DNA of 64,000 bases from Cephalotus follicularis. Taxonomy: Eukaryota > Streptophyta > Magnoliopsida > Oxalidales > Cephalotaceae. The position numbers and the translations under genes are program-made. Shown here piece after piece: positions 1 through 64,000 of this stretch (positions are counted from its first letter, which is position 1; each line of letters begins with the position of its first letter). The notes beneath the pieces are model-generated. The model was not told the origin of the DNA. It searched no databases and saw nothing but the letters and a program-made list of their open reading frames with translations. The stretch lies in contig BDDD01001578.1 in assembly GCA_001972305.1 (NCBI GenBank), positions 1-64,000 of the forward strand. The letters run 5' to 3'.

Positions 1-1457
1 AGATGGCATTTAGACTTTGATATTCAACTTGTAATTCCTTGCACATCAAGTAACTTAGTTAGATGCAAATATGTTATCATCAAAACAAGGATTGAGACTT
101 AATCGTCAACAACTGCTAAGGCAAAGCAGTCGACTACTCAACCAAGGCAGCCGGCTATTCTTGAAGGCAGTCGACTGCCCTGTGTAAAATTACTGATATA
201 AGTCCTGTTAAGGCCTCAATTTTGAATGTAATGAACCTGGCCTCCATTTGGATGACTGGAACAGTTATTCCTGGCCTCATATACAATTACATTCCAAAAC
301 TAAACAATGTACGCACCCCTTGTGAGAGTTGCATATGAATTGACTATGTAATGCTATTCTTTGTGAAGCCTTGCATTGCTACTTATTTGTGTTATTGCTA
401 CTGGATGTGCTACTGTCATATTAGTATATACTGTTTTGGTGTCATTTAACACCATTACCACTTGTATCTCAATAATTGGAACCAACTATGGGCTATGTAC
501 CCAAATTATGATATTAACTACCATTTTCATATGAAAACCTATTTGATTAAAAGAAATTATTGATTTTTCCTCCTATGAGAGGTATCACCTGTTTGTTCTC
601 CAAAGTGAGAACCATTATTGTATTGATATTGTTTCTCTCCTATGAGATTTACGATAAATGAATTGTTATACGTTCTAAGGAAACAACTTTTATATTGCAT
701 ATTGCTGATATATGTAATATTATTATTGAATGCTTGTATTGTTTATGCTTGTTGCCGGTAGTCGAGTGATGGTTGTGGTCACCCACTACGGTGGGGATCC
801 TTGGAGCCAGGAGTTGGCCAGAAGATCTCCAAAACTTATCTGCATGGAAGATCTTATTTGTTAAACTACCCGCCAAGGCTGGTAGTAAATGTTACCTATT
901 CTATCATCCTCGGAGCGCAGGAGATAGTTAGGTAGTGCACAGTCGGAGCTAGGAGATAGCGGCATGTGACACCCAAACCATAATTTGGGTATGATTGCTA
1001 TATATATTGCCACATTTAAATGATATTTTAAATATGAACTGTCATACATGTTGCATTCATACATTCCTTAGCATACATTATCTTCCTACTTAGCCAAGTG
1101 AGGACAACGGCTAACCCCTACAATTTCAGATTAAGCGAAGACGTTTGAAGATGGCTGCTGAAGCTTGGAGAGCTTCTACATTCGTTTTAAGGTTGTTATT
1201 TCCTTTACGATGTTGTTATGTATTGTATTGAACGGTTCATACCTCGTAGATGTTGTACTTCCGCTTGTAAGGATAATTTATTTGAATTGTAACCGCACGT
1301 AGTATGGGATGCGTGCGGATGACTTATGTTATATTCTGGCTTACTGAATGCTTCCGCATATTATTTTATGATTTCTTAAATGAATGCTGGAATATATTCA
1401 ATTACTGATATCACCACATATGCTTGTCCAACGTGATTGGGAAAACGGGGTGTGACA
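1..1457 (+). repeat. LTR of family A, 3' part (cut by window start)
   Basis: This stretch aligns by eye with the complete solo LTR at 5494-8196. Shared blocks include the 'ggcctccat...gatgactg' segment, the 'gagaggta' T-rich blocks, the 'ggctaacccc..tacaatttca' block and the terminal GGGGTGTGACA. The family A terminus falls at 1457 and is followed by CATGG. No primer-binding site follows, so this is the end of a solo LTR or a 3' LTR. The next sequence is family C LTR, so the copy inserted into family C. It has no coding capacity; small ORFs here are chance. Confidence 0.75.
125..182. repeat. Short CAGTCGACTG word array in family A LTR
   Basis: Three copies of the palindromic word or its GCCGGC-cored variant lie about 20-23 bp apart (cagtcgacta, cagccggcta, cagtcgactg). 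The same place in the solo LTR at 5494-8196 holds a five-unit array at 6777-6867. Confidence 0.7.
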
Positions 1458-3160
1458 CATGGCCATGCATATGGGCTGGAGAAGAGGGAGAGAGAAATAA
1501 CCTAGATAAAGCACCCATTTCTCCATCGCTCGCACCTAGCTCTTGTGAAAGTGAAAAACAGAGAAAGATAGAGAGAAATTCCAGAGAGAAAACTGACGAG
1601 AGAAAGGGAGAGAATATTTCTCCATTTGTTGAACCAAGGAGAGGAGCTTGGAGGCTCGGGTTGGAACTACTAGACTGGACTTGGATCTATTGGGAAGCTC
1701 AAAGCTACTGGTCAGGAATCTTAAAGAGGTGGACTTTCGGTTCCTAACTTGGAATCAAAAGGTAGGGGATTTATACATGTAAGTTTGAGTTCAAAAAATA
1801 GTGTTGTTCATTGATGAAATGCATGGTTATATGGACTGTGAATTGTTGGTTTAATATCCTGATTACTGCCATTTGTTAACCTGACATGCACATTGAGTTC
1901 TGGATTGAAAATGGTTTGGATTGCATGCATTATTATGTTTGGCTTTCATTGGTATTGTGATGAAACGGAGAAAATGCATGAACGATGATTGTGCCCTGTT
2001 GACCATATGATGACTATTGATGAGATTCTGTTGTATGAATATGGTTGAATGGCTTGCGATAATCTGTTGGATAAAATAGAACGATTTTCATGCTACCGTT
2101 TCGTTGAATAGCTGACTGTTGAAAGAAAACAACCGGCTGTTGAAGGAAAATAGCCGACTGTTCAAGGTACATAGCCGACTGTTAGAGGAAAATAGCCGAC
2201 TGCGCACGTGGGATTTTGCCCAGATATGGCAAGGAGAATCGTATGTATACTGTGTCACATAGATAGTCGACTGTTTAAGGAAAATAGTTGACTGCTCATG
2301 TGTTACTCACCTAGAACAGTCGACTACTAGAGGAAAGCAGCTCACTGCTAAGGTAAACAGCCGACTGTTATAGGAAATAGCCGACTGTTAAAGGAAAGAA
2401 CCGACCCTTAGAGAAAGTGGTTGACATAGGCGTGGCGCCAACGACTCTAGATGCATTACGAGCATATATTTGCATTGCATTGCATTCACTATGGATTGAA
2501 TTGGATTGTGAACTGGATTGTTATTGCTTCTAAGATGTTTTACCATTTTAGGAAGTTGCATTCATGATTTACTACAAATCATTATTTTATATAAACTGCT
2601 ATGTTCGAAAATGAAATACAGTTTTAAAAAGGGATTGATACACATTTGAATAAATGTTATGACAAGTATTTTGTGCCTCATAAATTACTTGAAAAGGATT
2701 GGAAAAGTTATTTCAAATGCCGAATTAATTGTTTTTACAGGATTGTTATACATTTTGAAAATGTATTGTTTCAAGAATTTTATGAAATTGCTTGAAAAGG
2801 GATTGTGATATATTTTGAATAAATATATGGTTTCGAGTATTTATTATATACAAATTACTTGAAATGGATTGTGATTGTGGATTGTTGCTGTATTAGTCGC
2901 GGTAGTGGAGTTGCCACCGACGCTAATGGCAGGGTTGGACTCTAGGGGACAGGAGATGGCTGGAGGAACCCATTGTGTTGGTTACTTAGCCATAGTGCAA
3001 AAGTAACATTGGATTGTGACATCCTTCGAGTCATCTGGAGATGGCACTGGAGTGAGGAGTTGTGTACCTGGGCTAGGAGATGGCGATGCCTTCGTGTATT
3101 GTTGGATTGTTGGTTGTAGCCACTTCGCATGGTTGCGCACCTATTGATAGATATACATAC
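1458..3160 (+). repeat. Family C LTR fragment, + orientation
   Basis: This matches, in reverse complement, the family C solo LTR at 14065-17013. Common landmarks are a GA-rich leader, the 'ggtaggggattt' block near 1760, a word array, and the 'ggagatggc' / 'gccacttcgcatgg' blocks near 2950-3130. Neither LTR terminus is present. The left end is cut by the family A LTR and the right side by a DNA transposon at 3161. No gene is seen. Confidence 0.65.
2109..2427. repeat. CAGCCGACTG word array, exact 21-bp spacing
   Basis: Five successive words begin at 2109, 2130, 2151, 2172 and 2193, exactly 21 bp apart. More decayed copies continue to about 2427. The prevailing form is tAGCCGACTG, the GCCGAC-cored variant of the CAGTCGACTG palindrome. 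The spacer is A-rich (gttaaaggaaaa). Confidence 0.85.
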
Positions 3161-4263
3161 AGGGGCGGAGTGACGGGGGTGTTTAGGGGTACCAGGCACC
3201 CCTAAAGTAAAAAAAAAAAAAAATGTTGTCACTCTGTTTTATGGGGCACTGTGTTGGGCTAAATGTCAAACAATGTAAGAGAGGGAGAGAGAGGGAAAAG
3301 AGATGCTAGTTTTTTACTATGATTATTGAAAGTGGTGCTTCTTGAGACATTAAAGAAACGAATGTAGCGTTTCTGGTCCCACTTTTGCAAGAGGTCAATG
3401 CCTAATGCTTTAAATTTTCGGTGTCAAGTTTTATTTGTTGGGTTTATTTTTTAATAATATCATTTATTAGAAAAAGTTTTCTTTTTTATTCAGAAAATGA
3501 AAAAGACAACATTCTATGTATTTTATTTTAGGAGACTATTTATGAATTTAAGAGAAGAATAACTCTCACGTAACTGTCAATACATACTCTTAATCCTATC
3601 ATAAATTTATCACTTATTTAATGCCATTTATTTTCAGTTGACACCCTTTTATTATCAATTAGCAAATTTTTGAACTAGATTACAAGTTTATATGGACTTT
3701 GGGTTGAGATGTCACTAAAATTTTAAGACTAATTATGTATGCATCATGCGTGTGTGTAGATATATGTATATTAATTTAAACAGTGATAATGTTGTCAAGT
3801 TATTTTTTTTTGGACAATTTACGCATCTCTTCTCACATAAACAGTGATTCTAAAAAATGATAATCATCTTTTATATAAATAAAATGATGTGATTGATAAA
3901 AAAGTACCGTGAAAATATCAACACCCAGTTTAAAAAGTGTGGTCTTATAAATAAAAAAACTTTGTAATAAAAATCATGATAAAAACTCTCAGTTGTTTAC
4001 ATTGAATAAACAATTGCTGAAAAAATTAAATTCGACAAGATAATTGATTATTTTTATGATATGAAAAAGCGACGAGTTTAACTTAGACAATGAAAATCAT
4101 GATGCTCTTTTTTTTATGAAAATTTATATCAAAATTGATTGTACTTCTTTAAATGTTTCTACTTAATAATATTGAACTTTTAGTGTTCAAATTTTTTATG
4201 TTTAGTCGTGTCTCGTATTAATTTTCACAGCACCCCCATATTTAAATTCCTGGCTCCGCCCCT
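3161..4263. mobile_element. hAT-like non-autonomous DNA transposon
   Basis: The element begins AGGGGCGGAGTGAC and ends TGGCTCCGCCCCT, so its ends form an imperfect terminal inverted repeat. A subterminal CACCCC block is also inverted. It is flanked by near-identical 8-bp direct repeats (ATACATAC at 3153-3160 and ATACACAC at 4264-4271), the size made by hAT transposases. The interior is very AT-rich, with no transposase ORF. It sits inside the family C LTR fragment. The call rests on termini and TSD length; superfamily assignment is inference. Confidence 0.6.
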
Positions 4264-4420
4264 ATACACACACACACACACACACACATGGCATAATCCA
4301 AGGGACCAATAACCTCCTCCATGATGTTAGCAATTCAGAGACAAATAAGGTCAGGTAAGGCTATTAATACCCCTAAGAAAGACTATGGGGGGGAGTAAAA
4401 CCTCCTGAATTTTTGATAAT
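4264..4420. other. (CA)n microsatellite and unassigned DNA
   Basis: A (CA)n run lies at about 4266-4288. The rest up to the pararetroviral coat-protein region matches nothing else recognised in the window. Confidence 0.5.
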
Positions 4421-5493
4421 TTGCTTGTTTTGTGTAAAAGGAAGACCAGAGAACCAAAATCCAATACATTCTTCAGACCATCCGACGCTTTTCCCAATAA
4501 ATCAAATCTCCACACGTTGAGGACTGTTGTGAAGTTTATTTATGCATCAACAGAAACCAATGATTTAGGAGAACCAATTCTTAACCGAGATAATGAAACA
4601 ATTGAAGATGCAGTAGCAACATTAATTTATAATATTACTGAATATTTTATAGGAGACCCTACTTATTTAAAAGATAGGACTGCCAACCAATTATCAAATT
4701 TAAGATGTAGAAATTTACAAGATTTTAGATGGTATAAAGATACATTCATGACTAATGTTTTAACCAGAGAAGACGCAACTCGACTTTATTGGAAAGAAAA
4801 ATTTATAACTGGATTACCTACATTATTTTTCGAAAAAATTAAAAATAAATATAAAGAGTCAAATAATGGAATAGTACCATATGAGACAATGACCTACGGA
4901 GATATTGTAAGTACCATTATCAAAACTGTATTATGAGCAAACAAATAAAAAGAGATTCAAAAACATATAAAAAAGAATTAGAAGACTATTGCACACAATT
5001 TGGTTATGAACCATTTAAACATCCACCTTAAAAAACATAAAGCTTGCAAAAACTTAGAAAACTTAAACAAATATATGAAAGAAAATATTACAAAAACCAG
5101 ACTATTATAGAAAATCCACTAAGACAAAAACTCGTCCTAAACCTAAACATTTTTAAAAACCCATTAATAATTTCCAAAAAACAGATTACCAAAAAATAAA
5201 TAATTGCTATAATTTTGGAAAACCAGGACATATAGCAAACTTCTGAAGAAGAAGAAAGGATATATTATTCCCAAAATTCATATTCTTTGATAAAAATTCA
5301 ACCCATAAAAAATTCTACTTCTGAATCGGAAACAAATCATAACAATTCAATAATAAAAACTTGCAATTGTAATAATTGTATCATTGGAACTACCTGTTCC
5401 ACGGATAAACATTGATAGATGAAAGGAAAACAAACCCTTACTAACTCCAGCTTATGCATATTAATGAAAATTTAATATTTCCCAATTTCATAC
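4421..5493 (+). pseudogene. EPRV coat-protein region (degenerate)
   Basis: The open frame at 4421-4936 and its frameshifted continuation resemble a caulimovirid coat protein. They show the conserved 'LYWKEKFITGLP' and 'TYGDIVSTI' blocks, then in another frame a 'KELEDYCTQFGY' block. A CCHC zinc knuckle follows at 5205-5246, reading CYNFGKPGHIANF then a stop. Its second Cys is Phe and its last Cys codon is TGA, so it cannot bind zinc normally. No ATG starts the frame. No protease or RT follows in this copy: the sequence goes to the region upstream of the second viral ORF, interrupted by a solo LTR. The AT-rich lysine-rich composition fits caulimovirid DNA. Family call is good; genus (florendovirus-like) is inference. 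Confidence 0.75.
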
Positions 5494-5663
5494 TGTAATA
5501 ACCGTAACTTTAATTAATGTATATTGCTCCAATTTTAAATAAAATATACATTTTAGTTGAGATTATTTGTCCAATTATCACAATAATTGTGTTTAGTGAA
5601 TGCTTGGGTTCGTATGAAATACAATTGGTAAAACAAACTTAAGGAACCCTAAAACCAGCTCAA

Positions 5664-5745
5664 ATAGCCGACTATCACAGGGTAACAGTCGACTGGTTGA
5701 TTCGTGGAAGAGACAGTCGACTGTCACAGGACGATAATCGACTGG
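5664..5745. repeat. CAGTCGACTG word array (upstream of LTR TATA)
   Basis: Copies read agccgactat, cagtcgactg, cagtcgactg and aatcgactgg. They lie 170-250 bp into the LTR, ahead of the candidate TATA box. Confidence 0.7.
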
Positions 5746-6776
5746 AGTGACACGGAACAGGCGTCTGGCATGCACAGAGACAGTGACGACAAGTGTTCTA
5801 ATCGTGGCATGCATGTGGGATGCTTGTCACCAGCTACCAGAGCATGCAAAAAGGAGTACCCTGCATGTGCTCTGCAGACCTGCTAACATGCAAACATAAG
5901 AATTGAAAGAAGTTAAGTGAGAGGAAGTTATGCATGTAAGAGAGAGAAAAGAAATGGCTGAATTAAGAGAATCTGGCGAGTTCTAAGGCTCCTAAGCCTT
6001 TATATCAGCTGTTAGGATAGAATGTCAGTGTTAGAAGACACTGAGGACAGAGGAGAGCTTGCTGGAGAATTGTTGGAGCTTGCATGTTGAAAGTTGGAGT
6101 TCAAAGGGGGTGAAGCTTGATTTTCCTGGTAAGTTCCCAATCCGAGCTCACCACTAATGTTGAGGTTTATTGATGATGTAACGAGGAGGATGTTAGATAT
6201 ATCTTCTATTAACATGATTAAGGTTAATAAATTATGGAATTTGAATAGAATTGGTAAATGGTTCAATAAGAGTTGAAATTTATGAGCTAATGATGAGCTA
6301 CTAGTTGGATATTAGGTTATTAGTGGATTAAATGTACCAATGTTAGTAATATATATCCACTGTTGACATGAGAACGAATGATTAAACCTGGAAATTAAGA
6401 TGAAATGAGAAGTTGTTTGAATGTGAAAGAGAGACTTAATGGAATTGTTGATAAGCTACTGTTGGGTAGTAATTTGTAACCAGATTTAGTTAAACTTACT
6501 GAGTAAATGACTGAACATTCGAGCATGCATTGTATAGATCGATTCTGCTGAGATTGAAAGGTTAAGTTGGTGGAAAGAGCTTTGGACATAAAAGAGAGAA
6601 ATCAATCCAAATTGATTTCGGGATAGCGTTTATGGTAGGGGTAATGACATGTTTTTGAAGATATAATATGCATATCATGTATGGTTAACTTCCTGTTTTG
6701 TTGCATGTGTTGATAGGGTTAGTATTTGGACATTGAAATGCATACCCTGCTACTACCTGCTTATTTCTGGGTAAAG

Positions 6777-6867
6777 CAGTCGATTGTTCTTCAAGACAGT
6801 CGACTACTCAATCTAACCAGTCGACTACTCAACCAAACAACCAACTGTTCTTGGGAACAGCCGACTG
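6777..6867. repeat. CAGTCGACTG word array (downstream of LTR TATA)
   Basis: Word starts are at 6777, 6797, 6818, 6838 and 6858, spaced 20, 21, 20 and 20 bp. Variants include cagtcgattg, cagtcgacta, caaccaactg and cagccgactg. Confidence 0.85.
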
Positions 6868-7677
6868 TCCTGGGTTAAAATTCTGATATAGGCTCTGATT
6901 AGGCCTTAGATTGAATGTAATTAACCTGGCCTCCATATGAGATGACTGTAATAGTCAATCCTGGCCTTATATAATTACATTTCAGAAATTAAACAATGTA
7001 TGCACTCCTTGTGAAAGTGGTGCAAGAATGACTATGGTATGCTAATGACCTTATTGAAACCTTGGAAATGCTACTGTTATAATTAGTATATACTGTTTAG
7101 GGTGTTCATTAACACTACTGTCCCTTATTTTCAAATGATTGAACCAAGTAGTGCTTTAAGCACAAATATGAGTTCCTTACGGTTTTCAAAATGGAAATCT
7201 ATAATGTCAAATGATTACGGTTTTCCCTCCAATGAGAGGTACTGTTACTGTACTGAATATCGTTTTCCTCCTATGAGATGTACGATTACTGAATTGTTAA
7301 ATGTTTCAAAAGAAAACAACCTCGTATTACATTTTAAACTTATGTAATATTACTACTGAGTTGATTGAATTGTTTGTCTATGTTATTTCCGGTAGTCGAG
7401 TGATAGGAGACATTACTGGCTACGGAGGTGGTCTATGTGCCAGGAGTTGGCTAGAGTACCCACCCAAACTGTCTGCAATGAAGATCTTGATTGTTAAACT
7501 GCCCGCTAATGCTGGTAGAAATTAACCTGATCTATCAGCTCCGGAGTGAGGGGTGATAGATAGGTGGTGCACAGTTGGTGCTAGGAGTTAGTGACATGTG
7601 ATTGATTGTACCCTTGTGCGGTATTCTTGCATTGTACTGTCTATGGCCACTTGGCATGATTGCGTTATATATTGGAA

Positions 7678-7687
7678 TACTATATAT

Positions 7688-7772
<85 letters not shown>
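7678..7772. repeat. (TA)n microsatellite
   Basis: About 95 bp of nearly pure TA lies in the 3' half of the family A solo LTR. Tyr/Ile-rich ORFs over it are chance. Confidence 0.95.
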
Positions 7773-7775
<3 letters not shown>

Positions 7776-8201
7776 ATTTCATTTAAATTGTCATAAATAT
7801 TGCATTTATATATTCAATTATCATGCGTTGTTTTCCTACTTAGGCAAGTGAGGACAGCGGCTAACCCCCTACAATTTCATGTTAAGCAAGGGCGTTATGA
7901 AAGTGCTACTGAAGCTTGGAGAGTTTTCACCTGCTAAGGTTGTTATTTTTATGTTGTATTGTATTTGTAATGAACAATTCGCACACCGTTGTTGTTATAC
8001 CTTTCCTTATGTATAAGGATAATTTGATGGATTGTATACGCACGTAGTATGGGCTGCGTGCGGATGACTTTGTAATCAAGTTTTAAATGCTTCCGCTTAT
8101 ATTATTGAATTGTTAATTGGAATGCTGGATTATCTTTACTTATTCCTGATATCACCACATATGTTGTCTAACGTAATGGAATAACGGCGTGTGACACATA
8201 C

Positions 8202-8504
8202 TAACAAAAGAGATAAAATTTGACAAGTCTGTACAAGATGGCAGGTCTCACTATTTGACGTAATTTAGATTCATTACCAGTCTCTATTTCCCACTGAAAT
8301 ATAAAGAAAAGAGCGAAAATTTCTATCTCCCACTGAGATAGAAAAAGAAATTTGATTCACAAAAGAATAACAATTTAGCATCATGAATAACTATGTGCGC
8401 TTGAAAATTTCTTGCATGCGAAAACATTAATTATAGTTGTGTGTGCATAAAAATATTCTTGAAGACGAATTGTATACTGAAACATTTTACACATGTTGCA
8501 GATT
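8202..8504 (+). other. EPRV region before ORF2 with candidate 3' splice site
   Basis: This is the upstream region of the second EPRV ORF. It contains two 'tctc(ta)tttcccactgag' repeats, also present in inverted form in the copy at 25700-25900. It ends in ttttacacatgttgcag just before the ORF2 start. The pyrimidine-rich run and terminal CAG look like a splice acceptor, and the other copy also ends in tttgcag there. Splicing is inference. Confidence 0.5.
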
Positions 8505-9675
8505 ATGGCCTCAAATCCAGCAAACAATTTCAAAACGAAACAGTCTTATTCCCAATCATTTGCTAATAGAAGACAATTACCATTATCTATTACAAATATC
8601 CAAAGTGAGGAATCTCTTGCACCGATTCCCGCTAAACCACTAACCACTTTTTATTCGGACATTGTAAAAAGACCAACCACTTCCCAAACCACACCTCAAT
8701 TCCTTAGTAAATTTAATATAGAACTAGAATTTGAGAAAACGTGTCAAACTCCTTTAGAAATTGCAAAAAGAGTCTTCTGTAAGGATTGGCACTTCTACAA
8801 TTCTCACCCTCGGAAATCACAAGTTTATTATGAATACATTTTGGTTGAAACAGATTCCATTAAAATTAACCAAAAAAATTAATCCCAACAATTCTAATTT
8901 GATAACTCATACTTCAATATTTATTCAAAAAATCCTCATTGTAACCGATTGGGGACAAGCCCCCTTAAATTCTAAGCAATTTTCATCTCCCTTTACTCCC
9001 TCCACTTATAACTATTTTGATTACATAGAGGCATGGAAATATCCATTTTTATTCCAAAACGCTGAAAATAGACATCCTTGGTTTTTCTGTTTTGATAAAA
9101 CATTTGACATAAATCAATTTATCCCTTACTGGTTCATCAATTGGTGGGGCCTTTATTGGCCACACAAAGACATTTTACCTCCCTCAGTATTTGATGCAAT
9201 GATAACCTTTATCAAAAACTCGAACCAGTCTGATAAACTTCGCCCAAGTATGATACATATTTTTATACATTGCCGATTATCCTGTATAATGGACTGGGAT
9301 TATTCCATTCAACGAACTGAAGATACTTTACCAGCTCTCCATCGAAATTTTTGGAAAAAATGGTGGAACAATTACGATTTATCAAAATGCATTTTAGAAA
9401 CTGTTCTCCAATCATTACAAAACAAAATTCAACAATCTCAGCAATTTACTCTCACCAAAAGTCAAATTCAGACTAGTATTGCCTCTACTTGTACTAACCA
9501 AGAGCTCCAGACACAAATCAAAAAATTACAAGAAGCATTGGCAAATACTCCCGATGATGATGACAATGAGTTGCAAGCATTTGTAACTCCTTCCATGGCC
9601 TCTATCAATCTCGACGATGATGAAGAATTTTCTCTGACCCCTCCATCAAAAAGGGAAAAGAGAAAAGTAAAGTAA
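8505..9675 (+). pseudogene. EPRV second ORF (unknown function), copy 1
   Basis: ATG at 8505 starts a protein of about 390 codons with a Ser/Gln-rich N-terminus ('MASNPANNF'). A Trp-rich centre ('PYWFINWWGLYWPHKD') and a C-terminal acidic/charged tail (DDDDNE ... SKREKRKVK) follow. A frame change occurs in an A-run near 8880, so the N-terminal 125 codons and the rest are in different frames. The copy at 24628-25634 reads through that point, which makes the break specific to this copy. The pairing with caulimovirid MP, coat, protease and RT sequence and with a viral promoter just downstream marks it as pararetroviral. I believe it corresponds to the extra ORF of florendoviruses, from memory of genome layout and not from a search. 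No enzymatic motif is visible. Confidence 0.7.
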
Positions 9676-10635
9676 ACACGAAGAAGAAAATTGGCAAAAA
9701 ATACATTAGACAAGACACTATTTATACTAAAGAGAAAATTGGCAAAAAATAAGTTGGACAAAACACTATTTTCACCTCAGCAACTTTGAAGACAAAACAA
9801 AAGGAACTACAGCAACTCCACTTCCTAAAAAGAAACTACAGCAATTCCACTTATCAGACAAGGATGACTTCATCTACAGCAACTCCACTCATCAACATTT
9901 CTATAAAAGGAAGGTCACGCTTCACAATGAACCAAGGTAGGATAGACATTCAGGAGATTTAGAGAAGACATCACGGAGAGTCCTCCTCCAAAACCTTTAA
10001 CCACTCCAATATTCTCCCATCCTCCCCACTATTTAAACACTTTGTAATCATTTCTCTAGTCACAACTACTATAAATTGTAACCATCCTCCATCAATTTAA
10101 TCATTCTGACATAGTTCTGATAACCATTCTCTGTAAGTGCTGTATGTTTTTCTGTGATTAAAAAATATTTTGTTAACTATTCATTTAATTTTCTGTTCAC
10201 TATTCATTCATTGGCTACTATTCATTGAGTTTTCCGGCAACTATTACGATAAACACTCCTTGAATTTAAGGCAAGAAAATTTTAAATTTTATTTAACTAA
10301 TCCATAGATATGGTCGGTTCAACCGCCTGACTGTGTGGAGAAAGTTAAAATTTTAATTTTAATTTCATATTCAAAATGATCCATCTACCAGTGTGGACTA
10401 CCGCTGGTCAGCATGGATACTTTTCCATTTAACTTGTTCATATTTTGTATTTAATTTATGTTCTCTTTCTAACTTTCTTAATTTTGCTATTTTTTATTGA
10501 TTCATTTTGTAATTTATCTCTTTTTAAATTGTTTCCTGCTTCCGTTATGTTCCCTCTTTCTACCTTTATTGATTATGCTATTTTTTATTGATTCATTTAG
10601 TAATTTATCTCTGTTTAAATTGTTGGTCAAATAGC
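9676..10635 (+). promoter_or_regulatory. EPRV promoter and long leader, copy 1
   Basis: The region is non-coding and follows ORF2. Three copies of a CTACAGCAA(T/C)TCCACT-type repeat begin at 9807, 9836 and 9874. A TATA box (TATAAAA) lies at 9902-9908. An AT-rich leader of about 700 bp follows. It includes a block near 10310-10420 with the complementary elements ttttaattttaattt and aaaattttaa, and an approximately 90-bp tandem duplication near 10460-10620. The same module recurs at 24108-24340 (minus) and 25961-26860 (plus). The layout matches a caulimovirid pregenomic RNA promoter. Confidence 0.7.
9902..9908 (+). promoter_or_regulatory. TATA box of EPRV promoter
   Basis: TATAAAA followed by GGAAGG. 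The same heptamer lies at 26100-26106 and, reversed, at 24191-24197, always just after the CTACAGCAACTCCACT repeats. Confidence 0.7.
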
Positions 10636-11207
10636 AATTTGGGGGCCGAAAGCAGGAAACAATTTAAAGGGAGATAAATTACTAAATTAATCAATAAAAA
10701 ATAGCAAAATTAAGAAAGGTAGAAAGAGAGAACATAAATTAAATACAAAATATAAAGAAGTTAAATGGAAAAGTATCCACGCTGACCGGCTGTAGTCCCC
10801 ACTGGTAGATGGATCCTTTTGAATATGAAATTAAAATTAAAATTTTAACTTTCTCCACACAGTCAGGCGGTTGAACCGACCATATCGATAGATTAGTTAA
10901 ATAAAATTTAAAATTTTTCTTGCCTTAAATTCAAAGAGTGTTTACCATAATAGTTGCTAGAAAACTCAATAAATAGTGACCACGGAATGAATAGTTAATG
11001 GAAAATTAAATGAATAGTTACCAGAATAATTTGTGGAATTTATTTAATCAGAGAAAAACATACAGTACTTACAAAGAATGTTTACCGAAACTATGCCGGA
11101 ATGATTAAAATGATGGAGGACGGTTACAATTTATAGTAGTTGTGACTGGAGAAATGGTTACAAAGTGTTTAAATAGTGGGGAAGATGGGAGAATATTGGA
11201 GTGGTAT
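10636..11207 (-). repeat. Inverted copy of EPRV leader (large palindrome arm)
   Basis: This is the reverse complement of about 10020-10560 (shared blocks: aaattgtttcctgcttt, the gatccatctaccagtg block, the tcaggcggttgaaccgac block, 'gattaaaatgatgga'). Together the arms form an inverted repeat of roughly 0.55 kb with a short centre near 10620-10640. The arm stops at the B1 insertion (11208) and resumes at about 24108 with the rest of the inverted viral copy. Confidence 0.8.
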
Positions 11208-11649
11208 TGTAATACCCCATGTCTCTTCAAGGTGGATCGTCTCTGCTTGAGTGAGGACTCCGTCTCTTTTGTTGGAGACACCACAGTTGTGGAGATGTAT
11301 CTACAAGTTGTTTTGTGAGCTATATAGGTATGGCCCTTCTTATTCACTCTAGATTGTTTGAAGATTCTTCGACTCTTATTGTTCTGTGTCCTTCTGGAAG
11401 TTTCATTACTAGTGCGCCTCCGTGGTGGTTGGCACGATCTTGGTGCTAAAGTCAGGGGATGAGTAGCTCATGGAATTTCAGACATAATCCTAGCAGGTGA
11501 TGAGGTTGGGCCTGCTTGGTTGAACTGCGCGGCTTCAAAGCATACTTGCATTTTGTTGCATAGCTCATGAGGTGCCCTTGCTGTGGGGTCAAATTTGAGT
11601 TGCGCTGACTAATGCATCAGCTTCATATTGTGATGCTCTGTGTAAATTG

Positions 11650-11860
11650 TTGAGGAGCAAACCCGGTCTTTGTAGAGTAGAGCAGGGTAGAGCAGAGCAG
11701 ACTAGAGCAGAGTAGACCAGGCCAAGGCATAAGTAGACCGAAGTAGAGCAGACCTGGTCTAGGTTGAGTAGAATCGGACGAACAGACCTGGTTGAGCAGA
11801 CTAAGTTGAGCAGACCTGGTTGGGCAGACTAGAACAAGTAGAGCTGGTTGAGTAGAACTG
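11650..11860. repeat. AGCAGACC-word array in B1 LTR
   Basis: Repeated words GAGCAGACC, GAGTAGACC and GAGCAGACTAG occur, including the palindromic AGACCTGGTCT near 11750. Spacings are about 10, 15, 20 or 21 bp, less regular than the CAGTCGACTG arrays. B2 has the reverse-complement word GTCTGCTC at 45251-45472. Confidence 0.75.
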
Positions 11861-12007
11861 GGAGTAGCTAGAAGCTGCCAGGAAGGTTCTAGTTAAGCAA
11901 ACCTAATGGGGCCTATTTTATTAAATCCCATTATTTCAGCCCAAAACTTTGGCCCATTACCTTTCAAATTCTCCTAAATTCTCAAGAATTCTTGAAGGCT
12001 CTTCCCA

Positions 12008-12047
<40 letters not shown>

Positions 12048-12699
12048 CATACAAATGATATGAAAATTTTAAGAGGGAGAGAGATGGGTCATTCTTCATT
12101 CTTTGTGTTGGTCAAATTTCACCTTCTCCAAGCTTCCCTTACTCTCTCTTGGCCAGAGTTTCATTATCAAGAAATCAAGAATAGAAGTGAATTCTTTTTC
12201 ATTATTCTACTATATCTTAACGTGAATCCAGTAGCTGATACGAAGCTTTGAGAGGATAGTTCGTGGGAGTGGATTTTAGTAAATCTTTGAATGGGACATT
12301 CCCTACTTATCCTTTATGATCATTGAGACTTATACATATGTTGAGCAAGTTCATTGATTGCGATGTGATTCACGAGCATATGAGTGCTCGGACTCTGAGT
12401 ACGAGGTAACCTTGCCATGTTATGTATCATCAGACTCATGATAACGTACTCTATACTCTGATGCTAGTACCCTGCGACATGTCACGGAAGATATCATACC
12501 GGTCGTGGGTGAGGTGTACGTAGAACGCTCAACTCTCCTAGCATACCCATTGGTTTATGATGGGGTGTTATGTGGGAACTGCCCCCGGGTATTCATAACC
12601 TAGATCTGCAGCATACCGTTGGTTTATGATGGTATGCTGAGTGTGAGTGCAACAGAGCTCTGTTACTCACCTATAGAATCATGTTTGGTTATCTGATGA

Positions 12700-13085
12700 C
12701 ATGTTAGCCTCTCAACGAGGTTGGGGTGCGTGCAGAGACACGTAGGGCCCTCGTGCGAGGTACGATTATATCGGATGAGGGCTGGTTCCTACCGGTCATA
12801 TGCAGACCCCTCAAACGAGGCAGAGGTATAGGCACTCTACACCGGTGTATATAGAATGATGTACACATCATGTAGCCTTACCTGTAATTATTGCTGCAGC
12901 TGTTGAATTATGATGATATTAAGATGTTTTTGCTCATAGGCCCTTCAAACGAGGGAGGGAAGAGTGCGGTGACACGTAGTCTCCTCGGGTGAGAATGGGG
13001 TGCATGCAGCGTAGTAGGCCCCTCGGGCGAGGGTGGGGTGCGTGCGGTGACAAATAGGCCCCTCTGTCGAGGATGGGGTGCTATG
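12700..13085. repeat. Degenerate CCTCGGGCGAGG repeats
   Basis: At least five imperfect copies of a block containing cccctcgggcgagg (also ctcaaacgagg, ccctcgtgcgagg) are followed by tggggtgcgtgcggtgacac-like sequence. Each block is an imperfect hairpin (CCTCG..CGAGG). Similar 'cctcagttgatg' blocks occur in the family E LTR near 59720-59830. Confidence 0.6.
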
Positions 13086-15225
13086 TTGAGGCCTGTAATG
13101 GGCTTATATGAGATGACGAGGTTTTAGTTGTACTAGCATTCCCACTTATGATGTTATTGCCTATGTGGCTACAGCCTGTGTGGCTGGTCTGATGATATGC
13201 AAAGCCTGTGTGGCTACTATTGTCACACCCCGATTTTCGGTTCCATAACATTAAGACAAGCATTTATGGTGATATCAGAATTAAACATAATATTCCAGTA
13301 TTTCATTCAACAGTTCATTAAATAATATGCGGAAGCAGTCAATAAGCCAGAATATAAAACACAAGTCGTCCGCACGCAGCCCATACTACGTGCAGGTAAT
13401 TCAACATAATTATCCTTACATAAGGAAGTACGATAGCAACGGGGTATGAACCGTTCAATACAATACCACATCATTAAAAAAAACAACAACCTTCAGTTGG
13501 AAGTAGAAGCTCTCCAAGCTTCAGTCGCAACTCCAAGTCTTCGCTTACTCTGAAACTGTAGGGGGGTTAGCCATTGTCCTCACTTGGCTAAGTAGGAAGA
13601 TAATGCATGCTAAGGAATATATGAATGCAACAAGTATGACAGTTTATAAAATATCATTTCAATGGGCCAATATATAAGCAAACATGCCAAGTGGCCATAA
13701 ACAATACAGATGCAAGAATACCGCACAAGGGTACAATCAATTCATACAGTGGTTGGGTGTCACCGGTCGCTAACTCCTAGCACCAACGGTTCACCACCTA
13801 ACTATCACCTTCACTCCGAAGATGATAGGTAGGTAACATTTACTACCGGCGTTGGCGGGTAGTTGAACAGTAAATTCTGCAAGGCAGACATTTGGGGGAT
13901 CGCTGGCCAGCTCCTGGCACCCATTATCCCTACCGTAGTCGGTGACCGCAGCCATCACTCGACTACCGGCAATAATAATAGACAAACAATTCAAGAATTT
14001 CAATAATATTATTACATATATCAGCAACATGCAATATAAAGGTTGTTTTCTTTAGAAACATATATGTCACACCCCGCTTCATTAACAACATGAGTTATGG
14101 CATTTTAACATAAATATTCAGCTTATTGAAAATACGATAAAATTAAAAACGTTTATTCCATCGACAACTGCGGAAGCATTTATAAAACAAGCTGAACAAC
14201 AACAGAATCGTGGTCCCATACCACACGATTCCTACAACCAACATTATGTTAAAAGCCCTTAAGCGGGGCGTGATCAAAAGTCGATGAACATCATCAAAAC
14301 ATTAAAACAGTAATCCAATATTACAACATGTTCTGATACGACATTTATGTTCATCTTAAACAATTAAAGACAACATAAGCTCTATCCGCTCCACGGAGCC
14401 CGACAGTACCCGTCCGCCGCTACAACCTGAAAATCAATCTGCAACAGTAGGGGGTTAGCCTTTGTCCTCACTTGGCTAAACCATAACTGTAATTCAAGGT
14501 TAGTGATAACAAATGTCATGAAATGAATGCACCCATGATGCAAGACATAATATACCAGAACACATATATACGTATATATATGTATCTATACCGAAGGCAC
14601 ATCCCTGCCAAGTGGCCATACTAATAAATCCAACACTCACGTCCCAAAGGACCAATTCAAACAATCCAAACAATCCAATCAATCCGCTGTTTCTTGCACA
14701 AGGTCAAGCAAAACAGTGTTTATGGGTGTCCCTAGCCATCTCCTGGCCCCGAGGCGCACAAACCCGCCCCTAGTCCTCAAGACACCACCGTCACGGAACT
14801 AGCGCAGCATCAATCCGATCAGTGTGGGTGTCCCTAGCCATCTCCTGGCCCCTAGGCGCACAATCCCGCCCCTAGTCCTCGTGACACCTCCGTCACGGAA
14901 CTAGCGCAGCATCAATCCAAACACAAACATCAATCAATCAATCCAAGGTCAAAACCGTTCCAAGTAGTTTATAGGTTAAAAAATACTGGGATTTCTACAT
15001 TTATACAAAATGTAAACCGTCTTTAAAACCACGTTTCAGTCCCTTGAAAACACGCATTTATCAAACATATGTTTTCGTTTCAATTATTGATTGTATAAAA
15101 CCATATATATATTTCTAAAATGAACAAACCACTTTAGAATTAATCACATTTCAATCAACAATTCATTACACATCAAAATGCAATGCAAAAATATGCTCAA
15201 AGTGCAAGTCAGTGCCGCTTCATGA

Positions 15226-15690
15226 CAGTCGGCCGTTCCCCATGGCAGTCGACTGTTTCCTTTAAACAGTCGGCTGTCCCCGATTTGGCGGTCAGCTGCC
15301 ACCCTTAGCAGTCGGCTGTCTCATGCTTGACAGTCGGCTGCTCGTATAACAGTCGGCTGTCCCCTTGAGACAGTCGCCTGTTTCGTAACAATACGTGTCT
15401 TCTACATCGCCACTCACCCCAGCATTGCCATCTCAGCGAATCCGGGTGAAGTGACACGTGGACTGTCGACTGTCATTCAAAACAGTCGGTTGTGCCATCC
15501 ATCAGTCGGCTGTCTTCTATTGGCAGTCGGCTAATCATACAGCGGAGGTGTCCTCCATTAAAACGCATGAACAGTCGACTGGCTCTATTGCACAGTCAGC
15601 TGTTCTCCCTCGAGTAGTCAGCTGTTCTCACTGAACAGTCGACTAATAGCCTCGAACAGTCGGCTGTCCTCGTTGGACAGTCGGCTGGTC
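15226..15690. repeat. CAGTCGGCTG word array in family C LTR
   Basis: The first eight words start at 15226, 15246, 15267, 15289, 15309, 15331, 15350 and 15371, spaced 19-22 bp. After a gap, a second run lies at about 15470-15690. Forms are CAGTCGGCTG, CAGTCGACTG, and decayed cagtcagctg and agtcgcctg. Confidence 0.9.
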
Positions 15691-16189
15691 CTGCGGGTAG
15701 TGCACAAACACAGCAGAAAACACATGCGATTCTCATCCAAAACCATTCAAAACAGAGCATTCATCAACAACACATGTTCATGCTCATATCACAGTCTATC
15801 ACATGCATTTCATTCATGAATATCCATTATAACTGAACATAAATCACAATTATAAAATCCCCTACCTGTTACAGCAGTAACAACCGTACAGTCGAGCTGC
15901 ACGTTCATTTGCCGAACCTTTTCGATAATCGTTGAACCGAAGCCGGTTCTTGTTGATTGATCAGTTCCTCAATGCCAAATCCAATGGCCACTCACACACT
16001 GCACATACAACACATTTCCGTTATGTTCGACCCACAAAACATTTCCATCGTCGAAACGCCGGCTGGATTCCGACCGACACAACCAGGCGACGAAACACAC
16101 ATCAACTGGTTCCACATTGAACGGTCTACCCAAAACCAGTCAAGACTCGCCGGGAATCGGCACCGAACGCCGTGCCACGGCCGGCAGTG

Positions 16190-16350
16190 AGTGGTGACTC
16201 ACTGAGTCAACTCGCCGGACCTCCACAGGTCCGATCGCCACCCAAAAGCGCCACACAATCACCAGTTATACGCGTTAATGCCCATGACTCGCCGAGACTC
16301 AGTGCCAAATGCCGTGTCTAAGGCGACAGTGAGTCGACTCGCTGAGTCGA
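16190..16350. repeat. GAGTCGACTC-type words in GC-rich part of family C LTR
   Basis: Repeats of gactcactgagtcaactcgcc, gactcgccgagactcagtg and gagtcgactcgctgagtcgactc contain the palindromes GAGTCGACTC and GACTCNNTGAGTC. They are separate from the CAGTCGACTG array of the same LTR. Confidence 0.6.
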
Positions 16351-17497
16351 CTCAATCAAGCCGTTCCGGCCGATTCTGTCTAAATCACGCCTCACCGGTG
16401 GTGGAAATGGGAAGAGCGGGACCTCTAGATGAAAACCCACCCCACCCGCGACGCTAACGTCGCCGGGAAACGCTGGGAGGAGGCGCGACCAGTGACAGGG
16501 AAGAAAGGAAAAAGAAGAAAAAGAGAAGGAGGGGGAAGGGCTTACCGGCGGGCTGAGGGCCTGGGTTGCTCACCGTCGTCCCTTGGTCCGGTGGGTAGCT
16601 CCGGCGCGCTCTCTCTCCCAATCTCTCTTGCACTCTCTCCCTGTCTCTCTCTCCCTGCAGGTAACACGCACGGGCGCGCTATGCGCCCGTGTTGCCCTTC
16701 TTCCTTCCTTTATTGTTTTGTTATGCTGCTTTCTCTTTAGTATTTTCTGGTAAAATACTAAGGTACGGGTCCCGATTTTTCCGCAAATCGCGACATAAAT
16801 TATCCAAACCACCACCAAAATAATCGCAATAATATAGCGAAGATTTGGGCTTTATTGTCACGCATTAAAAATAGATTTTATTAGCCGTCTTAGCTAACAC
16901 GATTACGACTTAAATGCGTAATGCTTTTTCATTACTCCGGGCTCTATCGATTTTATTACGATCGTACACGCACCAATTTCATAATAATTATTTATGAAAT
17001 TCGGGGCGTTACAATATAACATTTCAGTGATCGTAAATCTCATATGAGGAAAACGATATCAGTACAGTAGTGGTTTCCAATTTGGAACAAAACAGTAGGT
17101 ACCTATCATATAGGAGGAAAATCAGTAGTTCATGTAGCATTAGTCTTTCATTTGAAAATGATAAGTTAATCATAAATTTGGGTACAAGGCCCATAGATGG
17201 TTTCAATCTTTGAATTATCAGTGGTAGTGGTGTTAATAGCACCAAACAGTATATACTAACATAAGTAGCATGTGCAGTAACCATAATCAAAGGTAGTAGT
17301 AATTCAAGGAATCACAAGACAATAGCATTTCATAGTCATTCATATGCAACTTTCACAAGAAGTGCGTACATTGTTTAAATCTTGAAATGTAACTGTATAT
17401 GAGGCCAGTATAGACTGTTCTAATCATCCATATGGGGGCCAAGTTAATTACATTCCAAATTGAGGCTCAATAGAACCTATATAAGTAATTTTACCAA

Positions 17498-17615
17498 GAA
17501 CAGTCGGCTGCCTTCAAGAATAGCCGACTGCATTGGTTGAGAAGTCGACTGCTTTGCCTTGGAAGTCGACTGGATAGGTTGAGTAGTCGACTGCCATGAA
17601 GAACAGTGAACTGCC
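17498..17615. repeat. CAGTCGACTG word array in family A 3' LTR
   Basis: Words occur about every 20 bp (cagtcggctg, agccgactgc, agtcgactgc, agtcgactgg, agtcgactgc). This is the counterpart of 6777-6867 in the solo LTR. Confidence 0.8.
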
Positions 17616-18655
17616 TCTGCCCAGAAAATGCAGGCAGTAGCAGGTCATGCAGCTCTAGTTCAATTTCCAACCAATTCAACACATGTAATCATTCAGAAAA
17701 TAGACATACATGATATGCATACTATATCTTCCAGAACATATCATTACCCCTACCTCAAAAGCTTATCCCAACATCAATTATAATTGACCTTTCTCTTTGA
17801 GTTCCAAGCCTTCTTTACCAACAATCTTTCAATCCTTTTAATTTCAGCAGGTTCAATCTACATCATGCATGTTTACAGACACATGCATCAGTAGCAGTAG
17901 GTTCTAATTATCAGATACGATTACTACTTCAACAGTAGTTTATTACCAAATCCATCAAGTTCTAAAATCCCATTTTTACAACTTCCTTTGAACTTTATGT
18001 CGCTAATTCAAACTCAGATTCATTGATCTTAAGTGTGTTGACAGAAGATGCATATTTACATTTAGGGAACCAGTAAGCATATCTTGACCTTAACATCAAC
18101 TATAATCCAATCTAGAGGTTATAGCCATCATTTCCACTTGATCCATTTACCAATTTCCATTTCAATTCTAGAATCTGTTATCTTTAATTATGTTAACATA
18201 AGGTATCTAACATTCTCCTAGTTACATTATCATCATAACAACAGAGAATTCGGATTGAGAACTTACCAAGAGACCAAAGCTTCAAAGGCTCCTACTTTGA
18301 GCTTTCTAATCCATCAACATGCAAGCTCCTTTAATTCTCCAGCAATTCCCCTCTATCTCCAGTGTTTTCCAACACTCTCCCACAGTGCTAGCAGTTGATA
18401 TAAGGCTTAGGAAATCTTGAATTCGCCAGAGCATTTACTCACCTTCTCCCTCTCACATGCATTCCTTTTCTCTCCTCTTTTCTATCTCTTTCTCACCTTT
18501 CTCTCTTTTCTATTTTGTTTTGCAGGTTGCAGAGAACATGCAAGCATTCTATCTTGCATGTTTTTGCAGTCCCTGACACTCATGACACCTGCCCCTTCAT
18601 GCAATGCCCCATTGATTCAGTCTAACAGGCATGCACAGACAACTGTTCTGTACCG

Positions 18656-18790
18656 ATCCAGTCGACTGGAGGCATTGGCCACTTGACTGTCCACAACCAG
18701 CACCAGGCAGTCGACTGCTCCCCTGTGACAGTCGGTTGCCCCTTCATAAACCAGGCAGTCGACTTCCTCGCTGTGGCAGTCGACTGTCAA
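18656..18790. repeat. CAGTCGACTG word array, terminal part of 3' LTR
   Basis: Six to seven words lie in this stretch. The paired array in the 5' LTR (about 22115-22250) has the same number of units but several transitions inside words (cttgac/atcgac, agtcggttg/agttggctg). Confidence 0.8.
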
Positions 18791-18957
18791 TGGTTGTTTT
18801 AGGGTTTCATAAGTCCGATACATCACCAATTGTACATCCATTCGTTCCAAGCATTTACCAATCACAAATTATAATAATTGGACACATAATTCAATTAAAA
18901 TGTATATTTATTTTAAACATGGAATCAATATACATTAATTGAATTTGCAGTTATTAC

Positions 18958-18970
18958 ATTCCTCTCTCCT
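18958..18970 (-). other. Polypurine tract of family A element
   Basis: On the element strand this reads AAGGAGAGAGGAA, directly before the 3' LTR start TGTAATAAC. It primes plus-strand DNA synthesis in LTR elements. Confidence 0.65.
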
Positions 18971-19004
18971 TAAACAAAATTCGTCCTCGAATTTAGCCCT
19001 TACC

Positions 19005-19664
19005 TCACATTCCGAATAGGTGGGGAAACGTCTCCCTCATTTCGTCTTCACGTTCCCACGTAGCTTCCTCAACTCCGTGAAAGGCCAAAGCGCTTTTACC
19101 ATAGGAATGGTCTTCTTTCTCAGTACCTTTTTCCATTCGATCCTGTGACCTCGGCAATCCCGATACAGAGTCCATGGTCACATGTTCCCATTTCCATTCA
19201 ACCACTAGTAGCGATTGTAGCAGTCCAGCAGGTTTCTGATGTTCAGCTTTCACTCGCTGACAGGTCAAACATCTTGCTACTTATTTAGTAATTTCTCGTT
19301 TCATACCACTCCACCAGTAGTTTCTTTTCAGGTCGTGCCACATCTGGGTACTTCCTGGGTAAACACTGTAGTTCGACTTGTGAGCTTGTTGCAGTATCTC
19401 ACCCTTTACACTATCGTCATCCGGAGCACATATCCTTCCTCGGAACCTCAATATGCTATCAGTATGAATGGAGAACTCAGAATCTGTCTCTAGGTTCTCA
19501 CGAGTACTCCATAATTCAGAATCATTATGCTGAGCGGTCCGAATACGCTCCAGAGGTTCCGGTTGTGTTCTTATACTGGCCACAATAACTCCTCGGGAAC
19601 CATGAAGTGATTCCATCTCTGAAATTCCTCCACTAGCTTCCACTGTGAACCATTGCTCCAGCAA
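19005..19664 (-). pseudogene. Integrase and chromodomain remnant, family A
   Basis: The 19281-19664 frame gives the integrase N-terminal region ('LQQAHKSNYSVYPGSTQMWHDLK' split over the HH part of the HHCC finger). A stop follows, then the CC part ('[12 protein letters not shown]') and the start of the catalytic core ('[11 protein letters not shown]') in the 19005-19268 frame. The next residues already belong to the C-terminal chromodomain ('[19 protein letters not shown]'). The second Asp and the Glu of the DDE triad are therefore deleted. The chromodomain tail supports placement in the chromoviruses, probably Tekay/Del-like. Confidence 0.8.
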
Positions 19665-19694
19665 TCTTTGCCTTTCGACTCAGCGCAACGGCCA

Positions 19695-20446
19695 CTACAT
19701 TCGCCTTTTCCCGGTGGTATTGAATGTTGTAGTTGTAGCCATTAAAGAACTCCACCCATCGTCTTTGTCCCATGTTGGGCTCCTTCTGGGAAAACAATAT
19801 TTCAAACTCTTGTGGTCAGCAAAAATCTCAAACTGAGCTCCATAGAGGTAGTGCCTCCATTTCTGCAAAGCAAACACTATGGCTGCCAACTCAAGATCGT
19901 GTACGGAATAACTTTCCTTGTACGGCTTAACTTCTTTGATGCGTATACGATCACCCTACCATGTTGCATAAGAACGCATCCCAATCCTTTCCCAGAAGCA
20001 TCAGTATAGACATTAAATCCTTCATTACCCTCCGAAAACGCCAACACTGGAGCCGAAATCAACTGACTCTTCAACTCTTGGAAACTTGTCTCACAAGAAT
20101 CATCCCACAGAAAGCTTGACTTCTTCTGAGTCAACTGTGTCAGTGGTGTAGCAAGCTTCAAAAATCCCTCGATGAATCTCCGATAATAGCCAGCCAATCC
20201 CAAGAAACTACGAACCTCCGTAACGTTCCTCGGTTGGTGCCAATCAACAATGCTTTCAATCTTCGAAGGATCCACTGACAATCCTTCACTCGACACTATG
20301 TGACCTAAGAAAGTCACATGATCTAGCCAAAATTCGCAATTGCGGAATTTTGCGTACAACTGTTCTTTCCGCAGTGTCTGCAGTACAATCCTTAAATGAT
20401 GCATGTGTTCCTCAACGCTCTCTGAGTAGATCAGAATGTCACCCAA
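19695..20446 (-). pseudogene. RT 3' part and RNase H remnant, family A
   Basis: The frame 19877-20446 starts at '[13 protein letters not shown]' and passes through the RT thumb ('[13 protein letters not shown]') to RNase H ('[18 protein letters not shown]'). The next frame, 19695-19889, carries the 'FALQKWRHYLYG...FADHKSLKY' block. The RT active site normally reads FxDD before ILIYS; here only GD remains, so a small deletion has removed the first catalytic Asp. At least two frameshifts separate the pieces. Confidence 0.8.
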
Positions 20447-20492
20447 AATATAACGATGAACTAATCAAGGTAAGGTTGGAACACTCTGTTCA

Positions 20493-20921
20493 TCAGACAA
20501 ATAAAGGCTGCATGAGCATTGTCAAACCAAACGGCAGTATCAGAAATTCGTAGTGCCCATATCTGGATCGAAATGCGGTTTTCTCCACATCACCCTCTCT
20601 AATCCTCAACTGATGATAGCCTTTTCTTAAGTCAAGCTTGGAGAATACAGTTGAGCCTTGCAATTGGTCGAACAACTCGTCAATATGTGGCAAAGGATAC
20701 TTGTTCTTCACCGTCACTTGATTCAGCAGCCTGTAGTCAATGCATAGCCGCATCGATCCATCCTTCTTCTTCATAAATAAAACCGGTGCTCCCCACGGTG
20801 ATACACTCGGTCTGATAAAGCCTTTGTCAAGATAATCTTGCAGTTGAACTTCCAACTCCTTCAGTTCGGTAGGAGCCATTCGGTACGGTGCTCTGGATAT
20901 AGGAGCAGTTCCAGGCAACAA
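20493..20921 (-). pseudogene. RT 5' part, family A
   Basis: It shows '[17 protein letters not shown]', '[20 protein letters not shown]', '[11 protein letters not shown]' and '[14 protein letters not shown]', the ordered RT motifs of Ty3/Gypsy elements. The frame is lost after 'LPFGLT' through a deletion of about one base. Confidence 0.85.
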
Positions 20922-20934
20922 TTCAATACCGAAC

Positions 20935-21140
20935 TCTTACTATCATGACCGTACGATTATATATTGTCTCATTGGTCAGCAAGAATCGCTAGTTGGAGCA
21001 TTCGCCTCCAATTACATATGTAAACAACTGTAATACTATGCAAGTCATACAAAAAACATGATGTAACGAATGGGTATGTGGTTATGGAACAATCAATGCA
21101 TAATCAATTATATACTAAATATCAGTTATAGATAAGTATA
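20935..21140. other. Unassigned 200 bp where protease should be
   Basis: Between the RT start and the gag zinc knuckles, where about 0.8 kb of protease coding is expected, lies AT-rich DNA with no recognisable motif. Replacement or deletion of the protease is the simplest reading. Confidence 0.5.
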
Positions 21141-21592
21141 ACCTGACCTTGCATGATTCTTTTTCCGGTATCTTTCTGCTGTGAAGATCCAGTTGTAGTA
21201 CCGCTACTACCAGCAGGTCCAGTAAACGCGATTTTCGGACCCTTCAAACAGCCACTCATTTTATGGTCTGATGCCCCACAGTTTAGGCATTTCCCAGCTT
21301 TCCTCCAACACTTACTTTCATCATGGTTCGAATGACCACAGAAACCACACCTTCCAAAACTTTGTTGGCTGCTTCGATTAGGAGTCCGGGAAAGAGAAAG
21401 GGTTCGCCTGTTCGGACAAGCCATTAAGAAATGGTCGGTTGCTCCGCACTTCATGCACAACCCATTTTTTAACCAACAATCTTGAAGCCGATGGCTTTTA
21501 CAGCCAAAGTGAGAACCAGCTTCAGGTTGGGCATCACTCTCCTGAATAGCAGTCCGTCGAGACTGTCTTGAAGGTTGTCTAGTGTCACACCC
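21122..21592 (-). pseudogene. Gag C-terminal fragment with three zinc knuckles
   Basis: Three CX2CX4HX4C knuckles are visible in order: 'CMKCGATDHFLMAC', 'CGFCGHSNHDESKC' and 'CLNCGASDHKMSGC'. An incomplete one ('GCKSHRLQDC') precedes them. Multiple knuckles are unusual for Gypsy gag, which mostly has one or two. The fragment is cut on its 5' side by TGTCACACCCCG of a family C LTR at 21593. It packages element RNA in intact relatives. Confidence 0.8.
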
Positions 21593-21748
21593 CGCTTGCA
21601 TTAACGACATACAACATGGCAATTTAACAGATATCCAGCTTATACAGAGAACGATAAAATTTAAAACTTTTAAACAGACATCATCTTGCGGAAGCAGATG
21701 TATATATAAGCTGAAACGAACGGAACCATGCGTCCCATACCGCATGAT
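21593..21748 (-). repeat. Family C LTR fragment (156 bp)
   Basis: It starts TGTCACACCCCGCTTGCATTAACG and matches the start of the solo LTR at 14065. It breaks off at 21748, where the family A LTR begins mid-sequence. This marks a large deletion after a second family C insertion. Confidence 0.75.
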
Positions 21749-22417
21749 CCTACTTTGAGCTTTCTAATCCATCAACATGCAAGCTCCTTTAATTCTCCAG
21801 CAATTCCCCTCTATCTCCAGTGTTTTCTAACACTCTCCCACAGTGCTAGAAGTTGATATAAGGCTCAGTAAATCTTGAATTCGCCAGAGCATTTACTCAG
21901 ATTCTCTCTCTCACATGCATTTCTTTTCTCTCCTCTTTTCTATCTCTTTCTCACCTTTCTCTCTTTTCTATTTTGTTTTGCAGGTTTGCAGAGAACCTGC
22001 AAGCATTCTATCTTGCATGTTCTGGCAGTCCCTGACACGTATGACACCTGCCCCTTCATGCAATGCCCCATTGATTCAGTCTAACAGGCACGCACAGACA
22101 CCTGTTCTGTACCGATTCAGTCGACTGGAGGCATTGGCCAATCGACTGTCCACAACACGCACCAGGTAGTCGACTGCTCCCCTATGATAGTTGGCTGCCC
22201 CTTCATAAACCAGGCAGTCGACTTCCTCCCTGTGGCAGTCGACTTTCAATGGTTGTTTTAGGGTTTCATAAGTCTGATACATCACCAATTGTACATCCAT
22301 TCGTTCCAAGCATTTACCAATTACAAATTATAATAATTGGACACATAATTCAATTAAAATGTATATTTATTTTAAACATGGAATCAATATACATTAATTA
22401 AATTTGCGGTTATTACA
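21749..22417 (-). repeat. Family A 5' LTR, surviving 669 bp
   Basis: Aligns with 18289-18957 at equal length (669 bp) with scattered, mostly transition differences. It includes the word array at about 22115-22250 and ends GCGGTTATTACA before the TSD. Confidence 0.85.
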
Positions 22418-22422
22418 ACTAT

Positions 22423-23060
22423 GATGTTATTGCCTGTGTGGCTGGTCTGATGATATACAAAGTCTGTGTGGCTACAATGATGTGGCTACTGCCTGTGTGG
22501 CTGGTCTGATTATATACAGAGTATGTGTGGCTACTATGTTATTATGGCCTGTTTGGCTGGTCTGATGATATACAGAGCCTACATGGCTACTCTGATGATA
22601 TTGTCTGTGCGACTACAGCCTGTGTGGCTAGTCTGATGATATACAGAGCCTGTGTGGCTACTCTAATGATATTGCCTGTGCAGCTACAGCATATGTGGCT
22701 GGTCTGATGATATATACAGCATGTGTGGCTAGTCTGACGATATACAGCTTGTGTGGCTTGACTGATGTTGTACAGCCTGTATGGCTAGTCTAACGATATA
22801 CAGCATGTGTGGCAACTCTAACAATATACAGCCTGGGTGGCTACTCTGACAATATATAGCCTGTGCAGCTACTCTGACGATATACAGCCTGTATGGATAC
22901 TCTAACGATATGCAGTCTATATGGAAAGTCTAACGATATACAGCCTATGTGGCTAGACTAATGATATACAGCCTGTGTGGCTACTCTGACGATATATAGC
23001 CTGTGTGGCTAGACTAATGATATACAGCCTGTATGGTTAGTCTGACAATATGCAATCTAT
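22423..23060. repeat. 28-bp minisatellite
   Basis: The unit is tatacagcctgtgtggctac plus tctgacga, 28 bp, repeated more than 20 times with substitutions. Its first units lie at about 13130-13220 on the other side of the inserted element. It is non-coding: frames are not maintained. Confidence 0.85.
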
Positions 23061-23773
23061 TTGTTGACTATGCATTGGTGCATGAAGGTGATGGTATGAG
23101 GATGTTGATAAGATGGTGATGATATGTTATATGATGAGAATGATAGTCGTACAAGCATCCATAGATAATATGGGCACATTCGCAGAATTCTGATGCTATT
23201 GTGTGCTATGATGTTGTGAAGCTCTTAATTGCGTATTGAGTTATTCAGTGGATTCTTGTGGGCTTATAGTTGTGATGCTATCATGAGGAGCTTAAAAATA
23301 GATTGACCACAGCTCCATTGGATATGATATATGTTCTCATGCAACACATCCAGTCTCTGTTGATGGCATCAGTTGGCAAGCAACCTGATTCACCAATCTT
23401 ATAGCAGTTGGGTTGCTAGAGGCAGACCATGGGCATGAACATCATTCACTGACAGTTCAAGGGAGTTTCACGTGTATGCATGGGGCATATGGAATGTTGA
23501 TGCTGAATGATCTTGAGTTGATGAACAAACATGTTATATATGGCTAAAACAATCATTTCATACATGTAAAGGACTTTACACCAGTGGAACCGCAAGGGTA
23601 CTTAAGGAAGTGGACGTAGGCATAGTTGTGCCAAACCACTATAATTCTCTATCTCATTCTCTAACTCACTTCTCTCTTGTTTATTTTAATTTAATGAGTT
23701 CTGCATATGCTGGAAATATAAATTGTGGTTGAACTGCAAATTTTAGTAATTGTCCCTATATTTTACTAAGGTC

Positions 23774-24020
23774 GAGCTCGTACAGCGGAAAGAAGAGCTT
23801 AGAACGTTAAGGCAGAGCTCGGACAGTTATATGCAGAGCTCCGAATGCCAGAGCAGACCCCGAGGTAGAGACCAGAGGAAGAGATCAGAGCTCAAGGTTC
23901 AAAGTCAGACCTCGATGCAAAAGGCAGATCTCAAGGGTATAGGTTAGACCTTAGTACAAACAAGCTAAAGTAGAGCTCTGGAAGTTAAGGCAGAGCTCTG
24001 GAAACTAAGGCAAACCTCGG
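23774..24020. repeat. GAGCTC-word array on a 20-bp ladder
   Basis: GAGCTC or close variants (gagctt, gacctc, gatctc, aacctc) start at 23774, 23795, 23815, 23836, 23888, 23908, 23928, 23947, 23973, 23993 and 24013. Steps are mostly 19-21 bp. The word differs from that of other families but the step is the same. Confidence 0.8.
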
Positions 24021-24107
24021 CCCTTAGTGCCCTGATCTCTGCAAAAAATGTTGGTTGGTGTATGAAGTTAGAAATTTGAAACTTCACGGCCCATTTCGGT
24101 GGGAGGT

Positions 24108-24340
24108 TTGGAGGAGGACTCTCCGTGATGTCTTCTCTAAATCTCTTGAATGTCTATCCCACCTTGGTTCATTGTGAAGAGTGGCCTTCCTTTTATAGAA
24201 ATGTTGAAGTGTGGAGTTGCTGTAGATGAGGTCATCCTTGTATGATAAGCGGAGTTGCTGTAGTTTCTTTTTAGGAAGTGGAGTTGTTGTAGTTCCTTTT
24301 GTTTTGCCCTCAAAGTTCCTGAAGTGGAAATAGTGCTTTG
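24108..24340 (-). promoter_or_regulatory. EPRV promoter/leader start, copy 2 (inverted)
   Basis: This is the reverse complement of 9770-9990, with the TATA box at 24191-24197 and the CTACAGCAACTCCACT repeats upstream of it. It continues the inverted arm interrupted by B1. Confidence 0.75.
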
Positions 24341-24627
24341 TTCAACTTATTTTTTGCCAATTTTCTCCTTAGTAGAAATAGTGTCTTGTCCAATGTATTT
24401 TTTGCCAATTTTCTTCTCAGTTTTTACTTTACTTTTTTCTTTTCCCTTTTTTGTTGGGGGGGTCGGGGCAAAGTCTTCATCATCGTCGAGATTGATAGAG
24501 GCCATGGTAGGAGTTACAAATGCTTACGACTCATGGTCATCATCATCGGTTGTATTTGCCAATGCTTCTTGTAATTTTTTAATTTGTGCCTGGAGCTCTT
24601 GCTTAGTAGAAGTAGAGGCAATACTAC

Positions 24628-25634
24628 TCTAAATTTGACTTTTGGTGAGAGTAAATTGTTGAGATTGTTGAATTTTGTTTTGTAATGATTGGAGAACAGT
24701 TTCTAAAATGCATTTAGATACATCGCAATTGTTCCACCATTTTGTCCAAAACTTCCGATGGAGTGTTGGTAAAGTATCTTCAGTTCGTTGAATGGAATAA
24801 TCCCAGTCCATTATCCAGGATAATCGGCAATGTACAAAAAAATGTATCATACTTGGGCGAAGTTTATCAGATTGATCAGTGTTTTTGATAAAGGTTATCA
24901 TTACATCAAATACTGAGGGAGGTAAAATGTCTTTGTGTGGCCAATAAAGGCCCCACCAATTGATGAACCAGTAAGGCATAAATTGATTTCTGTCAATCAA
25001 AACAGAAAAACCAATAATGTCTATTTTCAGTGTTTTATTATAAAAATGCATATTTCCATGCATCTATGTAATCAAAATAGTTATAAGTGGGGGGAATGAA
25101 GGGAGATGAAAATTGTTCAGAATTTAAGGGAGTTGTCCCCAATCGATTACAGTGAGGATTTTTGAATAAATATTGAAGTATGAGTTATCAAATTTGATTT
25201 GTTTGGATCCTTTTTTGGGTTAATTTTAATGAAATATGTTTCAACCAAATTGTATTCATAATAAACTTGTGATTTCTGAGGGTGAGAATTGTAAAAGTGC
25301 CTGTCCTTATAGAACACTCTTTTTGCAATTTCTAGAGGAGTTTGAAAAGTTTTCTCAAATCCTCGTTCTATATGAAAAAGGAATTCATAATAGTCTCCTT
25401 TATTTGTTTAATTGTTGGTTTATTGAATTTAGTAAGGAATTGAGGTGTGGTTTGGGAAGTGGTTGGTCTTTTTACAATGTCCGAATAAACAGTGGTTAGT
25501 GGTTTAGCGGGAATCGGTGCAAGAGCTTCCTCACTTGGGATATTTGTAATGGATAATGGTAATTGTCTTCTATTAGCGAATGATTGGGAATAAGAATATT
25601 TCATCTTGAAAGTGTTGGTTGGATTTGAGGCCAT
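24628..25634 (-). pseudogene. EPRV second ORF, copy 2
   Basis: The minus-strand reading matches 8505-9675. The N-terminal part (25368-25634) has 'MASNPTNTF' and 'PLTTVYSDIVKRPTTSQTT'. The C-terminal part (24629-25063) has 'PYWFINWWGLYWPHKD' and 'CRLSWIMDWDYSIQRTEDT'. Between them the frame is disturbed near 25370 and 25065-25150. The region around 25215, where copy 1 is frameshifted, still reads through. The acidic tail continues in another frame to about 24430. Function unknown. Confidence 0.7.
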
Positions 25635-25960
25635 AATCTGCAAAATGTATAAAATGTTTCAGAATACAATTATTCCTCAAGAATATTTTCATGCACACAC
25701 AAATAAAATTAATGTTTTCGCATGCAAGAATTTTTCAAGCGCACACAGTCATTCATGATGCTAAATGTTTATTCTTTTGTGAATCAAATTTCTTTTTCTA
25801 GCTCAGTTGGAGATAGAAATTTTCTCTTGCTCTATCTCAGTGCGAGATAGAGATTTTCTCTATTTTCCTTCAATTTCAGTGGGAAATAGAGACTGGTAAT
25901 GAATCTGAATTTTGTCAAATAGTGAGACACGCAATCCTGTTATTATATACAAAAGAATAA

Positions 25961-26860
25961 AATACCAATTCCACTCAGCAACTTTGAAGACAAGACAAAA
26001 GAAACTACAGCACCTCCACTTCCTGAAAAAGAACTGCATTAACTCCACTTATCAGTCAAGGATGACTTCATCTACAGAAACTCCACTCATCAATATTTCT
26101 ATAAAAGGAAGCCCACTCTTCACAATGAACCAAGGTGGGATAGACATTCAGGAGATTTAGAGAAGACATCACGGAGAGTCCTCCTCCAAGCCGCCAACAA
26201 CTCCAATATTTTCCCATCTTCCCCACTATTTAGACACTTTGTAACAATTTCTCCAATCACAACTACTATAAATTGTAACCATCCCCCATCATTTTAATCA
26301 TTCCGGCATAGTTCCGGTAACCATTCTCTGTAAGTACTGTATGTTTTTCTGTGATTAAATAAATTCCAGCAATTATTCTGTTACTATTCATTTATTTTTC
26401 TGTCAACTATTCATTCACTAGCCACTATTTACTGAGTTTTTCGGTAACTATTATGGTAAACACTCTTTGAATTTAAGGCAAGTAAAATTTTAAATTTTAT
26501 TTAACTAATCCATCATTATTGTCGGTTCAATCTCCTGACTGTGTGGAGAAAGTTAAAATTTTAATTTTAATTTTAATTTTAATTTTAATTTCATATTCAA
26601 AAGGATCCATCTACCAGTGCGGACTACCGTCGGTCAGCGTGGATACTTTTCCATTTAACTTCTTCATATTTTGTATGTAATTTATGTTCTCTTTTTCTAC
26701 CTTTCTTAATTTTGCTATTTTTTATTGATTCATTAAGAAATTTATCTCCCTTTAAATTGTTGCCTACTTCCATCCCCCAAATGGTATCAAAGCCAAATTC
26801 TTAAACATATATTTATTATTAATTGAAATTAAAGTTTAAATTTCTAAACGTTTGGGTAGG
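25961..26860 (+). promoter_or_regulatory. EPRV promoter, leader and primer-binding site, copy 3
   Basis: Plus-strand module with the CTACAG(C/A)A(A/C)CTCCACT repeats, the TATA box at 26100-26106, and a leader with the same blocks as copy 1. The tRNA-iMet primer-binding sequence TGGTATCAAAGCC lies at 26783-26795. The junction with copy 2 at about 25945-25965 is head-to-head. Confidence 0.75.
26783..26795 (+). other. Initiator-Met tRNA primer-binding site of EPRV
   Basis: TGGTATCAAAGCC, close to the consensus TGGTATCAGAGC used by caulimovirids to prime minus-strand synthesis. Confidence 0.8.
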
Positions 26861-27406
26861 ATGCCCATTGAGTTAATCAGGGATAGTTCTTTCCTGGCAG
26901 TAGGTTGTTAGGGTAGTAAGGGCAGGAGGAGTGTAAGTTTCGTTAAGACCATCGGAATTATATCTACGCTAGTTAAGGGGTTCAGTATATTTGGACGTGG
27001 TGAGATAAAAACTTTAAAATCATTAGTAATGAATAAATTGTGTAGGGCTATATCTTCACGTACCATTAGTGGTTCAGAAACTAGTAATAATTCAACTAGA
27101 GATAAATAATTAAATGAAAGAATAAAACAATGGAAAAATTGGAAACCATCATAAATTTGTAATAAAGAAATTTATAAGTATAATCAATTTAATCCTTTTA
27201 ATTCTACTGAAAGAATTCAAACTCTAGAACAAACTATAAAAATTACTAAGACACAACAAAACATTCAATTATTAGATGCTAAAACCATTAAGGAATTAGC
27301 TAAAAAATTTAAATATATTCATTTTGCTTTAGTTCAAGTTACAATTAAATAATTAACTAGACAAGGCTTAAACACTTCAGTCTTGGCATGTCTCCGAGAT
27401 GCCAGA
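26861..27406 (+). pseudogene. EPRV ORF1 5' end (movement-protein start)
   Basis: One frame reads a lysine/glutamine-rich segment with heptad-like spacing and then 'KYIHFALVQVTIK', stop, 'LTRQGLNTSVLACLRDAR'. That is the conserved start of the caulimovirid 30K-type movement protein. Several stops interrupt the upstream part. The frame is cut at 27406 by the 18-kb B2 insertion and resumes at 45552 after the TSD. In functional relatives the product enlarges plasmodesmata for cell-to-cell spread. Confidence 0.8.
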
Positions 27407-28025
27407 TGACACGACCCGTCCTCTAATCCTTAACCCCACCAGACGAGCCGTGTCATGCTATACTTAGCCATATTTCTTCCTAACTTTTTTCCATATCCTT
27501 GACTTTATCAAACTACATACACCAATAACATGTTTAACAAAGAACAAGGAGCTAAGAGCGGAGCTCTGTGTTATAACCCCAGGCTCTACATAAGCGTCTC
27601 TACTCCAAGGCTGATCTCTACCTCTGAAGTCTGTCTTCAATCCTTGAGCTCTGACCACTACCTTAACTTCTTTACATCAAGCCTGACCTCTGTCCCTAAG
27701 GTCTGCCGTCGAGCTTATGCTCTGATCTCTACCTCTGGCCTCTACTTCCGAGGTCTGCCAACAAGGCACCAAGGTCTGACCTCTTCCCCTGGTCTCTTCC
27801 TCTGTGGTTTGCCTTCAGGCACAGAGGTCTGACATTGAGTTATGATCTCTAACCTCTTCCTCCAATGTCTACTCTGGCGTCTGGAACTTCTCCATCCATA
27901 CTCTGAGCTCTGACTTCCATAGTCTGAACTCTGCTTTCAGCTCTTTGAGTTCTTACTTAATATAACATCAAAAGTAACGACTACAAATCTGCAGTCCAAC
28001 CATAATTTATATAAATCCACACTCC
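27407..28025 (-). repeat. B2 LTR, left part, with AGGTCTGACCTC-word array
   Basis: This LTR end carries frequent AGGTCTG(A)CCTC, GAGCTCTGA and TCTACCTCTG words between about 27540 and 27960. About 27960-28025 aligns with the reverse complement of B1 at about 23700-23760, so B1 and B2 are related there. It stops abruptly at the Copia remnant. Confidence 0.65.
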
Positions 28026-28960
28026 CTAAGGAAGAAATCAGTAGTTAATACCACAATCACTTTTAGATACTCACCACCTCGATCTGATCGAAAAGTTTTC
28101 AAACTTTTTCCAGTCTAGTTTTCTACTTCTTGTCTGAATTCTTTAAATTTATCAAAGGTTTCAGATTTGTACCACATTAGGTATAAATACCCAAACCGTG
28201 AATGATCACAGTAAAGGTTACGAAGTAGGAATATCCACCTCTGGCGTCCACTGTCATTGGTCCACACACATCAGTGTGCACTAGACCCAACAGTTCTGGG
28301 GACCTTTCCCCTTTTCCTGTAAGGGAGATTTGCTCATTTTTCCTTTGAGACAGGGTTCACAAGTTGAAAATGGTTGATACTCTGAAAAATCAAAGTATCC
28401 ATCCGAGATCAACCGGCGGACTCTTTTCTCACCAATATGACCAAGTCTACAGTGCCATAGGTAAGATTGATTACTTTCATCTCTCTTTCTTTTATTGTCT
28501 TTTGCATATTGAAAACGATCTCATGTTCATTTAATACATATAATCCATCATGAATGAAACATTTTGCATATATCACATCATTCATTGAAATGGTACACCA
28601 CTTGTCCTTAAAAATAATTCGAAAACCTTCAGCATCTAGTGTCGGAATAGATATGATATTACGTAAAATGTGAGGTGAATAAATGCATTGTTTGAGTACA
28701 AAGCTCTGGTCCGAAGGCAACATAATATAAAATGATCCTACAACCACGGCTTCAAGAACCGAGCCATCCGCAAGCCGTAGATCTCCCTCACCCATCTCAA
28801 GGTTTCTTTTGTCCGTGAGGGCCTGCAAATTAAAACATATGTGAGTACGACATCCACTGTCTAAAATCCAGGAAGATGAATCAGGAATATACATATTCAC
28901 CTCTATATAAGACAAATAAGGCATACCTTTGCCAATTGATTTTACGAATGTCACACAATT
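28026..28960 (-). pseudogene. Copia protease and integrase 5' part (Copia-2)
   Basis: The 28409-28954 frame shows the aspartic protease site 'WILDSGCRTH' and a GAG-pre-integrase region. The following 28026-28408, in broken frames, carries 'GHIGEKRVRRL', the CC pair of the finger ('CEPCLKGKMSKSP') and the core blocks 'HTDVCGPM' and 'FRSDRGGEY'. The element then stops: RT, RNase H and the 3' LTR are missing. The gag knuckle just upstream (about 28935-28980) reads YFYSGKPGQWKSNC and has lost three of four zinc ligands. Confidence 0.8.
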
Positions 28961-29077
28961 ACTTTTCCATTGTCCAGGCTTCCCAGAGTAGAAGTATGAT
29001 CCCTTAGCAGGAGGATCTGAGGTAGACTCCTCAGCAGGTGCAACTCTTGCAACAGTATCTGGTGCAGCAACAACTTG

Positions 29078-29890
29078 CTACTTTGCCTGACTTGGTGGTC
29101 TGGCTACCCTTCGTTTGAAAGCCACCGGTCGTGATGGCAGCGTCCCATTTTTAACCTTCCCCTTTGCAGAGGCAGACTTTCCCTTCCTCTTTTGCCTACG
29201 AGGCGAACCTACCATAATGACGGGTTCCTTATCCTTATTCATATTCACTTCCGCTTCCCTTAGCATGTTTAGGAGGCCAACCAGAGTAGCTGTTATCCTA
29301 TTCATGTGAAAATTTGTGATGAAACCAGAAAAGGAAGGTGGAAGCGAATGAAGGATCATATATATACTTGATTTAGCATCTTGAATGATGCCAAGAGCTT
29401 CAAGACGTTCAATCACATTGATCATCTTGAACACATGATCATTTACTGAAGATCGTTCAACAATTTTTGTGCCATACAGCTCTGCAGTGAGCTAAAACTG
29501 AGCGTTCCTACTATTCTCTCCGTATAACTCGCGGAGGTGTAGGAGAATAGCCCTAGAATCTCGCATCGATTCATGCAAGACTTGTAGGGAATTGCTCATA
29601 GATGCCATTAGGTAGTTTCTTACTTTCTTTTCATCTGCTACCCATTTCTTATAGATGGCATGATCCTCGGTTGAGACATCTTCAACAAGCAGTGCTGACA
29701 TAGGGGCCTCAAGGACATAATCTATGTCCTCGGATCTCAAAACAATTCTGACATTCCATAGCCAGTCCACATAATTTGGACTTGTTAGCCTATTCTTCTC
29801 AAGAATGATAGTGAGAGGGTTTGTCATTGCAATGTCTGTAGATATAAATTGAAGACAACAATTAAATAAGATAAATTCAATTTCAACCAT
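29078..29890 (-). pseudogene. Copia gag (Copia-2)
   Basis: The N-terminal part (29492-29890) has 'NPLTIILEKNRLTSPNYVDW' and 'HAIYKKWVADEKKVRNYLMA'. After a stop at about 29490 the frame 29078-29434 continues with 'IYMILHSLPPSFSGF' and a basic tail. This is the UBN2-type gag of plant Copia elements. The true start is probably the ATG of 'MTNPLT', near 29830. One nonsense codon and the ruined knuckle show decay. Confidence 0.8.
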
Positions 29891-31424
29891 AAAGATTTGG
29901 TCTTTAATATTTTATGTATGTTTGCCTCCCAGGCTCTCACTGTTTTTCGCGAATCTCATAATCCTCATAAATATGGGAGACGGGAAACAACAATCCAAGT
30001 CTCGTGGATCTCATTTCCGAGTGGGGGTCGGTATCCTGCAACATATTCAATATAACATTGACGAGGGCCAAAACATTATAGTGAAACTTGCAGTTAGGCA
30101 AAACTCTTGCCAAACATACAATAGTATGATTCCCAACCATTGCTTTTACCTCTAGTGTACATATGACCTTGACGGGGGCCAAAACGCTATATGTATTTTA
30201 GTCAAGTTTAACCCACCATTAATCACATGATGAATCAATAAATGTAAATCCTTGTGGAGGCCAAAACATTCACATCCATCATTCATCTGCATGTACAATC
30301 TCATGTTCAACTTATACAGATGTACCCAGAAAAGGCAAGTCTTGACGGGGGCCAAAACACTCATAATCTATAAGAGCATCTATATCGGTTGCAATGGTAG
30401 AACGCAACAACCGAGCTCTATCTTGAGCCCGTTTTGCTTTAACTTGATATCATGGAATAAATGAGGAATTATAATATATTTATTATTAGCCAACCCGTTG
30501 GAACCTTTGGTACATAATTTAGACATGCATCACATACATATTGTAAACTAATGGTAGGTTATGGACTTTACTAGTGCAACTTGTTTGACTCTCAAACAAA
30601 TTGTTGGTCTCATTCCTAGGTATATTATTACAATCATACATTAACTCCTATACATGCATGGCTCTTGTAATATCTTTGCTCTTCTCAAACTTGCTTCTGC
30701 TGCGAGACTCACAATTTTAATTAAATAAACCAACTATAAACTATGGAAACCTTGATTTAAATCAAGGGAAGTTACAAGGAGACTAAGAAGAATTGAAGAA
30801 AAAATCAAGAGAGAGAAGAGAGACATGCAAGTCTCCAAAAATTATTACAACTTGAAAATTATGAGTATAAAATATACATTCAACAATTGAATTAAATAAG
30901 ATAAACCTATGTCAAGTCCATAACCCTACCATCATGAAAAAAAAAATATAATTCAATCCCATTGAATTACCTAATTATCTTGGTAGATATGCTTTTATAA
31001 AAACAGACAATTAAGTTGGGTAATTTAAAAAAAAACACTTTTTTAGAATTGTTGTTAAACAGTCGACACTTTGTCTTAAGCGTCGACGGTTGTCCGTTAA
31101 GCGTCGACGCTTTGCGTTATTGTCTGCGCTTTAGTATAGAGGGTCAAAGTGAAGCCTTAAGCGCCTACAGTTTTCTCAAAACGTCAGCGCTTAATGCTTA
31201 TGCATCTATCATTTACTCTAAACTGTTAGCGTTTAGTGCTTCCATGCACGTTTTATTGTGGGCGATACGTCTAACCGTCGACGGTTTAATCAAAATTGTC
31301 GATGGTTAGACAGTAATAGGGAATTCTGCTGTTTACATCTCATGTTTCCGTCTCATGGTTTAACCCAAACAATTCAAGCATATCATCAACAACAAGATTC
31401 TAACTGCATATATGCATCAAATCC
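29891..31424 (-). other. Copia-2 5' leader with two kinds of repeats
   Basis: This non-coding leader between PBS and gag carries (a) four copies of GGGGGCCAAAAC/GAGGGCCAAAAC at about 30060, 30172, 30254 and 30343, and (b) a GTCGAC-word ladder at 31062-31303. ORFs of 60-97 codons here have no domain. A leader of about 1.5 kb is long for Copia. Confidence 0.65.
31062..31303. repeat. GTCGAC-word ladder in Copia-2 leader
   Basis: GTCGAC or variants (gtctgc, gcctac, gtcagc, gttagc, gtcgat) start at 31062, 31082, 31103, 31122, 31163, 31183, 31225, 31277 and 31298. All fall near a 20.5-bp grid. The unit flanks read aagcGTCGACgct or accGTCGACggt. The perfect palindrome AACCGTCGACGGTT lies at 31273-31286. 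Confidence 0.75.
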
Positions 31425-31436
31425 GCTCTGATACCA
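31425..31436 (-). other. Primer-binding site of Copia-2
   Basis: On the plus strand gctctgatacca, so the element strand reads TGGTATCAGAGC, a perfect initiator-Met tRNA complement. It lies three bases inside the LTR edge TGTTGGAACC (31440). Confidence 0.9.
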
Positions 31437-32291
31437 TTTTGTTGGAACCTTATGGTGAGCAAACAAATAATTAAAAATCTAGATGCTTGCAACCCCAAAA
31501 TAATCCGTTATCATCTCATGATCAACAAGCCACAAGGTTCAATCCATGATCTTTGAGCATATACATACAGTCAGAAAAACAGAGATTATATAAGGAGGAG
31601 CGGGCGGAAATAACTCACAAGATGGACCGGCTCCTTCCTTGTTTGTGCGGGTTCTTGCTTCCAAGAATGGGCAAATTCCTTACTTCATTAGCACGGGTTC
31701 TAGCCACCAAGATTAGCAGGCCTCCAAGGTATCAACACCAATATTTTAATCTCCAACACCAGGCTATGTTCAAGCCTTCAACTCTTGATTGCGGGTTACT
31801 GTGTTTTCTATTGAGAGAGAGAGAAGAGAGGCCGACTAGAGAGGAAGAAAACGTGTGTTCTTATTTTGCTGCTAGACAAAACGTTTTTAAACACTAATTT
31901 CTCAATCTCCTATTTTAGCCAAGTATCCCACTTAGCATAAATAGCCTTACTTTCCAAAAATAACTATTTCGTATCCTTAATCATCAGTAAGGTCATTTAA
32001 TCTCATTAAATGTAATTAGGAAATAATATCGTAATTATTTATTCTCTCATACGGTGTCAGTAATATCGGCATGTATTGTGTGTGACCCTATGGGTTCACT
32101 ATTATGCTGGACATAGGATTAAATCGCGAAACCCACGATTATCCGATTAGGTATTTATTATCACATAAAAGGAAAACACCCTCTCGGACTTTTCCGAATT
32201 AAAACTCTTTTGACTCTTTTCTTCCAAGATTAATTATAAATTTAATCTCAGGCATCCTACCGGTCGACGTCGACATCTAGCAATGCATAAC

Positions 32292-35017
32292 TGTAACACC
32301 CCCGGACGGTGGGAGTCGTCACAGGGTCATATCATACATAACATATCTTAACAAATCATAAGATTACTTTATTAGCCAAAAGCAGCCAAAAAACGTGGCA
32401 GTCTTATCAAAACAATAATACTTAACCATTTAACATATTAAGTAGTTGCAGAAAATTCAAAACATAAATCAGTTCCAATTTAAAACATAAAACATAATAA
32501 TCCATTTTTCGGACCACTAAACATAACATAAGGATCACTCTCCTTAGGATCCAACATATAGGGTGGTCATCACTCAATCACACTTTCCCCCGCTGCTCCT
32601 GAAAACCTGCCGCATGGAAACAAAAATGCTGCTGAGCAAACCTCAGTACAGATAAGGAAAAATAAAACAGTAAACGGTAATTGAAAAAAAACAGTAATAT
32701 TTCAATAAACTTCGTAACAGAAATCTTAAACAGTTACAACAGTTTAATCATATTCAAATGACAATTGCATATTTTTCGAAACAATTATGGAACAATCCAA
32801 AACGTTATAAATCGTAGTTCGTAAAACATACTGAGCCACATACATATCACATATCATAAATTTTGGCAAGGGAGGCGCTAATTCCACATGCCCACTAGAA
32901 TTGAAGTGGATGGCACTACACAAGTCAATTCTCACATACACATATCCGATCACACCTCAGAGCATATATCTGAATTCACTTCAGATCACATAAACTAGAA
33001 TCGATTCATACGCCTCTATCATACATAACGGATCCACAAATCCACCTCATGAGAAATGTTCATTCACTCGAAGACACCGTAGTCTAATCACACCGCTACG
33101 GAAGTGTCACGTCCCCGTGCCAGGCCCACGACGTGCCTATGGTACGCCCCATAGGTGGGTACAATACTCAGTATTTATCTTTAATATAATTGATTTATCA
33201 AAATCAACTTAAAATCACTTGACATATGTTTTCTCTCAACATATTCAGAAACCGTTCACAATGGTATCATAACATATCGCATTATAACATATCATGTCTT
33301 AACATATTGTATCATTTCATATCGCATGAATAAAATCGAAATCATTTAAATATCAAACCAACTTTAAATTTGAAACATGTCAAAGTCATAAAACATTCTC
33401 AACTTCATAAACGAAGATGCTTAGCAAAACAGTTTTAGTTTGAATATCAGATAGCCAAGGAACAGAAAACCCGTACCTTATGCGCTTACAAAGTACTTAC
33501 GAATAGGCGATGAAAACAAATTCTCCTTTGAAGCACACAATCTAAAAGGCATTCAAAATCATACGTGTAAGAGTCTAAAACACATCAGAAGTATTAAACA
33601 GACTCTTAACAGTGTTTGGAAAAGAATCGGATCGATTCGGGGATCAAACGAATTAAAACAGTTGAAAACAGTACATTCCAGGGCAAAACAGTCGACTAAA
33701 ACAGGGATCCAGTCGACTAGGCATGCTTGGAAGTCGACTATTCATATGGTCCAGTCGACTACACAACCCAAAATGTAGGCAGTCGACTGTGTTCATCCCT
33801 CCAGTCGACTACACAACCCAGGGCAGTCGACTGCATTCATGTGGCAGTCGGCTACCCTACCATTCCAGTCGACTGTCCAAAGAGACAGCCGACTGTTCTG
33901 GGCGATAGAACAGTTGGAAATTCGACGATTTGCTACTGAAAATGGTTCAAATGGTTTCTACGTTAAACTAGATACATATGGACATAAACATATGATTATA
34001 TACGACTTGTAGGTGACACAGAAACACAGAAACGACATATAAACAATTGGATAGTGATTTAACTTTCAAAAGGAAACAAAAAGACAATGGATGTACATGT
34101 CCAAATTCTGTCTCTAATCGATTACAGATGTTATAAAACAAGTTTGTGACACATATATTAGTATAAAACATGTTTACAATATCACTAATACAATGATAAC
34201 ATGTTTAGGCAGGAATCAATGGCCCAAAGACACTAAGAGCACAAAACTCAATTACAACAAAACTATCATTAAAGGGACGAATTTAATGACCTGTAGTGAT
34301 TCCCAGAACACAAAAAAAAATAGTAGGAGGAACACAAACACAAACACACAATCTGCTGTGACAAAATAGAGACCAAAAGAAACCAAAATAAAGAGAAGTT
34401 TAGCAAACCCAATGAATTCAACTTGAAGAACAATTAAGGATCGAATTTACCTCTTCAATTTTGAAGAATGAATCACACAGCAGTTTGTTACACACAAACA
34501 AGATAGAATCTGCAGTGGCTTGCAAGAAGGATGAAGGCAACATTTAAAATGGTAAAGGTACTCTAAGAAAGGAGAAAGGAGGAGACATGATTTGACAAAA
34601 GGGGAAAGAAAGGAGGATTTTCTGGAATTTGAAATGGGAAAAGAAGGACTTAGCATGTGAATTTTGATGGGGGAAAGAAAGATTTGCTGGAAAGGAGGAA
34701 GAGGGGAGGAAAGTAGGAGAAATTCATAAAATAGGAAAAAGGAAAATAAAGAATTAATAATAAAAGAATTAATGGATTTTAAAATAAAAGGTAAATAAAT
34801 TGTTTTTAATAAATAATTTTGAATTATTATAAAATAAATAAAACCCAAACCCAACATAACATAACATACCCAAATTTCGGACTGGTATCAGTCAGCTCAA
34901 TTCACATAAATCCGATCATAGGGCAACCGAACTTTTAAAATTAAACAAAATTAAAAGCCCGAAAACACATATAAAATCCGAAAAAAAAATATATTTACGA
35001 ACGGGCAGAGTATTAGA
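32292..35017 (-). repeat. 3' LTR of the 32292-42526 chromovirus
   Basis: It aligns with 39784-42526 along its whole length with few differences. Its inner end reads TATTAGA where the partner has TATTACA. A ten-word CAGTCGACTG array lies at 33689-33895. Confidence 0.9.
33689..33895. repeat. CAGTCGACTG word array, ten units
   Basis: Word starts are at 33689, 33710, 33731, 33752, 33780, 33802, 33824, 33845, 33866 and 33886. Steps are 21, 21, 21, 28, 22, 22, 21, 21 and 20 bp. Most are perfect in the GTCGAC core. Confidence 0.92.
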
Positions 35018-35036
35018 TCCACCCCCCCTAAAAAGA
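35018..35036 (-). other. Polypurine tract of the chromovirus
   Basis: Element strand ctttttagggggggtgga next to the 3' LTR. The conserved 'gatttcaggacgaaatc' block lies just upstream, as in other plant chromoviruses. Confidence 0.8.
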
Positions 35037-35071
35037 AGATTTCGTCCTGAAATCAAAAACATAAACATACT

Positions 35072-36439
35072 TCAAACAAACAAGTGCGGATAACGTTCCC
35101 GAATATGCTCCTCAAGCTCCCAAGCAGCTTCACGTTCGGGATGATTCCTCCACAGCACTTTCACAAAAGAAACGGTCTTGCTGCGTGTCACCTGTTTTTG
35201 TCGATCCAGAATAGCCTCGGCCACCTCGTCACAAGACAAATCCTCACGAATGCTGTCCAACGGATAGTGAACCACATGCAGGGGATGATACTGATAACCC
35301 CTCAGCAAAGATACGTGGAACACATTATGGACATGTGCTAACTGCGGAGGCAAAGCCAACCGATAAGCTACCGCGCCTATCCTTTCCAGAACTTCGAAAG
35401 GTCCGATAAAACGTGGACTCAACTTTCCTTTTAGCCCAAAGCGTCGGACTCCCTTCCAAGGCGAAACTTTCAAAAACACATGTTCACCGACCTTGAATTC
35501 CAAATTCCTCCGATGTCTGTCTGCATAACTCTTCTGTCGAGATTGAGCTGATTTCAATCTCTCCCATGATATTATCACTTTCTCCGTAGTGATCTGCACT
35601 AGCTCGGGTCCTTCGATAACTCGCTCTCCAACCTCATCCCAACATGTCAGAGCACGACATTTCCTCCCATATAGAACTTCAAACGGAGACATACCGATAC
35701 TAGCATGCCAACTGTTATTGTAGGCAAACTCCCCCAAACTCAAATACTCATCCCAGCTCCCAGTCCACTCTAAAGCACAAGACCTCAACATATCTTCTAA
35801 GGTCTGGATGGTTCTCTCAGTCTGCCCATCTGTCTGTGGATGAAAAGCTGTACTGTAACTGAGCCTAGTACCCCAAGCTTTCTGAAACCCTTTCCAAAAC
35901 CGCGATGTGAAACGAGGATCCTTATCCGAAACAATGGATACCGGAGTCCCATGCAGTCTCACTATCTCCCGCTGAAACACCTCAGCCAAACGATCAACAT
36001 AAAACTCTTCTCGGATAGCCAAGAAGTGAGCCGATTTCCTCAATCGATCCACTACTACCCAGATAGCATCATTTCTTCTGAAAGTTCTCGGCAAACCCGT
36101 AACAAAGTCCATCGATATGCTTTCCCATTTCCAAACCGGAACTTCCAAGGGTTGTAACAAACCACTAGCACGCTGGTGTTCAATCTTTACCTGCTGACAG
36201 ATCAAACACTTCCCAACGTACTCCGCTACATCCTTTTTGATTCCGTTCCACCAGAAATTCTTCTTCAAGTCCTTATACATTTTTGTAGAACCCGGATGTA
36301 TAGAAAATGGAGAACTGTGTGCGTCCGACAAAACAGCATCTCTGATAGAAGAATATGACGAAACACACAACCGATTACCCAGCCATATCACACAATGTTC
36401 ATCCACACGGAACTCTGATTGCTTACCTTTTTCAACATT
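35072..36439 (-). pseudogene. Integrase and chromodomain part of gag-pol
   Basis: The open stretch after the fourth nonsense codon (TAG at 36440-36442) holds the complete integrase. The HHCC finger shows 'HSSPFSIHPGSTKMYKDLKK' and 'CLICQQVKIEHQ'. The DDE core shows D in 'SMDFVTGLP', D in 'VSDKDPRF' and E in 'TDGQTERTIQTLE'. A C-terminal domain (GPFEVLERIG, FHVSLLRGY) and a chromodomain (AILDRQ...VKVLWRNHPEREAAWELEEHIRERYPHLF) follow. In relatives the chromodomain steers insertion to heterochromatin. No key residue is missing in this stretch. Confidence 0.92.
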
Positions 36440-38506
36440 CTAGACTAAGGCCCAAAGCTCACCATCGTCACTCTGAGCTGTCTTAATCCGAGATACAAGA
36501 GTAGGCTCAATATTTATCGTAGCAATACAACCATCAGAACCCCGAACATACATATGTAAATCCATCCGCTCCATATCAGCTATCAATTGCGGCTGAGTAA
36601 GCAAAGCCGCTACACTCCCAGAACTCTTCCGACTTAGAGCATCAGCTACCACATTTGCTTTACCAGGTTGGTACTGAATGTTCAAATCATAGTCTTTCAG
36701 AAGTTCTAACCACCTTCTTTGACGCATGTTCAACTCTTTTTGTGTAAAGATATACTTGGGACTCTTATGATCGGTAAAGATGTCACAAGTTTCTCCGTAC
36801 AAGTAGTGCCTCCAAATCTTCAATGCAAACACTACCACTGCCAACTCATGATCATGTGTAGGATAGTTCACTTCGTAAGGTTTCAACTGTCTCGAAGCAT
36901 AAGCTATCACATGACCGTGTTGCATCAGAACACAACCCAAACCTTTCTTAGAAGCATCGCTGTAAATCTGGTATCCACCTGACCCAGATGGTAAACGAAG
37001 AATTGGTGCTGACACAAGACCATTCTTCAATTTCTTGAAGCTTGCTTCTCGCTCCTCATTCCACTCAAACTTCGCTCCTTTCTTCATAAGCTGAGTAAGT
37101 GGTAAGGCTATAGAGGAAAAGCCTTGCACAAACCGCCTATAATACCCAGCCAAACCCAAGAAGCTCCTAACCTCCGTCACGGTGGTAGGTCTCGGCCATT
37201 TAATAATAGCCTCAACTTTAGCAGGATCCATACAGGTACATTCAGCTGTAACCACATGACCCAAAAACGCCACCTGTTCCAACCAGAACTCACACTTCAA
37301 GAACTTCGCGTGTAACTGATTCTTCCTCAGAATCCCCAACACAATGCGAAGCTGTTCTTCATGCTCTTCCTTAAACTTGGAATACACAAGAATGTCATCT
37401 ACGAACACAATAACAAACTGATCCAAGTACTCATGAAAAACCCTGTTCATCAAGTCCATGAAAACTGCCGGTGCATTAGTGAGTCCGAAAGGCATCACCA
37501 AAAACTCATAATGCCCATACCGAGTACAGAAAGCAAATTTAGGCACATCTTCATCCTTTATTCGAAGCTGATGATATCCCGATCTCAAATCGATCTTCGA
37601 GAAATATTGAGTACCCTAGAGTTGATCAAACAAGTCATCAATCCTAGGTAGCGGGTATTTATTCCGAACAGTGATTCGGTTCAACTCTCTATAGTCTATG
37701 CATAGCCTCATAGACCCATATTTCTTCTTAACAAAAAGAACCGGAGCACCCCACGGTGAAACACTAGGCCGAATGAAACCTCGATCCAACAGTTCGTGTA
37801 ACTGTTCCTTCAACTCTTGCAGTTCCAACGGTGCCATTCTGTATGGTGCCTTAGATATAGGTGCCGCTCCGGGAATGAGTTCGATGGTAAACTCCACTTC
37901 CCGTTGCGGTGGAAAACCCGGTAACTCCTCTGGAAACACATCAGAAAATTCTCGCACCACAGGATAGTGTTCAAGGCGAGGCTCAACCTTTGAGACATCC
38001 TTCACAACAGCTAAGAAACCTTCAGCGCCCTTAGCTACCAACTTCCGAGCTTTCAAAGCGGATATAACTTTCACTTCCTTCCTCGACTGTGAACCCTGAT
38101 AAACAAACTCAGGACTATTCACTTCCCCAAACAAAACTCTTCGAGCATGGCAATCAATCGTAGCCCGATGATGCTCCAACAAGTTCATTCCCAAAATCAT
38201 ATCGAAGTTGTACATATCGATAGGCAAAAGATCCGCATCACGAACCCGATCATCAAAAACAAGAGGACAACTATAAAAGCACTCAGATATCACGACAGAA
38301 GAACCCGTAGGGGTTGAAAGAACCAAAGCTGGATCAAGCAACTGAGAAAACATCCCAAGATGCCGAACAAAAGACCTCGCTACAACCGAGTGGGTCGATC
38401 CAGTATCAGACAAAACATAAGCCCTACGGTTACCAACATAAATAAAGCCCGAAACAGTACCTGGTGCGTTAGCTGCCTGCTGAGTCGTGATAGCAAAGAC
38501 ACGACC
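36440..38506 (-). pseudogene. Protease, RT and RNase H part of gag-pol
   Basis: Domains in order are the retropepsin site 'SDTGSTHS' (D at 38405-38407) and RT motifs '[20 protein letters not shown]' and 'LCIDYRELN'. Then come '[17 protein letters not shown]' and the active site FVDD (37394-37405), followed by RNase H '[18 protein letters not shown]' and '[11 protein letters not shown]'. Stops are TAG at 37616-37618 (within 'FDQL*GTQ', usually Gln) and TAG at 36440-36442 (within 'WALV*NVEK'). Both are CAG-to-TAG type changes. Frame is the same as gag. Confidence 0.92.
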
Positions 38507-39613
38507 TCAAACGTTGCGCTGTCCATGATCTGCATTATTCCCCTTCCTTTCCTTCACACGAGGGTCAGGACAATCCTTCATGAAGTGCCCTTTCTGTCCA
38601 CACACAAAACAGGCTCCACTAGCCTTGTAACACACTCCCACCGGATGTTGTCTACCACACACATCACACTTTGAAATCTGGACATCCGCAGATCCCTGAG
38701 TCTGCCTCTGGTCATTACCGAGATATTGCTGTCCCCGGTTATCATTTCTCCTCCCACGCTTGCCATTCCTATTCTTATTATGTCCAGAACCTTGCCCCTG
38801 AGAATCACCTCTGTTTCTCTTTCTGTCAAACTCCTGTCGATCAGCCTGGAAATCTAACCTTTCCAGTTCAATGTTCTTAGCCGCATTAGCCACTTCAGAT
38901 ACATCAGCAAACCTAGTATTGATCAACTTACCCCAGAGCTGATAATGCAACTTCCACTTGAACTTTTCTGCCTGCTCCAATGTTGTCCCTGCCGCGGACC
39001 TAGCAAAACAAGCAAGCCTAGTGAAACGGGTCAAGAACTCTGGCACCGAATCTCCATCCTTTTGTCTGGTATTGATAAACTCTCTGGCGTAAGCCTCCTT
39101 ATCAGCGGTGGGAAAGTACTGCTGATAAAAGACCTCGCAAAACTCAGACCAGGTCAAAGTCTCCGTATAGTTGCCACCCTTAGCCAAAACCACAACTTTC
39201 CACCATTTCTGAGCATCACCCTCAACTTTGTACACGGCTAACTTAATCTTCTGTTCGTCACTGTAACCAAGCACATCAAAGATCTTGTCCATATTAGCAA
39301 TCCAGTGCTCAGCTTCCACCGGAGTCACGGCTGAGCTGAAAGACTGCGGTCTCTGCTTCTGGAACCGCTCTAGCCAAACATAAGTGGGCGTATCAGTCCT
39401 GTCCCCAGCATCTCTTTCCAACTGGACATCAGCTGGAGTATCATTAGCAGCAACCGGCTCTCTAAGGCCCTGATTCTAATTCTGTTCACTCAACACGCGT
39501 CGTAACTCCTGAGCGACTGCCTGACGTACAAGCTCCTCCATAGTAGGCTCATTTCTAGCTCCCTGAGCCTCAACGGGTGCAGTTCTCCGAGAAGCGTTCC
39601 TTGTACGTGCCAT
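38507..39613 (-). pseudogene. Gag part of gag-pol
   Basis: The true start is the ATG at 39611-39613 ('MARTRNASRRTAPVEAQ'), in frame with everything downstream. A TAG at 39476-39478 and a TGA at 38507-38509 interrupt it. The capsid-like retrotransposon gag region covers about 39350-38850 ('AEHWIANMDKIFDVLGYSDE', 'WWKVVV', 'FINTRQKDGDSVPEFLTRF'). A basic stretch and one CCHC knuckle ('CFVCGQKGHFMKDC', about 38575-38616) follow. The TGA replaces what is commonly an Arg codon (CGA). Confidence 0.88.
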
Positions 39614-39767
39614 CTACGAAAAGGCGCTCAATCATAAAACATCACATGGAACAAAACAGAAAGCAGAAAACATATTAGAAAATCATAAGCGAAACAGCCT
39701 AACCCGGTGTCTACCCAGTCTCATAGGTCAAACCAAGTTAGGTCTTCTAAGGAAACAAAACCTAAAT

Positions 39768-39777
39768 CTCTGATACC
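39768..39777 (-). other. Primer-binding site of the chromovirus
   Basis: Plus strand ctctgatacc, so GGTATCAGAG on the element strand, the core of the initiator-Met tRNA complement, six bases from the 5' LTR edge. Confidence 0.8.
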
Positions 39778-39783
39778 TAAATC

Positions 39784-42526
39784 TGTAACACCCCCGGACG
39801 GCGGGAGTTGTCACAGGGTCATATCATACATAACATATCTTAACAAATCATAAGATTACTTTATTAGCCAAAAGCAGCCAAAAACGTGGCAGTCTTATCA
39901 AAACAATAATACTTAACCATTTATCATATTAAGTAGTTGCAGAAAATTCAAAACATAAATCAGTTCAAATTTAAAACATAAAACATAAAACATAATAATC
40001 CATTTTTCAGACCACTAAACATAACATAAGGATCACTCTCCTAAAGGATCCAACATCTAGGGTGGTCATCACTCAATCACACTTTCCCCCGCTGCTCCTG
40101 AAAACCTGCCGTATTGAAACAAAAACGCAGCTGAGCAAACCTCAGTACGGATAAGGGAAAATAAAACAGTAAGCGGTAATTTAAAAAAACAGTAATATTT
40201 CAATAAACTTCGTAACAGAAATCTTAAACAGTTACAACAGTTTAATCATATTCAAATGAAAATTGCATATTTTTCGAAACAATTACGGAACAATTCAAAA
40301 CGTTATAAATCGTAGTTTGTAAAACATACTGAGCCATATACATATGACATATCGTAAATTTTGGAAAGGGAGACGCTAATTCCACATGCCCACTAGAATT
40401 GAAGTGTACGGCACTACAGAAGTCAATTCTCACATACACATATCCGATCACACCTCATACCATATATCTGAATTCACTTCAGATCACATAAACTAGAATC
40501 GATTCATACGCCTCTGTCATACATTGCTGATCCACAAATCCACCTCATGGGAATTGTTCATTCACTCAGAGACGCCGTAGTCTAATCACACCGATACGGA
40601 AGTGTCACGTCCCCGTGCCAGGCCCACGACGTGCCTATGGTACGCCCCATAGGTGGGTACAATACTCAGTATTTGTCTTTAATATAATTGATTTATCAAA
40701 ATCAACTTAAAATCACTTGACATATGTTTTCTCTCAACATATTCAGAAACCGTTCACAATGGTATCATAACATATCGCATTATAACATATCATGTCTTAA
40801 CATATTGTGTCATTTCATATCACATGAATAAAGTCGAAATCATTTAAATATCGAACCAACTTTAAATTTGAAACATGTCAAAGTCATAAAACATTCTCAA
40901 TTTCATAAACGAAGATGCTTAGCAAAACAGTTTCAGTTCGAATATCAGATAGCCAAGGAACATAAAATCCGTACCTTATGCGCTTACAAAGTACTTACGA
41001 AGAGGCGATCAAAACAAATTCTCCTTTGAAGCGCACAATCTAAAAGTCATTGAAAATCATATGTGCAAGAGTCTAAAACACATCAGAAGTATTAAACAGA
41101 CTCTTAACTGTGTTTGGAAAAGAATCGGATCGATACGGGGATCAAACGAATTAAAACAGTTGAAAATAGTACATTTCAGGGCAAACCAGTCGACTAAAAC
41201 AGGGATCCAGTCGACTAGGTATGCTTGGCAGTTGACTATTCATATGGTCCAATTTACTACACAACCCAAAATGTAGGCAGTCGACTACACAACCCAGGGC
41301 AGTCGACTGCATTCATGTGGCAGTCGGCTACCCAACCATTCCGGCCGACTGTCCAAAAAGACAGCCGACTGTTCTGGGTGACAGAACAGTTGGAAATTCG
41401 ACGATTTGCTACTGAAAATGGTTCAAATGGTTTCTACGTTAAACTAGATACATATGGACACAAACATATGATTATATACGACTTGTAGGTGACACAGAAA
41501 CACAGAAACGACATATAAACAATTGGATAGTGATTTAACTTTCAAAAGGAAACAAAAAGACAATGGATGTACATGTCCAAATTCTGTCTCTAATCGATTA
41601 CAGATGTTATAAAACAAGTTTGTGACACATATATTAGTATAAAACGTGTTTACAATATCACTAACACAATGACAACATGTTTAGGCAGGAATCAATGGTC
41701 CAAAGACACTAAGAGCACAAAACTCAATTACAACAAAACTATCATTAAAGGAACGAATTTACTGACCTGTAGTGATTCCTAGAACACAAAAAAAATAGTA
41801 GGAGGAACACAAACACAAACATACAATCTGCTGTGACAAAATAGAGACCAAAAGAAACCAAAATAAAGAGAAGTTTAGCAAACCCAATGAATTCAACTTG
41901 AAGAACAATTAAGGATCGAATTTACCTCTTCAATTTTGAAGAATGAATCACACAGCAGTTTGTTACACACAAACAAGATAGAATCTGCAGTGGATTGCAA
42001 GAAGGATGAAGGCAACATTTAAAATGGTAAAGGTACTCTAAGAAAGGAGAAAGGAGGAGACATGATTTGACAAAAGGGGAAAGAAAGGAGGATTTTCTGG
42101 AATTTGAAATGGGAAAAGAAGGACTTAGCATGTGAATTTTGATGGGGGAAAGAAAGATTTGCTGGAAAGAAGGAGAAAGATGGGAGGAAAGTAGGAGAAA
42201 ATGATAAAATAGGAAAAAGGAAAATAAAGAATTAGTAATAAAAAGAATTAATAATAAAAAGAATTAATAATAAAAGAATTAATGGATTTTAAAATAAAAG
42301 GTAAATAAATTGTTTTTAATAAACAATTTTGAATTATTATAAAATAAATAAAACCCAAACCCAACATAGCATAACATACCCAAATTTTGGACTGGTATCA
42401 GTCAGCTCAATTCACATAAACACGATCATAGGGCAACCAAACTTTTAAAATTAAACAAAATTAAAAGCCCGAAAACACATATAAAATCCGAAAAAAAAAA
42501 TATTTACGAACGGGCAGGGTATTACA
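39784..42526 (-). repeat. 5' LTR of the 32292-42526 chromovirus
   Basis: Partner of 32292-35017. Its word array (about 41188-41380) lacks one 22-bp unit and has several decayed words (gttgac, aatttac, ggccgac) that are intact in the other LTR. An extra 'agaattaataataaaa' repeat near 42230-42280 accounts for most of the length difference. Confidence 0.9.
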
Positions 42527-42790
42527 ATAACGACCCCCACGTAATATGAATTATCTGTGAACCACAATTTACAGGTACAAGCACGTATAGTCCCTCCATT
42601 GACAATGCTCTGATTAAATCTAGGATACAGATTATGTCAGACCCTAATAACTTAATCTTTAGCTACGTGATTATCTTTCGTCAGCCTTATATATTATTAG
42701 AGGTACCCCTCTAATATTTTACCAATGATATCATTCACTTGATACAGCGGCTAGCCTGGACAAGCACTAATTCGCTAACGAAAATCATCC

Positions 42791-44132
42791 TGAACATAAT
42801 CTTTTTTTACTAGAATCAATGGATTCATTATTGCACGTTCACATGTCTCCATACATAAGCGTACTATGTCCAACTAATGCCTGTATACATTTCATTGAAT
42901 ATGTATTTAAGCACTATCAAAACACAGTACCCAATGCTCAAGACATCCAGTGACGACTCATGTCCAAGGACCACTTGCACTGCTGTAAAACTAGAATTAT
43001 GTCTGACAAGTAAGTAAAACTACATACATATATTCTGTTTTACAGTCACCTTCAATGAACTCATTAATTAATCAACGAGCACCCACGTAATTTGCATAGC
43101 ATTTACCATGCGAGTGAGTGTGAGATCAGTCGCCCTCTACTTACCGATCTGACAGTACGTGCTAGTTTATCTAGATTGATCATGCCCTGAGTGTCAATCC
43201 TATAATCAGGAAGAATCGAAATAAAGTATACCGAGATTCTAACTCTCATATCATGATCTAATCATGAACTTGGTTCTCTAACTTTATTATAGGACATTCA
43301 TTTATCATTAAATAAACATGTATTAATGTAATGAACTCATAGCCAATGATAAAATATGAACATCTCTATTGAATATAAATCGTTATATACAAGATAGAGT
43401 AAGTGCAAGCTTGGCACTGGCTTGCAGGACTTTATCTCTAACACATACGTACACCTCACCCTGAACATAATCTTTTTTTACTGGAATCAATGGATTCATT
43501 ATTGCACGTTCACATGTCTCGATACATAAGCGTACTATGTCCAGCTAATGCCTGTATATATTTCATTGAATATGTATTTAAGCACTATCAAAACACAGTA
43601 CCCTATGCTCAAGACATCCAGTGATGACTCATGTCCAAGGACCACTTGCACTGCTGTAAAACTAGAAGTATGTCTGACAAGTAAGTAAAACTACATATAG
43701 ATATTCTATTTTACAGTCACCTTCAATGAACTCATTAATTAATCAACGAGCACCCACGTAATTTTCATAGCATTTACCGTGCAAGTGAGTGTGAGATCAG
43801 TCGCCCTCTACTTACCGATCTGACAGTACATGCTACTTTATCCGGATTGATCATGCCCTGAGTGTCAATCCTATAACAAGGAAGATTTGAAATAAAGTAT
43901 ACCGAGATTTTAACTCTCATATCATGATCTGAGCATGAACTTGGTTCTCTAACTTTATTACAGGACATTCATTTATCATTAAATAAACATGTATTAATGT
44001 AATGAACTCATAGGCAATGATAAAATATAAACATATCTATTGAATATAAATCGTTATATACAAGATAGAGTCAGTGCAAGCTTGGCACTGGTTTGCAGGA
44101 CTTTATCTCTAATACATGCGTACACCTCACCC
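42791..44132. repeat. 671-bp tandem duplication over the Copia-2 LTR end
   Basis: 42791-43461 and 43462-44132 are direct copies (both start tgaacataatcttttttta and run to tacacctcaccct) with few differences. The unit contains the LTR terminus TCTCTAACA plus about 18 bp beyond it, so the duplication arose after insertion. Confidence 0.85.
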
Positions 44133-45551
44133 TCGACTGAAATCACATATGACATATAATAGGGTACCATCATCAGAGTACAAGTTCAATACCATAGTCA
44201 CAATGATATATAAACAGGAAGGTGACCTAGTCACTCAGAGCCCAGGATTTATATGCTCGTAAATAATATCACAATCAAGAAACCTACTCATGCTCAACAA
44301 AAGACATACCGGACTCAAGTCCCGAGAGAATCATCATATAAGACAACTACAACCGGGCACATATCAAACATGAGTCTCAAAATAATAAAGAATTTGAAGG
44401 AATGTCTTACTCACATATTTGCTGATAGCAATTTCCGCGGACTAAACCTTGAACGCTCCAGATCAGCTATTGGGTCCACGTCTACAAAGCCATCACATAA
44501 CAGGTTCAATAAGCATATTTCCTATGCTTATGTGAGAATATAGTGGGTAAATAATCCATACAAATGCTATATTCCCATATTACCCTTTTATGCCAGAAAA
44601 CCTTACTATAACTTAATATTCAATGTTTTACACTTTCTAATATCTCTACCATTACTAATTACTGTTCAAATCCATCACTATATCATAGATTTCTTTAGTG
44701 AACTTCAATATCCCATTATTTCTCGCAATGCCATTATCCTTCTAACCTTAGGAGAACTTAATGGCTTTAAATCCTTAATATAAATATAAACTTCTATAGC
44801 CAAAAAGTTAGGAAACTTACAATATTACGTTAGAAGGGTGAAAGATGAGTCACTTCCACACTTATATCTCTTAAGAGGTTCTTGGAGAAACGAAGATGAT
44901 AATGAGGGCTCGCACGAGATAATTGTTTCGGCCAAGCAGAGAAATGAAAATATCCTTCATTTCCTTTTTATAACCCTTATACTTAATTAGTAATGAATAA
45001 TCTAGGAACCTCCAGATAATTAGGGACAAATCTAGATAATTCAGGACTTATGTAGATAATTGGGCCAATTCTATGGGCCTTACCAAATCTTTGGGCCTTA
45101 AGCCTACTTAGTTTTTTATTATGCATAACTTTACCGCTAGTTATGCAAAAACACTACAAAGCAGCCCTACTATCCCACTTGCTTCCTAGCCGACTTCCAG
45201 GTCTGTTTGGCAGAGTACCCCACAGACGAAATTGACGTCAAAGCAGAGTGGTCTGCTCTGATACAACTATCGCAGGTCTGCTCTGTACTATTCAGCAAGT
45301 CTGCTCCGCTTATATGAAGTCTGCTCGACATATCCCAAGTCTACTCATAGGTATTCTCAACCAAGTCTACCCAACCTAGAGCAGGTCTGCTCTTCATGGA
45401 CCACGTCTGCTCTTCCTAGACTAGGTCTGCTCCACTTTAGCCTGGTCTGCTCTGCTCCGCCCTAGTCTGGTCTGACCCGAAAAATATGAATTTTTTATAA
45501 TAGCATGCAAACGTAATAATTATACTCTAGATAATGATACGGGGTATTACA
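44133..45551 (-). repeat. B2 LTR, right part
   Basis: On the element strand it starts TGTAATACCCCGTATC, followed by a word array and a TATA-like ttataaaaagg near 44960-44975. A transcribed-looking leader follows. No coding domain is seen; the 96-codon ORF at 44253 has no support. Confidence 0.65.
45251..45472. repeat. GTCTGCTC-word array, 20-bp ladder
   Basis: Words start at 45251, 45276, 45299, 45319, 45339, 45365, 45385, 45405, 45425, 45445 and 45465. Six of ten steps are exactly 20 bp in a row or close to it (385 to 465 all 20). Words read gtctgctc, gtctactc or gtctaccc. Confidence 0.88.
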
Positions 45552-46370
45552 CCAGACATTTAAAATTTCATGATTCATTAATAGGAGCCATTGAAACAAG
45601 TTTATGCAATGGACCTGTCTACTTTGATGGGTATCTAGATGAAATAATTTCTTTAACAGATAAAAATATTTCAGAAACCTTAAAAATTAACATTAAGCTC
45701 CATGGTTACAACATGTTACTTGGATTTGAAATCATTTCTATTATTCATCCGTTCATTATAAAGGTACTAATTCAATTTGCCCCAAATCCCTAGTAAATTT
45801 AACAAAATGATAAACAACTATAATGAGATGTGCACCAAATTATTCAAATATTTTAATTTTTCAAAAAATTAAGTGGTGTGATATTAATATCCCAGAGGAT
45901 TGATCCTTACAATCCGATACTCTCATTCTCAGTCATGAAAATATTGAAAATACTTCTTTACACTCAATTACACAAACTGAAGATGACTTAGTAAAAATTA
46001 AATTTGATAAAACTGTTAAAACTAATTCCCCTTTGACTTCAGAAAATTTAAGAGAAAAATTTAATTATGTAAATATTTGTGATGAACAATTAGATAAAAA
46101 TTATCAATATCGTCCACATAGATCATCCACTTCTAGTGTAAGATCTGGACAATCAAACTATTTTGACACTAAAAGTAGATTATCTGAAATTTTGAACCAG
46201 TCAAATATTTCAAAAGGAATTTATGAAACTGAAAAACCTATTTCTCCAATATACTCTAAGATGAAACCTCCATCTCAGTTTATGATTATTAGAATTGATA
46301 GACCATTTGAAACTAATAAAGATTTAATAAGAAAAAAAAAATTTGCACAAAAAGAATATACAAAATAGGA
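45552..46370 (+). pseudogene. EPRV ORF1: movement protein, continued
   Basis: This picks up the frame broken at 27406. It shows the movement-protein blocks 'FHDSLIGAIETSLCNGPVYF' and 'SLTDKNISETLKINIKLHGY'. Frameshifts and stops follow from about 45760, then an open stretch (46033-46368) rich in Ser/Asn that corresponds to the C-terminal tail. AT-rich throughout. The coat-protein region expected next is absent. Confidence 0.8.
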
Positions 46371-47185
46371 ATAATTTCTTTACAAAATATACAAAAACGA
46401 AAACTTCAACCAAATTTATTAATTTAATAGAATGAATAATGTACCAAAAAATGACATATTAATATTACAATTGTAATTCAAAACTCTTTAAAGTTACAAT
46501 CAATGGCCCTGGTCGATTCATGAGCACAAATATATTGTATCAAAAAAGAATTAATCCCCACGAAATTCTTCAAAACAAAACTAAAGAACGATTAACAACG
46601 GCAAATGGCGAAAATCTTAGGGTTCAATTCAACATTTCAGATGCCCACATTTGCAATGATGGCATATGCATTAAACAAATATTTATTTTAGTAAAAGTTC
46701 TAGACATAGGTATAATTTTAGGACAGTCATTTTTAGAAGTTATTAAACCATTTAAAGTAAAAAGTGAAGGAATTACTACAAAAATATTTCAAAGAAAAAT
46801 TCTATTTGCATTTACTGAGAAACCAATTAGGACAGATATTAATATATTAAAAGCAGTATCGATATTCAAAGAATATTCAATAAATCAAATAAAAAAAGAA
46901 CATCATTTACATTGTATGAAACAAGAAATGTCAATTTATAAACCTGAACAATAGTTACAAACTTTACCAGTACAAGAAAAAATTAAATCATTAAAAAATA
47001 ATATAATTAATAATCATTGTTCAGACCTTCCCAATGCTTTCTGGCATAGGAAGCGTCATATGGTATCCTTACCATATGAAAAAAAAATTCTCTTAACAAA
47101 ATATTCCTACTAAAACAAGACTAATTCAAATGACTCGTGAACTAATGGAACATTGTAAAAAAGAAATTGGAGAACTACGTCATAT
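46371..47185 (+). pseudogene. EPRV protease and start of RT
   Basis: The region near 46506 reads 'ALVDS' then a stop where the catalytic D-[ST]-G would continue, so the Gly codon has become TGA. The 46520-46954 frame gives the rest of the protease ('HICNDGICIKQIFILVKVLD', 'GIILGQSFLEVIKPF'). The stretch 46990-47180, with shifts in A-runs, contains 'DLPNAFWHRKRHMVSLPYEK', the linker before caulimovirid RT. The palm motifs are not reached. Confidence 0.78.
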
Positions 47186-47296
47186 GTACTATTTTGTATA
47201 TATACATACATATATATAATAACAAAGATTAATGGTTCCACCCATTGGTCGGAGTACTGCATATATGTGGAAACGTATATTATATATATATATATA
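47186..47296. other. AT-rich junction
   Basis: TA-rich sequence with short (TA)n runs between the end of EPRV similarity and a Sirevirus LTR start. Nothing recognisable. Confidence 0.5.
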
Positions 47297-47642
47297 TGTT
47301 GGCCTTTGACACCCCAATTAATGGCATTGCCATATGTTATTTTGATGATTAACAAACATAGATTACTTGTATGCATAATGCCTTGAGTTATAACTTCATA
47401 TACTCACTTAATTTTATGTCCAAAGTTATGCAAAGAACATTTCTGTAGATACAGGCAAATCCAGCCGACTGGCCAGCAATCCAGTCGACTGCCCAAGGTT
47501 GAGTAGTCGACTGCCAAAGGTTGTGTAGCCAACTGGTCCTTCAACCAAACTCAGCAATTTGCAGGAACACCAATCCAGTCGACTGCCACAGGGGTCCAGT
47601 CGACTGCCAGGCAAATCCAGTCGACTGCCACAGGACACTAGT
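47297..47642 (+). repeat. Sirevirus-type LTR fragment with word array
   Basis: It starts TGTTGGCCTTTGACACCCC and matches the reverse complement of 52266 down to about 51930. It contains CAGTCGACTG words at about 47462-47635. It is cut by TGTCACACCCCG of family A at 47643. Confidence 0.8.
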
Positions 47643-48340
47643 TGTCACACCCCGTTTTTGTTCACTTACCATAAGACAACATATATGGTGGTTTCAGTAT
47701 TAAACATACATTCCAGCAATTCATTAAGTAAAATAACAATATGCGGAAGCAGTCAATAAGCCGGAATATATAAAAATTTCAAGCCATTCGCACGCATCCC
47801 ATACTACGTGCGGGTACAATTCAACATTATCCTTAACATAAGGAAAACAACATAAACGAGGTATGATGCGTTCATTACATTACAATACATCAAAGAAATA
47901 ACAACCTTAAAGTGACAAAAGTAGAAGCTCTCCAAGCTTCCGCCGCAGCTCCCGGTCTTCACTAATCTGAAACTGTAGGGGGGTTAGCCATTGTCCTCAC
48001 TTGGCTAAGTAGGAAGATAATGCATGCTAAGGAATATATAAATGCAATATGCATGACAGTTTATATCAAAAATGACATTTGAATGAGCCAATATATAAGC
48101 AATCATGCCAAGTGGCCATAAACAATTCATATGCAAGAATACAGCACAAGGGTACAATCAATTCAACTATGTTTTGGGTGTCACCGATCGCTACCTCCTA
48201 GCACCAATGGTTCACCACCTAACTATCACACTCACTCCGAGGATGATAGGTAGGTAACATTTACTACCGGCGTTGGCGGGTAGTGTAACAGATAAAATCT
48301 GCAAGGCAGATACGTGGGTGATACTCTGGCCAACTCCTGG
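47643..48340 (-). repeat. Family A LTR fragment
   Basis: Matches 13221-13920 block for block (TGTCACACCCCG, 'atgcggaagcagtcaataag', 'ggggttagccattgtcctcac', 'ctcctggca'). It ends abruptly at 48340 against Athila-type sequence. Confidence 0.8.
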
Positions 48341-48873
48341 CAATATGAGAAAACAATTTTAACAATATAAGAGCAATCCCAACAAGATCTGCACCAGTAG
48401 AAACCATCATGAGAATAGGAATAGTCGTAGCCAACCAACCAGTCAAACATTTTGTCAATATCAATGCACGCCCTCCATCCTATTTTATCTTTAGTAGGGA
48501 AAAAATTATTTTTGAGGATGGTGTGAGGGTGAGACGGCGTGCTAAGCTTGTGAGTAAAATGGAACAGATTGTCCCATTGACTATCCGCTATGGAATCAAT
48601 GATACCATCGTCCAACCAACTCAGAATTTCCTTTTGCGTGACCTCTAATTCCTCAAATTCTTTCAAACATCCAATGAAGTTGCTATAAAAATCTTCGTCA
48701 AAGTACGTTTGGTCAGGCATGGCGAGTTTATGCGTGTAATGGGATAGATGATCCCATTCACTATCCAAATTTGGCTCATTGAGTTTATTTTCCAGCCACA
48801 TTAAAGCTTCCTCATTTACAAGCAACGTTAACATTTCCTTTTGGGTAGCTTCCGTTTTCTCGAATTCTCTCAT
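48341..48873 (-). pseudogene. Athila-type RT N-terminal fragment
   Basis: The frame 48232-48873 reads 'QKEILSWLDDGIIDSIADSQW' (equivalent to the 'GII.PISDS.W' block before RT) and 'KIGWRACID'. A short 'DKMFDWLVGYDYSYSHDGF' piece then resembles the following helix. Two motif-bearing segments look duplicated ('EFEKTEATQKEMLTLL' and 'EFEELEVTQKEILSWL'). The remainder of RT is missing and the frame runs into a family A LTR. The match is by eye and partial. Confidence 0.55.
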
Positions 48874-48940
48874 ACACTCAATGAAGCTCGATCAAAGTCG
48901 ACATCAAAATACGTATCAAAAGTGTCAGGAGTCGAACATA

Positions 48941-49789
48941 TCACATAAACTTCTTCAGAATCAGCTTGATGCCTTCCCAACGAAAAATGTTAAAGTCCAT
49001 TGATGACTTTCCAAAACTCAACTTCATAAGACCATTTTGGCTATTAATTAAAGCATTACTCGTATCCAAGAATGGTCTACCAAGGATAACTGGGATTTGA
49101 TCTTTTATATTCACAACAGGCTGAGTGTCTAATACGAAAAAGTCGACAGGAAAGAAAAACCCACCAATCTTGATTAAAACATCCTCAATTTTCCCTCTTG
49201 GTAATTTCACCGACATATCAGCTAATTTCAAGGTCATCGTGGTCGGGCGCAACTCTCCTAAACCTAGTTGCTCAAAAACTGATGAAGGCAACAAATTCAC
49301 ACTTGCTCCTAAATCGAGCAAAGCATGTTTGGTTTTTGTATTCCCAATCACACAAGAGATTTTTGGGCTGCCAGGATCTTTATACTTTGGAATCTTCGAT
49401 TGCGAGATAATCACAGTGATATTGGCTGCCAAGAAAGCCTTTTTTAGAATTTGAAGGATCCTTTTTTTCGTGCATAAGTCTTTTAGGACTTTTCCGTAAG
49501 AGGGCACCTGAGTGATAGCATCAAGCAATGGAATATTTATTTGGATTTGCTTAAATGTATCGATGATCTTTTCCATTGCGGGGGCTTTCTTAATTTGCAA
49601 TCTTTTTGGGAAAGGGGTTGGGGGATCGTACGAATGTTCGGTTAATACCACTGGTTGTTCCCTCTTCTTCTCATCCTTTTCTTCCTTCTTTTCTTCTTGT
49701 GCGCTTAAATTTGTTGGTTGCCCAAAAGGGTCAACCAACTTTTCATTTAATTTCTCTTGCGCTAAGGACTCGTCCAATTGCTTGCTCAC
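48941..49789 (-). pseudogene. Athila-type gag C-terminus and protease
   Basis: A 282-codon open frame. It has a Lys/Glu-rich linker, then 'FKQIQINIPLLDAITQVPSY' and 'LCTKKR', then the aspartic protease. The active site 'ALLDLGASVNLLP' has the D-[LT]-G form typical of this group, and the flap and C-terminal region reads 'PVILGRPFLDTSNALI'. This arrangement is characteristic of non-chromodomain Gypsy elements of the Athila/Tat type. No stop lies within the domain. Confidence 0.8.
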
Positions 49790-49852
49790 ATTTTCATACG
49801 GATCCGCTGATTGGTATTCATTTCCTCTCCTCAGGATATTTGGAGCATTTAA

Positions 49853-50487
49853 TTACATTGGTGCGCCCGAAGAGGAGGAGGAGCATTGTGGATTAGATAT
49901 TGGTTGGGTGTGCGCGGGCTGGATTATGGCAGTCATTGGATTCGGATCAGGTTGGGAAGGCATTTTTCCCTTCTCCCTCGTATGCAAAGCAGATGCTAGC
50001 TGTGAAATCTGCTTCTCCACGTTATGCTGACTGGTCATGATTGTGCTCATGAGAAGCTCCATGCTCTTTTCTAGCGATGAAATCCTAGACGTGTCTTCCC
50101 TTTGGTTCAACAATCCAGGTGATTGTTGATTTTGAAATTTGTTTTATGGGAAGGAAGGATGAATGTCATTTGAATTTGGGGGAAACCTTTGATAGGCCTG
50201 CTGTGGTGTAGACTGGCTAGGGAAGCTTGCAGGTTTCCCCAAAAAGTTTGGAGGTTGACCAAAAAAATTTGATGTTTGACCAGAAAAATTCCATGGTCCT
50301 CTTTGGTTATGCCCTTGACTCCATGAGAAGTTTGGATGAGTTCACCAACCCAGATTGTAAGTGTTACTATATGGATTGTATTGATTCATTGCAGACACGT
50401 TCTCATGAGTATATTGATTTTCAATGTAACTTTGGCATTCGTCAACAACATGATTCAGAGACTGACACCAAGAGCACATAGGGATAC
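49853..50487 (-). pseudogene. Athila-type gag fragment with zinc knuckle
   Basis: It contains a CCHC-like knuckle 'CSWCQSLNHVVDEC' (frame 50342-50536) with CX2CX4HX4C spacing. Pro/Asn/Gln-rich sequence ('FGQPPNFLGKPASFPSQ') and a helical segment ('SSLEKSMELLMSTIMTSQHN') follow. Frameshifts separate the pieces. The 5' part of gag is replaced by family E LTR from 50488. Confidence 0.7.
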
Positions 50488-50993
50488 TGTAACGACCCAT
50501 GTCCAATTTGGCATTTGGACTTTGGTTTTGGGCCATGGAAATTTTCGTTTTCTTTTGGATAAGAAGAGTGTAGGCCTTAAGATTTGGGCTTTAAGTGGCT
50601 GTCTTCCTTTTTCTTTTGGAATTGTTAGCTTATGCCTTTTGGCGGGTTGGCTTTGTGTGTGCATGTGTTGGTGGCAGGTGGCGTAAGGGATTGGCAGAGT
50701 CCCATCTTGTTAAGCACACAACCCTCATATCGAAGGACAATATAGACACAAGGAGCCATTGTTTCTTTTGTTGTGCCTAAAGAAGTGATAGTTGAGAGAA
50801 GTTTAAGTTCTTTGTGCTTTCTTCTTTCCTTCTGAAGTTTTCATTTGGCGAAGACAAGTTTTGGCTTGAAGAACGAGATCCATGAGTTCGTAGAGGTGAG
50901 CTCTTCCTTTCTTCGTCTTCTTTCCTTTGTTGGTTTGGCAATGTGCGTGCCAAACCCCCCATTTACAGTGGACTCAGAGATGGTGATGCTAAT
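50488..50993 (+). repeat. Family E 5' LTR, first part
   Basis: 506 bp from TGTAACGACCC to the TSD CTAAT (50989-50993) of the Sirevirus insertion. ORFs here are chance. Confidence 0.75.
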
Positions 50994-52266
50994 TGTAGGA
51001 AGTCTAGAGGGGGGGTGAATAGACTTATAAAAAATTTACTAGCAATTATACCACAAAATAATCCAATTAACACAAACACACAATTGCAGAAAGTAAATAG
51101 TGTAGGGTTTAGAGAATTTGCAAACGGATATATAGTGGTTCGACAAACCACCTACATCCACTCCCCAAGTCCTCCCCTTGAGTATTTCACTAGGTATGCC
51201 CCAATCCGGGCTTGAAACTCCAACCGAGATCCAACAACTTTCGCTCCAACCAAGCGAATTACAACTTTGCTCAAACCGAGCAATACAAGAGACAACCTCT
51301 CTTGTATGAGTGAAATAAGTGTTTAATGAGTTACAAATTCGTAATGAATTTGTTTACAATGAAACTCAAATTCTAACAAAGCTTATAGTGTGTATGGAAT
51401 GTAAAATGTAAGGCTTTGTAATGTGTAGGATTGCTTTGGATTGATCTCTTTTAATTGTTTGAAAGCTTGGTATTGTACTTGAGATAGCTTGGAAGAATAT
51501 GCAACTTGAATGGTTGATACCTTGTACAGGAGCTCTAATTTTCCTCTTATAGTTGAGCCTCCAACGGATCTATTTTTAACTGTCTGTTACAAATCCAGTC
51601 GGCTGGATTTGGACGGCAGTCAGCTGGATTGATGGCACGTGCATTTGAATATAGCCGTTGGGGTTGGGCAATCGGCTGGATCCTGTAGGCAGTCGACTGG
51701 TATGCTTGGCAGTCGACTGGTTGCTTTGTTCCAGTCGGCTGTTGAGGAAAAATTGGAGATTACAAATGCTACTGCCTGAAATTGCACAATTGAAAACAGT
51801 CGGCTGGATTCTCTGGCAGTCGAATGGACCCCATGGCAGTCGACTGGTGCCCTGCTTCCGTCGGCTGGATTGGGTGTTGAAATGTTACAGAAGCTACTGC
51901 CTGATTTTGTACCCGTGGCAGTCGACTGATGCCCTGTGGCAGTCGACAGGATTTGCCTGGCAGTCGACTGGACCCTTGTGGCAGTCGACTGGATTGGTGT
52001 TCCTGTAGATTCTGAGTTTGGTTGAAGAAACAGTCGACTACATCCTCTGGGAGTCGACTACTTAACCTAGGGCAGTCGACTGGATTTCTCACCAGTCGAC
52101 TGGATTTGCCTGTATCTGCATAAAAGTTCTTGGCACAACTTTGGACATAAAATCAAGTGAGTGTATGAAGTTATAACTTAAAGAATTATGCATACAAGTA
52201 ATCTACGTTTGTTAATCATCAAAATAACATATGTAATGCAATTAATCGGGGTGGCAAAGGCCAACA
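50994..52266 (-). repeat. Sirevirus 3' LTR (1,273 bp)
   Basis: From TGTAGGAAG to GGCCAACA on the plus strand. More than a third is a CAGTCGACTG word array (51596-52102). It matches the 5' LTR closely apart from two 20-bp unit differences. Confidence 0.9.
51596..52102. repeat. CAGTCGACTG word array, 18-19 units
   Basis: Word starts are 51596, 51617, 51669, 51690, 51710, 51732, 51797, 51817, 51837, 51858, 51919, 51940, 51961, 51982, 52031, 52051, 52073 and 52093. Within runs every step is 20-22 bp. Words are flanked by Ctgg/ccag, extending the dyad in several units. Confidence 0.95.
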
Positions 52267-52610
52267 ATCTCCCCCTTTTTGATGATTGACAAAACATGCA
52301 TATTTTGCATAAATCTTCACAAATTTTACCCAATTTAGTTCCAAAGTCCAACTTTACCAATATCGGCATATCCAATGCATTTGTCATAACAAAGTGCACT
52401 TGCTCAATGCAAGATTACAACCTATCTCATTACTATGCAATGTTGTCCCCCAAATGCAACTTCAATTTTGCAAACTTTCAATTATAATGCAATATGCAAT
52501 GTTGCAACATGTATTTCTCTCCCCCTTTTTGTCAAACACCAAAAAAAGACATGGAAGCTCCCCCTCAATCTTAGCATGGATTGAAGAGCTCCCCCTCAAC
52601 TTATGCATTC
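52267..52610 (-). other. Polypurine tract and repeated PPT-like runs
   Basis: Next to the 3' LTR the element strand reads AAAAAGGGGGAGAT (52267-52280). A second AAAAAGGGGGAGAGA run lies at about 52508-52522. Two TTGAGGGGGAGCT copies lie near 52558 and 52590. Reiterated PPTs upstream of the 3' LTR are a described Sirevirus trait. Confidence 0.75.
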
Positions 52611-52907
52611 ATACTCATATTCATCAATAAGATTAAATGCAATGAAGTACACATTTATATAAATGCCATTAATCCAACACAAAGCAATAAACATTAAAAC
52701 ACTTTGGCATTCAACACATAAGTCCTCAACTTTATAAACCACATTCATGTAACTCAAGTCATTAAAAATCAAAGCATTTTAACATTAAATACTTAAAGCT
52801 TGAAGTACATAACCCACATTGTCTTATACATAACCAAGGAAAAATAAAGACAATTACACAAGCAAAGTTTCAAAATACAATGAAAACATGATAATGCGAA
52901 TGTAAGC

Positions 52908-54068
52908 TCAAGAGGGAGGAGGATGCTGAGGGAAAGCATTTTGAAACATCTCAATGATGTTTGCTTGTCCTCGAAGAAGATCGGCTTGACTTTGAAGAAT
53001 GTTTGCTTGTCCCTCATGAAACTGATGCATTTCCCCTTTGATAAACTCGATGTCGGCCTGGGCAAGATCCATTCTTGCCTGAAGAGACTCCAAGGTAGGC
53101 CTGCTGCTGCTGCTGCTACTCGGGCCAACACTCGGACACATCTCAAACTGTTGAGGATCGTCCTCCTCATCATCATCATCATCATCCCCAGCCCTAACAT
53201 CCGCTTGTTCTCTTACTTGCTCTCTACCTCTTCCTTGCATCTTGACCCACTCATCATCCTCCAAAACAATGTTGCAATGTCTAAGCCCCGCCTTATTCAC
53301 CAATTGCTTATGGGAAGGTTTAATACTTTGCTCATCCTCAGGAATATCTATGTTAAATGAAGCAAGGACAGTCGAAATGATCCTACTGAGAAGCATAGGA
53401 TATGGAGTGTGATTTGGTCGAGATAAAATGTGGTTGACAATGAAGTAAGGAAGGTTTATTAAGGTTTCGTTCTTAACACAAGCGACGAATTTAAGGTCGC
53501 GCTCGGAGGGGTGGGTGTGTGATCCTTCTTTTGGAAGAAAAGTGTTGGTAACAAGAAGTAGAATGATCCTAGAGGCAATTGGCAAATGACTACTAGTCAC
53601 ATTCATAAGTGGATTGACATTAGGTTGTTCTAGACAAATTCCTAGGGCCTCCGTTTTGCCGATGTCATGAAAGTTAGTAATTGCCTCATTAGGAATTCCT
53701 AATATTTCGGCAACTAAGTCGGGAGTAATTGAAATGGGAGTGCCTAAAACAAATGAATTGGCAATGCAAGTGGTGGAGGATGCTAAATTGGCATAAAACA
53801 TTTTCACTAGCCTAGGGTATATGATGTGAGATGAGCAAATATAATCAAACCAACCCATAGTCTCTAACCACGTCATTACAATCGCAAGATTGCTAATGAG
53901 AATATCCCTAGATAACCACTTCTCCAAATGTAGTTTAACTGAGCTGAAATGAGAATTATACCTATTTTCTTTCTCCTTGGAGAGAAAGAGGTCATTGTTG
54001 AAGTCAAGTTCCACTTGTGAGCCCCTAGGTAGCCTTGAAGTAGTTGCTCTTGCTCTCTTTGGTCCCAT
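52908..54068 (-). CDS. Extra ORF of Sirevirus-type element, 386 codons, intact
   Basis: ATG at 54066-54068 to TGA at 52908-52910, with no interruption although the rest of the element is damaged. The N-terminus is basic ('MGPKRARATTSRLPRG'). A globular part of about 230 residues contains 'YPRLVKMFYANLASST' and 'GTPISITPDLVAEILGIPNEA'. This resembles the 'putative plant transposon protein' domain (Pfam Transposase_32) by eye. An acidic run (eight Asp/Glu-rich residues near 300), a Ser run, and a C-terminal helix with repeats of 'ADxxxGQANI' that may form a coiled coil follow. No signal peptide or membrane segment is seen, so it is not a typical env. It lies downstream of RNase H in the sense direction. 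Function is unknown. Confidence 0.75.
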   Translation of the reverse strand: MGPKRARATTSRLPRGSQVELDFNNDLFLSKEKENRYNSHFSSVKLHLEKWLSRDILISNLAIVMTWLETMGWFDYICSSHIIYPRLVKMFYANLASSTTCIANSFVLGTPISITPDLVAEILGIPNEAITNFHDIGKTEALGICLEQPNVNPLMNVTSSHLPIASRIILLLVTNTFLPKEGSHTHPSERDLKFVACVKNETLINLPYFIVNHILSRPNHTPYPMLLSRIISTVLASFNIDIPEDEQSIKPSHKQLVNKAGLRHCNIVLEDDEWVKMQGRGREQVREQADVRAGDDDDDDEEDDPQQFEMCPSVGPSSSSSSRPTLESLQARMDLAQADIEFIKGEMHQFHEGQANILQSQADLLRGQANIIEMFQNAFPQHPPPS

Positions 54069-54179
54069 ATTGAAGATTGCAGGTCGGATTTTGAGAGAGA
54101 AATGTGTTTGGGAGGTTTTTGATTTGAGAGAGAATGAAAATCAGTAGGGATTTCGGGTTTAAAACCCTGACTATCGTGA

Positions 54180-54262
54180 TTCCAGTCGACTGGCCACTAA
54201 TGGCAGTCGACTGGATGGCAAGGTAGTCAACTGGACTATTTGACCAGTCGGCTGTTTTCTGC
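54180..54262. repeat. CAGTCGACTG words upstream of the extra ORF
   Basis: Four words (cagtcgactg, cagtcgactg, agtcaactg, cagtcggctg) about 20-23 bp apart lie in the intergenic stretch between RNase H and the extra ORF, outside any LTR. Confidence 0.85.
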
Positions 54263-54469
54263 AGAATGAGAAATGCAGAAATTTTGCCTATCCAATTGAA
54301 ATGCAAACCTTTGGTATACTATTATGGACTAATAGCAACCTAGGTAAATGAGCTAATATGTGTCATTGAGTTACAAGCTCAATGTATAAATGCATGATGA
54401 TCTTTGAAAACATTTTCCACTCAATTCAATCAAAAATCAAATAAGTATCACAATTACACATAAAATGAG

Positions 54470-56233
54470 TTAGGAAGGATTTTGCATACCTAGCTCTCTC
54501 CGCAAAGTGCAGAATCTTTCGTTGTCCAGCGGCTTTGTGAAAATATCTGCAACTTGGTTCAAGGTGTCAATATATTCAAGAAAAATGTCACCCTTTTCAA
54601 CATGATCTCTAAGGAAATGATGTCTAATTTCAATGTGCATAGACTTAGAGTGTTGAACGGGATTTCTACTCAAATTTATAGCACTAGTATTATCACATTT
54701 AATACACACATTGCTAATGCTAATTCCGAAGTCACAAAGTTGTTGCTTAAGCCACAAGACTTGAGCACAACAACTTCCCGCCGCAACATATTTGGCTTCG
54801 GTGGTAGATAGCGCAACACTATTTTGTTTCTTGGAGAACCAAGACACTAAAGAGTTACCTAGAAATTGGCAAGTGCCACTAGTGCTCTTTCTATCTAATT
54901 TGCAACCACCATAGTCGGCATCGGAATAAGCATGCAAATTAAATAAAGAATCATGTGAATAAAACAATCCTAGTAAAGGTGTGTATGCAAGATATCTAAA
55001 GATTCGGTTAACCGCGGTTAAGTGAGATTCTCTAGGTGATGATTGATATCTAGCACAAAGACACACACTAAACATTATATCCGGTCTACTAGCGGTTAAG
55101 TAAAGAAGAGATCCTATCATGCTTCTATAGTGTTTTTGATCTACCTCTTTACCATTTTCATCCTTGTAAAGTTTGGTAGTAACGCTCATAGGTGTCTTGC
55201 AAGGCTTTGAGTGCTCCATTCCAAATCTTTTTAGAAGATCCTTTGTGTATTTGGATTGGTTGATGAAAGTCCCTTCATTTCCTTGTTGGATTTGAAATCT
55301 AAGGAAATACTTGAGTTCCCCAATCATACTCATTTCGAATTCACCTTGCATAGTGTTAGAAAACTCAACACAAAGAGAATCGTTAGTAGAACCAAAAATA
55401 ATGTCATCTACATAAATGTGAACAATGAGAATATCATTAAATTTGGTTTTAACAAAAAGGGTTTTATCCACTAAACCTCTTTTGAAATCGTTTTCCAAGA
55501 GAAAATTTGAAAGTCTTTCATACCAAGCTCTTGGTGCTTGCTTTAAACCATAAAGTGCTTTAGAAAGTTTGAAAACATGATCGGGAAAATGCATATTTTC
55601 AAAACCCGGAGGTTGTTTAACATAAACTTCCTCATTTATTATTCCATTTAAAAATGCACTTTTAACATCCATTTGATGCAATTTAAAACCTTTAAAACAA
55701 GGAAAGGCCATTAACAATCTAATAGCTTCTAATCTAGCCACCGGAGCAAAGGTTTCATCATAGTCAATGCCTTCCTCTTGACTATAACATTGTGCAACTA
55801 ATCTAGCTTTATTCCGAATAACTAACCCATTTTCATTCATTTTGTTTCTAAAAATCCATTTGGTGCCAATGATGGATTGATTTTTAGGCCTAGCAACTAA
55901 TGACCAAACATTGCTTTTGTCAAATTGGTTTAGTTCCTCTTGTATAGCCACAATCCAACAATCATCATTTAAAGCATCTAAAACATTTTTGGGTTCGATA
56001 TTTGAAATAAAAGCTACATTATCGCAATACTCCCTAAGAGCGGAAAGAGTTCTTACCCCCTCGGTAGGATTACCGATTACCTCGTTGTCCTTCACGTACT
56101 CTCTTTCTCTTCTAGCAATTGGCTCCTTGGTGACTTGAACTTGTTGAATTTCTTCTTCATGTCCTCCTTCTTCTTCAACTTTGTCAACTTTACCATCTTC
56201 ATTGTTGATGTCCAAGCCTCCCATTTGCTCCAA
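54470..56233 (-). CDS. Copia RT and RNase H (587 codons, open)
   Basis: An uninterrupted frame of about 1.76 kb. RT motifs are 'NVWSLVARP', 'KWIFRNKMNENG', 'ARLVAQCYSQEEGIDYDETF' and 'HQMDVKSAFLNG' (first catalytic Asp). 'QPPGFE', 'LYGLKQAPRAWYERL' and 'YVDDIIFGS' (catalytic pair) follow. RNase H shows 'AYSDADYGGCKLDRKSTSG', 'ALSTTEAKYVA' and 'IKCDNTSAINLSRNP', and the frame ends 'LGMQNPS'. The residues needed for catalysis are visible. The frame begins beyond the integrase deletion, so its start is not native: in relatives it is part of a polyprotein cut by the protease. Confidence 0.9.
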   Translation of the reverse strand: MEQMGGLDINNEDGKVDKVEEEGGHEEEIQQVQVTKEPIARREREYVKDNEVIGNPTEGVRTLSALREYCDNVAFISNIEPKNVLDALNDDCWIVAIQEELNQFDKSNVWSLVARPKNQSIIGTKWIFRNKMNENGLVIRNKARLVAQCYSQEEGIDYDETFAPVARLEAIRLLMAFPCFKGFKLHQMDVKSAFLNGIINEEVYVKQPPGFENMHFPDHVFKLSKALYGLKQAPRAWYERLSNFLLENDFKRGLVDKTLFVKTKFNDILIVHIYVDDIIFGSTNDSLCVEFSNTMQGEFEMSMIGELKYFLRFQIQQGNEGTFINQSKYTKDLLKRFGMEHSKPCKTPMSVTTKLYKDENGKEVDQKHYRSMIGSLLYLTASRPDIMFSVCLCARYQSSPRESHLTAVNRIFRYLAYTPLLGLFYSHDSLFNLHAYSDADYGGCKLDRKSTSGTCQFLGNSLVSWFSKKQNSVALSTTEAKYVAAGSCCAQVLWLKQQLCDFGISISNVCIKCDNTSAINLSRNPVQHSKSMHIEIRHHFLRDHVEKGDIFLEYIDTLNQVADIFTKPLDNERFCTLRRELGMQNPS

Positions 56234-56238
56234 TATAC

Positions 56239-57123
56239 CTACATCATCAACAACATCTCCCTTTCTCGGAGCACTATTAGACTCTTCAAATAAAACATGA
56301 ATTCACTACGTATGCTAACAATAGATAGACTCTTTTCATTTTGAATTCGTCTACCAAAATTAACAAAGGAATCTAAGGCATCACTCTTCAAAGCTAAGAA
56401 AGTAACCCAAGTAAACCTAGAATAATCATCAACAATAACTAAACCATATTGTTTACCACCAAGACTTAAAGTTCTAGTTGGTCCAAACAAATCAATGTGT
56501 AGTAATTGTAAAGTACGAGTAGTAGAAACAACATTTTTGGCTTTAAACGATGTTCTTGTTTGTTTGCCTTGTGCACAAGCATCACACAATTTATCATTTT
56601 CAAACTTCATTTTTGGCAAACCAATAACTAAATCTTTTCTAGAAAGTTTGGCAAGGACATCCATGCTAGCATGGCCTAACCTTCTATGCCAAAGCCATTT
56701 GTCATTAGTATTTGCATTAAAACAAACATCTTTTGAAAACATTTCTTTTAAATAAACCACATACACATTGCCTTGTCTATGACCAACAAAATTTACAATA
56801 TTGGTGCTAGAATCAATAATGTGACAAAGTGAAGACTCAAAATTAATTTTACATCGTTTATCACATAATTGACTCACACTAAGCAAATTATGCTTAAGGC
56901 CTACAACATAAGACACATTTTCAATTAAGGTAGAGAAATTGTTACCAATTGAACCAATGCCACAAATTTTTGCCTTGTTGTTATCTCCAAAGGTGACCTT
57001 TCCTCCATCAATTTCTTTAAGATCGATGAATAGGCTTTTGTCACCCGTCATGTGCTTTGAGCACCCGCTATCCACATACCACGGTTGCTCCTCTTTGTGA
57101 TTTGCCCGTAAGCATTGTTCCAC
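56239..57123 (-). pseudogene. Copia protease and integrase 5' half
   Basis: The protease site is 'WYVDSGCSKHMTG'. The GAG-pre-integrase block 'KWLWHRRLGHASMDVLAKL' gives the HH pair and 'CDACAQGKQ' the CC pair. The core starts 'LHIDLFGPTRTLSLGGKQYG' with the first Asp, and 'VIVDDYSRFTW' follows. After 'SIVSIRSEF' the normal second Asp motif and the rest of the integrase are absent, and near 56295 the sequence joins the 'ESNSAPRKG' linker before RT in another frame. The DDE triad is thus incomplete. Confidence 0.88.
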
Positions 57124-57976
57124 CTACAAAAGTGTTAAAAGAATTTGATCTTGGTACCCATTGTTTATTGGGTCCTTTAATGTTACTTTTAGGACTAATA
57201 GTTCCCTTGGGAACCCACACTTGTCTAAAAGTAATTGCATCATGATAAGGTGATGGTCTAGTGTGTGAGTGATGTGAATGTGCAATCCTTCTAAAACATT
57301 TATTTCTAGTATGTCCGATTTTATTGCAATATGTGCAATGAGGTCTTATTCTAGCCTTTTTCAATTTAGCCTTAACCTCTAGAGGGGCATAACCTATACC
57401 GGTCTTATCTAGGTATGATCTTTGACTACCTAGCATCTCTTCTAACTTCTTTCTTCCTAATGTGAATTTACTAAAGGATTGTTCTATATTCACATTCTTT
57501 TGTCTAAGTGACTCTACTTCTTTTTCTAATGCAATGTCACTAGATGAAATAGGTTTAGCTATGTCATTATCCTTTTTAGCTAATTCATGTTCTAAAATGG
57601 CAATGTCATTTTTTAAATGCTCATTTTCAACAACTAGTAATTCTTTTTCTTTTTCTACACTAGTCATGGTTTTCTTAAGAAGTGAACATTGTGAACATTT
57701 CTTTTTAAACTCAACAAGCAAATCATCAAATGCAAATTGCAATTCACCAAAAGTATAAGAGTCACCTACCTCATTTTCGCTATCCTCATCATCACTCAAT
57801 GCCATGAAGCATAGGTTTGCCACTTGCTCGGTGACTTCATCATCGGATGATTCGTCATCACTAAGGTGCCATGCCTTGAGTGCTTTCTTCTTGAATAACT
57901 TCTTTTTCTTCAATTGTGGACAATCAACTTTGATGTGCCCCGGTTTATTGCATTCAAAGCATGTGGGAGGATCCAT
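57068..57976 (-). pseudogene. Copia gag C-terminal fragment, two zinc knuckles
   Basis: Two CCHC knuckles are visible, 'CFECNKPGHIKVDC' and 'CTYCNKIGHTRNKC'. A long coiled-coil-like region lies between ('KTMTSVEKEKELLVVENEHL', 'LEKEVESLRQKNVNIEQ'). The frame overlaps the protease frame by about 55 bp in a different phase, so a shift, readthrough or splicing would be needed to join gag and pol. The 5' part of gag is deleted: the reading frame runs directly into LTR sequence at 57985. Confidence 0.85.
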
Positions 57977-57984
57977 CTTGCTTC

Positions 57985-59196
57985 GTGAATAGACTTATAA
58001 AAAATTTACTAGCAATTATACCACAAAATAATCCAATTAACACAAACACACAATTGCGGAAAGTAAAGAGTGTCGGGTTTAGAGAATTTGCAAACGGATA
58101 TATAGTGGTTCGGCAAACCGCCTACGTCCAGTCCCCAAGGCCTCCCCTTGAGTATTTAACTAGGTATGCCCCAATCCGGCTTTGAAACTCCAACCGAGCT
58201 CCAACAACTTACGCTCCAACCAAGCGAATTACAACTTTCCTCAAACCGAGCAATACAAGAGACAACCTCTCTTGTATGAGTGAAATAAGTGTTTAATGAG
58301 TTACAAATTCGTAATGAATTTGTTTACAATGAAGCTCAAATTCTAACAAAGCTTATAGTGTGTATGGAATGTAAAATGTAAAGCTTTGTAATGTGTAGGA
58401 TTGCTTTGGATTGATCTTTTTTTATTGTTTGAAAGCTTGGTATTGTACTTGAGATAGCTTGGAAGAATATGCAACTTGAATGCTTGATACCTTGTGCAGG
58501 AGCTCTAATTTTCCTCTTATAGTTGAGCCTCCAACGGATCTATTTTTAACTGTCTGTTACAAATCTAGTCGGTTGGATTTGGATGGTAGTCAGCTGGATT
58601 GATGGCGCGTACATTTGAATATAGCCGTTGGGGTTGGGCAGTCGGCTGGATCCTGTAGGCAGTCGACTGGTTGCTCTGTTCCAGTCAGCTGTTGAGGCAA
58701 AATTGGAGATTACAAATGCTACTGCCTGAAATTGCACAATTCAAAATAGTCGGCTGGATTCCCTGGCAGTCGACTGGTGCCCTGCTTTAGTCGGCTGGAT
58801 TGGGTGTTGAAATGTTACAGAAGCTACTGCCTGATTTTGTACCCATGGCAGTCAACTAATGCCCTGTGGCAGTTGACTGGATTTGTCTGGCAGTCGACTG
58901 GACCCCTGTGCCAGTCGATTGGATTGGTGTTCCTGCAGATTCTGAGTTTGGTTGAAGAAACAGTCGACTACATCCTCTGGGAGTCGACTACTTAACCTTG
59001 GGCAGTCGACTAGATTTCTCACCAGTCGACTGGATTTGCCTGTATCTGCATAAAAGTTCTTGGCACAACTTTGGACATAAAATCAAGTGAGTATATGAAG
59101 TTATAACTTAAAGAATTATGCATACAAGTAATCTACATTTGTTAATCATCAAAATAACATATGTAATGCAATTAATCAGGGTGGCAAAGGCCAACA
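57985..59196 (-). repeat. Sirevirus 5' LTR, inner edge lost
   Basis: Aligns with 50994-52266 from its 22nd base onward. The word array (about 58563-59035) lacks two 20-bp units present in the partner and has more decayed words. Confidence 0.9.
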
Positions 59197-59201
59197 CTAA
59201 T

Positions 59202-61303
59202 CGTGGTGCTCCATGGTGGAATATTGAGCTTGGTGGATGGTCAAGGTGACTATCTGAGGAGCGATCATGCATGTAGGTCATATGCATGTTTCCCTCTGTT
59301 TTTGTTGCAGACTGTGCTAAGTCTTTGTTCTTTGTTCTTGTAGTTGAGGAACAGAACATTGATCCTGAGCTATAGGAAGAGGTGCGGTGGAAGGCGGATA
59401 AGTGGTGAGTGGGACATTCCTTATTCTTGAAACAGTTGAAAGTCCTAAGCTGTATGTGCATCCTCTGCTTTTATGCTATTCCTTCCATGGTGTCTTTGTT
59501 ATGGGAGTCATTTTCTTCTCTATATGACATATTCTTTTCAGTTGATATTGATTTCTGAGCTGGTGAGCTTGAGGTTCTTGGTGATATTTCCCATTTTTTG
59601 TCCTGTTTATATATGTCATAACTTTTTCTTGATACCATGTGTTGTTGAGTATGGATATGTGATGCTGACGATCGTGGTGACCTATGTTATGTTTATATGG
59701 GATTCCCGGTGAGAGATGGTCCTAACGGTGATTCACTGGCCTTCCCGTCAAAGTTCTCATTCACGATTGTTGACGAGGGTGGTTCCTCATGGTGATTCAC
59801 TGGCCCCTCAGTTGATGTTCGAGATCTGCATGCCTCCTAGGGGCTGGGTTTGACACTAATCAGTCAGCACCTCAGGTGGAAGGCCAAGACTTGTGGCTCT
59901 CTGTATAGATACATGACAGGTGGTGCACTCCCTGCAAGCCAATGATCTTCTTCTCCGGTCATGGACTGTTGAGACATTTCTGCCGTGAAATCTGACACCA
60001 GCAGATGTATGTATGTTAATGGCTGAGGTGAAAGGCCGAGGTGGTTTGGGTAAGGTGACAGGTATCAATGTTCCTCTGATCAATTTGATCGTTGGAGTCT
60101 AGATCCTTTAATTGGGTCCTTGGGATATTTGGTCTGGAGTATTGCTTTCTTTTTCTCTCCTTATTGTGCTCAACATTATTGATTTTATTATCTTTTGCTT
60201 AGTTATACACTCCAATAGTCTTTTGATTCTTATTGAGTATGCTCGGGTGATGAGCCGTGCAGGATTGGTGAGCCCAATAGGGGCATAGCCATTGTTGTTC
60301 AGGGCTTTGTTCTCCCTTGGCACTGAGGAATGCTTTCTCTCCCCTCTCACTTGTCTTTGGACTAATCCTCTCCCAAGGTTGATGTTTTACAGTTGAGGAC
60401 GCAGGTGAAGTTCTTCCCCACGTCGGGCCACGTTAAGGACTTGTTGCGAGGTAGATCGAGGAGTTAGCTCTTCCCGTGGCCTTCTCGGCTAGTCCCCCCT
60501 TCATGCATTTGGGACATACTTTTGGGTTATGCTTTTGGGATGTTGTTATTATTTTGTAACCAATCATGTATATGAACCTTGGGAGAATATTGATGTACAA
60601 TTCCTTTTTATGATATGGTGATTTGTTTATCTTTCTCCCCAGTTATCTTTTATCCTTGATGATGCTAGATGTTTTAGGTTGCTTAGACCTTAGTGTAGAG
60701 CTCCCATGGTGAGAAGTGATGCAGGAGGTGCTTGGAGATAGTGGTTGGGCTCTCTAAACCTTAGATTTGACCTAGATGCACGACAGGTTTCCTCGGCTAG
60801 AAGTTGGACTATCTTGGTCATTGCCCGAGCATGTCCCTGGTCCTAGGGAGGTAGTAGCCAGACCACTAGGCTAGTCGGCAGTCCTCGGACGTGAGGCTTG
60901 CCTGGTACCTTGGAGAGTTCCCGGGACTTTGGTGCGTCCTAGGACTTTCTGGTGTCCTCGGGCGTTTTTGTTCCTTGGGTATCCACGGATGCCTAGTTCA
61001 TGTTGAGGCCCAAGTGCATGGGAGGTTGTCGCCGAGGCGAGGAGTTGTAGCGTTTGGGTTCCTCGAGCTTAGGTGAAATAGGGAGTTTTGGGTCCCCAGC
61101 AGTTTTCTTGAGTCCTCAGCCCTTTTTGTTCGGACACTGCGTTGTATCGAGTGTTCCCTGCCCTGGCGTTCTGGTCGGGCTTTTGTGTTTTATATGCCTG
61201 GAACCTTTTGCTCGATGCTTTTGGTTTGGAGGATTTTTGGCAGGTGTGCCATCCCCGGTAGAGATCGTTTCCCCGGGTGTTTTGGGAACGGGTCCTGTTA
61301 GCT
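59202..61303 (+). repeat. Family E 5' LTR, second part
   Basis: This continues the LTR begun at 50488 after the Sirevirus insertion. It contains 'gtgattcactggcc' repeats (59720-59820). A GC-richer stretch with the words GTCCTCGGAC, GTCCTAGGAC and GTCCTCGGGC (60780-61130) lies at 16-20 bp steps. The exact 3' terminus is uncertain: a TTTTACA at 60385-60391 and the PBS at 61304 are both possible limits. No gene is seen. Confidence 0.6.
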
Positions 61304-61314
61304 TGGTATCAGAG
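61304..61314 (+). other. Primer-binding site of family E
   Basis: TGGTATCAGAG, the initiator-Met tRNA complement, followed by agacaggtttgg and the gag leader. Confidence 0.85.
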
Positions 61315-61488
61315 AGACAGGTTTGGTGTTGTGTAAGCGGTGGGATGAAGCCCAGGCTTAGATGATGGTCTTCTTGCTGCGAGAGCTGTTGGAATAGTGT
61401 TTCCTTTGTTTTCTTGGGTTGTGCATTACATGCATCTCATGTAGAACCTTTTGCTTAAGTAATCCCCTAACGTTGCATGTGAAGGATT

Positions 61489-62587
61489 ATGGTACCCCGT
61501 GGTCGACCCAGTGGACGTGGTCGGGTTGGAAGTCATGGTCGGGGATGAGGTAGGGTGGCCTCTCCACCACGCAAGGAGCCTGAAGTTCATGCCGAACCAG
61601 GAGTCGAAGGACAGGAAGCTCAGCCGACGGTGGCAGCTGGTGCTCTAACAACACAGTCTGCTGTGTATGTCCCTCCTCCAGCTGGTGTGGATAGTCAGAC
61701 GGATATGATGCAGATATTCTTGATGATGGCTCAAGCTTTGGGTGTTGCTAGGCATCAAGCCTTACCGGTTGAACGTATGCAGCGATTAGGCGCTACGACC
61801 TTTGAAGGAATGGCCGACCCGGCAGATGTAAAGGCATGGTTAAGCAAAGTGGAAGAGATCTTTGAACAGATAGGGATCACGGATTGTTCACGCGTCCGGC
61901 TTGCTTCTTTCTTGTTGCAGAGGAACGCTCGTCGTTGGTGGGATGCCCTCAAGGCGAGACATGCCGAGGTGGTAGCGATCTCTTGGGATATCTTTCTACG
62001 GGAGTTCTGGCATTATTTCTATCCTCCGACGTATGTTCAGGAAAAGAGGGGGGAGTTCCTCCATCTACGTCAAGGCAACTTGTCCGTGGCAGAGTATGAA
62101 TACCGTTTCATGGAGTTATGTCATTTCGCTCCAGCGCTTGTTGCAGACCAGGAAGAAAGCTGTGAGAGGTTTATGGAATGTTTGAGACCCGAGGTGAGGC
62201 ATTCAGCTGCTCTCATCATGTGGACTATTTTTGGTGACTTGGTGGTGGTCGCCAAGCGTGTTAAGCAGAGTCTTGCGGACAAGAGGGCTAGGCAAGACCG
62301 AGGACAAAAGCGTGTTGCTCCTCAGGCCGAGCGAGGTGAGAGTGATCCTAAGAATCAAGGGTGGCAGAGGAACAGATCCTTTGGGAAGTCTTGTAACCGA
62401 GGATATCAGGCCAACGTTCTCTCCAGCAGCCAATGGTGCGCAGCAAAGCGCAGTAGCTTCTTTGCAACAGTCGAGATGTCAACAATGTGGACAATCTCAC
62501 TTTGGGAATTGTAAGTCTGATTCCTGGGTATGCTTTTTGTGTGGTCAGCCTGGACATTTCATGAGGAATTGCCCCCAGGCACAGTAG
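61489..62587 (+). pseudogene. Family E gag
   Basis: ATG at 61489-61491 begins an Arg/Gly-rich N-terminus. A TGA at 61546-61548 interrupts it, a position where CGA (Arg) would continue the GR-rich run. The capsid-like domain follows ('RLGATTFEGMADPADVKAWL', 'RRWWDALKARH', 'LRQGNLSVAEYEYRFMELCHF'). A shift by one base lies near 62390-62420. The other frame then carries two knuckles, 'CQQCGQSHFGNC' and 'CFLCGQPGHFMRNC' (62478-62573), and ends at a TAG that may have been CAG. Confidence 0.85.
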
Positions 62588-63527
62588 TTGTTAGGATCGC
62601 TTGGACCAGTTGCTCCTACTAGGCAACTGGCAGGCAGGGGATTAGGACAACCCGGACAGCAGTTGGCAGGGCCGAGAACAGGATCAACAGCTTCACAAGA
62701 TGGTACCTCCAGAGATGGTAGCAGCAAGCCAACAGGTAGACCTGTAGCAACCGCAAGAGTTTATGCTATGAACAAGGATGATGCCCTTGCAGCTCCAGGC
62801 GTGGCTATAGTTATGGTTGTTATCCTTGGCAGAGATGCCATAGCTGTTTTTGATACCGGAGCCACTTTGTCTTTTGTTGCTCATGCATTTTGCACTCATA
62901 CGGATAAGGAGTTAAGTCTTCTGGAAGAGGATATAGTGGTTTCAATTCCAACGGGATAGACCTAACAGGTAGGTCGGGTGCTTAAGGCCTGTGATGTTTT
63001 GTTAGGTGAGCAAAGCTTCCCAGCAGACCTTATTCCTCTCTCCATCAAAGATTTTGATGCCATCATGGGTATGGATTAGCTTACAACTCACAAGGCAGTG
63101 GTGGATTATTCTCGGAGAGTAGTTTCTTTCCAAATGTCTGAGGGATCTGTTATGGAGTTGGCATGCGAACAACGTTCCTTGCCGAGCAAGTTGATCTTGG
63201 CCATGGCTGCAAGGAAGATCTTGCACAAAGGCAGATAAGAGTTCTTGGCTCACGTGGTAGACACGAGGGTGTCCGAGCAAGAGGTTGAAGGTATTCCAGT
63301 TGTCCGTGACTTCTTGGACATTTTTCCATAAGAGTTATCGGGGTTTCCGCCTGTCAGAGCAACGGATTTTGTTATTGAGTTGGTTCTTGGTGCTTTGCCA
63401 GTGTCCCTTGCTCTGTATAGGATGGCACCAGTGGAGCTCAAGGAGTTAAAGGTATAGTTAGATGAACTATTAGAGAAGGGGTTCGTCAGACCCAGTAGTT
63501 ATCCTTGGGGTGCTCCCATGTTTGTTT
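62588..63527 (+). pseudogene. Family E protease and RT linker
   Basis: The retropepsin site 'AVFDTGATLSFV' lies at about 62850-62880. After stops near 62957 the frame carries 'FPADLIPLSIKDFDAIMGMD', stop, 'LTTHKAVVDYSRRVVSF', then 'GIPVVRDFLDIFP', stop, 'ELSGFPPVRATDFVIEL' and 'YRMAPVELKELKV', stop, '[20 protein letters not shown]'. At least five stops are present. One extra base near 63525 shifts the frame into RT proper. Confidence 0.85.
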
Positions 63528-64000
63528 GTGAAGAAGAAGGACTGTGCTTTACGAATGTGCATCGACTACAGGCAGCTCAACAAGGTCATGGTGAGAAAAA
63601 AGTATTTGTTACCTTGGATTGATGACTTGTTTGACCAGTTTAAGGACGCCAAGGTGTTTTTGAAGATCGATCTTCGCTCGAGTTATCACCACTTGAGGAT
63701 AAGGGAACAGGATATGCCCATGACGGCCTTTAGATCTCGTTATGGCCACTTTGAGTTTTCAGTTATGCCATTTGGTCTGACCAACGCGCCATCAACTTTC
63801 ATGGAGTTAATGAACCGAGTTTTCCAACCTTATCTGGACACCTTTGTGGTGGTGTTCATTGATGACGTTATGGTGTATTCTCGGGGTGTGACCGAGCATG
63901 GTGAACACTTGAGGATTGTGCTGCAAACGTTGAGAGACCATAGGCTGTATGCTAAGCTCAGCAAGTATGAGTTTTGGTTGGACAGGGTAGTCTTTTTGGG
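63528..64000 (+). pseudogene. Family E reverse transcriptase (runs off window)
   Basis: From GTG at 63528 to the window end one frame is open for 157 codons. It reads '[20 protein letters not shown]', '[14 protein letters not shown]' (first Asp), '[20 protein letters not shown]' and '[11 protein letters not shown]' (catalytic pair), then '[17 protein letters not shown]'. These are Ty3/Gypsy RT motifs in order with catalytic residues intact, although upstream parts are broken. It is partial because the window ends. Confidence 0.9.

What the first reader, a model, noticed from the sequence alone, without database searches (positions are those of the whole stretch)
45251..45472. Different word (GTCTGCTC), same 20-bp ladder, in family B2
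Eleven copies of GTCTGCTC-like words occur at steps 25,23,20,20,26,20,20,20,20,20. The word is unrelated to CAGTCGACTG but the spacing is the same. This separates the phase from the sequence: LTR families appear to keep a two-turn ladder while changing the word, as expected if a host binding or silencing factor and the element co-evolve.
Basis: partly seen in the sequence, partly recalled or inferred. Interest (0 to 1): 0.9.

Follow-up and report, generated by a model that had tools for sequence, protein, structure and literature searches.

The report
Repeated promoter motif in plant LTR
A cut-down plant retrotransposon end carries a row of eleven similar 8-letter words upstream of a promoter-like site; the row is real and recurs in sister copies, but it looks like a family-specific repeated control motif of a known sort that grows and shrinks by whole units, rather than a rule that DNA must be marked every two helix turns.

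Summary
In detail: eleven GTCTGCTC-like words lie at 45251-45472 with exactly the steps stated, far beyond chance. They lie in a truncated LTR read on the minus strand (44119-45551), 80-301 bp from its start and about 277 bp before a TATA-like box, so probably in U3. In 39 sister copies fetched from the same 1.58-Gb assembly, 202 of 370 steps are exactly 20 bp and none is 21-22. Words are more conserved between copies than spacers or flanks. The array is a diverged 20-bp tandem repeat.

The two-turn interpretation fails in part. A sister LTR family keeps the word but mixes 14-bp steps (27 of 75 are 14, 28 or 42) with 20-bp ones (17). Helical phase of this array is not significant. A random 60-kb sample shows no 19-22 bp peak. 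In the window, 15 of 19 such ladders share one word, CAGTCGACTG. Closest known: repeated motifs (RM) in Sirevirus LTRs (PMC2829016). New here: RM-like arrays in Ty3/gypsy LTRs, one with a non-palindromic word. A binding factor is inferred.

The parts
45251..45472 (+). The ladder: 11 GTCTGCTC-like words read on +; on the LTR strand (-) the word is GAGCAGAC. A diverged 20-bp tandem repeat
44119..45551 (-). 5' 1.4 kb of an LTR of a Ty3/gypsy-type element; the rest of the LTR is missing. The LTR begins TGTAATACCCCG at 45551 on the - strand
   Evidence: 73-78% identity in three pieces to LTR positions 1-98, 97-772 and 950-1348 of the 3.17-kb LTR of C6023; start also seen in sister copies
44965..44972 (-). 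TATA-box-like TATAAAAA (in TTATAAAAAGG), about 578 bp inside the LTR, downstream of the ladder
   Evidence: TATA-like box at 566 in the C6023 LTR
11672..11857 (-). Same word in a sister LTR family, steps 14,14,14,14 and then 20 and multiples of 5; LTR strand is +
11208..11219 (+). Start (TGTAATACCCCA) of the sister-family LTR that holds the 11672-11857 array; the array begins about 447 bp inside it
   Evidence: position calculated from L091
33689..33895 (.). CAGTCGACTG-type ladder (10 words) in the 3' LTR of a Ty3/gypsy element 32291-42524
41187..41371 (.). The same ladder (8 words) in the 5' LTR of that element; the pair differs by one 22-bp unit in the ladder
51596..52102 (.). CAGTCGACTG-type ladder in the 3' LTR (51015-52266) of a Ty1/copia element, - strand
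58639..59032 (.). The same ladder in the 5' LTR (57985-59196); the pair differs by two gaps, both exactly 20 bp and both in the ladder
54183..54254 (.). Four more CAGTCGACTG-type words between pol and the ORF 52908-54140 of the copia element
15226..15687 (.). Long CAGTCGGCTG-type ladder (16 words in two clusters), element not identified
23791..23953 (.). Third word class (GCAGAGCTC / CAGACCTC), two chains of four at 19-22 bp, element not identified

Best explanation
The ladder is a repeated cis-element array in the promoter-side (U3) part of an LTR of a Ty3/gypsy family in a large plant genome. Shown: it sits between the LTR start and a TATA-like box, recurs near the LTR start in sister copies, is a diverged 20-bp tandem repeat, and its word is better conserved than its spacers. 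Differing unit numbers between sister copies are shown for this family; exact unit-length gaps between the two LTRs of one element are shown for two neighbouring families. Inferred: unit slippage or template switching during replication or reverse transcription makes the array and sets its step (the unit length). The word is then kept because a host DNA-binding protein (activator, or part of silencing or anti-silencing) reads it, and number and clustering of sites matter more than helical face. The 45251 copy itself is a truncated remnant and probably does nothing now.
For: Sister copies: 60 matches in the assembly, 40 candidates scored of 411. Place: LTR start found in 28 of 40 copies, array beginning 57-100 bp inside it; TATA-like box downstream at 566 in the C6023 LTR and by a strict pattern in 5 of 40 copies; polypurine tract just before the LTR start in two copies. 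Tandem origin: spacers of seven 20-bp units are 0.42 identical pairwise against 0.25 in shuffles, words 0.93. Step: 202 of 370 steps are exactly 20, 25 are 40, none 21 or 22. Unit turnover: clusters of 5 to 15 words in 39 copies; copia LTR pair differs by two 20-bp gaps only, gypsy pair by one 22-bp unit in its ladder. Constraint: over 39 copies, pairwise identity is 0.822 at 88 word columns, 0.748 at 126 spacer columns and 0.767 at 349 flank columns (word over spacer p 0.0009, word over flank p 0.0016; spacer against flank p 0.32). Dyad: AGACCTGGTCT occurs 58 times in 40 arrays; perfect 11-mer dyads of all kinds are about 7-fold over one shuffle of each array.
Against: No expression, methylation, small-RNA or binding data were available. 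The strict TATA pattern was missing in 35 of 40 copies. Perfect 10-mer and 12-mer dyads are not enriched. A third LTR pair in the window (18290-18958 and 21748-22417) has no unit gap, only one 1-bp gap. The C6023 LTR pair could not be compared over the array because its 5' LTR lacks that part. Copies are related, so the p-values overstate the case. Word-anchored alignment could inflate word conservation, although spacers are no worse than flanks. The most variable word position (5, 0.648) belongs to a CTG/CAG site, so mutation bias may also act. Only 40 of 411 candidates were scored, best first.
Confidence: 0.62

Rival explanations
1. Neutral minisatellite: a 20-bp unit amplified by slippage inside a fast-evolving LTR, with no function; the word stands out only because it is the least decayed part of the unit.
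For: Spacers carry residual unit similarity; whole-unit gaps between two LTR pairs; step differs between sister families; short tandem arrays in retrotransposons are known as sources of satellites (PMC7004042, passages).
Against: Word columns are better conserved than spacers and flanks between copies; array position relative to the LTR start is stable in the 28 of 40 copies with a start; 1-2 bp indels are rarer in the array (9 in 215 steps, about 0.002 per bp) than in flanks (116 in 14,786 bp in three regions, 0.006 to 0.011 per bp).
Confidence: 0.25
2. One reading: a host or element factor needs sites on one helix face, so LTR families hold a two-turn (about 21 bp) ladder and change only the word.
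For: CAGTCGACTG-like words (up to 2 mismatches) have 71 of 99 neighbour distances up to 80 bp at 20-22 bp, mode 21; 19 chains at 19-22 bp against 1-9 in other step ranges; three word classes show chains in that range; phase coherence p 0.001 and 0.023 in the two LTRs of one gypsy element and 0.04 in the 15-kb array; sister family retains some 20-bp steps (17 of 75).
Against: 14-bp steps with the same word in seven of seven sister-family copies looked at, of 39 scored besides the window copy, and 13-14/27-29 bp in a random locus; the 45251 family is exactly 20 bp with recurrent 25-26 bp breaks and the 45251 array has phase p 0.10; the copia array p 0.21; 15 of 19 ladders are one word; no 19-22 peak in the random sample.
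Confidence: 0.08
3. The array is a decayed coding repeat.
For: The same word triple in the viral collection is at steps of 9, 18 or 21, multiples of 3, in 22 of 23 stretches, as expected of coding repeats (inference).
Against: The step here is 20 with 23, 25 and 26; the longest + strand open stretch overlapping the array is 67 aa; the array recurs near the LTR start.
Confidence: 0.02

Closest known systems
Repeated motifs (RM) of Sirevirus (Ty1/copia) LTRs, PMC2829016 (section 9 and passages seen)
   Same: Element-specific short motif in many copies (8 to 32 per element, 3 to 14 in the 3' LTR), mostly in the first half of the LTR and upstream of a TATA box, different words in different elements. 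The Vitis Sirevirus RM CGGTCGACCG is close to CAGTCGACTG, and in that paper further RM copies lie upstream of the ENV gene, as the words at 54183-54254 lie between pol and the next ORF of the copia element here.
   Different: Described there as Sirevirus-specific and palindromic, mostly with a CGG-CCG core and CpG islands, starting 200-400 bp inside the LTR. Here such arrays are also in Ty3/gypsy LTRs; the GTCTGCTC word is not palindromic, has no CpG, and its array starts 57-100 bp inside the LTR.
VANDAL motif arrays bound by VANC anti-silencing proteins, Arabidopsis (PMC5735166, PMC10398659; passages)
   Same: Short motif in same-direction tandem arrays in non-coding DNA of a mobile element, changing by repeat gain and loss, with different motifs in VANDAL21 and VANDAL6.
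   Different: VANDALs are DNA transposons (recalled) that encode the binding protein; no such protein was sought for the LTR families here.
Tnt1 U3 with BII boxes (PMC3316501, PMC1838419; passages)
   Same: U3 sequence that varies between subfamilies and holds boxes known to bind defence-induced factors.
   Different: Ty1/copia (recalled); the passages seen give no 20-bp ladder.
Del-lineage Ty3/gypsy LTRs with a length-variable 5' region (PMC4029996, passages)
   Different: That variable part is a CpG island and is absent from the groups that hold the eudicot elements; the array here is CpG-poor (observed/expected 0.38). Lineage not tested by a tree here.

Membership tests
Sirevirus RM cluster | Eight or more copies of one motif per element (3 to 14 in the 3' LTR) | tested here: met
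   11 words; 5-15 per cluster in 39 sister copies
Sirevirus RM cluster | Cluster in the first half of the LTR, upstream of a TATA box | tested here: met
   80-301 bp from LTR start, TATA-like box at about 578; nearer the start than the 200-400 bp given in the paper. Strict TATA pattern found in only 5 of 40 copies
Sirevirus RM cluster | Motif palindromic | tested here: not met
   GTCTGCTC is not palindromic; part of the units holds an overlapping 11-bp dyad
Sirevirus RM cluster | CGG-CCG core, CpG island | tested here: not met
   No CpG in the word; CpG observed/expected 0.38 over 45251-45472
Sirevirus RM cluster | Host element is Ty1/copia Sirevirus | tested here: not met
   The internal part of the C6023 sister element encodes RVP_2, as does the window's Ty3/gypsy element; the Ty3/gypsy-type reverse transcriptase start after it was recognised by eye. 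No RT tree was made
Sirevirus RM cluster (copia element 51015-59196) | Ty1/copia RT, palindromic motif in many copies, LTR cluster before a TATA box | tested here: met
   RVT_2; motif and clusters; TATA-like at 1092/1132 of the LTR, after the cluster
Sirevirus RM cluster (copia element 51015-59196) | Extra motif copies upstream of an ENV gene | tested here: inconclusive
   Four words at 54183-54254 before the ORF 52908-54140; that ORF matches PF20167, a plant transposon protein, and is not shown to be ENV
Sirevirus RM cluster (copia element 51015-59196) | CGG-CCG core and CpG island | tested here: not met
   Core is CAG-CTG; CpG observed/expected 0.46 and 0.66 over the two LTR arrays, window 0.61
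Sirevirus RM cluster (copia element 51015-59196) | Multiple PPT copies, integrase signal and other Sirevirus motifs | not tested
   not looked for
VANDAL/VANC target array | Array in a VANDAL element that encodes VANC | tested here: not met
   Array is in an LTR; no VANC search was made
Two-turn (about 21 bp) phased ladder | Step and helical phase kept within the family | tested here: not met
   20 bp exactly, and a mix of 14 and 20 bp in the sister family; phase p 0.10
Del/Tekay lineage of Ty3/gypsy | Placement by reverse transcriptase tree | not tested
   Only LTR termini and a protease hit were compared

The most novel reading that the evidence does not exclude
In this plant, unrelated LTR retrotransposons (at least one Ty1/copia and one or more Ty3/gypsy families) have come to carry the same kind of dense, spaced motif array in their LTRs, with the palindrome CAGTCGACTG shared across the copia/gypsy divide and other words in other families. 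This would mean a common host DNA-binding system (activator or silencer) that many element families must address or evade, with site spacing itself under selection.
Probability: 0.2. Interest if true: 0.72.

Novelty: new variant of a known kind. Interest (0 to 1): 0.42.

Why it matters
Repeated motifs of this kind were described as specific to Sireviruses. Finding RM-like arrays in Ty3/gypsy LTRs, with one palindrome shared between a copia and a gypsy family and a sister family that changed step but kept the word, makes the question of who reads these motifs testable by family comparison.

Tried and rejected
Two-turn phase: tested by step spectra and phase coherence, not upheld for this array. 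Coding repeat: rejected by steps that are not multiples of 3. Descent of the 20-bp unit from an AGTCGACTAGG site: 26 of 40 arrays have AGTCGACT within 1 mismatch in the 110 bp around the TATA-side end (5 exact), against 28 of 995 background windows; in 3 of the 26 the only hit is a GAGTAGAC variant of the ladder word itself. A local alignment of the unit with that site was no better than shuffles (p 0.13), so descent is left open. The same test against gypsy, copia and 15-kb units gave p 0.58, 0.71 and 0.31. Spacer sharing between CAGTCGACTG ladders: 10 of 21 pairs of ladders reached p below 0.05 on 300 shuffles, uncorrected; suggestive only. A first version of the word-conservation test chose word columns by matching and was partly circular; one search replaced it. 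A common place before a TATA box for all ladders: not upheld; in the gypsy element 32291-42524 the ladder (LTR positions 1123-1341) lies after the only TATA-like match (1015 and 1048), and the pair 18290-18958/21748-22417 has no TATA match. Viral contigs as an outside control: 23 stretches for the GTCTGCTC triple, steps 9, 18, 21 or 22, none 20; 0 for the AGTCGACTG triple. Literature: searches. A search for six short words of the ladders gave 832 papers, of which 15 were listed; all 15 look like chance matches from other fields, and the rest were not seen. I therefore make no claim that these words are unpublished. Genome-wide counts of the AGTCGACTG triple and of copies of the 23770-24030 array could not be obtained.

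Full report
What is there. The eleven words and their steps are exactly as described. They are not chance: 11 words within one mismatch in the LTR fragment 44119-45551, against a mean of 0.37 and a maximum of 5 in 1000 simulations. A scan for any 8-base word chained at least four times at 19-22 bp gives 19 chains in the window and none in ten simulated windows. Each of the 17 other step ranges tried gives 1 to 9 chains. 15 of the 19 chains belong to one word class, CAGTCGACTG and its variants; the other four are a TA-rich run, two chains of a GCAGAGCTC/CAGACCTC class at 23.8-24.0 kb, and the GTCTGCTC array.

Where it lies. The window is repeat-rich DNA from an assembly of 1.577 Gb; that it is a plant is inferred from its element types (PF20167, caulimovirid pieces). 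The ladder is inside an LTR read on the minus strand. Its start, TGTAATACCCCG, is at 45551. Sister copies have the same kind of start, and two have a polypurine tract just before it, which fixes the orientation. In the C6023 element the LTR is about 3.17 kb, with a TATA-like box (CTTATAAAAGGG) at 566. The 5' LTR of that element ends before TATCAGAGC, which looks like a tRNA primer site (recalled), but lacks the array part. The internal part encodes a retroviral aspartyl protease (RVP_2). The 45251 copy matches that LTR in three pieces, positions 1-98, 97-772 and 950-1348 (window 45551-44119, 73-78% identity). Beyond that lies a 678-bp tandem duplication (42785-44133). So this copy is a truncated remnant. 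Its ladder is 80-301 bp from the LTR start and its TATA-like box is at about 578, so the ladder is probably in U3. Right of 45551 is other DNA with a movement protein fragment (PF01107).

The family. The 300-bp query finds 60 matches, with 40 of 411 candidates scored. I fetched the 39 places other than the window's own. Of 370 steps between neighbouring words, 202 are exactly 20, 25 are 40, 26 are 25, 12 are 26, 8 are 19, one is 18, and none is 21 or 22; 24 are 5 and 37 are 12, 14 or 15. The array begins 57-100 bp inside the LTR in the 28 of 40 copies whose start was found. A strict TATA pattern was found downstream in 5 of the 40. Cluster sizes range from 5 to 15 words. The aligned copies show a unit GAGCAGACCTGGTCTAGGAA on the LTR strand, with a second spacer type near the TATA end. 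In the window copy the spacers of seven 20-bp units are 0.42 identical to each other, against 0.25 for shuffled spacers. So this is a tandem repeat whose spacers have drifted more than its word.

How it changes. The two LTRs of one element start identical (established knowledge). The copia pair (95.9% identical) differs by only two gaps, both exactly 20 bp and both in the ladder. The gypsy pair (96.5%) has one gap in its ladder, a 22-bp unit, and eight gaps elsewhere. A third pair (18290-18958 and 21748-22417) has a single 1-bp gap and no unit change. Whole-unit gain and loss is thus seen in two of three pairs, and by itself keeps the step constant. Small indels are rarer in the GTCTGCTC array (9 off-by-one-or-two steps in 215, about 0.002 per bp) than in the flanks of the same copies (58 in 8,418, 14 in 2,358 and 44 in 4,010 bp). 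This comparison favours the array, because an indel inside a word removes that word from the count, and copies are related. It hints at spacing constraint but does not prove it.

Is the word constrained? With word columns taken from the window copy, and that copy left out of the score, pairwise identity over 39 copies is 0.822 (88 word columns), 0.748 (126 spacer columns) and 0.767 (349 flank columns), counting columns with at least 15 copies; word over spacer p 0.0009, word over flank p 0.0016, spacer against flank p 0.32. The least conserved word position, 5 (0.648), is in the CTG/CAG site, a CHG methylation context (inference). This fits a protein-binding word that decays by methylation after insertion. 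It is correlational.

Against a two-turn rule. The sister array at 11672-11857 has the same word, in an LTR that begins at about 11208. In seven further copies of that family (of 39 scored), 27 of 75 steps are 14, 28 or 42 bp, 17 are 20, one is 40 and 20 are 5, 10 or 15. So that family mixes 14-bp and 20-bp steps. One random locus carries the word at 13-14, 17 and 27-29 bp. Phase coherence at 10.5 bp for the 45251 array is 0.45 (p 0.10). It is better for the CAGTCGACTG gypsy arrays (p 0.001 and 0.023) and the 15-kb array (p 0.04), and not significant in the copia array (p 0.21). For CAGTCGACTG-like words, 127 occur in the window against 14.5 expected, with steps 20 (19), 21 (43) and 22 (9) among 99 distances up to 80 bp, and minor classes at 27-28 (5) and 48-49 (5). 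So a step near two turns is a property of that word class, while GTCTGCTC families use 20, or 14 and 20. In 60,000 random bases (6,335 of them N) there are 2 chains at 19-22 bp and no peak. That sample is small, comes from 15 large contigs that each contain a copy of the array, and cannot exclude other ladder families.

What it works like. Bousios and colleagues (PMC2829016; section 9 and passages seen; first author recalled) described repeated motifs in Sirevirus LTRs: 8 to 32 copies per element, palindromic, element-specific, mostly in the first half of the LTR and upstream of a TATA box, with extra copies upstream of the ENV gene. Their Vitis motif is CGGTCGACCG. The copia element at 51015-59196 here fits much of that description, with four CAGTCGACTG-type words at 54183-54254 between pol and the ORF 52908-54140; that ORF is not shown to be ENV, and the arrays are not CpG-rich. 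The paper calls the motif Sirevirus-specific. Here the same palindrome type sits in both LTRs of a Ty3/gypsy element (32291-42524), though there it lies in mid-LTR after the only TATA-like match, and the GTCTGCTC array sits before a TATA-like box in another Ty3/gypsy family. The GTCTGCTC word itself is not palindromic and lacks CpG, though part of its units holds the dyad AGACCTGGTCT (58 perfect copies in 40 arrays; perfect 11-mer dyads about 7-fold over shuffles, 10- and 12-mers not enriched). It therefore works like an RM cluster but does not meet the stated definition. A later study of maize Sirevirus palindromes was seen only through passages and a reference in PMC5311732, which calls the palindrome motifs small-RNA hotspots; the paper itself is not held. 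VANDAL arrays bound by VANC proteins (PMC5735166, PMC10398659; passages) are a well-studied case of motif arrays in mobile elements that change by repeat gain and loss and differ between families.

Verdict. The most likely reading is a repeated control-site array in the promoter side of the LTR that evolves largely by whole-unit gain and loss, with the word under some constraint. The step is the unit length and is not shared as a two-turn rule. Function is inferred; no binding, expression or methylation data were available.

Noticed in passing
45476-45790 +, 45904-46365 +, 46463-46951 +: Fragment with a viral movement protein match (PF01107, E 1.2e-7) directly beside the LTR, followed by two open frames without Pfam matches; may be a decayed caulimovirid-type insertion.
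   Followed up: partly
4409-4933 +: Open frame with a caulimovirus coat protein domain (PF22909, E 9.1e-14).
   Followed up: no
8281-9996 and 24104-25853: Inverted copies, about 91% identical in two pieces; the one open frame tested there (8758-9672) has no Pfam match.
   Followed up: no
42785-43462 and 43456-44133: Tandem duplication of 678 bp, 95% identical, where the LTR homology of the ladder copy ends.
   Followed up: partly
22418-23060 and 13149-13218: Another array, about 28-bp unit (CCTGTGTGGCT...TCTGATGATA), with a piece in the second place as well.
   Followed up: no
23770-24030: Third word class (GCAGAGCTC / CAGACCTC) at about 20-21 bp; its element could not be identified because the genome search did not complete.
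   Followed up: partly
LTR copies of the ladder family, just downstream of the array: A site like AGTCGACTAGG stands at the TATA-side end of the array in many copies (AGTCGACT within 1 mismatch in 26 of 40, 3 of these only variants of the ladder word), often as AGTTGACT or AGTCAACT, as expected from decay of a methylated CG.
   Followed up: partly
L078 2150-2338: Random locus with the GAGCAGAC word at 13-14, 17 and 27-29 bp steps.
   Followed up: partly
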